Shown here: one piece after another, positions 1 through 64,000 of the stretch
Numbering within the stretch: the first letter of the stretch is position 1
Layout of the letters: every line of letters begins with the position of its first letter
Assembly (NCBI GenBank): GCA_034231615.1
Contig: CM067314.1
Coordinates: 8,991,501-9,055,500, forward strand
Length of the DNA stretch: 64,000 bases
Source: Meghimatium bilineatum
Taxonomy: Eukaryota; Mollusca; Gastropoda; Stylommatophora; Philomycidae
Reading direction: 5' to 3'
Made by a program: the position numbers and the translations under genes
Notes under the pieces: model-generated
The model's database searches: none
Told to the model about the DNA's origin: nothing
The model's input: the letters and a program-made list of their open reading frames with translations, nothing else

Positions 1-322
1 GCCCATACTAACTCATCATCGCTCATAGTAACTCATCATCGCCCATATTAACTCATCATCGCCCATAGTAACTCATCATAGCCCATACTAACTCATCATC
101 GCTCATAGTAACTCATCATCGCTCATAGTAACTCATCATCGCCCATACTAACTCATCATCGCTCATAGTAACTCATCATCGCTCATAGTAACTCATCATC
201 GCTCATAGTAACTCATCATAGCTCATAGTAACTCATCATCGCCCATACTAACTCATCATCGCTCATAGTAACTCATCATCGCCCATAGTAACTCATCATC
301 GCTCATAGTAACTCATCATCGA
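1..322. repeat. 20-bp minisatellite, about 16 units
   Basis: Head-to-tail units of 20 bp close to GCYCATAGTAACTCATCATC run from the window edge without spacers. Units differ only at a few positions (GCCC/GCTC, AGTA/ACTA). The array continues beyond the left edge. It lies on the 3' side of the tektin exons, probably in the same intron. Confidence 0.95.
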
Positions 323-359
323 CTTCCGGTCAAGATGGCGAGCGAGAATGTATGTGTTT

Positions 360-655
360 TCCTCAGAGCCATAATAATTGGATGTTCCTTCTGAAAGCAA
401 AGGCAAACTACTAGATAAAATGCCAAGAAATTCTTTATGGATGTGGCGAATAGTTTTATTGGAGGGGATGATAGAATGTAACAGAGGTAAAGGCTACTCA
501 AGACACCTTTTGCGTTGGACAAAAGACATTTAGGAAAACCTACACATGTCCCTAAAGGAGGCGGGACAGCTTGCTCAAGAACGCGAGAATTCAAGAGATC
601 TGTAAGGAAAAATACATTTTGGAAGAAATATGTCACCTGATGATGATGAACTAAT
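360..655 (+). mobile_element. LINE 3'-end fragment (RT C-terminal region)
   Basis: Frame-shifted plus-strand translation gives pieces typical of the C-terminal tail of animal non-LTR retrotransposon polymerases: an EGMIECNRGKG stretch, RWTKDI, and LKEAGQLAQERENSRDL. It ends in a GATGATGATGA tail, the simple-repeat 3' end seen on other LINE copies here. It is 5' truncated and has stops, so it is dead. Confidence 0.7.
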
Positions 656-685
656 CATCATCATAAACAAACACATAGACACTTC

Positions 686-1245
686 AGGATCGTAGGGGTG
701 TCACTCTAGAAACATCACCAGAAAAATTTTGCCATGCCTCTCTGTTGTCAGTTCTTTACTTAAATGTGGAGAATCTTAATCTGGTCCCGTCTTTAATATT
801 ATCAATGAATACTTTTCTCTTTTCTCCTCTTCTTCTTCCACCCTCAACTGTTTCCTCCAAGATATTTTTTGGAAAGAGAATCGTGCCTCATTACGTGTAA
901 GAGTGTTCAATTTTTTTCTCACGTAAATGGTGGTTTTACGTTCTGTATAATGGATACATATGATGCGTCTGAAGCATATTTTTTCTTTAAAAACCTGTAT
1001 TCTCCTCTCCATTTCTGCTGTAATTATCCAATTCTCACATCCATACAAAAGAATAGGTATTATTAGAAATTTTATTAGAGATTATTACAAATAAACATAT
1101 ATGTTTATTTTCCTGCTGTACTTATTGTGCTCTTCTCTATGGTGTTTACTCTGAGCATTGCAGTTGAGACTTTTTCAAGTCTAGTCTTTATTTCTTTGGT
1201 AGTGTTTCCATCTCTGCTCATATAAGATTCTAAGTAACTTAGCGT
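686..1245 (-). mobile_element. LINE 3'-half fragment (RT thumb/C-terminal)
   Basis: On the minus strand the frames give MSRDGNTTKEIKTRLEKVS, then YGCENWIITAEMERRIQ, then RRIICIHYTERKTT. This is the usual order after the RT palm domain of non-LTR elements. The low-coordinate end shares a GGNTCGTAGGGGTG 3' end with the copies at 14125-14475 and 38870-39190, so it is the same family. Frameshifts and stops mark it as a relic. Confidence 0.75.
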
Positions 1246-1439
1246 ACAGTACAAGTAGAAGCCACAATGTAGTCGAGTTATTTCCCTTGTCTATGTTTGT
1301 AAAATTCATGTTCAACATTTAATAATTGAAATATTAATTTATTTTACGGTTTGGGTTAGGGTTAGGATTGTCGTTTTTTGCATAAGTAAAGTAAAGTAAC
1401 CCATGACATTTATTAATGCCGTAGGTGTATGAGATGTTA

Positions 1440-1645
1440 GCAATCTCACATTTCAGTGGCTCTGCAAATGAGGACGGTAGCCAGCTCCTCTCCCTCGTTG
1501 TCTTTACTTCCCGGATTAATCCGGTACCCATTTAAGGCTGGGTCGACCTGGGAGCCCTTGCTATGTGAAAAACAATTCCGCCTCAACTGAGGAATGAACC
1601 CAAAACCACTCATATGCGAAGCCAGTGCATAACTAACCCTAAATT
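1440..1645 (-). mobile_element. tRNA-derived SINE copy
   Basis: Read on the minus strand, the head has a box-A-like GTTATGCACTGG and a box-B-like GGGTTCATTCC about 30 bp apart. The body shares blocks with the copy at 33215-33510: GGTACC, GTCGAC, and a GTAAAGACA stretch. An internal tRNA-type promoter plus a shared body indicates a SINE. No open frame of note. Confidence 0.6.
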
Positions 1646-1854
1646 CAACCATAAAGAAATAAATATTATAATTATTAAATGCTGAACATAACATTTACAA
1701 ACAGAGAAAAGGGAAATAATTAAACATGTGGTGGTTTCTGCTTGTACTGTACCAGATTTATTAAGTAGCATTGGTCTAATTTAGAAAATTGCAAATAAAA
1801 AAGAATAAAAGGCAAGGAAATAAACAAGAAACAGTCAAAACTGTGAGTTTCTTA

Positions 1855-2625
<771 letters not shown>

Positions 2626-2629
2626 TGTT

Positions 2630-3280
2630 TTCTTTGAATAGAAACAATTTCAATGCACATAATCCTCCTAATGTTGGATGTCAACATTTTGTATGTAAAT
2701 AAAAATTGACTTTTTAAATAAATGATCTATTCTGAATGATAAACTAGAGTCACAAATCAGAAGCAACTCGGCAGAAGTAGGACAAAGTAAATGTGATTAA
2801 ATAAATTATGTAGATAAAAGGTACATAATACTGTGGACATAGAGCTGTGGAGAGCCATGACCTCCTACGCCAGTCGGCATGACACCTGATTATTAGATAA
2901 AAGGATGGCCATCAATTATGTCAACAATATTTTACCTTTTTTAGCCCTATCCCCCCTCCCTCTGTCAACAAACTGTAAAAAATTTCAGTAACCGCCCTGC
3001 ATAATTATATATAGAAATGTCTTACTACCGGCCCCAGTTCACATCCTTTTGGGGGGGGGGGCAGAAAAAGTACTAAAAAGTACATACCGTAAATTTTTTT
3101 TAATGTTCTGAAACCAAATTCAAATTTAAATAATTGTATTGGTATATAAAACAAATGTTTGTTTGTTGACATCAACATTTGGTGAAACCCCCCCCCCTCC
3201 CTTTTTTTCTTGTCAGTTTTTTTTATCTCCTCCGTTCTGCTCTAATTATTGACTTACTTATGGACTTGGCTTAATTTGAC
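2630..3280. other. Intronic spacer, LINE tail and homopolymers
   Basis: No gene recognised. At 2850-2895 is the extreme 3' end of a LINE (plus strand, similar to the CGCCAGYYGGCATGRCACCTGA end at 50300-50325). Poly-G at 3051-3061 and poly-C at 3188-3197 flank AT-rich unique sequence. Confidence 0.5.
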
Positions 3281-3284
3281 ATTA

Positions 3285-3955
3285 TGAAGGCAACTAGACG
3301 AGTCTAGGCAAGACAAAGCTTGACGATATTAGGCAAGATCAAACAATAATAGACATGTCTATATAACATTGAAATAGAAAATACTACGCAATTCTAGACA
3401 AGACACATTTAAACAACATTAGATAAGACACCACTACACGAAACGAAATTACCGGTAGACAAGACAAAATTAGACAAGAAAGAAATAGACAGGATAAAAT
3501 TAAACTAAATTACACTAGATAAAATTTAGCAAAACACAATTAGACAACAAAATTAAATAAGACATAAACGAAACAAAACAAAATGTGTCAAGATTAAACA
3601 AGACGGAGTCATATTAGATAGATTTATTTGATAAGATAAAACTAGATGAAAGAATAATTGATAAGATAAAATTAGACGAAACAACATTAGACAAGACAAT
3701 ATCATACAAAACAATAGTAGATGGGACAAAGTTAGAGAAGACAAAATTGGGCAAGACAAAAAAAAGACAGTAAAATACAAGACGAGATAAAAACTAGACA
3801 GTAAGATACAAGACGAGATAAAAACTAGACAGTAAAATACGAGACGAGATACATACTAAACAAGACAAAATTTGACAAGACATAACTGGAAAAAAAAATA
3901 GACGAAGAAAAATTAGATTATTAAAGACTAGACAAAAAATAATCATATTAAACAG
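3285..3955. repeat. Degenerate AGACAAGACAAAATTAGAC tract
   Basis: A purine-rich region built of loosely repeated 10-20-bp motifs such as AGACAAGACAAAATTAGAC, too diverged for a single exact period. It lies in the tektin intron 2011-3975. The minus strand is a pyrimidine-rich open frame that I do not consider a gene. Confidence 0.7.
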
Positions 3956-3975
3956 CCCATGTGTTCCTGTCTCAC

Positions 3976-4198
3976 CTTCTGGTGGTGGGCCTGAAGTTTA
4001 TTCCTAGCATCTGTGATCTCACGAATTCTACCATTGAAGGAGTTATTAACCGCATTAAAATTGTTCCACATTTCGTTGGCACATTGTCGCAGCGTCGTGT
4101 CGATCTCACCTCTAATTCTTTCACTAGCAGCTCGTTCCTTCTGTGATCTAGCTATGTTTTCTTGTGTATACCTAATCCAAGATTCTGGTATGGTGATG
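3976..4198 (-). CDS. TEKT3: Tektin-3-like protein, internal exon (second in window)
   Basis: This 223-bp minus-strand exon is one base completing a Thr codon from the upstream exon, then 74 codons ending in phase 0. It reads ITIPESWIRYTQENIARSQK, continues through ERAASERIRGEID, and has the diagnostic CANEMWNNFNAVNNSF followed by RIREITDARNKLQ. Family tektin-3/5 proteins carry a PESW, ENIxRSQxERAAS, ANEMWNxFNxVN, DAxNKxQ order at the same spacing. Splice sites are consensus: CCTTAG|C acceptor and CAGAAG|GTGAGA donor. Strongly predicted alpha-helical, polar and without membrane segments, as expected for a coiled-coil axonemal filament protein. Frame is fully open and in phase with both neighbours, so the gene looks functional rather than a pseudogene. 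Confidence 0.95.
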
Positions 4199-4539
4199 CT
4201 AAGGAAAGATCATATCAAAGATGGCAAATGTTATGTGGAAGATTAGAAATTTAAACTGGACAATTAAAAAATTTTACGTCCAATGTGAGAAACTTAAGGT
4301 AGAATATCCCCCCCCCCCAATATTTATACAAAATTGTGACTTTTGACATTTTTAGTAAATAGCATATTTCGAAAATTCCTGCATTAAACTACAAATCTAT
4401 CTATTAATTTAACAAATAACTGTCACCATTTTCTAATTATTGGCAGAGTTTCATGCCATGACGTAATTTTCCTTATAGGCCATTGTTTATACTTGGATGC
4501 TATGACCCTAAATCAGCTCTATTAAATAATTGTCTCTGG

Positions 4540-4680
4540 CATGCGGTTACGTCTGTAGGTCTCACAAATGGCCCACTAGACAAACCACCCATGCAACAGA
4601 AAACCTTAGTAGATGACATACCGTTATATTGAGGTTATCTTATAGAAGTTGCATGACATGTCATCTATACAATTATGTTT
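4540..4680 (+). repeat. Dispersed repeat with internal hairpin, copy 1
   Basis: Contains GCAACAGAAAACCTTAGTAG, then GATGACATACCGTTATAT and a near-inverse ATGACATGTCATCTATACAA, forming an imperfect stem. Matches 22015-22255 (plus) and 19350-19590 (minus). No open frame. Confidence 0.75.
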
Positions 4681-4689
4681 CTCATGCTT

Positions 4690-5524
4690 TTATTTTGTTG
4701 TTGCAATGTGTTTTCTGTTTTGTTATTTGTATATATGTATGCACCTTCTGTGGTTGGGACGGAGCCAGAGATTTACTGCGTATCACTGAGAAGGAGGAAA
4801 CTGACAGCACTGGTTTGTCCTATGGCTGAATCCCATCAGAAATTCACAGTGACTCAGGACGTGACAATCCTTCTGACGTGAACATTTGGTTGAATGCCTG
4901 GAGCAATAGAGGCGCTCGGCATAACCAGTAGTCAATTGGTGGTTGGGGAATGACAACAGTGAATCCTATCTTGGCTGCAGTGGCTCGACGCAGTGTATAG
5001 TTTGAAACCTACCTTCCTGGTGGTGTAATAGTTATTCTCTGGCTCTGGCCCGGAGTGCGCCGAAAATCCACGGACTTCCCAGCAATATAATGCCATTGGG
5101 TCAAAGGGCATAGCCCATAAAACGCTTGATCAGAAACCAATCAACCAGCCAAATAATTGTTTACAACAATGTGAAGTAATTATATTACAATCCTTCTAGC
5201 AGTAAGAAAAAAATGCATTTTTAGGGGAGATCATGCATATGTGGTTTATATGTGTATAAAAGCAATCGGACCCATGTTTGTTCTAGTTTTAAATTCTTCA
5301 CATCTAGGCTTCATGTGATTTATATACGTATACGTATTATTTTTGACGTTGAAAGTATAAAATTAGTAACTGTTTAGTTTTTTTTAAACATAGAAAATAG
5401 TAAAACATTATAGTAGACCAGTTCACACATAATATTTCATTGTTTGATTTTTATTTCTTTTAATAGTTATTTTCTCATACAAAGAGTTGTTAGAACCTTT
5501 TTTTTTGTTTTATTCCCTTTCAAT
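4690..5524. other. Intronic sequence; one dispersed-repeat match
   Basis: No exon recognised. At 5085-5155 the words AATGCCATTGGGTCAAAGGG and GAAACCAATCAACCAGCC match 35757-35835 in reverse complement, so this is a dispersed repeat. The rest is AT-rich unique sequence in the tektin intron 4199-6942. Confidence 0.5.
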
Positions 5525-5660
5525 GAAGGTCTCCCTAATTCTAAATATCCATATTTCACGGGCATCAATTATGACTTTTTGTTGTTTTCTCATTGTCCAT
5601 GTTTCTGAGCCATATGTAGAGTAAATGTAGCATTTTAAAATTCTCAGTTTTAATTAGATT
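5525..5660 (-). mobile_element. LINE fragment (RT C-terminal)
   Basis: The minus strand reads ILKCYIYSTYGSETWTMR with one slip, the conserved block after the RT palm of non-LTR elements, then IIDAREIWIFRIRETF. It directly abuts the SINE copy at 5664-5862. Short relic. Confidence 0.65.
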
Positions 5661-5663
5661 ATG

Positions 5664-5862
5664 ATTTGTATTCTTCTTCTTCAGCATTCATTCTCAAACT
5701 CCGATTGTTTCTCACTTATAGAAGGACAACGGTTCAACTTGATTTTCAGCAGACTTATAACCCAGGGAATGGAAATGTGCTATGTCGTAGTTTTATTTGC
5801 GCCAATAGTCCGACACATCCGTGTTCGGTCGAATGATTTATTTAGATGTCAATATGTTTCTC
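5664..5862 (-). mobile_element. (GAA)n-tailed SINE-like retroposon, minus copy
   Basis: Minus-strand copy of the family described at 41690-41846: GAATGCTGAAGAAGAAG tail at 5672-5690, GGAGTTTGAGAATGAA just before it, and the head TCGACCGAACACGGATGTGT at the high-coordinate end. The middle is diverged. Confidence 0.8.
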
Positions 5863-5954
5863 ATTGAAAGTATTTTTAGCTATTCCTATTCTATTTTGAA
5901 TTTCTGTTTCACAAATATCAATTTCTTGTGTCAGCTAAAAAGCACAATCATATG

Positions 5955-6445
5955 TTGTGACATGTTGATGTTGTGACAAGTTGATGTTGTGACAAGTTGA
6001 TGTTGTATCAAGTTGATGTTGTGTCAAGTTGATATTGTGTCAAGTTGATGTGACAAGTTGATGTTGTGTCAAGTTGGTGTTGTGACAAGTTGATGTTGTA
6101 TCAAGTTGATGTTGTGTCAAGTTGATGTTGTGTCAAGTTGATGTGACAAGTTGATGTTGTGACAAGTTGATGTTGTGACAAGTTTATGTTGTGTCAAGTT
6201 GATGTTGTGACAAGTTGATGTTGTGTCAAGTTGGTGTTGTGACAAGTTGATGTTGTGACAAGTTGATGTTGCATCAAGTTGATGTTGTGTCAAGTTGTTG
6301 TGACAAGTTGATGTTGTGACAAATTTATAATGTGACAAGTTGATATTGTGACAAATTGATGTTGTGACAAGTTGACATTGTGACAAGTTTATGGTGTGAC
6401 AAGTTGATGGTGTGATAAGTTTATGTTGTGACACGTTGATGGTGT
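5955..6445. repeat. 16-bp minisatellite
   Basis: About 30 units close to GTTGATGTTGTGACAA, with GTGTCAA/GTATCAA variants and a few shortened units. Because no stop occurs in the minus-strand reading of the unit, a spurious 105-codon frame (HQLDTTSTCHNINLSQ period) results. Lies in the tektin intron. Confidence 0.95.
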
Positions 6446-6497
6446 GAACTGTGTTTTACAGTTTTACACCAGACTCACTTATTTACTGTGTTCTATA

Positions 6498-6592
6498 GGG
6501 AAAACCAATTCAGCAATGGGAAAGGGAAAACCAATTCAGCAATGGGAAAGGGGAAAACCAATTCAGCAATGGGAAAGGGGAAAACCAATTCG
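6498..6592. repeat. 28-bp short tandem repeat, 3.5 units
   Basis: Units of GGGAAAACCAATTCAGCAAT plus GGGAAAGG are almost identical. Recent expansion in the tektin intron. Confidence 0.9.
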
Positions 6593-6799
6593 GGTACTTG
6601 TGCATAATTTATTATCCATAATTCGCACATATGACACAGGTGGCTCTATGTAGACTTGACTGGACTCGAACACTTACCTCTATTGATAAGATACTAACCT
6701 ACAGCTAAATGAAATATAGGGACATAAATAAAGTGCTTAACGGTTAGAGTTATGTGTTACACGGGGAACAGTAACAATAATAGCATCAGCGGATTAAAC

Positions 6800-6942
6800 C
6801 GCAGGTATCAGGTACTGATACTTGAATAGATTACACAACAGGTGTTACAGGTATTAGTGCTTCAGTAAATTAAACAGTAGGTGTAACATGTAATGGTACT
6901 TCAATAGATTAAATAACAGGTGTAACAGTTATTAGTACTTAC
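6800..6942. repeat. ~39-bp tandem repeat abutting a splice donor
   Basis: Three to four diverged units, each with AACAGGTGTAACAG...ATTAGTACTTCAATAGATTA. The unit at the high-coordinate end includes the tektin donor site itself (minus GTAAGTACTAATAAC). See findings. Confidence 0.8.
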
Positions 6943-7086
6943 GTATTATCTATATTTTCTATGCCTGGGAAATATCCCACACCTGCAGAAGTGTTCCTAA
7001 GTTGTTGCATACGATCATCAAGAACCTGCGCATGGTCCTTGTCTTTGGCATCAGTCTCAATGGCGTGTTGAGCAGCTCGGTTCATC
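6943..7086 (-). CDS. TEKT3: Tektin-3-like protein, internal exon (first in window)
   Basis: This 144-bp minus-strand exon is one base finishing a split codon, 47 codons and two bases (AC) that join the C of the next exon to make Thr. It reads MNRAAQHAIETDAKDKDHA, then LDDRMQQLRNTSAGVGYFPG, then IENIDN(T). Tektin-3 proteins have the same NRAAQH...LE.D..DK, LRNTS.GVGYF.GVE..D.T order immediately before the PESW of the next exon. Sites are ATTCCCAG|G and AATAC|GTAAGT. Together with the other two exons this gives about 174 residues from the middle of a protein that is usually around 400-490 residues long. About 200 N-terminal residues should be encoded upstream (higher coordinates); I could not find the expected REKRMGIDLVHD-type block, so those exons are in unread sequence, in the N gap or outside. 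Confidence 0.93.
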
Positions 7087-7194
7087 CTGGGAATACAAGT
7101 TGTGAGAGGATGTCACGAGAAGTTTAAACAGTACATCTCAACAACAAGTTTCATATTCCAGCATTTATTTGAGTAAATACTGTATTAGAAATGT

Positions 7195-7552
7195 GTACTG
7201 CCCATATACTGTTGATGACCGAAAAGCGAGTAAAGAATAGTGGCAATGTTATCTGCAGGTCTCAAGTGGCAACTAAGGGGATTTAGGGTGGAGTTAGATG
7301 CCCCGTCCCTTAGATGATCAAATTAACCTATTTCGCAGAATACGGATGTGTAGGGCCACTTGCACAAATACAACGTCGACACAACGCATTTCCATTCTCT
7401 GGACTACATCCTACTGGAAATATTGACCATTGCCCTGCTACAAGAGAGATCTAGTGAGAGCAGTGAACCACGACAACATGCATTCCAATCTACGGACTAT
7501 ATCCTGATAATCTGAGGAACAGGGAGTTTGAGAACGAACGCAGAAGAAGAAT
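7195..7552 (+). mobile_element. (GAA)n-tailed SINE-like retroposon, long copy
   Basis: Full-length-looking long form: 5' part with AGTAAAGAATAGTGGCAATG and a GGCAACTAAGGGGATTTAGG block, then ACGGATGTGTAGGGCCACTT, ACACAACGCATTTCCATTC, GACTACATCCTACTGGAAAT, and the 3' end GTTTGAGAACGAACGCAGAA followed by GAAGAA. The middle segment is partly duplicated (two CATTCCA...GGACTA blocks). No coding capacity. Confidence 0.82.
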
Positions 7553-7559
7553 ATGGAGA

Positions 7560-7984
7560 ATGAATCTACGTGAGCACATTTTGAGTTCGTGTCTTAACAC
7601 AACCAAGACAGTTGAGTGTTGAGAATATCCAATGTAATGGAACAAGAGGTGATCCATGGATCAACTGAATATCATCATCATCAAACCTATAACTCATGAT
7701 AGTGATAGGTGAAGCACCAATACAAACATCCTGATATGCCTCGCTGTTCTGTGTTTCTTGTTTGAGTGTGAACAAATATAATCATATCTTGTCTTGGATA
7801 TTATCAATCCATAATTTGGTATGTCCCTCTCTTCTCCTTCCACCTCAACTGTCCCCAGCAGGACATTGGGCAAGAGGGAGAAGGAAGAGATAAAGGTAGA
7901 GAAATAAAATGAGGGAGAAGTAATATAGATGGAGTACATATACATACGAAATATGAGAGATTTATGGGACATTAGAGATGGGAT
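7560..7984. other. Unassigned spacer
   Basis: Unique-looking sequence with no supported exon. Short minus-strand frames here have no recognisable motif and no convincing splice sites. Confidence 0.4.
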
Positions 7985-8470
7985 ATACGAGATATGAGAG
8001 AAGATGAGAGTTTATATATGAGATGGAATATACGAGATATGAGAGAGATGAGATGGAATATACGAGATAAGAGAGAGATGAGATGGAATATACGAGATAA
8101 GAGAGAGAGATGAGAGTTTAGATATGAGATAATAGATATGAGAGAAGATGTGAGATATACAAGATATTAGAGATGAGATATGAAATATATGAGATATGAG
8201 CGATGAGATTTGAGAGATATGAAAGATGAGATATTAAACCAGATATACAAGATATTAGAGATGAGATATGAAATATATGAGCGATGAGATTTGAGAGATA
8301 TGAAAGATATTAAACCAGATATACAAGATATTAGAGATGAGAGGCGAAATATATGATATATTAGAGATTACTGGTTTATTTTTTAGAGATTTCTCAGATG
8401 CGAAATATATGAGATATGAGACATATGAGAGATATGAGCTTTGAGAGATAAGACAAATGAAAGATATTTT
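7985..8470. repeat. Degenerate GAGATATGAGAGATGAGATG repeat
   Basis: Irregular tandem array of GAGATATGAGAG, ATGGAATATACGAGAT and ATATTAGAGATGAGATATGA words; two larger sub-blocks around 8215-8270 and 8280-8345 repeat almost verbatim. Reverse frames (SYISYISH-like) are artefacts. Confidence 0.88.
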
Positions 8471-8639
8471 TCTTCCTTCGCTGACGTGAAAGATATGACA
8501 GATATATGCGATTTGATATATGAGAGTTGATAGGACACAGGGAAGAAGGAAGTTGGAATGGAACAAAGAATGATACCCCCAAAAATGTCCTTCGTCCCCT
8601 CTTATGCCGTTAATGACAGATCACGGTGTCGCTATTATT

Positions 8640-9330
8640 TGCCCCTCCATCTCGGTCCCCTAAAACCCGCAAGCAAAACACAAATCTGCGATTGGAAGCT
8701 AATTATGAAAATTAGCAAGCATGCAACACTAATGGATATAACAATAGACCACACCAAAGTGAAACAAACCAAAGAATCTAGGCAGCATTTTTTCCGAAGA
8801 TGGAAGACTAGACACAGAAATAGAAACAAGAAGCCAGAAAGCAAACACAGTGACCTACCAACTTTCACCATTACTTCTTTACCCAAAGATCAAGATGGAA
8901 ATTAAAAAAACAGACAATATCTACAATTTTTATACCAACACTCTGCTACCAATGTCAAACATGGTCTTTAACAGCTTTGCAGCAGAGGAAAATAGTCACA
9001 TGTGAAATGAAGTGTCTGAGAAAAGCTGCAATTGTTACCAAACTAGATAAAAAAAGAAATGAAGAAATTAGGAAAAGAGTTGGTATAATATCATGTATCG
9101 AACATATTGAGAGACAGCAAGTAAAATGGTTCGGTCACCTTCTGAGAGTGAACCCAAACTAAATACCAGTAAGAGCATATAACACAAGAATATCCGAGCG
9201 CAAGACCAAAGGTAGACCAAGAAAACGCTGGATAGAAAACATCAAGATAGCCTTGCAAAACATGGACTAACCACGGCAACCACGGCAACACATCTGGCGT
9301 TGTAAATACAGCTTAAGGTCCCACCCCTAC
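8640..9330 (+). mobile_element. LINE 3'-half remnant
   Basis: The stretch IVTCEMKCLRKAA, then KRNEEIRKRVGI, then IERQQVKWFGHLLRVNPN and ERKTKGRPRKRWIENIK is the classic C-terminal end of a non-LTR RT polyprotein. It is interrupted by a stop after VNPN. Upstream, an open frame at 8558-8905 (115 codons, reading CRYYLPLHLGPLKP and MDITIDHTKVKQTK) may be the diverged RT thumb part of the same element, but I cannot prove that. The family is shared with 15300-15760. Confidence 0.7.
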
Positions 9331-9339
9331 GCTTAACAG

Positions 9340-10639
9340 CAAGTGTGAATATGATCAACAATCATTCACCTGGGGACAGACAATAGCTAAGTTGAGCAAA
9401 CATAACTGTCTATCAATATGTTGGTTACTTCCCTTATCACTAAATACTATGCATGTCACGCAGAGGGAAAACACGCAGTTACAGAGAGGTGTGGGGGGTC
9501 CTTACTTTTTCTTATTCCTCTTGTCGTTCGCATTTTAACATGTCTTTACATCAAGTCCGGTTATCTTGATAAATGTTGCTGTATTTGAAAACTCATCAAG
9601 ATTCCGATGCTGTTGTTTTTTTTAATTCATGGTCATTGACCTCTATTACATCATTTGTCTGGCTCTGTGACTGAATGGTACTAGGCCCGTCTGTGACGAC
9701 CAAGGTACTGAGGTTGATCCTCGCTACAGGCAATTGTGCCTCCGTACCGTTCAGAAAGAAATGGCAAACTACTAAACGTATTTATAATACCTAGAAAATC
9801 ACTACAGTCGAAAAAAAGGGGGGTTGATGACTACGTCCTGAATATGACACGCTACCAATTTTATAAAATGTTTTCCTTACCATCTAAAGTCTTCCCTGAC
9901 ATAAATATTACTGAATATTTCAAGTGCATTAGATTCATATATGCATAAAGTATACCAAAAAGAAAATAAAGCTGTATAAAATGTTTCTATGGGCGTGGTA
10001 CCCTTTTCTTTATAATATGATTTTCGGTTACGTAAAACGTACCTTTTATCGTGACCTACTCCCCTCAACTACAGATATTAGTTCAATTTGGTTATAACAG
10101 ACTTACAATATTTAAGAAACATTGCAGCTCGCGGTTCTGCTATGCTTGTCAAAATATCAGTTTTAATAGTTACGTGGGTTTTTTTTTTATATTAGGGAAA
10201 TATTCATTTTGAAAAAAACTGAATGCATAACTAAACTACAGTAGTATCAATACTGAATATTTCATTACCGAAAACTAATGAAAGTGAAACTAAATTCTCA
10301 CAATTATACCTTGCAAAAAATACACACACAAAGTTTTTACACCATTTTTTTGCAAACATTGTTTTTACTAATTTAAATACATACAGAATAGTAAACAAAT
10401 CATGTATCATCTAGATAGTTTCAAGGAGCAATCTAAAAGAACATATTCGCTTTAAAGGAAAAAATGTGTATACTTGTAAACACAAAAATTACCAAGATGC
10501 ATGAGTCCAATTTGTCGTAAAAAAATTATAAACTGTGTAATATAGAGTTTACCCACATGCTGCATTAATTTAAGCATACTTGGAACTTCGAAAGTTCAAC
10601 AAATCTTCAACACAAATAAGGAATGTCAGAAAATATACG
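9340..10639. other. Mostly unassigned, with two short repeat copies
   Basis: At 9528-9612 the minus strand matches the 3' end of the RNase H element at 20776-20860 (shared ATAAATGTTGCTGTATTTGA-like block). At 9652-9740 a tRNA-like segment has box A TGGCTCTGTGACTGAATGG and a box-B-like GGTTGATCC (candidate SINE head, plus). The rest to the gap is AT-rich with no supported exon. Confidence 0.5.
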
Positions 10640-10739
10640 NNNNNNNNNNNNNNNNNNNNNNNNNNNNNNNNNNNNNNNNNNNNNNNNNNNNNNNNNNNNN
10701 NNNNNNNNNNNNNNNNNNNNNNNNNNNNNNNNNNNNNNN
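10640..10739. other. Assembly gap (100 N)
   Basis: Exactly 100 undetermined bases, the usual fixed-size scaffold gap. The LINE reading on its right side is cut off by it, and the left side is not its continuation, so real sequence is missing. Confidence 0.99.
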
Positions 10740-11035
10740 GACTAGGTGTCCAAGATATTGATACTGTTTTACTTGTTGTAGTTTCTCTCCCTGTATGTTT
10801 ATGTTTATCTCCTGTTCTTCTGTGTCTTCTGTGCTGATTATCATGGTTTTTGTTTTTTGAATGTTTATATCCAGTCCATATTCATTACTTGATTTATTGA
10901 CTTGATCTAGTAGTCTTTGTAGTTCATGTTCACTTTCTGCTAAAAAAAACAGTGTCATCTGCATATCTAATGTTGTTTATTATTTTCCCATTGATCTTGA
11001 GTCCTGGTGTTTCTTCTATATTTATAAAGCAATAA
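10740..11035 (-). mobile_element. LINE reverse-transcriptase fragment with YADD box
   Basis: Minus strand: NINGKIINNIRYADDTV-like palm motif C, a frameshift in an A/T run at 10940-10948, then LAESEHELQRLLDQVNKSSN, YGLDINIQKTKTMI, and QQVKQYQYLGHLV up to the gap. The YADD aspartates of the RT active site are intact, but the frame is broken. 3' part lies in the gap. Confidence 0.85.
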
Positions 11036-11039
11036 TACA

Positions 11040-11795
11040 ACTAGATAAAGCGTGTCGAAAATGGACGGCAGTCATGGCTCAGGATACAGTGCAAGAACTC
11101 GCCCAACTACACTCGAAACCACAAGACATAATTATATACACAGATGGATCTGTTAGCAGAAACACAATCAAAAGTGGTTGGGGTTTTGTTGCCTACAGAA
11201 ATGGCGTGAAGTTGGTTGAGAAATCTTCAGCATATTCTACTGTCACATCGAGCATGAGGATGGAGATAGAGGGAGTTACAGCAGCTCTTAATTGGTTGAT
11301 AACTGATACATCAACACACGCGGTAATACATACTCTCAAAGCATGTTGCGCAAGATAGAAAAGTTCATGCTAAGAAAAGAATGGTGGGACTTATTGAACA
11401 ACTCAGTTGTCCAAAGCATTACATGGATATTCTGCCCTGGTCATGCTGGGGTCAGAGGAAACGAGAGAGCAGACGTACTGGCAGTCAATGCGGCGATAGA
11501 CGGCACATTGCTGAGAAGAGATAAAGCAGATTTAATAAAGGCAGTAATAAATTCATTTCGAGATGCAGATGATGTCAATGAGGTTGAGAACGTACACATA
11601 CAGAGAATGTTAGAAATGGGAGTATTCAGAGGTGAGGGGAGGAAAAGTACATTTTTTGGAAAGTCCCGAAGATCACACAACAACACCTGGCCGGAACTAT
11701 GAGTCAACATACACTGGGATGGCTGCTGGAGCGGAGGGCGGAGCACTCATGGGAATGTCCCGCGTGCTATGAAGCCAGTTTCTAATCAAGAATAA
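11040..11795 (+). mobile_element. LINE C-terminal RNase H domain, broken
   Basis: Plus strand reads IIIYTDGSVSRNTIKSGWGF (first catalytic Asp), MRMEIEGVTAALNWL (Glu), then loses frame near 11340 with deletion of the central SDS block. A second frame gives WIFCPGHAGVRGNERAD (last Asp). A further slip near 11700 leads to a tail ending SWECPACYEASF*. This RNase H type, with a Cys-pair tail, is common in gastropod non-LTR elements. Two frameshifts and the missing third catalytic Asp make it inactive. Confidence 0.88.
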
Positions 11796-11799
11796 AGAA

Positions 11800-12405
11800 T
11801 TTTGCTACTTACTAATAAAAAAATAACCACTCAAAATATGTACAGGATTTGCTTCATGTACTACCTATATGTGCCCCGCCTATTTCAAAAGCGCCACATA
11901 TCGTCTGCCAAGAGTACTATTCATATCATTCACCCCGTAGCTTCCAACGACAACCCTAGAGATATCAGAAAATGCAATGTAAACAAGACGTCGCAGTAGG
12001 TTGATCACATGAGCAGTATGGTGATCACATGACACATGAATTACCTTCTACGTCACAGAGAAAGTTTATTTTGAAATTACAAAAAAAAGGGGGAAACAGT
12101 TGTTGGAGTGTGATTTCAATTGTCAGGATGACCCCGTTTTTGTGAAGCAATCGAGTAAAAGGAAGTACAGATTAGTAACGCTACTTTCTGCCACATATGT
12201 CGTAAGAAGCGACTAAAGAAGGCCATGATTGAGTGTGTTCTACCGGAACTGTAAAAAAATTTTCATAAAGTTATAACTATCTGTTACTATAATTGTTATT
12301 TTGTAACTAACTACCTGAAATAAACACACTTTCTGTTAGTATTGCAGTTAGCTTGTAAGCACCTAAATGAGACTGGAGTACGACACAAGTCCGAACTAGC
12401 AAATA
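11800..12405. other. Unassigned, with one SINE piece
   Basis: At 12130-12245 the plus strand carries the 5'-part block of the long (GAA)n SINE (CATATGTCGTAAGAAGCGAC). The remainder shows no supported exon. Confidence 0.45.
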
Positions 12406-12409
12406 TTAT

Positions 12410-13825
12410 GCTAGGTTAAGTACAGATTAATAAGAACGGTAGGACATTAAAACTACTGGGCTGGATGTATTAAATGTACTAGGCTGAATGCATTGAATGT
12501 ACTGGAAAGTACTTGGCTGGATGCATTAAAAGTACTGGGCTGAATGTATTAAAAGTACTGGACTGTTTGCATTAAAAGTACTAGAAAGTACTGGGCTGAA
12601 TGCATTAAAAGTACTGGGCTGAATGCATTAAAATTACTGGGCTGAGTGCATTAAAAGTACTGGAAAGTACTGGGCTGAATGCATTAAAAGTACTGGGCTG
12701 AATGCATTAAAATTACTGGGCTGAATGAATTTAAAGTACTGGAAAGTACTGGGCTGAATGCATTAAAAGTACTGGGCTGGATGCATTAGAAGTGCTGATT
12801 TGATGTATTAAAAGTACTGGGCTGAATGCATTAAAAGTAGTGGGCTGAATGTATTAAAAGTACTGGGCTGAATGCATTAAAAGTACTGGGCTGAATGCAT
12901 TAAAAGTACTGGGCTGAATGTATTAAAAGTACTGTGCTGGATGCATTAGAAGTGCTGATTTGATGTATTAAAAGTACTGGACTGAATGCATTAAAAGTAC
13001 TGGGCTGAATGTATTAAAAGTACTGGGCTGGATGCATTAGAAGTTCTAATTTGATGTATTAAAAGTACTGGGCTGAATGCATTAAAAGTACTGGGCTGAA
13101 TGCATTAAAAGTACTGGGCTGAATGTATTAAAAGTACTGGGCTGGATGCATTAGAAGTGCTGATTTGATGTATTAAAAGTACTGGGCTGAATGTATTAAA
13201 AGTACTGGGCTGAATGGCATTAAAAGTACTGGGCTGAATGCATTAAAAGTACTGGGCTGAATGTATTAAAAGTACTGTGCTGGATGCATTAGAAGTGCTG
13301 ATTTGATGTATTAAAAGTACTGGGCTGAATGCATTAAAAGTACTGGGCTGAATGTATTAAAAGTACTGGGCTGAATGCATTAAAAGTACTGGGCTGAATG
13401 CATTAAAAGTACTGGGCTGAATGTATTAAAAGTACTGTGCTGGATGCATTAGAAGTGCTGATTTGATGTATTAAAAGTACTGGGCTGAATGCATTAAAAG
13501 TACTGGGCTGAATGTATTAAAAGTACTGGGCTGGATGCATTAGAAGTGCTGATTTGATGTATTAAAAGTACTGGGCTGAATGCATTAAAAGTACTGGGCT
13601 GAATGCATTAAAAGTACTGGGCTGAATGTATTAAAAGTACTGTGCTGGATGCATTAGAAGTGCTGATTTGATGTATTAAAAGTACTGGGCTGAATGTATT
13701 AAAAGTACTGGGCTGAATGCATTAAAAGTACTGGGCTGAATGCATTAAAAGTACTGGGCTGAATGCATTAAAAGTACTGGGCTGAATGCATTAAAAGTAC
13801 TGTGCTGGATGCATTAAAACAGGCA
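12410..13825. repeat. 23-bp minisatellite with higher-order structure
   Basis: About 60 units close to TTAAAAGTACTGGGCTGAATGCA. A distinct variant block (GGATGCATTAGAAGTGCTGA then TTTGATG) recurs about every 115-185 bp, at 12778, 12938, 13028, 13141, 13272, 13441, 13532 and 13646. Multi-unit blocks have therefore been duplicated together. Longest minisatellite in the window. Confidence 0.96.
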
Positions 13826-13903
13826 CAGGTGACCGATATTTATTGAATACCTATGCCCTATAGTGAATTGATTGGTAGATATATAGATAGACAAACACTC
13901 AGG

Positions 13904-14042
<139 letters not shown>

Positions 14043-14124
14043 ATATCGATAGGCAAATACTCAAGGCCGGCTGTTTTTAATTGGAAGTTATTTGTTTACG
14101 TTCTCTCTCGTTTAATCATTCTAC

Positions 14125-14475
14125 GAATTTCCTATAAGACCAATGTGTTCGTAATAAATAAAGTAGAGATGTGTGCAGGTGTCCAGGTACCATTGCTTTC
14201 AATAGTCAAATGACGAAAACTAGCATGGCTTGGACATGTGTGCAGACATGATTCCTTGTAAAAAAACAGTACTGCAGGGAACTGTCGAGGGTGGAAGAAG
14301 CAGAGGAGGACAAATAAAGGCATGGACAGACAATATCAAGGAATGGACAGGATAGATATTTCCACACTCATCTGCATCGCTGAGGATATAATTCGATGGA
14401 GGACTCTGTGTGCTGAAGCATCCAATGTGGTACCCCTACAACCCTGAAGGGTTACGGGTTCATTGATTGATTGAT
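14125..14475 (+). mobile_element. LINE 3'-end fragment
   Basis: With frameshifts the plus strand reads LAWLGHVCRHDSL, then a basic GWKKQRRTNK-like stretch, then IRWRTLCAEASNVVPLQP. This is the C-terminus of the family also seen at 686-1245 and 38870-39190. It ends at a GTGGTACCCCTACAACCCTG motif followed by (ATTG)n. Confidence 0.78.
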
Positions 14476-14479
14476 TGAT

Positions 14480-15295
14480 TGAATCATCACAAATTTCGTG
14501 TGATTTTCTCGAGAGTGAAGTAAGTTTGCTACCGTTTAATATGCGCCATTTAATTACATCCTATTTCGGCATGCCTTCAATTCGGATGGCTTCCCTGGCC
14601 TATGTCAGCATTCCTGTCGACGAGGCTACGAATGTGCATTGACTTTACGCATGGACGGTTTATCATCTACTGTGCCCTCGGACTTTACAGACTTAAAATA
14701 TATCAGAGTGGAAGTCTCCGAGGAGACGGTAATCAGGGATTTAGATTTGGGTTGACTACGTTTCACTCGCACAGGGTGTTCATCTGCGCGAACTGTCTCA
14801 TGTAATTAGACGTATTGGCTTTCTACCTATCGAATAATGAACATTTTCTCATCTGTAAGCATGATTCCGGTATAGGAAATCTCGACAGTATAGTTGGACC
14901 TGGATTCGTTTGTCCGCTTAATCGAGGCATCATTCACCGACATCGTCAACCTCTCGTTCAAGTTTGACTCTCTACACCTACACATACCCTGTTCACTCTA
15001 AGAATGAAGTGGGTCAGTGATTCTGATCGCTTGTTGGACAAACAACGTATTATAATCATTATAATCGATTGTTAAGTACCCATTAATATTGTTTTTAAAT
15101 TTGATTTTAAAATATTTTTTTAAATGTTTAAATATTGTTTTAAATAATATTGTTTTTACATGTCATCAACTGTTTAAATATCACCTGTTGTCATAGAGCA
15201 GTATGGGTGTGTGTTTTGACCCGCTTCATGACAGCCCAAATATTGAATATGACACCAATCTTTGCAAACAAAATTATAGATTTAATCATCAAAAT
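14480..15295. other. Single-copy CpG-bearing stretch, function unknown
   Basis: 14540-15000 is richer in CpG than its surroundings and matches no repeat elsewhere in the window. One plus frame is open from 14602 to about 14970 apart from a TAA at 14803. A second plus frame (about 14538-14752) reads GLCQHSCRRGYECAL, then VPSDFTDLKYIRVEVSEETV. No start, splice sites or known domain tie these together. Could be an exon of an unseen gene, a regulatory stretch, or chance openness. Confidence 0.3.
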
Positions 15296-15299
15296 AGAA

Positions 15300-15760
15300 C
15301 TATTCACAATGTTTATTATACCAACGCTGTGTTACAAATGTCAAACATGAACAGCGACAGCAGAAGACAAACGTAAACTTGTGACAGCTGAAATGGCATG
15401 CTTACGCAGAATCCTACGAATATCGTTAAGAGACAGAGTGAGGAATGAGCACATTAGACAAAGAACCGGCACCGCCCCAGTCAATGAATATATTAAAATG
15501 GAATATATTAAGAGACAACAGGTCAAATGGTTTGCACACATCAGCAAACTGATCAGAAATAATACCATCAGACAGGATAGCACAGCAAGCTATGCTACAC
15601 AGATACAGTGAAGGCAGAACTAGAGGACGACCTCGAAAACGACGTACCACCAAAATAAAAGAGGCGTCAAATTCCACAATATACTCAGCACACACGAGGA
15701 CCATCTCCATCGAACTCTTCTACCCCTGACGTTGAAAGGCCAATAAAGGGTTTAACGAAT
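15300..15760 (+). mobile_element. LINE 3'-half fragment
   Basis: IIPTLCYKCQT, a stop, then KLVTAEMACLRRILRISLRD, VRNEHIRQRTG, YIKRQQVKWFAHIS, and after slips RTLLPLTLKGQ. Same family as 8640-9330. The 3' end CTTCTACCCCTGACG recurs at 60605-60625. Stops and slips: dead. Confidence 0.8.
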
Positions 15761-15769
15761 AGATAGATA

Positions 15770-16255
15770 TATTTCATTTTCTTTGTTTGTACCTGTGCAA
15801 TTATACACAATTCATTACGAAGATCGTCCTCATTTCCAGACACTGACGTAGATCAAGACCCCCTGGGTCTTGGATAATTGGCTACATATCTTTCCAGTCC
15901 AATTTTCATGTCGCGAACTGACAAGAAATAATAACTTTTTACAAAATATCTGTATATTTGTTAGATGTTATAATTACGTTATTGTTGTGCGAATTAAGGG
16001 GGGGGGGGAGGGTGCTGTCTACATACTATGTCAACCATTAATACCTTTTTTTAAACCTTCCGCCCCCCCCCCTTCCCTGTCATAAAAATATCCAGAATTC
16101 ATGGACCCCTGATTAATATGTCAATCTTTAACAACCACTTTTCCTAAAATTTAAAGGGATTTTTTTTACTGAAAATGTAACAAACAAACCACATTACGTT
16201 TTGAGAACATGTTCAGATTCAAACAATTTAATTGCGATATATGTTGTTGTTGAAG
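15770..16255. other. Unassigned, with poly-G and poly-C runs
   Basis: Poly-G at 15999-16008 and a poly-C run at 16062-16071 about 60 bp apart; otherwise no feature recognised. Confidence 0.4.
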
Positions 16256-16259
16256 TCAC

Positions 16260-16690
16260 CTTTTGTCAAATTCATACGCTCTCTGTCAACTGTTTTTGTC
16301 AACGTTTGTCCAATTACTTCGCTCCCTGTCAACAGTTTTTGTCAACTTTTGTCCAATTCCTTCTCTCCATGTCAACAGTTTTTGTCAACTTTTGTCCAAT
16401 TCCTTCTCTCCATGTCAACAGTTTTTGTCAACTTTTGTCCAATTCCTTCTCTCCATGTCAACAGTTTTTGTCAACTTTTGTCCAATTCCTTCTCTCCATG
16501 TCAACAGTTTTTGTCAACTTTTGTCCAATTCCTTCTCTCCATGTCAACAGTTTTTGTCAACTTTTGTCCAATTCCTTCGTTCCATGTCAACAGTTTTTGT
16601 CAAGTTTTGTCCAATTCCTTCACTCCATGTCAACAGTTTTTGCCAACTTTTGTCCAATTCCTTCGCTTAATGTCAACACTTTTTGTCTTT
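16260..16690. repeat. 43-bp minisatellite open in three frames
   Basis: About ten units of GTCAACAGTTTTTGTCAAC plus TTTTGTCCAATTCCTTCTCTCCAT. The unit has no stop in any plus frame and 43 is not a multiple of 3, so all three plus frames stay open for 135-173 codons with the same cycled peptide. This is a property of the repeat, not evidence for a protein. Confidence 0.95.
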
Positions 16691-16699
16691 TTCAGACTT

Positions 16700-17235
16700 T
16701 TCCTTCCAAATTATTGACATAATCTATGGACAGTCCCATATTTTACAGAATGGAGTTGTGCAGATGTAACAAAACGATTAAGCGATAACGTTACGACTGG
16801 GAGAGAAAGGAGGTTGAGGGATGTACATAAATTGCGGCAACTATTTTTACCCTCTTTTACCCTCTCCTCACATTCTTGTTCTATGTTCAGGTTTCCCCCC
16901 CCCCCCTTTTTACGTTGGTACACCTTTCTATCTGTGATCGTCGTATGATCTTTCTATAATAATTCATTTGGAATACCGATATTGTTTTACAATTGCGGAT
17001 GTCATTGCCTATGTCTCACAACAATGTTGCCATTGGAGTTTGTTTAAGGGACATTGCTAATCTTTTCTAATCTCTACGAAGCCAGCTCGAGAAGTGCTGA
17101 TGAATCACCCGAGATATTCAAAGTTGCTGACCTTTTCTAGTTAGTCTTTGCCAATAACTATTGTAGATTGTGAGTTCATCTCTGCTGATATGTATTATTT
17201 GTGTATTTTTGCATTGAGGGATACATTGTGTGCTT
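16700..17235. other. Unassigned
   Basis: AT-rich unique sequence with a poly-C run at 16893-16906. No supported exon or element. Confidence 0.4.
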
Positions 17236-17239
17236 CGCT

Positions 17240-17530
17240 ATGTATGTTTCTTCTTCATCATCGTTCATTCTCAAACTCCCACTGGATCTCTCTTGTAGCA
17301 GAACAACAGCCCTACTAGATTTCACTCTCAAACTAACGCTGGATCTCTCTTGTAACAGGACAATGGTCCTACAAGATTTCACTATCAAACTCCCACTGGA
17401 TCTCTCTTGTATCAGGACAATGGTCCTACTAGATTTCAAGCATGATGCTGTCCAGATAATGGAAATGCGGTATGTTGCCGTTTTATTTGCGTCAAATGGC
17501 CCGACACATCTGTCTTCGGCGGAGCTATGA
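17240..17530 (-). mobile_element. (GAA)n-tailed SINE copy with internal triplication
   Basis: Minus-strand copy: tail at 17248-17264, head with CCGAAGACAGATGTGTCGGG near 17512-17525. The middle ~58-bp block (TCCAGTGGGAGTTTGA, CTAGTAGGACCATTGTCCTG) is present three times in tandem at about 17272-17440, unlike other copies. Confidence 0.85.
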
Positions 17531-17539
17531 TGTTTGGCT

Positions 17540-17934
17540 GAATTAATTTATAATTCAATGTTTATAGTTATTTCTAAATATAGTACGACATGACAGGAGA
17601 ACCCTTACATGATAACGACATAATACATACTTTCATAAGTGTTTCAAAATAAGAATTATGTCAAGGACATAAGTCGATTGTGTAGTACTCAAGGAATAAT
17701 ATAAAAGGGAGCATCCAAGAGTTCTAAAAAAAATAAATCAGACGACAGTAGAATCCAGTTGCAAGGTGAATATGTGTCAGTTGAACGGACGTGATTCACT
17801 CCGAAGTTATACTCAAGGGCAGGAACAAATATAATTAATTATATAAGCATTTCGCTGCATAAGTTGTGTGCCCCTGCTCTAGTTAAGGATGATAATAAGA
17901 ACATTGTAAATCCACTTCGGTAAGTATAACAATT
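17540..17934. other. Unassigned
   Basis: No recognised gene or repeat. Ordinary AT-rich sequence. Confidence 0.4.
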
Positions 17935-18235
17935 CCAGAAGATAAAAATAATCATCAGTGCGTACGCACCAACGATAACAAGTGAGTATGCACCAACGAT
18001 ACCAAATGCATACGCAGCAAAGATAATAAGTGCGCACACACCAACAATAACAATTCCAGAAGATGAAACTATCATGAGTGCGTACGCACCAACGATAACA
18101 AATGAGTATGCACCAACGATAACAAATGCACACACACCAAAACAACAAGTGAGTACGCACTAACGATAACAAGTCCAGAAGATGAAACTATCATCCGTGA
18201 ATATACACAAACGATAACAAGTGACTGGGGTGACT
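17935..18235. repeat. ~24-bp tandem repeat, diverged
   Basis: Units around GTGCGTACGCACCAACGATA plus ACAA, grouped into larger blocks that end in CCAGAAGATGAAACTATCAT. Reverse frames are artefacts (VIVGAYALMIV-like). Confidence 0.88.
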
Positions 18236-18334
18236 GAGGGTAGTTTGTGGGATAGACTTGTTACCGGTGATATAGTATCATATTCTTATCACGGTTTGTC
18301 TTGATGGTTTACTTATATCTTGATTCTTCCTGAT

Positions 18335-18415
18335 TAGAAACTGGCTTCACAGCACGCGGGGCATTCCCGTAAGTGCCCCGCCCTCTGTTTCAGCAGCCTG
18401 TACTTATATCTTCTG
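18335..18415 (-). mobile_element. RNase H LINE 3'-end scrap
   Basis: Minus strand encodes a GNAPRAVKPVSNQ/ECPACCEASF-type Cys-pair tail, matching the end of the element at 11040-11795. Only about 80 bp survive. Confidence 0.65.
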
Positions 18416-18499
18416 TTAAATATTCTCTGTGAATGGCACAGAGATGCAGATCAGTGGACATTACATCTTTGTCCTATTTTAGCGGATTTCTTGGTGACT

Positions 18500-18865
18500 G
18501 GGAACGGTGGATGTGCCATGACTTCAGATGGGTCAACAGATGTGCCATGACTTCAGATGGGTCAACATATGCGCCATAACTTCAGATGAGTCAACAGATG
18601 TGCCATGACTTGAGATGGGTCAACAGATGTGTTATAACTTCAGATGGGTCAACAGATGTGTCATGACTTCAGATGGGTCAACAGATGTACCATGACTTCA
18701 GATGGGTCAACAAATGTGCCATGACTTGGGTCAACAGATGTATTATAACTTCAGATGGGTCAACAGATGTGCCATGACTATAGATGGGTCAACAGATGTG
18801 CCATTACTCCAGATGGGTCAACAGATGTGTCCATGACTTCAGATGGGTCAACAGATCTGGCACAT
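18500..18865. repeat. 29-bp minisatellite
   Basis: About 12 units of CAGATGGGTCAACAGATGTG plus CCATGACTT, some shortened. Confidence 0.94.
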
Positions 18866-19127
18866 GAATGATGAATATTGATTCGAATGTATATGTTCAA
18901 CTCCTAACAGGCGTGATGGTACTCGGATACTGCCCCATTTCCCATTTGAGTGTTTTCACTTAAGGGCTAAATATGTATTCTCCTTCTTCTTGAACTCTTC
19001 TTCGGTAATCATAAACATGCATTCATTCCCACTCCCCGAACACTGCCATTGTTTTGAGATAACAAACAGTATACCATTTCTGTAGTCACTTCAGTGACTT
19101 CAGCTGAGGATGACCTGTACTTTTGTC

Positions 19128-19315
19128 AGAAATGATGTCAAGAACTATCTGCTCACAGCTAAAGGGATTACTTCATCATCATCATGTGTCAAGAACTATC
19201 TGCTCACAGCTAAAGGGATTACTTCATCATCATCATGTGTCAAGAACTATCTGCTCACAGCTAAAGGAAGTACTTCATCATCATCATGTGTCAAGAACTA
19301 TCTGCTCATTCTTTC
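19128..19315. repeat. 51-bp tandem repeat, 3.6 units
   Basis: Units of GTCAAGAACTATCTGCTCAC, AGCTAAAGGGATTACT, (TCA)4, TGT. As 51 is divisible by three the frame VKNYLLTAKGITSSSSC repeats exactly. Near-identical units indicate recent expansion; I see no gene context. Confidence 0.93.
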
Positions 19316-19349
19316 TTGCTCACGAAACTGTTCCTTTCTAGCGACACCA

Positions 19350-19590
19350 CATTTCAAACGAAATTTGTTGCTTCCTATGTGCAGTGGGGTTGTTTTTCTG
19401 AGCTTTCTTTCATACCAAGGAGACTTCAGCTTTCGGCTTAGTGCAGTGCCTATTTAAAGAGACTTCTACTCTGAGAGGGTCTATAATTGTATAGATGACA
19501 TGTTACAAAGCTTCCATAAGAGAGTCTCAATATAATGGCATGTCATATACTAAGGTTTTCTGTTGCATTGTTGGTACTCTTATGGTAATG
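19350..19590 (-). repeat. Dispersed repeat with internal hairpin, copy 3
   Basis: Reverse-complement match to 22015-22255 along its length: CTTTCATACCAAGGAGACTT, TATAATTGTATAGATGACAT, GTTTTCTGTTGCATTG. Unknown class; mobile by distribution. Confidence 0.78.
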
Positions 19591-19611
19591 GTGCTCTTTT
19601 TTCAACCGCGG

Positions 19612-19925
19612 ACATGATCCAATTTCGCTCTTGTTCTTCTGCGTTCGTTCTCAGAATCTTGATAAGCTTTATGTAGTTCGGAGAACGGAGTGCATTGTGT
19701 TATAGCGTACATCTTAGCTGCGATATATGTGCTATTCGGCCTTCCAGATCCTACTTCAGCATAGCTTCTGCGTCCCTTTGACTCTTTTTGGGATGAAGCA
19801 ACCAACGCGAGCCCAAGACCTGCTTAGTCGCCTCTTACAACATGATTGGCAGGTAGCAATGTCGCCTTTCTTTACTCCAATTTATGACTCCGGAAACACT
19901 CAGGCGACAATTTGGTTGTATCATC
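19612..19925 (-). mobile_element. (GAA)n SINE, long minus copy
   Basis: Tail remnant GTTCTTCTGCGTTCGTTCTC, then GAGAACGGAGTGCATTGTGT, GGATGAAGCAACCAACGCGA, and the long-form 5' block TTAGTCGCCTCTTACAACAT followed by GGCAGGTAGCAATGTCGCC. About 310 bp, near full long form. Confidence 0.8.
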
Positions 19926-20109
19926 AACGTTTTTAACAATCAGCTTATAATAATAGAGGTCGTGTTCTGGTAATCCAGCCACCGCGAATTCAAGAGTATG
20001 TGTTTAAGAGTGTGTTGCTGAACCAAAACTGCCTGCGTATATAATACATCACGTTTTTATCATACCAATTTTATTATTGGTGCACCTTAATGGGATCAAC
20101 ATGTGAAAT

Positions 20110-20515
20110 ATTCTATCCAGAACGTGGTCTTCCTTATGGCTCTATTGAATTCTCATCGGTCTTGAGCAAGGTGTACTGCCTCCTTTAGGGCAGACATTCC
20201 TGTATGGCTTCTGTCCAAGGGCGTCTTGGTTGGCCTTTACACCTGTTACCTTCTATCGTCCCTCAAATATCACTATCTCCATACCATCATGTCTCTTAAC
20301 ATGACCGAAAAAAAGCTAGTTGTTCATTTAATATGGTTTTCAGAAGCCAGCCCTCTTGGACGATTATTGTGCTTTGCATCTCCTTGTTTGTTTTCCTTGC
20401 TGTCCATGGGTTTCTAAGAACTATTCTGTAGGATTTTAATTCAAATGATGTTGTTATATTGGACAATGTTTTATTAGTACCCATGTTTCGCATGCTTTGC
20501 ATTCGTCGTTACTGG
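20110..20515 (-). mobile_element. LINE 3'-end fragment
   Basis: Minus strand with slips: ECKACETWVLIKHC, FLETHGQQGKQTRRCKAQ, GHVKRHDGMEIVIFEGR, then a RPTKTPLDRSHTG tail. RT C-terminal region of a further LINE family. Many frameshifts. Confidence 0.72.
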
Positions 20516-20775
20516 AAACACACATGTTTGTAATAAGCACAATTTGGTTCTTATTTGGTTCACAAGGGATATAATTCTAATTTCCAGTTTTTGTACACAG
20601 GAATCATCGTCAACCTACGTATGAGTTTTTCATAATAATATTTTTAACATTTTAGACAGATGCATACAACAGAAAAAAGAACAAACTATTTGTTTAATTT
20701 GTGTTTAAATTCAAGACGTAGCAGGAGTACATTTCTTCTCTTTTTTTGACATAATAATTAGTCTTCCACTTCTCG

Positions 20776-21245
20776 TTCGCAGTTTGACATGTCTACACAG
20801 CAAGTCCTGTTTTCTTAATAAATGCTGCTGTATTTGAAAGCTCCTCAGTGGTCCCATACATCTTTCTGTGGATATCCATCTCCGTGGGCCAGTGTTCTGA
20901 CCATAACCGGTTTAGTGTATTGCAATCTTGCAAAATATGTTCAGTATTCTGTGCTGCCTGCCCACAAGGGCGCATAGGTGATGGGACCAGTCTCAGTCTA
21001 TTTAAGTGCCTGTTTAATCTGTTGTATTCTGTTCTGAGGCAAAAGGTAATAACCTGTTCTGCTCTGTCGAGATAGTGGTTATTGTCTTTTGGGTGGTCAA
21101 CTTTCCTGATGGTTTTTATGAGTGTCATTTTTTCTTTGTAGGCGATTTCTTGGTCTATTTGTCCCTGTGTTGCTCCATCCTTTGCCAGTTTGTCTGCCTT
21201 TTCAATTTCCTGGTATGCCACAGTGGGATGATAGCTAATAAGGGG
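20776..21245 (-). mobile_element. LINE C-terminal RNase H end and Cys motif
   Basis: A 142-codon minus frame begins in the last RNase H helix (IEKADKLAKDGATQG, carrying the final catalytic Asp), runs through RAEQVITFCLRTEYNRLNRH, and has CGQAAQNTEHILQDC, the Cys/His tail of this family (usually CPCG...EHILQDC; the first Cys is replaced here by Arg). The upstream RNase H core is missing. Same family as 28985-29250, 32050-32265 and 9528-9612. The frame looks young, but the element is truncated. Confidence 0.85.
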
Positions 21246-21249
21246 AGAA

Positions 21250-21540
21250 TAATTAGTTGAATCAAATTTATTGACAATTGTTCTTATTATCTCCCTTTGA
21301 TTGCAAACGTAAAACCGCGTTTTATAAAAATGTCAAGTTCTCTTTTTACTGTGATTAGATTCGTGTTTTTAAAAAAAAATAAAGCATTATATTAAACCAA
21401 AGTGCCTATCTAAGACACAATAGTCATGTTTTCTTCCTGTAAACAAAGCCCTTTTCTATCTTGTACAGTTCACGAAAGATTAGATTTCTGCTAATATGTC
21501 AAAATTAGGACCTATAAGAAAAGACAAAAACAAAAACATT
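21250..21540. other. Unassigned
   Basis: AT-rich; nothing recognised. Confidence 0.4.
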
Positions 21541-21544
21541 GCGT

Positions 21545-21730
21545 GGTGTTGACTGTGATATGTGTTTTAGATCAGTCGTCAGCCCGAGTAATGTGTACTA
21601 AACTGTGTATGGTAGATTTATGATCAGCCCGTATAATGTAGACTGTGCTATTTATGATAGATCAGTGGTCAGCCTGTGTGATGTGGAGTGTGCTATGTAT
21701 TATAGATCAGTGGTCAGTCCGTGTGGTGCG
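21545..21730. repeat. ~58-bp tandem repeat, about 3 units
   Basis: Repeated words GATCAGTGGTCAGCCTGTGT, ATGTAGACTGTGCTATTTAT and TGATAGATCAGT with divergence between units. Confidence 0.75.
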
Positions 21731-21764
21731 GAAACCAGGAAATGGAGCTAATATTAGTTGCACT

Positions 21765-21905
21765 ATTACCTGACATGCACATCGTAAATGGTGACTAAGA
21801 AAGTTTTTAGGGTTGAGTTGGCTGACCCATTCCATTGACGGTCTAGTGATCCAGTGATCCAGAAGTCACAGGATTTCCTAGTCAGAAATGTGACTTTAGC
21901 TTAAG
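21765..21905 (+). mobile_element. (GAA)n SINE, 5'-part fragment
   Basis: TTACCTGACATGCACATCGT, GGTGACTAAGAAAGTTTTTA, GGGTTGAGTTGGCTGACCCA, AGAAGTCACAGGA match the head of the long SINE form. 3' part absent. Confidence 0.72.
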
Positions 21906-22014
21906 GCTGGAGATGGATTTAGCTGACATGTCAAGACCAACTATCATTGGAAAATCAAAATCAATGCTATAGATTCATACATGTCTACAAGAACCATTAC
22001 TTTCAATATTAAAC

Positions 22015-22255
22015 GCATGCGGTTGCATCTGTGGTTCCTACAAATGTCCATCTAGACAAAAAACCCATGCAACAGAAAACCTTAGTAGATGACATGCCGT
22101 TAAATTGAGGCTCTTTTATGGAAGCTTGTAGCATGTCATCTATACAATTATAGACCTCATCTGAGTAGAAAACTCATTCAATAGGCATTGCACTGAGCTG
22201 AAGTCTCCTGGGTATGAAAGAAAGCTCACAAAAAAATTATCGCAATGCATATAGG
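22015..22255 (+). repeat. Dispersed repeat with internal hairpin, copy 2
   Basis: Best-preserved copy. TAGATGACATGCCG at 22087 and its near inverse AGCATGTCATCTA at 22130 can form a stem around a ~30-base loop. Continues with CTGAAGTCTCCTGGGTATGA and GAAAGCTCAC. Noncoding. Confidence 0.8.
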
Positions 22256-22259
22256 AAGT

Positions 22260-22600
22260 AAGAGTTAAAGCGCACATTTCTTGTGGCTCTGAATAAGTCA
22301 ATCAATATTATTAAATCGACAAATATATCTACTTGCATGGTTTATACTTCTATTGATAAGGGGGGGGGGTGGTGGTTAACCCCCTTTCACTCTTAAGAAA
22401 TCTTTTTAAAAAATTGTTATTGTAATTTAGTCAAATGGCGGGTGATCCCCTCCTGTCACGATTTTTCTTTAAAGAAAAAGGTAATCACCCCTTTCTCAGT
22501 AAAAATATGGAATTATTTCAGGCAACAACGGAAGAATGCCTTTTTTACATTAGTTTTTATGTTTAGGTAAAACCCCTTCCACATCGAAAACGTCTTTACG
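22260..22600. other. Unassigned with poly-G run
   Basis: Poly-G at 22361-22369; no gene recognised. Confidence 0.4.
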
Positions 22601-22606
22601 GCGCTG

Positions 22607-23515
22607 ATAGTTATCTATGGGCATTTATGGAACAATAAACTCCATATCAAAATTCACTTAGTTGCTGCTTACGAAATGTTTGACAGGTAACAGTGTAGCT
22701 ATTCTTTGCTCCCCTTCCAGTCCCGTCTAAACAAGGGTAGTTTTTATCCACTGCTCCCACCCAGGCCCGGTAACACAAGGGCAGTTTCTATTGGAAATTA
22801 AATTCATTTAACTACCATTGCTTTCAGATTGTTCACTAGAAACACATTGTCAAAGATATTCTTTCTTTTTAATTGTATCAAAGAACACAGGTTAGCTGTG
22901 TTGGAAATCTAATTTATTCATTGGATTCATTTATTCACTGACAGACTCCTGAAAATCACATAATATTTTGAAATAATTTAATACATCTACAGAAAATACG
23001 CTATGACCACTGATCTATGCATAAATAGATTTAAGCCTTTACAATCGCCTGCGTTTAGTGTTACCATGCCCCCGTGTCAAAAAGCGTGCCAAACTCGTAA
23101 ACATGATCACACTCCTCTTGTTTTCACGAAGCTATACCAAGTGTGTTGATTCGAACACGTGGCACATTCGTTATATGCCTATTAGTAAACTGATAGAAAC
23201 CGGGACACGTCACAACCGGGCGAGATATCAGGCAGCGATATAAAACCAAGACAATCCCCGTGAGACCGTGACTAACACACATATCTGCCATTCACATAAA
23301 CAAATGCATATTTCCGCTATTATAGTGAGAAATATATTTATCAAGTCAAAATATTTTAAGTTTACATTTAAAAAAACTCAACCAACACAATATATGTTTT
23401 TATATTGTGAATTTGCGTTATTGTTGAAAGTTAATGCTCTCTCAAACATTAAGTTTTTAATACTCATAAACTGCAATTCCGTTTTCCCCCTCAGAAACGT
23501 GACAATGTAATATTC
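22607..23515 (+). repeat. Direct duplication, copy A
   Basis: About 0.9 kb that matches 23825-24665 in the same orientation, with moderate divergence. Shared blocks: TAGTTGCTGCTTACGA, TTGACAGGTAACAGT, TATTCTTTCTTTTTAATT, ATATAAAACCAAGACAAT-like and TTGCGTTATTGTTGAAAGT. The first ~120 bp are a minus-strand long-SINE head fragment. No coding. Confidence 0.85.
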
Positions 23516-23519
23516 AGAG

Positions 23520-23755
23520 AATGGCAGAAATAGTATTAACTAGATGTGATGGGAGAAGGTGCTCCCTCTCCGGAAATATCAGAAGAACGCGTGATCAGCA
23601 ACTGACTAGGACACCGAGCTTATACACTTTTAGATGGCTGACGGAATGGCAAGCAGAGAATGCCCCCAGTGCTGTGACACTTGTTCCTAATCAAAAATCA
23701 AGAATCCACAGAAATAAAAAATCGTTTTCTTGTATAATGTGACAATTAAGAATTC
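23520..23755 (+). mobile_element. RNase H LINE 3'-end fragment
   Basis: A plus frame reads RTRDQQLTRTPSLYTFRWL; an adjacent frame gives the Cys-pair ending ECPQCCDTCS*SKIKNP, parallel to the SWECPACYEASF* end at 11040-11795. Lies between the two duplicated blocks. Confidence 0.65.
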
Positions 23756-23824
23756 TAATACTAAAAGGCATAGACCTATTCTGATTTTGCTAAAGGACGG
23801 GAAGTTGAATATCTCAACCCTATA

Positions 23825-24665
23825 ACCTCCTTATCTACGGGCCTTTATGGGACAACAAACTCCACCTTAAATTCCTCTTAGTTGCTGCTTACGATATGCT
23901 TGACAGGTAACAGTTTAGCTCCCTATGCCCCCCTTTCAGACCCGCCAACCAAGGACGATTTCTATTGTAAATTAAGTTTATCTAACTATCACTACGTTCA
24001 GATTTTTGTTTCATAGAAACAGATTCTTGAAGAGATTCTTTCTTTTTAATTATATCAAAGATCACTGGTCAGCTGTGTTGGAAATTTTATTTATTTATTG
24101 GATGATCTCCGTGACAGAAGACACATGGCAATCACATAATACTGTGAATTAATTAATACGTCTACAGAAAATACCGTATGCCCACTGATCTATGTATAAT
24201 TAAATCAGTCTTCACGCTCTACCGCATTTAGGGTTACCAAGAGTGTTTATTCGCTTGAACGAAGCGAGACCAAGCGTGTTGATTTGAACACGAAACATAT
24301 ACGTTGTATTTGTAAACTGTTATAGAAATTGGGACATAGGAAAAACAGGGCGAGATATAAGTCAGTGTTATAAAACCAAGACAATTTCGGTGTGACCTGG
24401 ACACATCCTTGCACTCAATACACACAATTACAATACATAAGTGCCATTAACATTAACAAATGTATATATCCGCAATTTTAGTAAGGAATGTATCAAGTCA
24501 AAATAGTTTGAGTTTACATTTTTTTAAACTCATTTGACACAGGTGGATGTCGTTATATTGTGAAATTGCGTTATTGTTGAAAGTAAATTTTCTCTCAAAA
24601 ATGAAGCGTTTTAAAACTCACAAATTTGAATCCAATTTTTTTCCTTCATGAATACTAAATATTCT
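23825..24665 (+). repeat. Direct duplication, copy B
   Basis: Partner of 22607-23515, starting TTATCTACGGGCCTTTATGG and ending near CCTTCATGAATACTAAATAT. Gaps relative to copy A include loss of about 50 bp around 24245. Purely noncoding. Confidence 0.85.
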
Positions 24666-26119
24666 TTTTTTTTTTTTTATTCATGTTTTTTTCGTATTCT
24701 TTTGTTAACGAAATTATAATTAGATAATTAAGATCTTTTAAATTACGAATTCAGAATTATGGCCATAAAAACTGTAAGACTACATTACTACTTTTTATCA
24801 AAATACTTTATTTATTCTTTCCAATAAATAGCAGTATCCAATTGTTAAATCAAATATACGTTTAAGTGTAAGGGAGGTAACCGTGTAAATACAAATAATA
24901 CTAAAATTTAAGTTATTCCAAAGTTATTTCATGACAAAAAAGTCGAGTGAAGCACTTTCTAAGCAGCTCTCCTATACCCCCGTAATCCTCTCTCGAGGCG
25001 GTATGACATAGCAGGCGCCGACATCGAAAGCCACTCGGACGCTGAGTATAGCTCACCACTCAGCTGAGCACGTTTATGCTGTTAACATTCCGTACGACCG
25101 AAAACTTCACCCCGGTGACTTCGTCCTGTCTTAACATGTCATATGGGGAGGAACCAGCCTAGATCCCAAGCGGTACTGTGACGAGCGAGCTGACTCGACA
25201 CTGGCTGAACCTTGACCCCGCGGTGGAGTCTAAGACATGTGAACGGACTACTGACACTGGTTTCCATACAAAGTCAAGAGCCAACTTTTGTAAAGTTCCG
25301 CGGGGAACTTGAACCTGATACGGACATTATACCGTAAACTTCATACGCTTATGCGCCACACATTTTGTTACCCATATCAACAGTGAGGGAAGAATGTCGC
25401 GCATATTGCTTTCAAAAAACGTTTTTATAAATAGGAGAACGGGGAAAAGTTACATAAAATCTTTCAAAATAAATTAGAGTTGTTCATTTTAATGATAATG
25501 CCAATTGTCATATCAAATTATTTGTTTTTTGATGATTTATTAATATCTCATACTTATTACCACCCTTGATTTTGGAGTGTATGCCCGGCTATGTCCCTTG
25601 GTAAATAAATGCTGCTATCTTTAACTTCCGGTTCAAATAATGTTTTTGTTTTGATGAATCAAGAACTGGTTGATCATTAATTTAACACAGTAATACCGTA
25701 GAAATTAAATATCTGTGTTACTGAAACGGATTTAATGATTTCCATATTTACATCATGGTTTGTTCAACCTTATTTAGTTCGATAATGAAGATCTAAGCAC
25801 ATTGCAATGAAACGAGAGAAATGGAATGAAATCTAAATGTTTGCTTTGTTGTTAGATAACTTATAGTATAGTCTATAGATATAATATAGTTAGATAGCCC
25901 TTCAAAAATGCAATTCAACGATACCCCAACCACGTCTGTACGTCAACCCTGAAAAAATGTTACATATTTTTTCCTAATGAATTTGACATCAAAATAATTT
26001 ACATTGAAACACATATAGCAAAATATAAATAAAACTTGTGACAAAATGTACCCAAGCTGATAATTTCTAACTTATCCTTGTTATTTTCAATAACACAAAC
26101 CACAAACTATATGTTTTTT
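24666..26119. other. Unassigned; CpG-rich patch at 24950-25330
   Basis: Mostly AT-rich. 24950-25330 stands out with many CpG (CTCTCGAGGCGG, GCGCCGACATCG, GTTCCGCGGGGAAC) but no open frame, promoter motif or repeat match that I can name. At 25890-26010 a block matches 62398-62525 (GATAGCCCTT, TTCAACGATACC, CAACCA.GTCTGT): a dispersed repeat of unknown class. Confidence 0.5.
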
Positions 26120-28060
26120 TGTTGTGAAGAAAAGACACATCTGTTGATCCTATTCCTATAATTTTTAGGTGTGCGCAGATCTAATTAATATTAAAAATGG
26201 CAACAAATTAGCATAATTAAAATGAAAATAAATTATAAAACTGTTGAATATAATTAAATACCACAGAAATTATATATATTTATTTTGGCAAAGGCAAGAC
26301 GCATCTGTTGATCCTATTTCTATAATTTTTAGGTGTGCTCAGATCTAATTAACCTTAAAAATGGCAGCAAATTAGCATAATTAAAATGAAAATAATTTAT
26401 CAACTATTAAATATAATTAAATACCACAAAAATTATATATATTTTTGTTGGCAAAGGCAAGACGCATCTGTTGATCCTATTTCTATAATTTTTAGGTGCA
26501 CGCAGAACTAATTAACCTTAAAAATGGCAGGAAATAAGCATAATTAAAATGAAAATAAATTATCAAATTATTAAATATAATTAAATACCACAGAAATTAT
26601 ATATATTTGGGTTCAATACAAGAATCCGTGGACAAATTAGTGACAACATACCAATTTGTTAATTTCATGTGCTATTGCACTATCTCGGAAACTTAAAAAG
26701 TCGTAACTTAAATTACCGATCTAGCGATTTGCGCGCAATGACATGGCCATCCACTTCTCACTCAGTGTGCAACGTGTCGAATAGTCTGTACATGCGACTT
26801 TTAGGAATTTCGTTCCATCTAATTATGCTAGCTATGTGTTCCGTAGAAAGCTGTCCACTGATTCTTGTATTGTACCTATATTTGTATTGGCAAAGGCAAG
26901 ACACATCTGTTAATCCTATTTCTATAATTTTTAGTTGCGCAGAACAAATTAATATTAAAATTGATGAAAAGTAGCATAATTAAAATGAAAATAAATTATC
27001 ATTCTATTGAATATAATTAAATACCACAGAAATTATATATATTTTTGTTGGCAAAGGCAGGACGCATCTGTTGAATCTATTTCTATAATTTTTAGGTGCG
27101 CGCAGAACTAATTAATATGAAAGAAGGCAGCAAATAAGCATAATTAAAATGAAAATAAATTATCAAACTATTGAATATAATTAAATACCACAGAAATTAT
27201 ATATATTTTTGTTGGCAAAGGCAGGACGCATCTGTTGAATCTATTTCTATAATTTTTAGGTGCGCGCAGAACTAATTAATATGAAAGAAGGCAGCAAATA
27301 AGCATAATTAAAATGAAAATAAATTATCAAACTATTGAATGTAATTAAATACCACAGAAATTATATATATTTGGGTTTTAATACAAGAATCCATGGACAA
27401 ATCACATGACAACATACCACTTTTTAATTTCATATGCTATTGCACTATCTCAGAAACTTAAAAAGTCGTAACATAAATTACAGATCAAGCGATTTGTGCG
27501 CAATGAACTGGCTATCCACCTCCCACTCAGTGTGCAGCGCGCAAGTCGAGTGGTCAGGGGCTCTCATCACGCAATGTGTCGAATAGTGGACGAGTCTGTA
27601 TATGCAACTTTTAGGAATTTCATTCCGTCTATTTATGTTATCTGTTTATTCCATAGAAACCTGTTCACTGGTTCTTGTATTGTACCTATATTTTTATTAG
27701 CATAGGCAAGACACATCTGTTGATTCTATTTCTAAAATTTTTTAGGTCCGCACAGAACAAATTAATATTAAAACTTGAAGCAAATTAGCATAATAAAAAT
27801 GAAAATAAATTATCAAACAATTGAATATAATTAAATACCACAGAAATTATATATATTTGTGTTGGCAAAGGTAAGATCCTATTTCTACAATTTTTAAATT
27901 AAAAATTAAAATTAGCATAATTAAAATGAAAATAAATTATCAAACTTGAATATAATTAAATACCACAGAAATTATATATATTTGTGTTGGCAAAGGTAAG
28001 ATCCTATTTCTACAATTTTTAGGTGCGTGCGGAACTAATTAATATGAAAAATGAGTTTTT
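26120..28060 (+). repeat. ~163-bp satellite with higher-order repeat
   Basis: Monomers of about 161-164 bp (phase marker CATCTGTTGATC at 26138, 26302, 26465, 26904, 27065, 27229, 27714). They are grouped as three monomers plus a 270-320-bp spacer (26609-26880; 27369-27690) whose two copies are also alike (GCAATGA...CTGGCTATCCAC). Higher-order period about 766 and 810 bp. The last set is shortened. AT-rich, noncoding. Confidence 0.93.
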
Positions 28061-28204
28061 CTGCTGCTGAGTTTGATATGATGAGATATTGCTGCTAAAG
28101 TGCTGTCCATAGATTCATCAATAGGTTTTACCCTTCTCTCCCCACCCACCCATAACCCCAAATATTTAGGAAACTACAGTCTTGCTTAATTATGTATTTT
28201 AAAT

Positions 28205-28850
28205 ATTCACTCATCTGCCTTCTAGATCAACGTTTGTCTTAGCATACATGACTTTCTCCTAGCTCACAAATTCTGTCTTCTAGCTCACAACCTGTCTTCT
28301 AGTTCACACATATGTCTTCTAGCTCACACATCTGTTTTCTAGCTCACACATCTGTTTTCTAGCTCACACATCTGTCTTCTAGTTCACACATATGTCTTCT
28401 AGCTCACAACCTGTCTTCTAGTTCACACATATGTCTTCTAGCTCACACATATGTCTTCTAGTTCACACATCTGTCTTCTAGCTCACACATCTGTTTTCTA
28501 GCTCACACATCTGTTTTCTAGCTCACACATCTGTCTTCTAGCTCACACATCTGTCTTCTAGCTCACACATCTGTTTTCTAGCTCACACATCTGTTTTCTA
28601 GTTCACACATATGCCTTCTATCTCACACATCTGTTTTCTAGCTCACACATCTGTCTTCTAGATCAACGTTTGTCTTAGCGCACACAACTGTCTTGTAGCT
28701 CACACATCTGTCATCTAGTTCACACAACTGTCTTCTAGCTCACACATCTGTCTTCTAGTTCACACATGTCATATAAGCCCACACATCTGTTTTCTATTTC
28801 ACACGACTATCTACTAGCTAACAAAGTTGTGTTCTTTCTCAAAACAGGAC
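28205..28850. repeat. 20-bp minisatellite
   Basis: About 30 units of TCTGTCTTCTAGCTCACACA, with TTTTCTAG, AGTTCAC and CATATG variants arranged in small repeated blocks. Confidence 0.95.
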
Positions 28851-28984
28851 ACTGAAGCTTAAAATTGACTTATTCAAACTTAAAGAACAAAGTGGAGTCA
28901 GGAAAGCAACTATAGACAGACTGATTATCCAGTTGAATAAATATGTCCCTCAAAAACTTGGTAATGATGTTGTCTCGCTTTTCA

Positions 28985-29250
28985 TCTTTATTTGCTCACT
29001 TGAATAAATTGTTGTTGACATACTTATCACACTACAACAATTATATTTCATATACTATATATTCATCAAAGACTGGTAACATTACCTCTGTGTCTATGTG
29101 GACAGACAGCAGAACATATCCTGCAAGACATTTCATTAAACCAGTTAAAGGAGGAAAACTGGCCTACAGAGATGGATATTCACAGAAAGCTGTTAATTAA
29201 TTTGGCAGACCATCTGACCTAGTTGGCAGACCTGTCATTGTACCCACTAT
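28985..29250 (+). mobile_element. RNase H LINE 3'-end fragment
   Basis: Matches 32050-32265 and, more distantly, 20776-21245. Translated with slips it contains TGNITSVSMWTD/CGQ...EHILQD and the region after it (ACAGAAAGCTGTTAATTAAT). The 85-codon open frame here is a frame-shifted product. Confidence 0.7.
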
Positions 29251-29259
29251 ATGTAGATT

Positions 29260-29690
29260 GCAGATTGTTCTGATCGTATGGGTCAAGTGTAAACAGAACA
29301 TTGTAACTCAATAAGACAATCTATGGAACGGCCACCCATATAGAAAACAGTCAGTCAATTGATATTGGAGAGGTTGCAGACTTTCTTTGTGGTGTGGAGG
29401 AATTGGCTGCTATGCTTATCCGTGTGTATGTGTATATACAATAGTGCCGTTCTTACCCATGGTTTTTTGCTGTGTGTCTTGATAAAGGCTTTGTGGTTGA
29501 AACATCAGTTTGTGGGTTTTTATATTGTTTCCAGTGATTAGCAAAACTTCATTGCGCTGTTCCAAGCTTTGCCTGATGGATTTCAGTTTTACTGCAGTCA
29601 GTACATATTATCGATCTTATCCATGTGTGGTAATGTTGTAAAAGCAGACCTTTAAATGAATCAACTGATATCAAATAAAGCTGGGAAGGA
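29260..29690. other. Unassigned
   Basis: No recognisable gene; a short plus frame at 29359-29541 is hydrophobic but has no supporting context. Confidence 0.35.
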
Positions 29691-30410
29691 TGATATTGTG
29701 TTCCCAGATAGATCTCTCCATGGTGGTGAGAAATATGTTCCTTTCATACCAAAGTCAGCACATAGGACAGAGGTTTTGATTCTCCATGTGTTGCGGTCCG
29801 CTGCCCGCAGTTTTAGTTCTTGTATGGTCCTGCAGCCTGTTATTTCCCCTTCTTTAAGCATGATGTTTTTTAGATATGCTTTACTCCTTTCTCGTTTTAT
29901 TTTACCCTCAGGTGTCCATGTAAGGGCTTGTTGGTTTATTCTCTTTTCATCTAGTCTTAAAACATAATCGAGGTATTTCCATCTGCATTTTCTTATGACG
30001 TTTGAAACATATTCTTGGTTTGCTTTCTGTCTTAAATCACTATTTATGACAAAATCACTCCATTTTATGTTCATCAGTTTCCGGAGACATTTGTTTTAAT
30101 TGCTGTTTAATTTTTGATCTGTTGCTTGAGTTGATTTCCAGCTTTCTCTTTCATATGTTAATACTGAGACAATATAGTAGTTGAATAGCTTTAGCTTGGT
30201 GTTTCTTCCTAGATCTTTTGACTTTCAGATATTAGTTAGTTTGGTAAATGTGCTAGCTGCAACTGCTATGTGTGTATTTATTTCTTTCATTGAGTCTCCA
30301 TCAACAAACATTTGGTTACCCAAGTAATTAAAGTTGGAAACTTTTCCCAGTATTTGGTTGTTTACTGAGATGTTATTTGTTGAACTGATAAGTCCCGTGA
30401 TTTTTTATTT
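29690..30410 (-). mobile_element. LINE 3'-half (RT thumb and C-terminal)
   Basis: Minus strand: FNYLGNQMFVDGDSMKEINT, HIAVAASTFTKLTNI, LKLFNYYIVSVLTY, ESWKSTQATDQKLN, then 137 codons in one frame with IKWSDFVINSDLRQKANQEY, GHxLRLDE-type YVLRLDEKRINQQALTW and a basic tail. Same family as 54340-55480 (SADGDSMKEINTRIAVSASA, ESWKSTQATNQKF). Stops remain, so inactive. Confidence 0.85.
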
Positions 30411-30411
30411 A

Positions 30412-30835
30412 TCTGAAAATATGAGAAAAATCTGGCTTGGGGGTTTATTATAACTATTGATATTGAGAGTTCTCATGGAGCACAATGGGAAATACAGAAT
30501 AATTGCTTCAATTATGATGATTGGGCTTAAAGTCAATAATATAAGTCTTTAATGCTTCATACTTTACAACTTGTCTGTGATAGCTACTCTTTTTGACAAT
30601 ATGCAAATGAACAAAATATTCAGAACATCCATTGTCAAAACTATAACTATTTCTAAACTTCTGGGTATCACATTGATCTATTGCCCTTGGTGTGCTGATA
30701 TTCATAGTAATAAGAGAGCAGACAGACTTGTATCTGTGAATTTAAGATAAACACTGGTGATGTACTGAAGTTTGTGGTCACTTGCTGGAGTTGAAACTGG
30801 GATAGATGAGGTATCCAGGAGGTATCCATGCTGCA
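30412..30835. other. Unassigned
   Basis: No supported exon or repeat. Confidence 0.4.
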
Positions 30836-30837
30836 TC

Positions 30838-31145
30838 TGAGGCAATTGAGTATCTTCTTCTTCTTCGTTCATTCTCAAACTCCTCCAAATTAGCAGGATG
30901 TAGTCCAGAGAACGGAATGTCTTGTGTCATGGTTTACAGCAATGATGCAATATCTGCACCTTTCGGTCTGACACATATGACTTTAGCATAGCTTTGGGTC
31001 ATGTTGACTTTATATGGAATGGAACAGCCAACTCCATCCCATAACCTTCTTAGTCGCCTCTTACAACATGCATGGAAGGTAAACAATGTTGCTGTTCTTT
31101 ACTTTCCTCTCAGACCTCGGTAACACATGGGCGGCAATTCAATAT
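30838..31145 (-). mobile_element. (GAA)n SINE, long minus copy
   Basis: Complete-looking: CTTCTTCTTCTTCGTTCATT tail at 30850, TAGCAGGATGTAGTCCAGAG, AACGGAATGTCTTGTGTCAT, TTCGGTCTGACACATATGAC, CTTAGTCGCCTCTTACAACA, and the far end CCTCGGTAACACATGGGCGG. About 300 bp. Confidence 0.85.
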
Positions 31146-31487
31146 TATTTATGGTATAAATAGAACTGAGAACACGTTGAGTAGAATTAAGAGTGTTTAT
31201 CCAGCTAGCTAGCCATGGGGACTATCAGCATGCATATTCTTTGACATCTTCTCAGGGAGATGGAGAATTGTGGGTTTGCCTTGAAGTACAATAACATGGA
31301 TTAACCAATAGCTTCTTTAATGTGATGTTTCTTTAGCAGAACATCATCAGTACTGCAACTCTCTGTTTTGTGCAACCATCATCAAACACTGCTACTATCT
31401 GTTCTGTTCAACCATCATTAAGCACTGCTACTCTCTGTTCTGTGTAACCATCATAATTTCCTCAGTGTCGTATTAAGGAGGCCCTTT

Positions 31488-31745
31488 TCATCTGCGTTCT
31501 TTTTCAAACTCCTTCAGATTAACAGGATATAGTCTGGAGAATTAAATGCACCATGTCATGGCTTGCAGCTTGGCTGTGATATCTTGGCCATTGGTCCTGA
31601 CACATTTGACTTTATCATGGTTTCTGTGTCATTTGACCCTGTAAGGGATGTGACAGCCAACTCCACCCCCTAAAAGCCTGAGTCACCTCTTACAACATGC
31701 ATGACATGTAAAAGTTTCACTATTAATTTCCCCTTTCAGGCCGGG
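31488..31745 (-). mobile_element. (GAA)n SINE, long minus copy
   Basis: Parallel to 30838-31145: TTCAAACTCCTTCAGATTAA, GGATATAGTCTGGAGAAT, GGTCCTGACACATTTGACTT, GAGTCACCTCTTACAACATG. Tail degraded. Confidence 0.8.
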
Positions 31746-32049
31746 CAACAAGAACGAAGAAGGTCCTTGCCAGAATCTTTTTTGCCTATTCATTTATTAC
31801 TACGGATTAACTGTCTGTCAATATTTGATGTAAGTAAAACGGAAACTCTACATCTTTTGAAATGTTTGGTCTCTTCTATTCTATGCCCCTTTTTGTATCA
31901 TTAAAGTAAATGTTAAATGTCTGCAATAAATAAATCATCAATCCACAGACAAAAGTCCACAAGTAAAAAGTATAAAGAGGAGTTTATTGGAGGTCGTAGG
32001 AGCTCAAATTCAAGGTAGTAACAATATCAGTGTATTTGTCGTCCTCTAT

Positions 32050-32265
32050 TTTGTTATATTTCTTATACTATATATTCATCCAAGACTGGTAACATTACCT
32101 CTGTGTCCATGTGGGCAGACAATGGAACATATCCTGCAATACTGCATTTCACTAAATCAGTTAAAGGAAGAACGCTGGCCTATAGAGGCGGATATCTACA
32201 GAAAGATGTTAATTAATTTTGGCAAACCATCTGACCGAGTTGGCAGATGTTTTTTTTTCACCTTT
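32050..32265 (+). mobile_element. RNase H LINE 3'-end fragment with CPCG motif
   Basis: Open frame reads RLVTLPLCPCGQTMEHILQY, CISLNQLKEERWPIEADIYR, then KMLINFGKPSDRVGRC. The C-x-C-G...E-H-I-L-Q-x-C tail is typical of this element family. Only the last ~70 residues remain. Confidence 0.85.
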
Positions 32266-32329
32266 TGATACAGACCACAGAGTTTGATGAATCTATTCGC
32301 TGGAAGTGTTTTCTAGTGCTCTTTGGGCA

Positions 32330-32450
32330 CTCTTCGTCTGTGTTCGTTCTTAAACTCCTGCATATTAGCAGGATGTAATCCGGAGACTGCATGATCATCC
32401 TGTCATGTTCGTCTGTCATAGTCGATAATGACAATCTGAGATCAACTGTA
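32330..32450 (-). mobile_element. (GAA)n SINE 3'-part fragment
   Basis: GTTCGTTCTTAAACTCCTGC, TTAGCAGGATGTAATCCGGA in minus orientation. Truncated. Confidence 0.7.
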
Positions 32451-32547
32451 AAAGGTAAAGGTAATATGAGTTATGAACCAGTGTCAAAACACACGGTTTC
32501 CCATAAGTGCTCAGCTGTCTAGTCAGTGGTTGACCAGAAACCCCCAT

Positions 32548-32700
32548 CAAAGATGGATGTGTCATATTATTGGTGTAAATAAAACGGCAACTCAAAGCAG
32601 AGAATTTCCATTCTCTGGAATAAACTCTGCTGGAAAACTAGTAGGAACATTGTTCTGCTGCTAGAGATATCCCTTGGAAATTTTGGAATGAAGAAAAAGA
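32548..32700 (+). mobile_element. (GAA)n SINE, short copy
   Basis: AAGATGGATGTGTCATATTA, AAATAAAACGGCAACTC, ATTTCCATTCTCTGGAATAA, TGCTGGAAAACTAGTAGGAA, then GAATGAAGAAAAAG. Diverged short form. Confidence 0.78.
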
Positions 32701-32849
32701 CCAGAAACCGCCTGAAGAGGGTCCTCGACAACACTTGCTAAATTAATATGGCATCTTCCCAGAGTTTGAGCCCTGGTATCCAACTTTCTCATGTCTGGTT
32801 TAACCATGGGAGTAATTTTTATTTAAACCACGAAATATGAATGGACCCA

Positions 32850-33012
32850 TGTGACGTCAGTGACCCACAAAGCTGTACTAAATTTGGTTTGTTGTACTGA
32901 AAGGAGCAGATATCTCAGACAGCTGTAAACCTTGATTTGGCAGATTCTGTTCTCCAGAATACATCCTGCTAGTTTACAAGAGTTTGAGAATGAATGCAGA
33001 AGAAGAAGTAAT
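32850..33012 (+). mobile_element. (GAA)n SINE, 3'-part copy
   Basis: GGCAGATTCTGTTCTCCAGA, ATACATCCTGCTAGTTTAC, then GAGTTTGAGAATGAATGCAG followed by AAGAAGAAG. Confidence 0.78.
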
Positions 33013-33214
33013 GGTTCATGTCTGGAACGTGTGCCTACCAATGTTTACAGCACTTATAGTTTTTAAAGAATTGTCTGGTCATAATTTATTAATAGTTTGT
33101 GACATTGCAGAATGCAATTGTTTAGTAGTTTGAAGCCAGGGAAATAATTAACATAAATAGGAAGAGCACAGTTTTTGAAACACAGTAGTAGGGGGTAGGG
33201 ATAATATTAGAATT

Positions 33215-33510
33215 ATTTGTAGGTAAAGGTAGGCCCCCATGGCAGCCACCTGATGTCACAGATGAATATAACTTCATGCACCAAGCCACAGCAGCTATTA
33301 ATTGGGGTGGCCAGTTCCCTTTCTTACTGTCTTTACCTCCCCTAACTCATGCGTCAGGTACCCTATTACAGCTTAGTCGACAGGAGGAGTGGTCGTGTCC
33401 AGTGAGAAATCAGAATGGGAATTTTTGTTTGTCCGGACAAGGTTTCGAACCTGGTATTCTGTAATCCAGTGATAGCAAACAAGCTCAATATCAACTAGGC
33501 TACTGTGCTC
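33215..33510 (-). mobile_element. tRNA-derived SINE with boxes A and B
   Basis: On the minus strand from 33510: GAGCACAGTAGCCTAGTTGA (box A TAGCCTAGTTGA) and, about 45 bp on, GGTTCGAAACC, a perfect box B. It is followed by a body with GTCGAC, GGTACCTGACGCATGAGTTA and GTAAAGACAGTAAGAAAGG that matches the copy at 1440-1645. RNA polymerase III internal promoter plus dispersed body supports a tRNA-headed SINE. Not a functional tRNA: the acceptor stem does not pair well. Confidence 0.8.
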
Positions 33511-33829
33511 CTCAGAATTAGTTTTAACACTGCGCCTAACAACTCTCCCCTCCAAACTCTAGCATTATCCCTTCTCATTAAATGATGGCATAATTTCACT
33601 AACATTAGCCATTTTTGTAATTTGTGGCGACACGCTCTGCAAGTGATGTAAAATTATTGACTACATGAAAACTGTGTACAATCCATTTTATTGTGTACAC
33701 CATAAAAAACTTTCAATGAACCTGTGCATAATTTCTGAGTTCATTCTATTTTCTGCTTATAGATGAACTATTACATAGGCACGTGTTCCAGACAAGGACA
33801 GACATGACATTATTCTATTGATCTGCTGA

Positions 33830-34205
33830 TGCCCAAAAGGGGATCAAAGTATAGCAGCCTTGTGACCTGCTATGCATGTTGTAAGAGACAGCTAAGGAGC
33901 TTTAGGGGTGTACTTTTCTATCCTATCACATGGGTCAAAGTGACCATAAAGCCATGTCAAAGAATGAGTCTAGAGAACTGAGTTCATAATGTGTGGTTTA
34001 CAGCTTATCTGCGATATCTCAATTTTCTGCGACACATTCCAACTTCAGAATGACTTCTGGGTTACTTTAGTATTCTATGGGATGGGTCAAGCCAACCCCA
34101 AATTTCCTTATTCATCTTTAACAACATACATGACAGGTCATAGTTTTGCTATTCTGCGCAACACTTTAAGATCCCGTCAACATACTGGGGGCGACCAAAT
34201 CTTCA
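33830..34205. mobile_element. Two (GAA)n SINE pieces in opposite orientation
   Basis: 33830-33925 is a plus-strand head piece (ATGCATGTTGTAAGAGACAG). 33945-34205 is a minus-strand piece (TAGAGAACTGAGTTCATAAT, TATGGGATGGGTCAAGCCAA, ATACATGACAGGTCATAGTT). Both diverged. Confidence 0.65.
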
Positions 34206-34314
34206 TATCCATGACAAGGGGCTGGCTGTGATGTGTACTGACCCAAATAAAACTTTAATTAAAGTCAATATTATTAATTTGAAGATTTGTCACAACTTTC
34301 TAATTTTCTGGGGG

Positions 34315-34530
34315 ATCACCCTAGTGTAATGGTGTTATGCTGTTTGCCTTGAGTTCAAGAGGTCATGAGTTCGAATCTGGCTCATGTCATTTTGTGTATA
34401 AAGTGGATTTTTTCAGAGATCCCTATGGGTTATCACTTGAAGCTATGGAGTTACATGCTTTGAGTGGTACTCTTGGCAGGCAGCATGCCACTTTGTTGAG
34501 AGTGATGAGTATATATATGGGAAACCGAGT
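34315..34530 (+). mobile_element. tRNA-like SINE head and body
   Basis: GGGGGATCACCCTAGTGTAA with TGG following gives a box A; GAGTTCGAATCTGG about 35 bp later gives box B. The body up to about 34530 is AT-rich. A tRNA-derived retroposon is more likely than a real tRNA, because the acceptor arm is not complementary. Confidence 0.6.
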
Positions 34531-34749
34531 ACAGTGAAGTCAATTATCTACAACTTTTGAATTTGTTTAATTCTTTTTTTAAATTTTCTAATTTTCAGAT
34601 GATGAGAGATAAAAAAGACAGAAAGTAGAACAGACTGCAGATAAGCATCAACAAATGACTTCAGTAGTGGAATATGTAGAGTGGAAAAGCAAAATATTAG
34701 CTAGAGCTGCTGAAACCTCTTGATGCTTTACTAACCCTACTGCCCATGA

Positions 34750-35320
34750 ATGGAAACAATCAGGGCTTCATGATTGGTGTGCCAAAGAGGGTTTTTAGTG
34801 GTGTACTTTGCTGTCCTATTACATGGGTCCTCCAATTGTGTTGTGGGTGAGTTAAATGTTGTGGGTGAAGTTGGAGTTGTCAGACTTTGGCTATTGTCAG
34901 CACGTGTCTCTTTAAGGTTTCTTTGATTGTCTCCATCCATCTAATTCTTGGTCTTCCTTGTTCCCTGTAGCCCGATATTCAGCTGTTGTGTGCACAAAGT
35001 GCTGGTTGCTTTGGTTCCATTCTAATGATGTGACTAAACCACCTTGTTTGCTGTCTCTCAATGTAGTCTTGAGATGGTTTTTATTTCTTCTCTGATATCT
35101 TCATTTCTCCGTTGGTCTCAATGTTTGATATTTTTAACTTTTCTCAAACATCTCATTTCACGCAAATGTATTGCTAAAACCATACCTTGCAAGGTGATTT
35201 GGTGCCACTAGAATGGGCCTGGTTCGATTTCCATTTGTCTCAAGAATTTTCACCTCGCTGGGGGACTGTGTACTAAAGATTTCAATGTGGTACCCGTATG
35301 ACCCTGATGGATGCAGGTTT
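34750..35320. mobile_element. Cluster of LINE ends and a SINE scrap
   Basis: 34780-34830 resembles the long SINE head. 34920-35175 on the minus strand has LINE C-terminal pieces (EMRCLRKVKNI, QRRNEDIRE). 35180-35320 plus ends GTGGTACCCGTATGACCCTG, the 3' end of the family at 14125-14475. All relics. Confidence 0.6.
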
Positions 35321-35329
35321 ATAGATAGA

Positions 35330-35880
35330 ATAGATATTTAATGTAAATAAAATTGTTGAAGATTATATGAAGTACTTTGTCATTTTTTTAACCACAATGA
35401 ATGACATAATTATATCAAAGAATGATTGTCACAGAATTAGAGACATGTCTCAGAAATAAGAGATTACTTCTACATCATATGCTCTGATTCTGAAATATTT
35501 TTGAGTCATGGCCCCATTTTATAGAAAAAAACTGATCTGTGACCCCATTTTACGAAACAAAGTTACCTTCTACCCGAATACATTAAAACAAGGTCTTGAT
35601 ATAGTTAGAAGAAAACATACAAAATTACAGCTTTTTGCGTCTTTACAGATGGTTGAAAAGCTGGCCAGTGCAAAATTTCATATGAACAAGGAGACCCTCA
35701 AATTAATTAAATTGCCAAAATGCATAGTGTCTATGTTTCACACAATTTCTTTCCTAGGCAAGTTTTATTGGTTGGTTGGTTGGTTGCGGATCCAGCAGTC
35801 CATGGGCTCATACCCTTTGACCCAATGCCATTGTGTGATATATGCATGTGTTTGTGAGGTGCTGTTTTGTTCCAAATAAT
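35330..35880. other. Unassigned open frame and a dispersed repeat
   Basis: A 123-codon plus frame (35508-35879) shows no motif I recognise. It crosses a (GGTT)n run and a dispersed repeat at 35757-35835 that also occurs at 5085-5155, so I do not call it a gene. Confidence 0.4.
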
Positions 35881-35884
35881 GTGT

Positions 35885-36900
35885 TCCATTTATCTAGCCC
35901 TGGAGGGAGAAGCATTTTCCTGATGTCATCCAGTGCTGTGCATTTAAAAAGGTTGCGGTCAACATTTTCATAGGAATGAGTGCACAGTCAGCACTCTGGA
36001 TTGTGTGTTGTGGGTGTATTCTGTTCAGGTGATTGTTAAGCTATACATGTTGTGTGCACAGTCGGAATATGATACTCTGGTCTTTTCTTCCCAGGAGGTT
36101 GATGTTATCTTTAGGATTTGGGCTGGTCATATATTTATAGATTTCCCTCCCTGTGTTTCCCATAGCCCATCTGTTCACCCAATTTTCTTTAGTCACAGAT
36201 TTCAGCATCATTTTAACTGTGTGCATGTTTGTTTGTGTATATGGCTGTTCTTGTTGAGCTCCCATCTTTGCTAGTCTGTCTACCTTGTCATTGCCAGGTG
36301 TGTTTGAGTGGCCAGATATCCACCGCATAACAATGCCGACTTCATAAGATGTAAGTAGCTGGTTGGCATGGTGATATATTTCCACCAGCTCAGGCTTACA
36401 ATGTCCATCACATTCTAGGGCTTGAAGAGCGAACATAGAATCTGTGAAAATAACAATGTTGTGAAATTTTGATGGAAAGGCATCAAATATGGTCTTCGGG
36501 TGGTACAATACAACTTCTAGTGCTGTTATTTCGGCTTCATAGTTAGAACATATCTCCCCACAGGCATCAAACAACTCATCAGATGTTTTGTCTGGATATT
36601 CTATATAGACACCATAACCTTCTTTGATGGTGGCTTTGAAAGTAAACCCATCAGTATAGACATGAATCCATTGTTCTGGGTAGGTGTCTATTGTTTTCTG
36701 TGTTGCTTTCATAAGACTTACTGGGTCGGAACTTTTCGGTGCATTATTTCTTAATTGTGTCTTGATTTCCGGCAATTTAAAACTTGCGTGTGGTGATAAA
36801 CATTTTTCTACTCTTTGCAGTTCTTGTCTCTTGTCTGGGAGGTGATAGCTGCATTTTATTTCATTGACATGGTTCAGGACTGACTTTTGTTTTATTCTGT
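35885..36900 (-). mobile_element. LINE polymerase C-terminus with complete RNase H core
   Basis: A long minus-strand frame opens near 36885 and runs to a TAG at 36041. All four RNase H acidic residues are visible: VYTDGFTFKATIKEG (Asp), SNYEAEITALEVVL (Glu), IFTDSMFALQAL (Asp), NDKVDRLAKMG (Asp), with the SGHSNTPGN His loop. After the TAG the reading continues as LNNHLNRIHPQH, then a frameshift into the Cys-tail region (NVDRNLF/CTALDD) ending at about 35885. RNase H degrades the RNA strand of the element's RNA:DNA hybrid. The catalytic core looks intact, but the stop, the frameshift and the missing RT make the element non-autonomous. Confidence 0.88.
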
Positions 36901-36904
36901 GGTT

Positions 36905-37308
36905 TGGTTACTAGTTTCTACAAGTTGTTTACAAGATGCGGAGAGATATGGCTGCAATGGAGGCTTATGAAAGAAGCAAAAAAATGAACAAAGACCACCC
37001 AAATAAACAAGCCAGTTTTATTAAGATGCTGCTTTATCAATTTTTACTTGGAGGCTTTGAATGATAGTTTAAACAAGAAAACATGATCAGCCTTTTGATA
37101 TAAATGTTGAAAATGTTTTATGTATTGTAATTTGTAGGTTTTCTTGTTTACATCATAACACCCTAGTTTTAGTGATAGTTCGTGGTGTCTAAGTGGACCA
37201 TTCTTAAAACATGTGTTTTACGTTAGTACATTTTCAGATAAATTTAAACAAGATTATATGTGAAAGTAGATATGCTTTAAAAATAGGCAAAAAATTGCCA
37301 AATATTTC
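36905..37308. other. Unassigned
   Basis: AT-rich; nothing recognised. A short match to the ATAAA.GCTGC.TT end of the RNase H element lies near 37010-37045. Confidence 0.35.
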
Positions 37309-37309
37309 G

Positions 37310-37432
37310 TTTTTTGCATTCTTTCTCAAAATCGATTGGTAGAATGTAGTCTAGAGAACGGAATGTGTGTCATGGTCTAGAGCCTTGTTGAGATATCTGC
37401 ACCATTCAGCCTGTCATATTCAACTTAATCAT
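37310..37432 (-). mobile_element. (GAA)n SINE, minus fragment
   Basis: TTTTTTGCATTCTTTCTCAA, GTAGAATGTAGTCTAGAGAA, CGGAATGTGTGTCATGGTCT, CCATTCAGCCTGTCATATTC. The minisatellite starts immediately after it. Confidence 0.75.
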
Positions 37433-37439
37433 GAGCCAG

Positions 37440-38055
37440 ATATTTAAAATGGCAACCCTGTGAAAAAGATGACAACCATGTGAAAGAGATAGAAACTCTG
37501 TGAAAGAGATGGCAACCCTATGAAAGAGATAGAAACCCCGTGAAAGAGATATAAACCCAGTGAAAGAGATGGAAACTGTGAAAAGAGATAGAAACCCCAT
37601 GAAAGAGATAGAAACCCTGTGAAAGAGATGGAAACCCTGTGAAAGAGATGGAAACTATTAAAGAGATAGAAACCCCGTGAAAGAGATAGAAACCCCGTGA
37701 AAGAGATGGAAACCCCATTAAAGAGATGGAAACCCCGTTAAAGAGATGGAAACCCTGTGAAAGAGATAGAAACCCTGTGAAAGAGATAGAAACCTCGTGA
37801 AAGAGATAGAAACCCTGTGGAAGAGATAGAAACCTCGTGAAAGATATAGAAACCTCGTGAAAGATATAGAAACCTCGTGAAAGAGATAGAAACCCCGTGA
37901 AAGAGATAGAAACCCTGTGGAAGAGATAGAAACCTCGTGAAAGAGATATAACCCTCGTGAAAGAGATAGAAACCCTGTGGAAGAGATAGAAACCTCGTGA
38001 AAGAGATAGAAACCTCGTGAAAGAGATAGAAACCTCGTGAAAGAGATAGAAGATG
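37440..38055. repeat. 20-bp minisatellite
   Basis: About 30 units of GAAAGAGATAGAAACCCCGT with GGAAGAG, CCTCG and CCTGT variants. Minus frames (SISFTGFLSLSRGFYLFHG) are repeat artefacts. Confidence 0.95.
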
Positions 38056-38149
38056 GAGATCCGTTGCAGTCAACGCTTGAAAATTATACTTTTCTAATTA
38101 AATAGCGACGGCTGCAATGCCCAGATTAAAAACCATATGGGAGAGCAGA

Positions 38150-38695
38150 ATAAGTACATCAGTGAAGATACGCCTGGATACCATTGTATGCCATGTGTAC
38201 CATTATAGGTCATGTCGTGGTGTGAGACTCGGAATTGGGCGATGGGTTCACGCTGTCGGTGAACGACACCTCGGCTAAGAAGACGAAAGCGCCATGGTCC
38301 AACTCTTCTCGTGGATGAGAAAAGGTTCAGCATCCGATGGGCATAGGCACAGAACGTTGAATTACACGAGGCAGGTTCACAGACGGCGGAACACCTCGCG
38401 CGAGATAGACGTGAACGACAATCGTCTTGACGAAGTCACTACGCACCTACGTGACTGTCGACAGATAGGCAGGCTGTCACGGGCTAGGGAAGCCTACTAC
38501 CCGAATTAAAGGCATGACAAAAACGGATGTGCTGGGCCTCGGATGTCTAGACCACAAAGTGAGTCAATCGAGGTACAAATAACACAGTTCACCTGTGGAA
38601 CTTATGGCATACGTACTTCGCTCTCGCCGGCGGAAATCTCACGATTTATTCGTTGTGGTTATAAGAGAATGAACGCAGAAGAAGAATAATATGCC
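38150..38695 (+). mobile_element. CpG-rich SINE-like element with shared (GAA)n tail
   Basis: CpG-rich noncoding block with AGGCTGTCACGGGCTAGGGA, ACTACCCGAATTAAAGGCAT, AAACGGATGTGCTGGGCCTC and a 3' end GAGAATGAACGCAGAAGAAG. The second half matches 60690-60870. Its tail equals that of the other (GAA)n SINEs but its head differs. Confidence 0.68.
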
Positions 38696-38869
38696 AAGCA
38701 TACCATATGTACCAATATAGACCTATAAATCTAAAAAGAAATACATTTTCTATTTGTATAGGTACACAGATTTCTAGTTAAGATGTTGAGAAGAATATGC
38801 TATGTAATATGTCACTGTCATAAGAAGCGCTGAAGAGAGTTTCATGGCTAGGCCTATATCAATAAACCG

Positions 38870-39190
38870 TAACCCTTCACGGTCGTAGGGGTGCCACATT
38901 GGTTGCTTCAGCACACACAGTCCTCCAGCGAATTATATCCTCATCGATGCGGATGAGTGTGGAAATATATTGTCCTGTCCATTCCTTGATGTTGTCTGTC
39001 CATGTCTTTATTTTCCTTCCTCTGTTTCTTCCACTTTCGACAGTTCCCTAGTTCCATGTAGTATTGTTTTTGACAAGGAATCATGTCTGTATACATGTCC
39101 GAACCATGCTAGTTTTCGTCGATTCACTATTGAAAGCACTGGTTCCTGAACTCCTGCACACATCTCTACTTTATTTCTTATGTACACATT
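38870..39190 (-). mobile_element. LINE 3'-end fragment
   Basis: Minus-strand match to 14125-14475: starts at CACGGTCGTAGGGGTGCCAC, passes GTCCAGCGAATTATATCCTC and ends around TCTCTACTTTATTTCTTAT. C-terminal RT relic with TMLVF...HVY-type slips. Confidence 0.78.
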
Positions 39191-39199
39191 GGTCTTATG

Positions 39200-39795
39200 T
39201 TCCCTATAGGAAATTCGTAGAATTTGTCAGTAGCATTTGTACTCGAAAACCTGTAATCTTCTCAGGCTTATATAGGGACCTACCACTGACTCTAAAATAT
39301 TTATGCTAAGTTTGGCAATAAATAAACAGGATAGTGGAAAAATTAGAGGCAACAGTGATGTGGTTATATAGAGGAAAGTGTTGACAAGACATAGAGGATT
39401 TATTTAATTGTAATTGGATTATCCCATATGTATTCCATCCTTCTGAACAAAGTGATACGCGCCAGCCGAGAGTATCATTCATAGCACGTAATTATGCAGC
39501 TTTAAGCTAAAATTGCTATAATTCATAGGTAGGTAGGTTAATGAGTTAGTCTCTCTTTTTGAGAGGCGTGCCTCTTTCAACCAGCGGACAAAGTCCAATT
39601 ATGCTATATCAGGACACAAGCTATAATTCACGGGGGATTACCGCCATCTTTGTTAGCATATTCTTCCCCGTGTCCTTGAGTGATGGTGGTGCCGAGGGGG
39701 TTGCAGTCGCACCGGGCATCAAAATGCCCCTCAAAATAATGAAAACATTGAAATGGGATTTAAGTGTCTTTGCCGTGACAAAGTTGATGCCCTGC
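39200..39795. other. Unassigned
   Basis: No supported gene; ordinary intergenic sequence. Confidence 0.4.
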
Positions 39796-39798
39796 AAC

Positions 39799-39975
39799 CA
39801 GTGGCGTAACGAGAGGGAAGCGGAGGTGCGGACCGCCCCGGGCGGCATCATCGGGAGGGCGGAAAATTTATTTTTTATCCAGGCTTTCACAATCACTGCC
39901 ATATTTTTTTAATGTCACAAGGGCGGAAAATTATGAATTCCGCCCCGGGCGCCATTGACCCACGCTACGCCACTG
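39799..39975 (-). mobile_element. hAT-type MITE, 177 bp
   Basis: Bounded by CAGTGGCGTAACG and CGCTACGCCACTG, near-perfect terminal inverted repeats starting CAG.G as in hAT elements. Internal GC-rich blocks (ACCGCCCCGGGCGG, CCGCCCCGGGCGCC) surround an AT-rich core. Flanked by CAAC on both sides (4 bp only). Reverse orientation relative to 43536-43709. No transposase. Confidence 0.82.
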
Positions 39976-39979
39976 CAAC

Positions 39980-40905
39980 AGACATCCATTTTACAATTCC
40001 GTACGTATACACAAGCATTGTCATAGAGATGCGCACAAAAAATTCACAGTGAGGACGGAATAAAACAACTATCTGAAAACAACATACAACCAGGTCCGTA
40101 GATAAGGGAGGGATTTGGAGTATTCTGACACCCTCAGAAAATCGAACGACTTTAGCACAAGGAACCTATCCAAAAGATGGGTAAAAACCACTTCCTTAGC
40201 GATTTTTAAATAAAAACGTCTTCAAATTCCCAGTCAAACAGGGAAATTTACACACGAAAACGGACGAACGATATTGCTTTAGCTAAAACTTCCTCCTATT
40301 AAGAAAAATGGTTGAAGGGTACCAATTTGCAATATGTAGAGGTTTTCAAGGTCCTACCTAAAGGCATATAATGTATACGAAAATCGGAATTACATATTCA
40401 GATACTTCTAACGGTTGGCTGGTTGCTAATAAATTTGGGAATTCCAGAAACTAGACACAAAGTGTGTCCAACTACGTGTGACAACATTACCGAAAATAGA
40501 CTCTCTGCTTATGTTAGGATGTTCGGAAAATCCCGGTTTTAACCAACCAGAAATGTAGTTGTGTTGAAGTGAAAAGCACGGTCAAGGACGTGTGATATAA
40601 TCAGATCGCATGCAATCAGTACTAAAACGTCTGAATGAAACTTATCACTATCAATGTTTAGTAATCTTCAAATAATCAAGACATGCATTCACATTGTGAT
40701 TGTAAAACATTGTAGCGTCCTTGTTGGGATGTGTCGCCGCCCAACACTAGTGATACTATCTCACTAGTTCGCTGTTGAAACAATCGATACAGGTACCGTA
40801 TATATTCGTACTAAATTCGTGTTGTGGCTAGATTGCTGGTTTTCCGTTAGATTTGTACATACCAAACTACAACTGTTGAACTCCAATGTGATATCCATTT
40901 TGACT
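39980..40905. other. Unassigned
   Basis: Single-copy-looking sequence. No exon, repeat or element recognised on either strand. Confidence 0.4.
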
Positions 40906-40909
40906 TATG

Positions 40910-41310
40910 GATATGATAATTTTTAAAAAGACGTTGGAGAAAAAATTGAATTAATTTGAAAATAAATGTCTTAGAAGACTTACATATTAGTTGGGAAGAG
41001 TTCAAGTCAAATATGCAAGTAAGAGAAGACAACAAACAGCAATATGTTTCTACAATAAGAAGAAAACCATGGACTTATATCGGACATGTACTTAGAATTA
41101 ATGAAAACATACTGATATAAGCATTAAAATGGGTACCAGATGGCAACAGAAAAAGAGGAAGACCAAAAGAGACTCTTCACAGAAAAACCATCAAAGAGGG
41201 TATAACTATGGGTCTCAACAATATGCAAGAATTACACACAGTAGCATCACATCGCTCGAACTGGAGAGCTATGGTTTCTCCCCTGTGCATCATGTTCGGC
41301 GCTGAATGAA
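40910..41310 (+). mobile_element. LINE 3'-end fragment
   Basis: Reads with slips NKCLRRLTY-like, then ISWEEFKSNMQVREDN, QQYVSTIRRKPWTYIGHVLR, a stop, ALKWVPDGNRKRGRPKETLH, and MQELHTVASHRSNWRAMVSP. Family related to 29690-30410. Dead. Confidence 0.82.
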
Positions 41311-41571
41311 CATAGATATATAAGTTAGATTTGCATGTGGTCCCAAACTTACAATGGAATCCGTCAACAATAAAATATTTATAGACGTCCAGACAGTGGA
41401 CATACATTTGTTTCATGTCTGCATGTTTTGATGTTAAGGAGTGAAGGAGGGATTTCTTGCTGTGGAAATAAAGGCCGCTTTTTCATAGCTGTCGCCGCGA
41501 CGTGTACAGAAAATAGAAATAATTTTTTATTGCACCTCCAAAAGACAAAAATGCTAGTTCCAACCATGTAA

Positions 41572-41632
41572 TGAACGCCGGACCTCAGGGATTTCAAACC
41601 AGGTGTCCTAGTCATACGACCACGAGCTATTT
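41572..41632 (-). mobile_element. tRNA-like segment, probable SINE head
   Basis: Minus strand: TAGCTCGTGGTCGTATGACT (box-A-like) and CCTGGTTTGAAATCCC (box-B-like) at tRNA spacing. No paired acceptor stem, so probably a retroposed tRNA relic. Confidence 0.5.
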
Positions 41633-41689
41633 TCTTTAAAATACTTTAGCCTACTTTTCACAGAAATACATTTTCTTTGAAATACATAT

Positions 41690-41846
41690 CCGCCGAAGAC
41701 GGATGAGTCGGGCCATTGGCGCAAATAAAACTGCGACACAACGCATTTCCATTCTCTGGACTACATCCTTCTGAAAATCTAATAGGAACATGTTCCTGAT
41801 ACAAGAGATACCCAGTGGGAGTTTGAGAATGAACGCTGAAGAAGAA
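41690..41846 (+). mobile_element. (GAA)n SINE, short form, with 11-bp TSD
   Basis: Reference copy of the short form: CGCCGAAGACGGATGAGTCG, GGCCATTGGCGCAAATAAAA, CACAACGCATTTCCATTCTC, TGGACTACATCC, GGAGTTTGAGAATGAACGCT and (GAA)n. Flanked by the direct repeat GAAATACATAT at 41679-41689 and 41847-41857. A target-site duplication around a (GAA)-tailed 157-bp unit indicates retroposition. Noncoding. Confidence 0.9.
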
Positions 41847-41924
41847 GAAATACATATTATTTGACATACATTTTACATGAATGAAATAAATATGTTTTGT
41901 GAAATACATTTTCTTTAATAGTAT

Positions 41925-42005
41925 CTGTTATGTTCAGTTGACAGTATTTCCAGTAATGTGTATTTACAACGCTAGTTGACAGTATTTCCAGTAATGTGTA
42001 TTTAC
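41925..42005. repeat. 38-bp tandem duplication
   Basis: AGTTGACAGTATTTCCAGTA plus ATGTGTATTTACA occurs twice, differing at the junction. Confidence 0.85.
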
Positions 42006-42009
42006 AGCC

Positions 42010-42475
42010 AACTGCTAATTTAGCACACATGACCTTTCTTGCACAAAAAAAAGGTGTGGTGCACCCAAGTTGTGGGTAACCCAAATAATGGATCCTTGAA
42101 ACTTTCAAGAGGATATAGTATTTTTATGATATTCGGCATGCATTTAAATGTGTAAAAGAAATTTTTACCACCCAAAAAATGTATAAATAAAATGTGTGTG
42201 CATTTTTACAATGTATATTTGTCTTATTTAGTTTCACTTTAGTTAATTTTCTAAAATTAAATATTCAGTATTGCTACGACTTTAGTTTGTTTTCTGCTTT
42301 CAATTTCTGTAATAAATGTACTCACCTCCCTCTATAAAATACCCCACATATTATAGAGGAAAAGTGGTCATGCCTATAGAAACATTAATATGCAAATTTT
42401 CCTTGTTTGGAACATATTATGCATACCTGAAGCTAATGCACTGAAATATTTAGTAATTATTTACTTATCATTGAA
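42010..42475. other. Unassigned
   Basis: AT-rich; nothing recognised. Confidence 0.4.
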
Positions 42476-42479
42476 GACA

Positions 42480-43235
42480 TTCATTGGTGTAGTAGAGGGT
42501 TAACAATTGGTGTAGTAGAGGGTTAACAATTGGTGTAGTAGAGGGTTAACAATTGGTGTAGTAGAGGGTTAACAATTGGTGTAGTAGAGGGTTAACAATT
42601 GGTGTAGTAGAGGGTTAACAATTGGTGTAGTAGATGCTTAACAATTGGTGTAGTAGAGGCTTAACAATTGGTGTAGCAGAGGGTTAACAATTGGTGTAGC
42701 AGAGGGTTAACAATTGGTGTAATAAAGGTTTAACAATTAGTGTAATAGAAGGTTACAATTGGTGCAGCAGAGGGTTAACAATTGATGTAATATAGGGCTA
42801 ATAATTGATATAATATAGGGTTAACAATTAGTATAATTGAAGGTTAACAATTGGTTCAATAGAGGGTTATGGTGTAGTAGAGCTTAATAATTGATATAAC
42901 AGAAGGTTAACAATTGGTGTTAATTCTCACAAAGGGTTAACAATTGGTGTAATAGAGGGTTAACAATTGGTGTAATAGAGGTTTAAGAATTTATGTAATA
43001 GAGGGTTAACAAGGCAATAGATGTTTACCCCCGCCGACGACAGATGTGTCGGACCAATGGTGCAAATTAAACGGCGACACAACATATTTCCATTCTCTGG
43101 ACTACATCCTGCTGGAAATCTAGTAGGACCATGGTCCTGCTACAAGGGAGATCCAGCAGGAACTTGAGAATGAACGCTGAAGAAGAAGAAGAAAATGGTT
43201 AACAATTGGTGTAATAGAGGGTTAACAATTAATGG
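42480..43235. repeat. 23-bp minisatellite split by a SINE
   Basis: About 22 units of GGTGTAGTAGAGGGTTAACA plus ATT; units are perfect at the left and progressively diverged to the right. The array is interrupted at about 43030-43194 by a SINE copy and resumes as TTAACAATTGGTGTAATAGA to about 43230. Confidence 0.93.
43035..43193 (+). mobile_element. (GAA)n SINE inserted in a minisatellite
   Basis: GCCGACGACAGATGTGTCGG, ACGGCGACACAACATATTTC, AATCTAGTAGGACCATGGTC, GAGAATGAACGCTGAAGAAG. It lies inside the 23-bp array, so it is younger than the array. No clear TSD is visible against the repetitive flanks. Confidence 0.88.
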
Positions 43236-43239
43236 AAGG

Positions 43240-43520
43240 AGAATCTCGACATGACAAATATATCTTTGTATCCGAGCTAATAGTGATAGAAGGGCACGAC
43301 TGATTTGATTTTACCTTTGAGCCACAGCCTACTCAAGATTTTAGAGCTTGCGGACAACATTAAGGACAGCTGATCCAATGTATCTTTGCTTTGCATTGGT
43401 CAGTTTGCTTATTCTTCATGTCTACAACTAATGAAAAACACTGATTAGTCGGAGCAGAGAACATTAATGACGCAGGTTGTATATTCTGGATTAAATAGTG
43501 TTCGAGCCTCGTTTGTGAAC
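43240..43520. other. Unassigned
   Basis: No feature recognised. Confidence 0.4.
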
Positions 43521-43535
43521 AGGACCGCAGATATG

Positions 43536-43709
43536 CAGTGGCGTAGCGTGGGTCAATGGCGCCCGGGGCGGAATCATAATTTTCCGCCCTTGTGACATGA
43601 AAAAAATGTGTCAGTGATTGTGAAAGACTGGACGAAAATAAATTTACCGCCCTCCCAATGATGCCGCCCGGGCGGTCCGCACCTCCGCCCCCGCCTCGCT
43701 ACGCCACTG
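43536..43709 (+). mobile_element. hAT-type MITE, 174 bp, 8-bp TSD
   Basis: Starts CAGTGGCGTAGCG and ends CGCTACGCCACTG (13-bp inverted match). Flanked by CAGATATG at 43528-43535 and 43710-43717, an 8-bp target duplication as hAT transposases make. Reverse-complement homologue of 39799-39975. Inserted at the edge of the 22-bp array. Frames across it are artefacts. Confidence 0.88.
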
Positions 43710-43968
43710 CAGATATGACCTTGGTATGACGTAGATATGACCTTGGTACACCGCAGATAAGACCTTGGTATGCTGCAGATATGACCTTGGTATGCCACAT
43801 ATATATTCTCGGTAAGCCGTAGATATGACCTTGGTAAGCCGTAGATATGACCTTGGTAAGCCGTAGATATGACCTTGGTAAGCCGTAGATATGACCATGG
43901 TAAGCCGTAGATATGACCTTGGTAAGCCACATATATGACCTTGGTAGGCCACACATATGACCTTGGCA
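43710..43968. repeat. 22-bp minisatellite
   Basis: About 11-12 units of GTAGATATGACCTTGGTAAG plus CC. The leftmost units border the MITE and supply its target duplication. Confidence 0.94.
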
Positions 43969-43974
43969 TAAGAG

Positions 43975-44640
43975 TGAGTTTCTGTAATAATAAAAATGAT
44001 AGCCTGACAGTTTTTTTCTTTTATTCCATACGTTTCTTGTGTAACAACTAACAGGGGGGGGTGAGGGGGTGTTTGTGTTTGATTAGTAATGTGCCCACTT
44101 GTTTATCTGTTTGTTAGATAAGAGATAAAAACCCTATTAAGATGACGCAAGACCTTTCAACCTAAGATAGGAATTCATTATGGTTATATTAGGATTTTTT
44201 GTCTCTTTATATAATTGTGACCTAAAGGTCTGAGACCAATATGCTACTAATCACATCATTATTGTTAATATCATAAACACGGTACGGACCAATAAGCTTG
44301 TAACACGTGATCCAGCCATACAAAGCGAGTACTATCACTAACGACCACAAACGTGAAAACTTTCAATCGCAGTGTGGCCTAAACACCACCCAAGTCAGGA
44401 TCACTAATGCGCGTTAGTGTATCATCACATTCAAGATGTTCAGATAGTAGTTTGAACTTTATACACTTTGATTGTTATATGAACATTTTTAATCAACATT
44501 TTCATACCTCTGTTTCTTTAGTCAAGTTCGTCACTAGTTTCGCCCTGTTTGCGGATACAAACAGCATTATCTATCTTGTCTGATCTGAGTATTTCTGTAG
44601 TGTTGATTGGCTGGCGACGCTAATCTGAGTATTTTCGTAG
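43975..44640. other. Unassigned with poly-G run
   Basis: Poly-G at 44055-44061; no exon or element recognised. Confidence 0.4.
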
Positions 44641-44644
44641 TGTT

Positions 44645-44757
44645 GGTTGGCTGGTCCATTCTCAGGACTATATCCTGCTGGAAATCTAGTAGGACCCTGG
44701 TCCTGCTACAAAGGAGATCCAGCAGGAGTTTGAAAATGAACGCAGAAGAAGAAGAGA
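44645..44757 (+). mobile_element. (GAA)n SINE, 5'-truncated
   Basis: Begins at CCATTCTCAGGACTATATCC and keeps the 3' part: AAATCTAGTAGGACCCTGGT, GATCCAGCAGGAGTTTGAAA, ATGAACGCAGAAGAAGAAG. 5' truncation is usual for retroposons. Confidence 0.85.
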
Positions 44758-44778
44758 TTTGCTGGCAACACTAAGTAT

Positions 44779-44949
44779 CAGCGCCGGATTTAGACTTGAT
44801 AAGGCCCTAAGCTATTTGAGATGTGGGACCCTTTGTATGTCCAGATAGTAGGCCTATATGTCAATGCCAAATTTGATTTTTTGGGGGCCCCCAAGAAAGT
44901 GGGGGCCCGAAGCTATAGCTTGTTTAGCTTTTACGTAAATCCTGCACTG
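44779..44949. mobile_element. hAT-type MITE, 171 bp, 8-bp TSD
   Basis: Left end CAGCGCCGGATTTAGAC; right end reads TAAATCCTGCACTG, an imperfect inverted repeat of it. Exact 8-bp duplication CTAAGTAT at 44771-44778 and 44950-44957. Internal GGGGGCCCCC palindrome. Different sequence family from the two CAGTGGCGTA elements. No coding. Confidence 0.9.
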
Positions 44950-45129
44950 CTAAGTATACACAAAATGCTCAATGATGAGTCACATCGAGTCATACGACAC
45001 ATTAAGATCAGTACGCATAACAATCGGGATGAAAGACTTCCTGCAGTCATCTAGTGGCTCAGTCATTCAACATTTCATGCAAATAATGGACATATTATTG
45101 AGACAGACAAATGCTCAACCATGACCGTT

Positions 45130-45346
45130 AATAGTATATAAGACCTCAGCACATAACTTCATTCGTTGCTTTTTTTTAATTATTGTTGTGTTTTTCGTTG
45201 GTAACTATTTATATATTTGAGTCGCATGCCAAAAATAACCAAGACGATTCTGAGTATATAAATAGTGGCCAACCGAAAAACACAATAATTAAAAACATAA
45301 CGAATGAGGTCTTAATTAATAATATGCAGAGGTCTTATAAGTATGT
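45130..45346. repeat. Foldback (long hairpin) element
   Basis: Outer arms ATATAAGACCTC / GAGGTCTTATA and a longer inner pair (TTCATTCGTTG...TAATTATTGTTGTGTTTTTCG against its near inverse) surround a ~22-base loop at about 45231-45252. Total stem roughly 70 bp with small bulges. Candidate miniature foldback transposon or hairpin RNA source. Confidence 0.75.
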
Positions 45347-45349
45347 CGG

Positions 45350-45768
45350 AGGTCACGGCTGAATAGACATGAGCGTGGGGTTTACGCATGCTAGAGGCAA
45401 ACCAGTGATGTCACGCGACCTTGACAAACTTATACCAGTAATAGACCAATACAGTTTGGGTGTATTTTCCTATTTATGCAATACCAAATCAATTATGTTT
45501 AACGTAAGCCTATTGTCTCGCTAATTCTGAAATTTGATAAATAAAATTGACATCTGACAACAAGGCAAGTTCTGGGTGGCGGCTGTCACAGCATTTCCTG
45601 CAGGTAAACGTTGTTGTTGTCTGTCTACGGTAATTTCAAAGTCACACCCATGATATTAATACAAACGAAAAATTAATTGTTCGAAGATTTCAAAGTAAAA
45701 TGTTATTTTGCTGTAGCCAAATAACTCAGTTAAATAGTAATTTGCGAAATCTCAGTTAACAGTTATAT
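45350..45768. other. Unassigned
   Basis: Contains a consensus-like donor GCAG|GTAAAC at 45601-45602, but I cannot connect it to an exon. Confidence 0.35.
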
Positions 45769-45769
45769 G

Positions 45770-45905
45770 TTGTTTTATCTACTGTTATCTAGTTACATTT
45801 AATGTTTTCTCTAGTTACATTTAATGTTTTCTCTAGTTACATTTAATGTTTTCTCTAGTTACAGCTAATGTTTTCTCTAGTTACATTTAATGTTTTATCT
45901 TGTTA
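45770..45905. repeat. 23-bp minisatellite, about 5.5 units
   Basis: TCTCTAGTTACATTTAATGT plus TTT. Confidence 0.93.
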
Positions 45906-46235
45906 ATTCGCTTTAAAAAACCGTTAATACTCTTATGAAGTAATTTGCGACAGAAAAATCACACCAGATTAGAATAGGCGAATAAAATTTAATTTTATTG
46001 ATATAATTTTTTCAACGAAATTCCGAAAGTGGATTGTGTATGATTGTGTCTTGAATCATAGTTGGGATTACATGATTGCAGTAGCGAAGAAATGTTGCCG
46101 TCTTTAGCTATGTTGACAGCGAGTACGACAGCGGCCAAATTTCAAGCGCACGTGTGTGTTTCATATGTCTCTTGTACGATTGGAATACTGTAAAACTGTT
46201 AACTACTGCATAGTTAGTTGGCTAGTTAGTTAGTT
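45906..46235. other. Unassigned, TTAG run at end
   Basis: Ends in (TTAG)n-like AGTTAGTTAGTTAGTTAG at 46212-46245. Nothing else recognised. Confidence 0.4.
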
Positions 46236-46237
46236 AG

Positions 46238-46830
46238 TTAGTTAGTCGTCGGATCATCATCACTGCAAACTGGACACGTCCATAGTTGCTCCGATCTCTC
46301 TTTGAGTGTATCCGCCATTACATTTCTGCTGACAGTACCGGTCCTATGCTGGTTGGTCATCATTCTTCTGCGCCCTCCAAAATTCAATCCGCATTTCAAT
46401 CCCTGATATTTAATCCTAGTCATTGAAAAGGTATCATCATCCACATTAGTCTCACTCTCGCGTGTTATATCTCTTAAGGAGTTCAAAACGTCAGCGCGAT
46501 CCATTGCCCCATCGCCCTGTGCCACAATCGCGCACGATGCCAGTTGATCCGCTCTTTTATTGCCTCGAACGCCCACATGTCCCGGCACGAAAATAAATGT
46601 AACCACCTTCAAGCTCGCCTTTCTCAAGGCCTCAATCCACTGTTCGCGAACGAGACCCACTTGTACCTTCTTAATCATACTCATAGAGTCACTAAAGATG
46701 CAGACATGTGTTACCTTCTGTGTGCGTAGCCAGTCAAATGCCTTGGTCACCGCCATAGTCTCCATAGTCATACTACTCGTAGTGACCGCAAAAGCACCAC
46801 TCTCCTCTGTTAATGTCAAACCTCGGCATT
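46238..46830 (-). mobile_element. LINE RNase H domain, N-terminally replaced
   Basis: Open minus frame: SSMTMETMAVTKAFDWLRTQ (Glu), HVCIFSDSMSMIKKV (Asp), FIFVPGHVGVRGNKRADQLA (His, Asp), DRADVLNSLRDITRE, and a terminal WTCPVCSDDD Cys pair. The first catalytic strand (YTDGS) is missing. Upstream the same frame runs into tandem-repeat sequence (46831-47100), making a 226-codon chimeric frame with MERFDVITVVF at its start. No RT is attached. Family as in 11040-11795. Confidence 0.87.
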
Positions 46831-47100
46831 TATCTGGAGGGAAGAACACGGTAACAAAGTCAAACCTCAACATTTTAGCTGCAGAGAAAACTACGGTAAT
46901 AACGTCAAACCTCTCCATTTTAGAAGCAGGAAAAAAAACACGATATTAATGTCAAACCTCAACATTTTAGATGCACAGAAAGAAAACCACGATAATAACG
47001 CGAAACCTCGACATTTAGCAGCAGGAAAGACCACGATAACAAAGTCAAACCTCAACATTTTAGCTGCAGAAAACTACCATAATAACATAAAAACTCGACG
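46831..47100. repeat. ~45-bp tandem repeat, about 6 units
   Basis: Units with GTCAAACCTCAACATTTTAG, GCAGGAAAAACCACGATAAT and AACG. It abuts the truncated RNase H frame. Confidence 0.85.
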
Positions 47101-47234
47101 TTTCCACTGCTTGTAATATAATGACGCTGAAGTCGATCCACAAAATGAAAATACTAGTAACTCAATAAACATTTCATGTAAACAAAAAAAGGAAAAATCT
47201 AACAATGCTACTATACTACCACACACAAAAAATA

Positions 47235-47700
47235 ACAACAAAACACAATGTTCATGGACGTGACAGTCTCCCCAGAACGTTGTCTTCCCAATGGACTCTC
47301 TGAACCCTCTTCTGTCTTAGGCGATGCGGCTTGCATTATCTCACGACGTATTCATGTTATCTTTAATGTCGTCAGTCCATCTTCGTCTTGGTCTGCCCTT
47401 TCTTTCCACCAGGTGCTTTGCTCTCCATTATTTGTCTTTCTAAACATTGTGTCCAAACTTTATATGACCAAACAGGTGTAGTTTTCTTTTTACTATTGTG
47501 TTTAGTAACCAACACTCTGGACTCTTCAATGTGTTTATAATATCTGAGTTTCTCTTTTTTCCCCCTTTGATGATATTCTAAGTATCTTTCTGTAGCATTT
47601 CATCTCAAAGTCGTTGATCTACTTAGGGTCCATGTTTCATAGCCGTTTCATAGTCCATGTTGCAATCGGAAAAATACAAGTTCTTAGCATTAGCAGTTTC
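47235..47700 (-). mobile_element. LINE 3'-end fragment
   Basis: Minus-strand pieces ETAMKHGP, VDQRL..EMLQK, CLVI*SLDTMFRKTNNGEQS, WWKERADQDEDGLTTLKIT and a final GRQRCHVHEH in shifted frames: RT C-terminal tail. Heavily decayed. Confidence 0.65.
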
Positions 47701-47834
47701 GTTTCTATTTTCCCCCCATATGTTTTTGAAACTTGTTATTTTACAATATAGCATCTGTACCGTTGATGTTGGCATACACAACTATCTGTAATTTTGTTTC
47801 GAATAAATTTCACCGTTTTTTAAAAACGCATACA

Positions 47835-48350
47835 CAACAGGCCCCTATGTATATTCATATTTGCTCTAATACTGCAGCACTGTTAGTTGTGTGTGTGGTT
47901 ATATTTGCTCTAATACTGCAGCACTGTTAGTTGTGTGTGTGGTTATATTTGCTCTAGTACTGCAGCACTGTTAGTTGTGTGTGTGTGATTATATTTGCTC
48001 TAATACTGCAGCACTGTTAGTTGTGTGTGTGGTTATATTTGCTCTAGTACTGCAGCACTGTTAGTTGTGTGTGTGTGATTATATTTGCTCTAGTACTGCA
48101 GCACTGTTAGCTGTGTGTGTGTGATTATATTTGCTCTAATACTGCAGCACTGTTAGTTGTGTGTGTGGTTATATTTGCTCTAGTACTGCAGTACTGTTAG
48201 TTGTGTGTGTGATTATATTTGCTCCAGTACTGCAGCACTGTTAGTTGTGTGTGTGATTATATTTGCTCTAATACTGCAGCACTGTTAGTTGTGTGTGTGA
48301 TTATATTTGCTCTAGTACTGCAGCACTGTTAGTTGTGTGTGTGGTCATGT
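47835..48350. repeat. 44-46-bp minisatellite
   Basis: About 11-12 units of ATATTTGCTCTAATACTGCA, GCACTGTTAG, TTGTGTGTGTGGTT. Length differences come from the number of TG pairs. Confidence 0.95.
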
Positions 48351-48484
48351 AATCCATTGATGCATCAGTTGTGTATGTATCTCTGTATGTCATCGTTTAT
48401 GGTTTGTCAACAGTAAACAACATTTATATGGCATTGTTGGTAAGAGAGATCAATTGTAGAATGTTTACAGTAGAGTCAATATAG

Positions 48485-48960
48485 AATAGACACAAGTCGG
48501 GTAAAAATTTTAACAGCATGTGTGGCTAACAATGTTAACAGTATGTTTGGGTAGAAATGTTAACAGTATGTTTGGGTAGAAATGTTAACAGTATGTGTGG
48601 ATACAAATTTTAACAGTATATTTGGGTAGAAATGTTAACAGTATGTGTGGGTACAAATGTTAACAGTTATGTGTGAATAGAAATGTTAGCAGTATGTGTG
48701 GATATAAATTTTACCAGTATGTGTGGGTAGAAATGTTAACAGTATGTGTGGGTAGCAATGTTAACATTATTTGTGGGTAGAAATGTTAACAGTATGTGTG
48801 GGTAGAAATGTTAACAGTATGTATGGGAAGAAATGTTAACAGTATTTGTGGGTAGATATGTTAACAGTATGTGTGGGTAGAAATGTTAACAGTATTTGTG
48901 GGTAGATATGTTAACAGTATGTGTGGGTAGAAATGTTAACAGTATTTGTAGCTAGAAATA
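48485..48960. repeat. 25-bp minisatellite
   Basis: About 18 units of GTAGAAATGTTAACAGTATG plus TGTGG. Confidence 0.95.
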
Positions 48961-49039
48961 TGCCTTCTGCGATGTCTTTAAAATACCAGTACCGGTAAAT
49001 AGAAACGGTACGTGTGTGATGTTTACAGTGTATTATGTT

Positions 49040-49400
49040 TTACACGGAAAGTAAATGATGTGATGACCTGTATGATGTTTCACAGCAAGAGTAAATAAAG
49101 ACTGGACCTGTGTGATGTTTCATAGTAAGAGTAAATAAAGACTGGACCTGTGTGATGTTTCATAGTAAGAGTAAATAAAGACTGGACCTGTGTGATGTTT
49201 CATAGTAAGAGTAAATAAAGACTAAACCTGTGTGATGTTTCATAGTAAGAGTAAATAAAGACTGGACCTGTGTGATGTTTCATAGTAAGAATGTGCAGTG
49301 AGACGATCTGTAGAATCTTTCACAGTATGAGTGAGTATTGAGTGGATCTGTGTAATATTTCAAAGTAAAAGTGAGTGGTGAGTGGGACATGCGTGATGTT
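49040..49400. repeat. 38-bp minisatellite carrying AATAAA
   Basis: About 6 clean and 3 diverged units of TGTGATGTTTCATAGTAAGA, GTAAATAAAGACTGGACC. Each clean unit has a plus-strand AATAAA. Confidence 0.93.
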
Positions 49401-49767
49401 TACAATAGTTGGACTATCAATACTACATTATTTTGGTGCACGCCTAGCGAAAAATAGGTCAGCAGTAACACTTTGTACAGTGGTGAGTCACTGTATGTTT
49501 TGCCAACCCCGACTCCCCTTTCACTTTCCTCTAACTTGTTTAGTATTTCAAATACATTCACCTCATATTATTGTAACTTGCAGTGTGTGACACAAGGTAG
49601 AACTAGTTATAGCTGTTCTGTTATTGTCGTTCCACGTGAGATCATATCGATTGCACCGCTTCAACACACTTTAATTATGAATTATTTTATCAAAGCCTAT
49701 AACAGCACCGCAACAGTACTTCAAGCTAATTGTTTTGATTGTTCATGACATTTCTGTTCATTCATAG
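49401..49767. other. Upstream flank or intron of the membrane-protein gene
   Basis: No exon is certain here. The segment ends in an acceptor-like TTTCTGTTCATTCATAG directly before the first coding exon, so a 5' (perhaps noncoding) exon should lie further upstream. Confidence 0.45.
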
Positions 49768-49917
49768 GAGAACATTTTATACAATACGAAAATGGATATT
49801 AAAAATTCAACTACACTTCCAAAATTTTACACAAGTATTGATGACGTCATTTTGGGAGTTGCTCCCTCAGCACCTGCTCAGTTCACAGCAACAGACGCAT
49901 GGAACCAAACTTATCGG
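49768..49917 (+). CDS. Small glycosylated single-pass membrane protein, coding exon 1
   Basis: First of three coding exons of a 104-residue protein that I do not recognise. An acceptor (CATAG|GAG) precedes 24 bp of leader, then ATG at 49792 in good context (A at -3, G at +4). The exon codes 42 residues: MDIKNSTTLPKFYTSIDDVI, LGVAPSAPAQFT, ATDAWNQTYR, ending CGG|GTATGT in phase 0. Two N-glycosylation sequons (N5-S-T, N38-Q-T) lie here; N43-F-S starts the next exon. No hydrophobic signal peptide is present, so with the later membrane helix this fits a type III (N-out) orientation. The reading is open upstream of the ATG to the acceptor, so a longer N-terminus from an unseen exon is possible. 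Intron 1 (49918-53390) holds LINE ends and two arrays. Confidence 0.78.
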
Positions 49918-49984
49918 GTATGTGTCTTAGATATACATTTAAGCACAAATAGAATTCACAGAGCGTATCATACAATCTAAAGGT

Positions 49985-50660
49985 TTGAGAAAAGACAAAC
50001 ATAATTCTGCGTGTTGTAGCAAATTTTCACATTATATATAAATATATATATATTTATAACTGGAAAGTTGGAGATTAGAGGCAACAGAGATGTGGTTCTA
50101 TAGAAGAATGCTGAAAATATCATGGACTGCTAGAAAAAACTAATTTGGAGGTGTTGAAAAAGTCAAATGCGAAACGGACCTTAATCAATAATATAAGAAA
50201 TGACAATCTTCATTTTTTGGCCACTTCATGAGACAGGGAGGTTTGGAGAACATAGTCACAACAGGCAAGATTGAAGGCAACAGACAGAGGGCTAGCTACG
50301 CCAGCTGGCATGGCACCTGATGATGATATATATACACATGGCGTCTATGAAGTCTCTGTGAAGAGAAATGTATGCGTTCAATATGACGTAATTTCAAGTT
50401 GTGTATTTATATAGTCCACTATGCAGTTGCTCGGCAGATTGCTGTTAACTGCAGATTAAACTTGTGATCACTGAACAAAGAGTATTTGTGCTGGAACAAA
50501 TTTAATTGTTATTGGTAACGTAACCTAATCAGGAAGAAGCTGTCCACCCAGCATTTTTGGCTGTAGTGATTTTCTGGGCAATATAAATACGTCTTTTTGT
50601 CAACATTTCAGCTGGTAAATGTCTGATTTCCGTATTATATTCCAACTTTCAATCAACCTC
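49985..50660 (+). mobile_element. LINE 3'-end fragment (50060-50335) in intron 1
   Basis: Pieces EIRGNRDVVL, ENIMDC-type slip, VLKKSNAKRTLINNIR, HFFGHFMRQGGLENIVTTGK, IEGNRQRA, then a deletion and the ASWHGT end with CACCTGATGATGAT tail. Same family as 58294-58694. Remaining sequence is unassigned intron. Confidence 0.78.
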
Positions 50661-50664
50661 AATA

Positions 50665-51165
50665 AGCATCCACACAATACTTATGAAGGCGCAGGCACGC
50701 TGGGCAGGCCATCTTGTGCGTATGGAGAACTCGCGTTTGCCAAAACAAATATATTATGGAGAACTCAAGGCAGGATTTCGAAAAGCTGGTGGACAGAAAA
50801 AGCGTTTCAAAGACACGCTCAAGTCATCCTTGAAACATCTTAACATTGACGTAGGCGCTTGGGAGAGCCTCGCTCAGGATAGAACAGCATGGCGTTACAT
50901 CATTAGAACGGCGGAAGAATTCAGACAAGAAACTGCAAGACAGAAGCGGACACGTAGAAAAGAAAAAAAACATCTCAACCTCACACAGATACCTTCTATT
51001 GTTGTCAATTCTGTAAAAGAACATTTTGTGCGCGCATTGGACTTGCTAGTCATTTAAAAACGCACTATTAACTTTATTATTTTATTATTTATTGTTATTA
51101 TTATTATGGTTGAGTTTTTGGTCATCGTCGATCACGACGGACAAACATCATCATCATCATATTCC
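50665..51165 (+). mobile_element. LINE 3'-end fragment in intron 1
   Basis: One open frame reads AQARWAGHLVRMENSRLPKQ, IYYGELKAGFRKAGGQKKRF, KDTLKSSLKHLNIDVGAWES, LAQDRTAWRYIIRTAEEFRQ, a well-known RT C-terminal block of animal non-LTR elements. The zinc-finger end is lost. The 3' end has GATCACGACGGACAAACATC and (ATC)n. Confidence 0.9.
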
Positions 51166-51169
51166 AACT

Positions 51170-51600
51170 TTGCCACGTTGAAAGTAATTCTTTCAGCTAA
51201 CATGAATTGAACCATGTCCGTTCTGTCAGCACCGAATTGCTTTGCAATACAAGTAAACAGGTTTTCCGTACTTGACCAACCTCATCCCCAAAAAATAAAT
51301 GTTGAAAGTACATTGTCCATCAGTGATTCCAAAGCTCAAATATTGACTAAAATCACGGCCATGATCTGTTCTTGAATGTAACTTCAGAGAACATATAACA
51401 TTATCAAAGTCTAATATCAAGCTGACAGCTTCTCCATCTGGTCCAAATACATTATCATATCAGCAGCAACGATGTGTAGTCTGCTGGGGAAAAAAGTGTC
51501 ACTATTTTGTGACACATGCTACAACATTTCATATTCGTTGTCAGACAAAATACGAGAGCCAGTCTGGCATATTATTGACATACTGTGACGTTTTCGTATA
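51170..51600. other. Unassigned intron sequence
   Basis: No exon or repeat recognised. Confidence 0.4.
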
Positions 51601-51604
51601 ATAT

Positions 51605-52135
51605 TTATGACAGGTCAGTTTATTTGGCCAAAAGTACATTCAATGACTTGAGGAAAATAGTAACATCGGAAAAATTACAAAGTTAAAATTGAGAATTATA
51701 AAATGCTACATCTATTCCATATTAATGTATGGATCAGAAACATGGACACTAAATAAACAATTAGAAGACAGAATTGATGCCTTTGAGATGTGGGTATATA
51801 GGAGAATGGGGAGAACATCAAGGAAAAAGAGAAGAAAGCAAATAAAGAGGTGGTAAAACACTTAATATGAAGAAAGAATTACTAAGAGAAATATCAGGTA
51901 AATAAAATATTTTATACACATTAAAAGACATGGCACCTTATTGAAGGCCTTACTTGAGGGTAAAGTCATAGGGAAGCGAGCAAGAGGTAGACAGAGATAC
52001 AAGTAGGAGAGTAACATCATTAGTTGGACAGGTTACAGTCTAGCAGAGTGTACCACCAAAACAAGAGACATGGGCTGTTGGAGATATGTTGCAGCCAACC
52101 TTCGTTGCGGAGACGGTACTTGATGATGAGTTTAT
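51605..52135 (+). mobile_element. LINE 3'-end fragment in intron 1
   Basis: KSTFNDLRKIVTSEK, LKCYIYSILMYGSETWTLNK with slips, EDRIDAFEMWVYRRMGRTS, KDMAPY-type slip, and 3' end GTTGCGGAGACGGTACTTGA then TGATGA. Same family as 61085-61325 and 63380-64000. Confidence 0.85.
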
Positions 52136-52141
52136 TTATTT

Positions 52142-52610
52142 TTGGCAGGCCATTCTATTTATTTGTGACAGGACAGTCTATTTATTTGTGACAGGACAGT
52201 CTATTTATTTGTGACAGGACAGTCTATTTATTTGTGACAGGACAGTCTATTTATTTGTGACATGACAGTCTATTTATTTGTGACATGACAGTCTATTTGT
52301 TACATGACAGTCTATTTATTTGTGACAGGACAGTCTATTTATTTGTGACAGGACAGTCTATTTATTTGTGACAGGACAGTCTATTTATTTGTGACATGAC
52401 AGTCTATATATTTGTGACAGGACAGTCTATTTATTTGTGACAGGACAGTCTATTTATTTGTGACATGACAGTCTATTTGTGACATGACAGTCTATTTATT
52501 TGTGACAGGACAGTCTATTTATTTGTGACAGGACAGTCTATTTATTTGTGACATGACAGTCTATTTATTTGTGACAGGACAGTCTACATTTATTTATGAC
52601 ATGTAAACCT
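52142..52610. repeat. 23-bp minisatellite
   Basis: About 20 units of TATTTATTTGTGACAGGACA plus GTC, some with CATGACA or shortened. Ends in a diverged longer unit (52580-52620) resembling the 45-bp unit downstream. Confidence 0.95.
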
Positions 52611-52806
52611 ATTTCTTATAACTAATAATTATATTTGTTTGCCACATATAATCATGTTTCTTTGGATTTCAGTCGATTTCCAAGAGAAATCAGGCGATTT
52701 ACTTTTCTTCTTCTTCTTCTGCGGACATTGTTAGATCATCAGGCATGTCTTGAAGGCGAAGTCCACTGTCTGTTCCAGGTCTGAGCGGCTGCTTCATAAC
52801 TTTTGC

Positions 52807-53335
52807 TCAAATGTTTATTTGTGATATGTAGTAACCCTGTTTCTTGTGATTAATCAGTCTATTTATTTGTGGCATGTAACCCTGTTTCTTGTGATTAATC
52901 AGTCTATTTATTTGTGGCATGTAACCCTGTTTCTTGTGATTAATCAGTCTATTTATTTGTGGCATGTAACCCTGTTTCTTGTGATTAATCAGTCTATTTA
53001 TTTGTGGCATGTAATCCTGTTTCTGGTAATTAATCAGTCTATTTATTTGTGGCATGTAACCCTGTTTCTGTTGATTAATCAGTCTATTTATTTGTGGCAT
53101 GTAACCCTGTTTCTTGTGATTAATCAGTCTATTTATTTGTGGCATGTAACCCTGTTTCTTGTGATTAATCAGTCTATTTATTTGTGGCATGTAATCCTGT
53201 TTCTGGTAATTAATCAGTCTATTTATTTGTGGCATGTAACCCTGTTTCTTGTGATTAATCAGTCTATTTATTTGTGGCATGTAACCCTGTTTCTTGTGAT
53301 TAATCAGTCTATTTATTATGACACGTAATCATGTT
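52807..53335. repeat. 45-bp minisatellite, open on both strands
   Basis: About 11.5 units of TCTATTTATTTGTGGCATGT, AACCCTGTTTC, TTGTGATTAATCAG. 45 is divisible by three, so both strands keep one frame open for ~157-160 codons (plus INQSIYLWHVTLFLV; minus INRLINHKKQGYMPQ). Located 60 bp before exon 2 of the membrane-protein gene. Confidence 0.96.
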
Positions 53336-53390
53336 TCTTGTTCTTCATCCTGCTATTAATGACATATTTAACGATTTATTTTTCCTTCAG

Positions 53391-53430
53391 AACTTTTCAA
53401 TAGGGGCTGTTCAAGTAGAGGAAGAAACAG
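53391..53430 (+). CDS. Small membrane protein, coding exon 2
   Basis: A 40-bp exon with a strong acceptor (TTTTTCCTTCAG|AAC) and donor (ACAG|GTGAGA). It adds NFSIGAVQVEEET and one base (phase 1), continuing the frame from exon 1. It holds the third sequon (N43-F-S) and an acidic E52-E53-E54 patch placed just outside the membrane. Its tiny size is unusual, but both junctions are consensus and the frame closes correctly with exon 3, which supports it. Intron 2 runs 53431-55746. Confidence 0.75.
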
Positions 53431-53614
53431 GTGAGACACCGTGTGTATTTGCTGATCTCTAGACAGTCTGTATGTCCAATATAACAAGCATAGCTCTTTC
53501 ACGTGCTGTGTATGCGGTGCCTACGTAGAATTTTTGGGTTCAGGTGGCAGAACAAAATCACGGACACTGATATATTAAAAAAAGACCGGCAATTTGTCAC
53601 AGTATTGACCAAGT

Positions 53615-53715
53615 TCAGTTTACACATTCATAGATGGTTAGAAAGTCATTCATAGATGGTTAGAAACTCATTCATAGATGGTTAGAAACTCATTCATAGA
53701 TGGTTAGAAATTCAT
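53615..53715. repeat. ~21-bp tandem repeat, about 4.5 units
   Basis: CATTCATAGATGGTTAGAAA, inside intron 2. Confidence 0.9.
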
Positions 53716-54210
53716 TGTAACCAACAAAATTACAACTATTAAGAAGCTATGTTGCTCCAGTAATATCATATAGTTGTGAGAGGTGGACAATGGCATCTGT
53801 AATGATAAAGAAAATATCGACATTCGATATTAAATTTTATAGTATTAAGAATATCATGGGCATAAAAACGAACCAACGCAAATGTCTGCAAAGATCTGAA
53901 CATAGAAGAATGGTTCCTCAAAACTATAAAAAAAATTCAATTATAGCATATTTCGGGCATGTAAAGAGATACAATGGTTTAGAAAGATTAATCATGGAGG
54001 GAAAAGTTCCGGGAAAGAGAACAACTGAGACTACGAGGAACACATGACATCGAAGACATTCTGAACGTGACACTAGAAAAAGGGACACATGACATCAAAG
54101 ACATTCTGAACGTGACACTAGAAAAAGCTGGGCAGCTCGTACAGAGCTGAAAGTCTTACAAAGTAGCAGTGAAGACAACGTTCTGTAGTGAAGACAGCGT
54201 TCTGTAAAGG
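53715..54210 (+). mobile_element. LINE 3'-end fragment in intron 2
   Basis: YVAPVISYSCERWTMASVM, ISTFDIKFYSIKNIMGIK, HRRMVPQNYKKNS, YFGHVKRYNGLERLIMEGKV, PGKRTTETTRNT. A ~42-bp piece near the end (GGACACATGACATC...GTGACACTAGAAAAAG) is duplicated at 54043-54125. Decayed. Confidence 0.83.
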
Positions 54211-54339
54211 ACTTGTCACAGAGAGAGAGAGAAAGAGAAACGGAGAGACAGTGAGATGGTTAGGCACACAGGAAGGGGGGAAAATGGCAGGATACCGAGT
54301 GATCTCCTTTATGTGGGATGTGGGACGTAGATATGTTCT

Positions 54340-55485
54340 CGGACAGTGCCGGGTGAACACCTTCAGTATGTTCTCGTATAGACCAGGTCGTGCATGTGTA
54401 GACCACATCTTCACTCTCATAACTATTATAGAGAACTCGATTGAGTTTCAGTCACCTTTGGTAATAAACTTTGTAGACTTTCAAAAGGCTTTCGACAGTA
54501 TATATCGTCCCGAACTTCTGAAAATCATTAAGTTTTTGGATTTCAACCACAATATATAAACATCATGAAAGCACTCTTTCAGGAAGCAAACTGTTTTGTA
54601 ATGGTTTAATGTCGGCCTAGGAGTAAAAGAAGGACGTGTATTATCAACCGTTCAAGATGAAGAATCGGGTATCAGATGGCTCGGAAACAACAACTTAACT
54701 GACCTTTTTTTCATATGACATCGCAATCTTGATCTCTGCTCACCAGCAAACACAAGATACAACCGACATGATATGCACACTCGTAGATCAGATTAGGCTC
54801 CAGATCAACACATATAAATAAAAAATCATGGAACACACTCCTCAAGTGACATCTCATCAAACAACCAAATACTCGAACAAGTATCCACCTTTACTTACTT
54901 TGGTAGCAGAATGTCTGCAGATGGTGACTCAATGAAAGAAATAAATACACGCATAGCAGTCTCAGCAAGCGCATTCACTAAACTAATGAGCATCTGGAAA
55001 TACAAAGACATGGGAAGAAGCAGCAATTTAAAACTATTCAACTCTTGTGTTTTTCCATCATTGACTTATGATAGCGAAAGCTGGAAATCAACACAGGCAA
55101 CGAACCAAAAATTTTGAAAACAAACGTCTCCGAAAATTGTCGAACATAAAATGGAGCGATTTTGTCACAAATAGCGACCTACGAAATAAAATACACTAAG
55201 AATATGTTTCAAATGTTATAAGAAAACGCAGATGGAAATATCTGAGACACATTCTAAGATTAGATGAAAACAACCAGCAAGCTTTTATGTGTACACCGGA
55301 GGGTGAAAGAAAAAGAGGAAGACCCAAAATTACCCTAAAAAGCACCATACTTAAAGAAGGAAAAATAATAGGTTGAAAGCCCACACAAGAACTAAAAGTA
55401 CAGTCAGCTGAACGCAACGCAAGGAGAATCAAAACATCTATCCTAGGTGAGTCCTCCATCAATATAAGGCAATACTGTGTGAAAC
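54340..55485 (+). mobile_element. LINE reverse-transcriptase remnant in intron 2
   Basis: Starts SYRPGRACVDHIFTLITIIE, has palm motif A as VINFVDFQKAFDSIY, then frameshifts. The motif C region reads FFSYDIAILISAHQQ, where the catalytic YADD/FADD is replaced by SYDI, so the active site is destroyed. Continues MSADGDSMKEINTRIAVSAS, ESWKSTQATNQKF and the C-terminal region to about 55485. Same family as 29690-30410. Confidence 0.85.
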
Positions 55486-55499
55486 GTAACAACAATAGC

Positions 55500-55605
55500 A
55501 CCTGCGTAATAACCTCCTTAGTTGCTTTGTATGACATACATGGTATGTTTCAGTGTCACTGTTCTTTTCTGTCATTTCGGGCAACGGCAACACAGTGAAA
55601 GTGTT
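55500..55605 (-). mobile_element. (GAA)n SINE 5'-part fragment
   Basis: ATAACCTCCTTAGTTGCTTT, ATGACATACATGGTATGTTT and CATTTCGGGCAACGGCAACA match the long-SINE head on the minus strand. Confidence 0.65.
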
Positions 55606-55746
55606 CTTTCTTTATACATGTCTAGAAAGGCAATGTAATATCCATGATGTACTTCAATGATCAATGTGAATTATTATTATAATACATGAAGTTAAAAAGT
55701 ATGCTTAACACAACTTATCTGTGAATTTTTGTGTTCTTGTCCACAG

Positions 55747-55895
55747 ATCTTTCCTTCCTGTTGCCAACAAGGATGGCAGTTATAGCCGGTGTTATCATAG
55801 CTCTCTTCATTGTAACCTGGGGAAGTTACACCATACATAGAAAATGTGTCAAGGACAGCTGGAAACATAAGTACCAGAAAGCCATGTTCTTATGA
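55747..55895 (+). CDS. Small membrane protein, coding exon 3 with transmembrane helix
   Basis: Acceptor GTCCACAG|ATC; the exon completes Asp56 and runs to TGA at 55893-55895. Residues 57-64 are LSFLLPTR, then a 21-residue membrane helix (about 65-85) MAVIAGVIIALFIVTWGSYT, followed by a basic tail HRKCVKDSWKHKYQKAMFL with six Lys/Arg and Cys89, a possible palmitoylation site at the membrane edge. The positive-inside rule puts the tail in the cytosol and the glycosylated N-terminus outside. Spliced CDS 315 bp, 104 residues. 3' UTR follows, with AATAAA at 56550-56555. Similar layouts occur in small ion-channel or receptor accessory subunits, but I see no family signature and give no function. 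Confidence 0.82.
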
Positions 55896-56204
55896 CAGCT
55901 CATTAAACATCTGTCATGTATGGATACACTCATGTCATTGTTTTAGTTATTGGACAAATTACTGATCCTACATGACAAGAACAGTCCACGAATATTTACC
56001 TGCTCACACTTCGATCAGCAATTCGACAAACGGATTCACTTATGAATTAAGATCCTGAAGCTACTGTTTATTATAAACTTTTCAAAATTTGATCATTTGG
56101 GTTTGTGACAGTTGCAGAAAATAGTCAAGCCGATTGATCGGCACCTCGAAGTTAGAGGGTGAAGCAGTTGTTTACGTTATTACGCTACATAAACGAAGCG
56201 TCAT
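55896..56204 (+). other. Probable 3' UTR of the membrane-protein gene
   Basis: Sequence after the stop with no other open frame; carries no early AATAAA, so the transcript probably reads into the minisatellite at 56205-56540. Confidence 0.5.
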
Positions 56205-56540
56205 ACATACACAAAGTTGACCGTGATGTTCCATTTATTTAAGCTACTTTCCGGTGTCCAGCTTCAAAGTTGACCGTGATGTTCTTATTACTTGAGCTAC
56301 TACCGGTGTCCAGCTTCAAAGTTGACCGTGATGTTCTTATTACTTGAGCTACTACCGGTGTCCAGCTTCAAAGTTGACCGTGATGTTCTTATTACTTGAG
56401 CTACTACCTGTGTCCACCTTCAAAGTTGACCGTGATGTTCTTGTTTCTTGAGCTACTACCAGTGTCCAGTTTCAAAGTTGACTGTGCTGTTCCTGTTACT
56501 TGATCAACTTTCCGGTGTCCAGCTTCAAAAACTGACAATT
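56205..56540. repeat. ~52-bp minisatellite, about 6 units
   Basis: CTTCAAAGTTGACCGTGATG, TTCTTATTACTTGAGCTACT, ACCGGTGTCCAG. Likely transcribed in the 3' UTR of the upstream gene. Confidence 0.93.
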
Positions 56541-56549
56541 TCAATTTGT

Positions 56550-56555
56550 AATAAA
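56550..56555 (+). promoter_or_regulatory. Candidate polyadenylation signal AATAAA
   Basis: First plus-strand AATAAA after the stop codon of the membrane-protein gene, about 655 bp downstream and just after the array; GT-rich sequence follows at a distance. Position inferred, not proven. Confidence 0.4.
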
Positions 56556-56559
56556 CAAC

Positions 56560-56865
56560 AACATCATCTGCCAGATATTTGTTAAAGAAAGCAACCTACT
56601 CAAGTCTTTCTCGTTACTGGACTGTCTTAGCCCCACGATAAAACTGTACAAAATTAAATCAAAGAAATATGTAAAACTATATGATCTTCAGGGGCAGTGC
56701 CGCCAGTTATTTTATACATTTTTTTATATTAATGTCCACATGTTTATGTACCACATCTCTTTTGTGATACATTTCGAAAGTGAGAACTAAACATTTAACA
56801 TATTGTACATATCAAAAATAATGATGAAAGCAAAATTACATGTCAACTTTTAGCAAAGTGTTGTG
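56560..56865. other. Unassigned
   Basis: No feature recognised. Confidence 0.4.
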
Positions 56866-56869
56866 TTTG

Positions 56870-57045
56870 TTTAGCTTCTTCAATAATCATCTTCTAACGC
56901 TAATACATACTAGTTCCTTTAATAAATAATCATCTTCTAACGCTAATACATACTAGTTCCTTTAATAAATAATCATCTTCTAACGCTAATACATACTAGT
57001 TCCTTTAATAAATAATCATCTTCTAACGCTAATACATACTAGTTT
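56870..57045. repeat. 43-bp minisatellite, about 4 units
   Basis: AATAAATAATCATCTTCTAA, CGCTAATACATACTAGTTCC, TTT. Also contains AATAAA in each unit. Confidence 0.95.
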
Positions 57046-58293
57046 CTCATGCACATGAGCACATCATGAAAGTAGATCTCAAGGGAATTATGGCTTAGAA
57101 ATTAGGAACGAAAGGGGTGATCGATTGCTCAATTTTTGCTTAGTAAACAATCTAGCAATCATGAATACATTTTTTGAACAATATCCCAGAAGACTATATA
57201 CGTGGAGGTCACCAGATGGAAACTGTAAAAATCAAATAGATTACATACTGATCCAACGAAGATGGAAAACAAATATTCCCTTAAGTAAAACAGTACCTGG
57301 AGCAGACTGCGACGCGGACCCATGAACTGCTGATGGCGAAATTTAAAGTAAAAATAAAGAAAATCAACAAGAACACCCAAACCATTAGATATAACACATT
57401 AGACATACCAAGCAAATATAACATCGAGATTTTCTAGCCCAAAGATTTACCACACTGCTAGATATACAAGAAGAACTGACACCAAACCATCTTGCTAACA
57501 AAATAAGCAAAGCTATCACCGACACTGTAGAAAAGCTTATATAAAAAAATGACGCAAAAATCAAGAATACATATAAGAAGAAACAATGAACTTAATTGAA
57601 GACAGAAGGATATACAAAACCATTGAAAAAAAGTCAATCAAACTACAGAGAACTATCAAAACAAATTTAAAAAAAATTAAGAACGACAAACAACAATGCA
57701 TAATGAATACGTGCAGAGAATTCGATGAACAAGACAACAAGGAAATCACAACAATATGTTGAATGCTATTAGAACATTACAACAGAATAACTTCAAGCCC
57801 GCTCTCGAGTACTAAAAGATAAAAAAGGAAATGCCTTAACAGAAAAAACAAATATTCTACATAGATGTGAGGAATATTGTCAAGAAATGTAAAAAGGAAC
57901 AACCCAGTCACCAAATGAGAACATCAATGAATTAGAATAAGTACCTGAACCTACAATGGAAGAGGTTAGACATTCAGTCAGATATGTTTTGTTTCTTTGT
58001 TTTGTGTTCTCTCCATAATAATCAGCACGTACACTCGTGCGATTTCTGCCTGGATCGTAGTTGTGCACTCTATCCCCTTATCTTTTTAACATCTATGTAG
58101 AGAATATAACGATAAATGTAAGAGAAGAACTAGAGGAAAATGAATTTCATCCAATAAATATAGGTGGGTACAAGATTCCAGAAATAATATATGCAGATGA
58201 CACGGTTCTCTTTACTACACTTCCTGAGGGACTGAAACAGCTAATCACAACAACACAGAAATACAGCGAGATCTAAAATCTATATCTAAACGT

Positions 58294-58694
58294 CATCATC
58301 ATCATCAGGTGCTATGCCGGATGGCGTAGGCGATCATGGCTCCCTACAGCTCTCTGTCTCCAGTATTATGTATCAAGCTCGTTGTTTCCCCGCCGTGCCA
58401 GGTTGTCAAACTAATATTTTCTCACGGTGTCGCCCTCTGTCTCTGTTGCCTTCAATCTTGCATGTTGTGACTATTTTCTCCAAACTTCCCTGTCTCATGA
58501 AGTGTCTTTTTCTTATATTATTGATTAAGGTCCGTTTCGCATTTGACTTCTTCAGCATCTCCACATTAGTTTTCCTGGAAGTCCATCGTATTCTCAGCAT
58601 TCTTCCGTAGAATCACATCTCTATTGCCTCTAATTTCCCAATTTCCAATTCGCTTATTGTCCAAGACTCGCACCCATAAGTTAGTATAGGCGTT
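58294..58694 (-). mobile_element. LINE 3' end inserted in the older LINE
   Basis: Starts at the (ATC)n complement of a TGATGA tail, then in minus direction encodes LRIRWTSRKTNVEMLKKSNA, KRTLINNIRKRHFMRQGSLE, KIVTTCKIEGNRDRGRH. 5' truncated. Outer duplication ATCTAAACGT at 58284-58293 and 58884-58893 brackets this piece together with the SINE at 58707-58865. Family as at 50060-50335. Confidence 0.88.
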
Positions 58695-58706
58695 ATATAG
58701 CACTGC

Positions 58707-58865
58707 TCTGCCGAAGACGGATGTGTCGGGCCATTAGCGCAAATAAAACGGTGACACAACGCATTTCCATTTTCTGGACTTCATCCTGCTGGAAATCTGG
58801 TAGGACATTTGTCTTGCTTCAAGAGAGATCCAGTGGGAGATTGAGAATGAACGCTAAAGAAAAAA
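58707..58865 (+). mobile_element. (GAA)n SINE, short form, with 12-bp TSD
   Basis: Complete short copy: GCCGAAGACGGATGTGTCGG, GCCATTAGCGCAAATAAAAC, ACACAACGCATTTCCATTTT, TGCTGGAAATCTGGTAGGAC, GAGATTGAGAATGAACGC, with an A-rich tail. Flanked by exact ATATAGCACTGC at 58695-58706 and 58866-58877. It sits at the 5' end of the inserted LINE piece. Confidence 0.92.
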
Positions 58866-59564
58866 ATATAGCACTGCAGAACCATCTAAACGTACATAAA
58901 ACTACAATTATGATAACGACAAAATGGCAAAACAAAGATCAACCAATAATCAACATAGGCAATATAGAAGTAGAATGTGTAAGTACATTCGAATATCTGG
59001 GAGCAAAACAAACAATTCTGAAGATAGTTCTGTCGAGATTAGAAGAAGACTTGCAATTGCAACACTCAAATTAACACATAGGAAAAGCTATGTCAAAGTA
59101 GTAATAACACCACTAAAGTAACCCTTTTAATGTGTTTTCCCAGTGGCAACATATGGATGCGAGACTTGGACTTATCCAAAAGAATAAATTCATTTGAAAT
59201 TAAGTGCTACAGATAGATCCTACGAATATCATGGACAGAGAAAAAGAACATTAACGTTTTGAAATTACTGAAACTAAATGAAGGGTGGCTTCTAAATACC
59301 ACCATAAGAAGGAAGCTACATTATTTTGGACACTTGAAGTGACATGAAAGGCTGATTCTAGATGGCAGAGTGCCAGGCTAGAGAAAAAGGAGAAGACCAA
59401 GAAGACGATAGATAATCGACATCGAAGAATGTATGCACATGTCTCCGGACTTAAGAATGCAACTGAATTTACCATGCCGCGACGCAGAGACTTTACACCT
59501 CAATATGCTCACCCATGGACAAAGTTGGTACACACATGTCTCTACGCGTTAGGGCATTTGAATG

Positions 59565-60490
59565 GTTTTATTCGTGATCTCTAACGCCAGGGATGTGTAT
59601 TGTCACCAGATTTATTTTATATTTACAGCGAGAATATTCTTCAGATCAGTTAAGAATATGCCAGGCATTAAAATATAAGGACACAATATCAATAATCTAC
59701 GATATGCAGATGATACTGTGCTGATAGCAGAAAGCCAAGAATATCTCCAAGATCTGTTAAACAGGACGGTAATAGAAAGTGAACAAAAAGGTCTACGTTT
59801 AAACATAAAAAGGACAACGACAATGATAATATCAGGAAATAGTATCCCACCAAATAGTAAAATAGTATTAAATGAGAAAAACTTCAAGCAGGTGAATAGT
59901 TTCAAATATGTAGGAATATTAATAACTTCAGTTGGTAAATACAAGACCGAAACTATAAGCAGAATAGAACAAGCAAAAGCAGCATTCCATAAAAAGAAAA
60001 ATATCCTATGCAACATGTCTATATCGATGGATACTAGAAAATGTGTCCTCAAATGCTACATTGAACCAGTGCTACTCTATGGAAGTGAAGCATGGACAAT
60101 AAATAAGACATCACAAAATTTATTGGAGGCAGCGGAAATGTGGTTTATTCGAAGAATGTTACGCATTCCTTGGATAGCAAAGATTACTAATGAAGAATGT
60201 CTTAGAAGGATGGATGTGAAAAGATGCATTATTGATAATATAAGAAAAAGACAGTCAACATTTATTGGGCACATAATGAGAAGAGGAGGCATTGAGAATA
60301 TAGTGACAACGGGAAAGATAGAAGGGAAAAGATCAAGGGGAAGACCTAGAGAAAAGATATTGGACAGTTTGACTAAATGGCTTCGATTGACGACACCAAC
60401 AGAGATGATGACATATATGAGATATCGATGTACAAGGAGAAATATGATCGCCAACGCCATTCGGCACGGCACTTGATCATGATGATGATT
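59565..60490 (+). mobile_element. LINE 3' half, best-preserved RT reading
   Basis: From a TAA at about 59681 the plus frame is open for about 265 codons to 60476: NNLRYADDTVLIAES (RT palm motif C intact), LNIKRTTTMIISGNSI, QVNSFKYVGILITSVGKYKT, IEPVLLYGSEAWTINKTSQN, MWFIRRMLRIPWIAKITNEE, RKRQSTFIGHIMRRGGIENI, TTGKIEGKRSRGRPREKILD, ending RHGT*S with (TGATGA)-like tail. Upstream endonuclease and RT fingers are missing and stops precede the YADD, so it is 5' truncated and not autonomous, but it is the youngest-looking LINE here. Confidence 0.92.
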
Positions 60491-60589
60491 CGTGATCCTC
60501 CTTGAAACAATATAAAGAGGGCAACCTGTCCTTTTTTGGGCCCTCGATTATATCGTAATATCATACCAACAAGCTTACAAACAGCACAC

Positions 60590-60875
60590 AGGAAGGTTAT
60601 CTCCAGAGAACTCTTCTACCCCTGACGCCGCAAGGCAAACAAGGGATGCAGGTATAGATATCATATCGACTTGCCAAGAATCGCGAGAAAGTTGTCACAG
60701 GAAGGCTGTCACAGACTAGGGTAGCCCCACCCGAAATGTCAAGACATGCCGAAATCGGATGCGCGGGACCTACAATACGCATAACGGTGGCACAACGTAA
60801 CTTCGCTCCCGGCGGACTTGACACGAATATCAGTGCTGATTACAATGGAGCGAACGCAAAACAAACAAACTGTGC
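60590..60875 (+). mobile_element. LINE end plus CpG-rich SINE-like copy
   Basis: 60600-60640 repeats the LINE end at 15700-15745 (CTTCTACCCCTGACGCCGCA). 60690-60870 matches 38470-38690: AGGCTGTCACAGACTAGGGT, GACATGCCGAAATCGGATGC, GGTGGCACAACGTAACTTCG, and a tail GGAGCGAACGCAAAACAAAC. Confidence 0.7.
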
Positions 60876-61084
60876 GTTAGGATAGGAAATACCTTATACA
60901 ATGAGACAGAGACGAACATCTGTTGCAAACATAACCCAGATAACTTGTGTTTCCATCATCAATCTAATTCTACGGTAAGCGTTGTGACAGTATTTACATA
61001 CTTTGAATAATTTGTATTTTTATACTTTTATATTAGGCCCTATACTATTTTTATAGGCTTTTATTTGAAATATTTTAAATAAAT

Positions 61085-61330
61085 GTTTTAGACATATTAA
61101 AAAACGACATGACAACCTTTTGAAGACCTTACTTGAGGGAAAAGTCGAGGGGATGCGAGCAAGAAGTAGACAGAGATACACGTGGACGTGTAGCATCACG
61201 AGATGGGCAGGTTACAGTATAGCAGAGAGCACCACAAGACAAGAGACAGGGGATGGTGGTCTTTTGCAGCTAACCTTCGTTGCGGAGACGGTACTTAATG
61301 AATGCTTTGATACCGCTGACAACCTATGAC
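61085..61330 (+). mobile_element. LINE 3'-end fragment
   Basis: DMTTF-type slip, then LKTLLEGKVEGMRARSRQRY, TWTCSITRWAGYSIAESTTR and the 3' end TTCGTTGCGGAGACGGTACT. Family of 51605-52135 and 63380-64000. Confidence 0.83.
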
Positions 61331-61334
61331 ATGC

Positions 61335-61527
61335 CATTAATTTCTTACTATATTCAAATTTCCGTCAGTGGCAATGATTTTTTTCTATTGCCTTTCCCCA
61401 AGTTAATGCTGGTTGATAGCATCCACACTTGCCTGTACGCGTAGGTGTGGGAATCTTGGTTGACAACGGTGGACAGAAAAAAAAGATTATTTCGATAAGT
61501 GACAACTTCCAAATTTTAGTTTTCATT
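61335..61527. other. Unassigned
   Basis: Nothing recognised. Confidence 0.4.
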
Positions 61528-62616
61528 AGTAATCCATGTTTTATATTATTTCCTATTGTGAAAAACAAAACATGGAGTGGAATGAACATTTACCTACGAT
61601 AAGATAATTGATGAACATATTGATTTCGGAACAAGGGCGTGACAGTGATCCATTAAATTTGCGATAAATGTTAAAGGTAAGATAAAAGCTGCATTACATA
61701 TGCATTGTGTGTTTTGTATACGATATACCCTGTGCAGTTGGTTCATGTACGTTATTATGCTGACATTAGTTAGTTAGTAGTCGTTTGTAGAGCCGAGCTG
61801 AATCGAGATAATAGTCAATTGTGAATTACTGAATTTACTCGTCATCATAGTCATACTCATAAATAATCTCAGATAACACTAACTAGTAACACTCTTGAAC
61901 AGAACAGGCTCAATAAAATATTAATAAATTTTAAATATTGAAGACTTCCTTTGGCCTCCATGCTAAGTTCACAAACATAAGTAATATAATATATTATAAT
62001 TAATTTTATTTACTCTAAACTCTTTTATGATTGTGGTTTAAACATGTTTTAATTTGTTTTCAGTGTTTGCGGTACTTTCCATAAACAGACAAAACTGTTC
62101 AGTGTTTCCCAGTAGGGAGAATTCATGGACTTCCACGCCCTTTTCTTATTTCTTTGTTATGTCAAAATGAAAATGTGTTTATCCCCCACCCAGAAAAAGT
62201 AGGAAAGATTTACATGATTATAATTTTACATTTGCAAGTCTTGTTTAAAATTCATACATAAAACTCTAACCACTACAGCCTCTAGTACATTTGTGTTGGC
62301 AGAAATGAACAATTAACTAGTCAATAGTCTGAGTCTGAATAGTAGGTATTAGCACTAAATTTTCAAAATGGGTTTACATCATTATAAAACACTACAGCTA
62401 GATAGCCCTTGAAATTTGTATTTCAACGATACCTCAACCAAGTCTGTTGGTCGATTCTGAGAAATGTTAATGAATTTTTTTGCCAAAATTTAATGAAAAG
62501 ATAATTACATGAGAATATATAAGAACATATAGTCAATTGTCAAGTAGATTATTCATGTTCATTCCACTTTATGTTTTGTATTTCACAATAAGAAATAATA
62601 TAAAACATGGATTACT
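61528..62616. mobile_element. Element bounded by 62-bp inverted repeats
   Basis: Arms AGTAATCCATGTTTTATATT...GGAATGAACAT (61528-61589) and its near-perfect inverse at 62555-62616 enclose about 965 bp of AT-rich noncoding sequence. The interior includes a block at 62398-62525 shared with 25890-26010. Could be a nonautonomous DNA transposon or an inverted duplication; no clear TSD seen. Confidence 0.65.
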
Positions 62617-62619
62617 ATT

Positions 62620-63145
62620 GAAGAGTGCTGTCACAGAAGCACTGTCATGGGTGGTACCACATAACTATTCTCATGCTTGAATACTGAGACTCAATGAAAA
62701 TTCTTCTTCTTTCATTCACTTGAAACATGTCTATATCTGTTCAATGAACATGATCGACAAAGTTGAAGCAAGAGTTGGCCGCGGTTCATGGGTGGAGTTA
62801 TTGACACAATCTGTGATCAGAAAAAAATTACCTTTATATTCATTTATATTTCTTTATATTATATTTATATTACTTTATATTTCCTTCGAGGATAGAAGGA
62901 AATGAGTGGCCCGATACCACTGGCAAGCATGGCCATGATGTCAATAGGTACATCAATGAACTGATCTGACATAGTTAATGTGTTGAGGGACCTCATCCAC
63001 TCAGAAGGCTTAAAAGGTGTAATTCATGGTTGCACTCGAGAATGTGTGAGATTAGTGTAAAACATCAGAGCAACCCGTATAGAGAAACATACTAAATATG
63101 AAGAGATTGATAATTCAACATCAAACTGGAACTGTCATCCTCTAC
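62620..63145. other. Unassigned
   Basis: No supported exon; may include decayed upstream LINE sequence before the array. Confidence 0.35.
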
Positions 63146-63149
63146 ACTA

Positions 63150-63380
63150 ATAGTTTTATTGAGGCAGGGATCAGAGTTTTATTGAGGCAGGGATCAGAGT
63201 TTTATTGAGGCAGGGATCAGAGTTTTATTGAGGCAGGGATCAGAGTTTTATTGAGGTAGGGATCAGAGTTTTATTGAGGTAGGGATCGGAGTTTTATTGA
63301 GGCAGGGATCGGAATTTTATTGAGGCAGGGATCAGAGTTTTATTGAGGCAGGGATCAGAGTTTTATTGAGGCAGGTATCT
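63150..63380. repeat. 23-bp minisatellite, about 10 units
   Basis: GTTTTATTGAGGCAGGGATC plus AGA, nearly perfect. Confidence 0.96.
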
Positions 63381-64000
63381 GAGCAACTATGGACTTGTCC
63401 AGAGGGGGTTGATGACAACCTGCAGTTATGGGCATATGGACTGGATATAAATATTCCACACAAAAAACACATGATAATTAGAAATGTCACAGAAGAATAG
63501 TTGCTAAACATAAACATACATGAAATGAAACAAAAACAGGTAGAACACTATTAATATCTTTGGCAAATAATCACAAATGATGGCAGATGGGAAATAGAAG
63601 TTAAAAGAAGAATAGGAATGGCTAAAAGTACTTTCAATGACATAAGGAAAATATTAATATCGAAACAAATTATTAACAAGTTAAAAATGAGAATTATAAA
63701 ATGCTACATCTATTCTATATTAATGTATGGCTCAGAAACATGGACACTAAACAAGCATTTAGAAGACAGAATTGATGTCTTTAAGATGTGGATGTATAGA
63801 AGAATAGGGAGAACAGAGAAGAAAGCAAAGAGGTTCTAATAACACTTAATATGAAGAAAGAATTATTATGGGAAATAAAGATTAGGCAAATAAAATATTT
63901 TGGACACATTAGAAGACATGACACCTTATTGAAGACCTTACTTGAGGGTAAAGTCAAAGGGAGGCGAGTAAGAGGCAGGCAGAGATACAAGTGGGAGAGT
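63381..64000 (+). mobile_element. LINE 3'-half, runs off right edge
   Basis: DDNLQLWAYGLDINIPHKKH, then VKRRIGMAKSTFNDIRKILI, LKMRIIKCYIYSILMYGSET, WTLNKHLEDRIDVFKMWMYR, then slips, and LRVKS-type tail to the window end. RT thumb and C-terminal region, same family as 51605-52135. The 23-bp array abuts its 5' end. Confidence 0.88.

Follow-up and report, generated by a model that had tools for sequence, protein, structure and literature searches.

The FXYD proteins, which regulate the Na,K-ATPase, are short N-out single-helix proteins with a basic tail and a PFxYD motif. Glycophorin-C-like type III sialoglycoproteins have an uncleaved, glycosylated N-out ectodomain and a basic juxtamembrane segment. 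In the KCNE proteins, N-terminal sequons are combined with a basic juxtamembrane tail, the tails carry a DP[FY] motif, and the vertebrate coding region is one exon. KCNE1 is a single-helix protein of 129 residues (PMC10950684). The nematode protein MPS-1 is described as having a KCNE-like topology, with an extracellular N-terminus, one helix and an intracellular C-terminus; this helix is necessary and sufficient for complex formation, and the cytosolic tail comprises residues 74-256 (PMC4210162).

We analysed a gene for a small membrane protein of Meghimatium bilineatum, whose assembled genome has 1.61 Gb in 32 contigs. The gene lies in the window, by which we mean the whole stretch of 64,000 nucleotides at C17:8991501-9055500; positions given without a contig are those of the window. 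Judging from the sequences, this gene with three coding exons very probably belongs to an old family, of which the genome contains two or more diverged members.

Gene model and predicted topology

In the window sequence, three exons on the + strand (49768-49917, 53391-53430 and 55747-55895) are bordered by AG and GT and splice to a 315-bp frame, which starts with the ATG at 49792, ends in TGA and encodes 104 residues. We rechecked the AG/GT borders and the joined frame, and the exons, splice sites, CDS length and product length agree with the preliminary description of this DNA. The first exon follows a cattcatag acceptor and ends in cgg before a gtatgt donor. Its 5' leader (49768..49791, +) begins directly after CATAG, which makes another exon farther 5' likely. 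By inspection, the start context aaaATGg is good, and the 24 bases upstream of the ATG hold no in-frame stop.

Coding exon 1 (49792..49917, +) encodes residues 1-42 and ends at the phase 0 donor GTATGT; the sequon scan located N5 (49804-49806) and N38 (49903-49905) in it. Intron 1 (49918..53390, +) is 3,473 bp long and contains two minisatellites and transposon-like debris. The surroundings of the gene are likewise rich in minisatellites and reverse-transcriptase-like debris. Coding exon 2 (53391..53430, +) has only 40 bp, which encode residues 43-55 and the first base of codon 56. It lies between a ccttcag acceptor and acag followed by a gtgaga donor, with the sequon N43 at its start and an acidic run at its end. 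Coding exon 3 (55747..55895, +), behind a tccacag acceptor, encodes residues 56-104 and the TGA stop, and a paralogous exon on C25 is 56% identical to it. The membrane helix MAVIAGVIIALFIVTWGSYTI (residues 65-85; 55773..55835, +) contains an A66xxxG70 pair that is kept in the C25 paralog, in a comparison of two diverged sequences. The predicted basic cytoplasmic tail (residues 86-104; 55836..55892, +) has the core IHRKxVxDSxKxKYxK, counted with I85, which the paralog also keeps. Thus the three sequons described before the helix are N5, N38 and N43, and the 21-residue helix and 19-residue basic tail are M65-I85 and H86-L104.

The most hydrophobic 19-residue segment covers residues 60-78 and scores 2.36; no such segment within residues 1-55 exceeds 0.78. 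The window protein and the C25 protein alike have one hydrophobic segment and none at the N-terminus; this, with the same exon plan in the diverged C25 gene, supports the description of a small single-pass protein. For the 63-residue outer part, 0.6% of 20,000 shuffles reached three sequons; for the paralog's 67-residue outer part, 4.5% of shuffles reached four. All sequons are on the outer side in both proteins. Within 15 residues of the helix, the window protein has 1 basic and 4 acidic residues outside and 6 basic and 1 acidic inside; the corresponding counts for the C25 paralog are 1 and 6 outside and 8 and 1 inside. By an established topology rule, acidic outside and basic inside flanks fit a reverse signal anchor. 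The N-out/C-in orientation proposed earlier is therefore supported by sequon placement and flanking charge, and as a prediction from these features it is very likely correct. The exon-3 part was modelled as one continuous helix (48 residues, two sequences; mean pLDDT 77, pTM 0.39), with the tail at lower confidence than the helix.

The paralogous gene on C25

Searching the genome with the window protein gave five matches at no fewer than three loci among the best candidates scored. Besides the window gene itself, these are a near-identical copy on C17, located 346 kb upstream of it, and a locus on C25 that matches in exon 3. Because the search scores best candidates, this count over 1.6 Gb is a lower bound; the exons do not appear as a dispersed repeat, which the preliminary description had named as grounds for giving up the gene. 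When the C25 exon-3 part and the outer part were used alone as queries, no further credible locus was listed in the genome. A fourth locus at C25:96657321 (34% identity, E 1.1, one internal stop) was dropped by eye; a minisatellite adjoins it.

Exon 3 of the C25 gene has the acceptor tttattcttgttacag, the same phase as window exon 3 and again Asp as its first codon, and 28 of 50 residues are identical between the two. Its junction with the candidate exon 2 described below is at C25:4387923/4397728. The similarity ends at the exon borders: in the flanks compared, 150 bases before and 300 after, shared matches are limited to 7-14 bases. Over 49 codons, the differences at codon positions 1, 2 and 3 number 20, 7 and 31 (chi-square P 4e-6). 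With the stop codon left out, 22 of 48 residues are changed and no stop is introduced, whereas random placement of the same 55 substitutions changed at least 24 residues in every one of 5,000 trials, and 80% of these trials introduced a stop. For exon 3, NG86 and LWL85 give a dN of 0.31 and 0.36, respectively; dS is 1.56 with LWL85, and NG86 yields no computable value. The third-position bias and the fewer residue changes than random suggest that selection has maintained the protein ever since the two genes arose by an old duplication. The gene is thus very probably old, with purifying selection acting on its helix and tail.

We looked for the upstream exons in the 98 kb upstream of C25 exon 3. 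Candidate exon 2, NTSNRSIEEDEEA (C25:4387884-4387923), lies between an tttgatttgtttcag acceptor and a gtgagtga donor, has exactly 40 bp and is in the same phase as window exon 2. Compared with window exon 2 it scores 19, the next of 429 candidates scoring 8, and it also leads the 13 candidates whose splice sites are good, where the next scores 2. Shuffled exon 2 queries reached 19 in 17 of 300 cases among the 429 candidates and in 0 of 300 among the 13. Candidate exon 1, MDDVTTSTEQTTFNTTIDGVNFVTEYPSYNNETFNRIFHFWEYRFQ (C25:4386110-4386247), has a ctatatacag acceptor and a phase 0 GTAGGC donor, and a 1.6-kb intron separates it from candidate exon 2. Of 65 candidates it ranks first (score 16, next -5; 0 of 200 shuffled queries match it), under filters that, like those for exon 2, were set after the top candidates were known from an earlier, looser scan; by the looser local score it is third (35 vs 36 and 36).

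The acceptor of candidate exon 1 is 30 bases before the ATG, with an in-frame TGA between them at the exon start, and in the alignment the ATGs of both genes coincide at M1. These two features argue against the window exons being the 3' end of a longer gene that has upstream coding exons before 49768 and encodes a larger membrane protein. Such a protein would suit the beginning of the window exon at an acceptor and its open 24-base leader, and we consider it very unlikely.

Joining the three C25 exons gives a protein of 111 residues with four sequons and 42% overall identity to the window protein. The two members in this genome share the exon plan (phase 0, phase 1 and a 40-bp exon 2), the helix and the tail. 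Because a diverged second gene has the same exon plan, the gene model is more than chance, and in our judgement the window gene is very probably a real gene. The minisatellites and reverse-transcriptase-like debris around it could be expected around a fortuitous open frame or the functionless remnant of a transposon. Against this, at least three loci were found, the exon plan is conserved and selection appears to act on the protein, so we regard a non-functional origin as highly improbable.

Conservation between the paralogs is strongest in the helix and in the juxtamembrane GSYxIHRKxVxDSxKxKYxK. The outer part changes fast, exon 1 being much less conserved than exon 3, and the N-x-S at the start of exon 2 and the acidic stretch near the membrane are kept in both. 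A surface glycoprotein that acts in recognition, adhesion or defence through its fast-changing exon 1 outer part would agree with this difference between the exons and with the enrichment of sequons. However, the conserved half of the protein is the helix and tail, the outer part of either protein has no cysteine by inspection, and no domain was matched. We therefore hold this explanation to be rather unlikely.

The second C17 copy and the neighbourhood

Positions 29791-63762 align piecewise with C17:8675001-8712000, where the compared C17 stretch ends. Positions 22300-23300, part of a dispersed repeat, are 98% identical to C17:8666173-8667179, against 91-92% for other copies. No second set of the tektin exons found at 1.9-7.1 kb of the window was listed on C17, and for this reason the left edge of the duplicated stretch probably lies between 7.1 and 22.3 kb. 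Between 48.4 and 62.0 kb, the two copies have 61 substitutions in 10,766 sites outside exons and tandem arrays, and they differ in minisatellite copy number. Within the CDS, 2 of 315 sites are different between the copies, and one of these two changes alters a residue (E52A). The pair is too alike to show constraint. It may be the product of a recent duplication or represent two retained haplotypes.

On C25, no tektin exon was listed, so this neighbour gives no synteny between C17 and C25. When 134 kb of C17 and 155 kb of C25 were compared in all six frames, repeats dominated the 2,165 matches obtained; among the filtered matches listed, no other shared gene pair was clear besides exon 3. A Pfam search of two of the three + frames of positions 30001-44999 found nothing.

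Family searches, putative function and comparison with known systems

In hmmscan, whose filters drop most matches above E 0.1, no Pfam match reached its cut-off for either protein. The sub-threshold noise comprised DUF2162 (14.4 bits, cut-off 34.4), DUF1616 (14.0 bits, cut-off 31.6) and SoxE_N (10.8 bits, cut-off 27). A single-sequence search of PDB gave nothing, and a profile gave only chance matches (E 0.9). These results uphold the earlier statement that no family is recognised. In the sources on KCNE/MPS-1, invertebrates, molluscs and gastropod orphan genes, as far as their available parts go, we recognised no description of this protein, which is weak evidence of absence. The suggestion of an orphan gene holds insofar as no family was matched, but the gene is not a singleton. 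Because an old paralog and a near-identical copy are present, it is unlikely that the gene arose recently in this one species. The gene is ordinary in kind; it very probably represents a real, small orphan family of putative function.

The KCNE profile PF02060 listed no hmmscan match in either protein. Over the whole genome it gave three weak places among seven candidates scored, neither at C17:9.04 Mb nor at C25:4.39 Mb. The best of the three, on C21, was rejected as a KCNE candidate: it has no internal stop, scores 20.9 bits, below the cut-off of 22.1, and begins in a TA repeat (YIYIYI). The FXYD profile PF02038 matched neither protein, and its six weak places in the genome were all below the cut-off and away from the window and C25 gene loci. 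Both genome searches were run without a positive control, the control genomes having given no match over cut-off.

We propose that the gene encodes an N-out/C-in glycoprotein whose helix and tail are the working part, probably in the manner of an accessory subunit; we put the probability of this reading at about 0.5. The helix and tail are the most likely working part because conservation concentrates there while the outer part changes fast. The helix would act as a reverse signal anchor without a cleaved signal peptide, placing the roughly 64-residue N-terminus outside, where it would be N-glycosylated, and the tail inside. It may pack through A66xxxG70, either with a partner membrane protein or with a second copy of itself, and the basic tail may bind acidic lipid or a cytoplasmic partner. 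The glycans might protect or traffic the complex, the outer part serving as a flexible, fast-changing head. From its shape and conservation pattern, the protein may function as an accessory subunit, a role that the preliminary description also considered, and may serve a channel, pump or receptor; we give this somewhat less than even odds.

Annotation can easily overlook or discard a small membrane protein that is encoded in three exons and has no database relatives. Here, the fast-changing outer part, the 40-bp exon and the long introns hide the gene, and an old paralog reveals selection. Should the protein prove to be an accessory subunit, the small number of invertebrate beta-subunit families would grow; if not, it would represent another orphan surface glycoprotein family.

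Among the described systems, the FXYD proteins have the same shape as the window protein, but PFxYD is absent from both proteins by inspection and PF02038 is not matched. Glycophorin-C-like proteins are similar in shape, again with no Pfam match at cut-off for the window and C25 proteins. For KCNE, the SY-x-I-H-R-K-x-V-x-D-S after the helix may resemble the family's juxtamembrane region, and a type III protein with N-terminal sequons, one helix and a basic juxtamembrane tail could be a diverged invertebrate KCNE/MPS-type potassium-channel beta subunit. However, DP[FY] after the helix is absent in both proteins by inspection, the window gene has three coding exons, unlike vertebrate KCNE, and PF02060, in a genome search without positive control, lists neither protein nor locus. 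The MPS-1 tail is also far longer than that of the window protein (PMC4210162). We consider a diverged KCNE/MPS-type subunit improbable. It is also quite unlikely that the two genes form an unrecognised invertebrate KCNE-like accessory family, unrelated to KCNE or beyond profile reach, whose members associate with voltage-gated potassium channels or with channels of other kinds; the conserved helix and the IHRKxVxDS tail would then mediate the pairing. That possibility is set in a genome with no listed PF02060 match over cut-off. On the sequences compared, the resemblance to KCNE in shape is real: the window protein's predicted N-out/C-in topology with one helix agrees with that of MPS-1 (PMC4210162), and KCNE1, with its single helix and 129 residues, is near it in size (PMC10950684).

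Near-identical segment pair on the same contig

We found that the segment at about 22300-63762 was duplicated at C17:8666173-8712000 (C17 being the contig that carries the window), on the same strand and about 346 kb away. Outside exons and tandem arrays, the two copies differed by substitutions at about 0.6% of positions (window 48.4-62.0 kb), and the copy numbers of their minisatellites were unequal. The pair may represent a recent duplication or a retained haplotype.

Tandem and dispersed repeats

Intron 1 of the membrane-protein gene contains two minisatellites, one with a 23-bp unit (52129-52603) and one with a 45-bp unit (52831-53341). By eye, the core AGTCTATTTATTTGTGRCA is common to the two arrays, which gives the impression that one was derived from the other. 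The whole window is minisatellite-rich, with 74 tandem-repeat rows in its 64 kb, some of which overlap, and reverse-transcriptase-like fragments are interspersed among the minisatellites (by eye). Positions 22300-23300 belong to an abundant dispersed repeat, found near full length in at least 40 places, itself included, at 91-100% identity (the first look gave 2,234 candidates, of which 40 were scored).

Neighboring tektin gene

Exons of a tektin gene (PF03148) were located on the minus strand at 1861-2019, 3964-4200 and 6936-7088, the last scoring 32.9 bits, slightly below the cut-off of 34.3 bits, with a TAA within it or at its edge. An additional exon lies beyond the window at C17:8987114, and paralogous tektin exons are carried by contigs C21, C8, C24 and others of the same genome.
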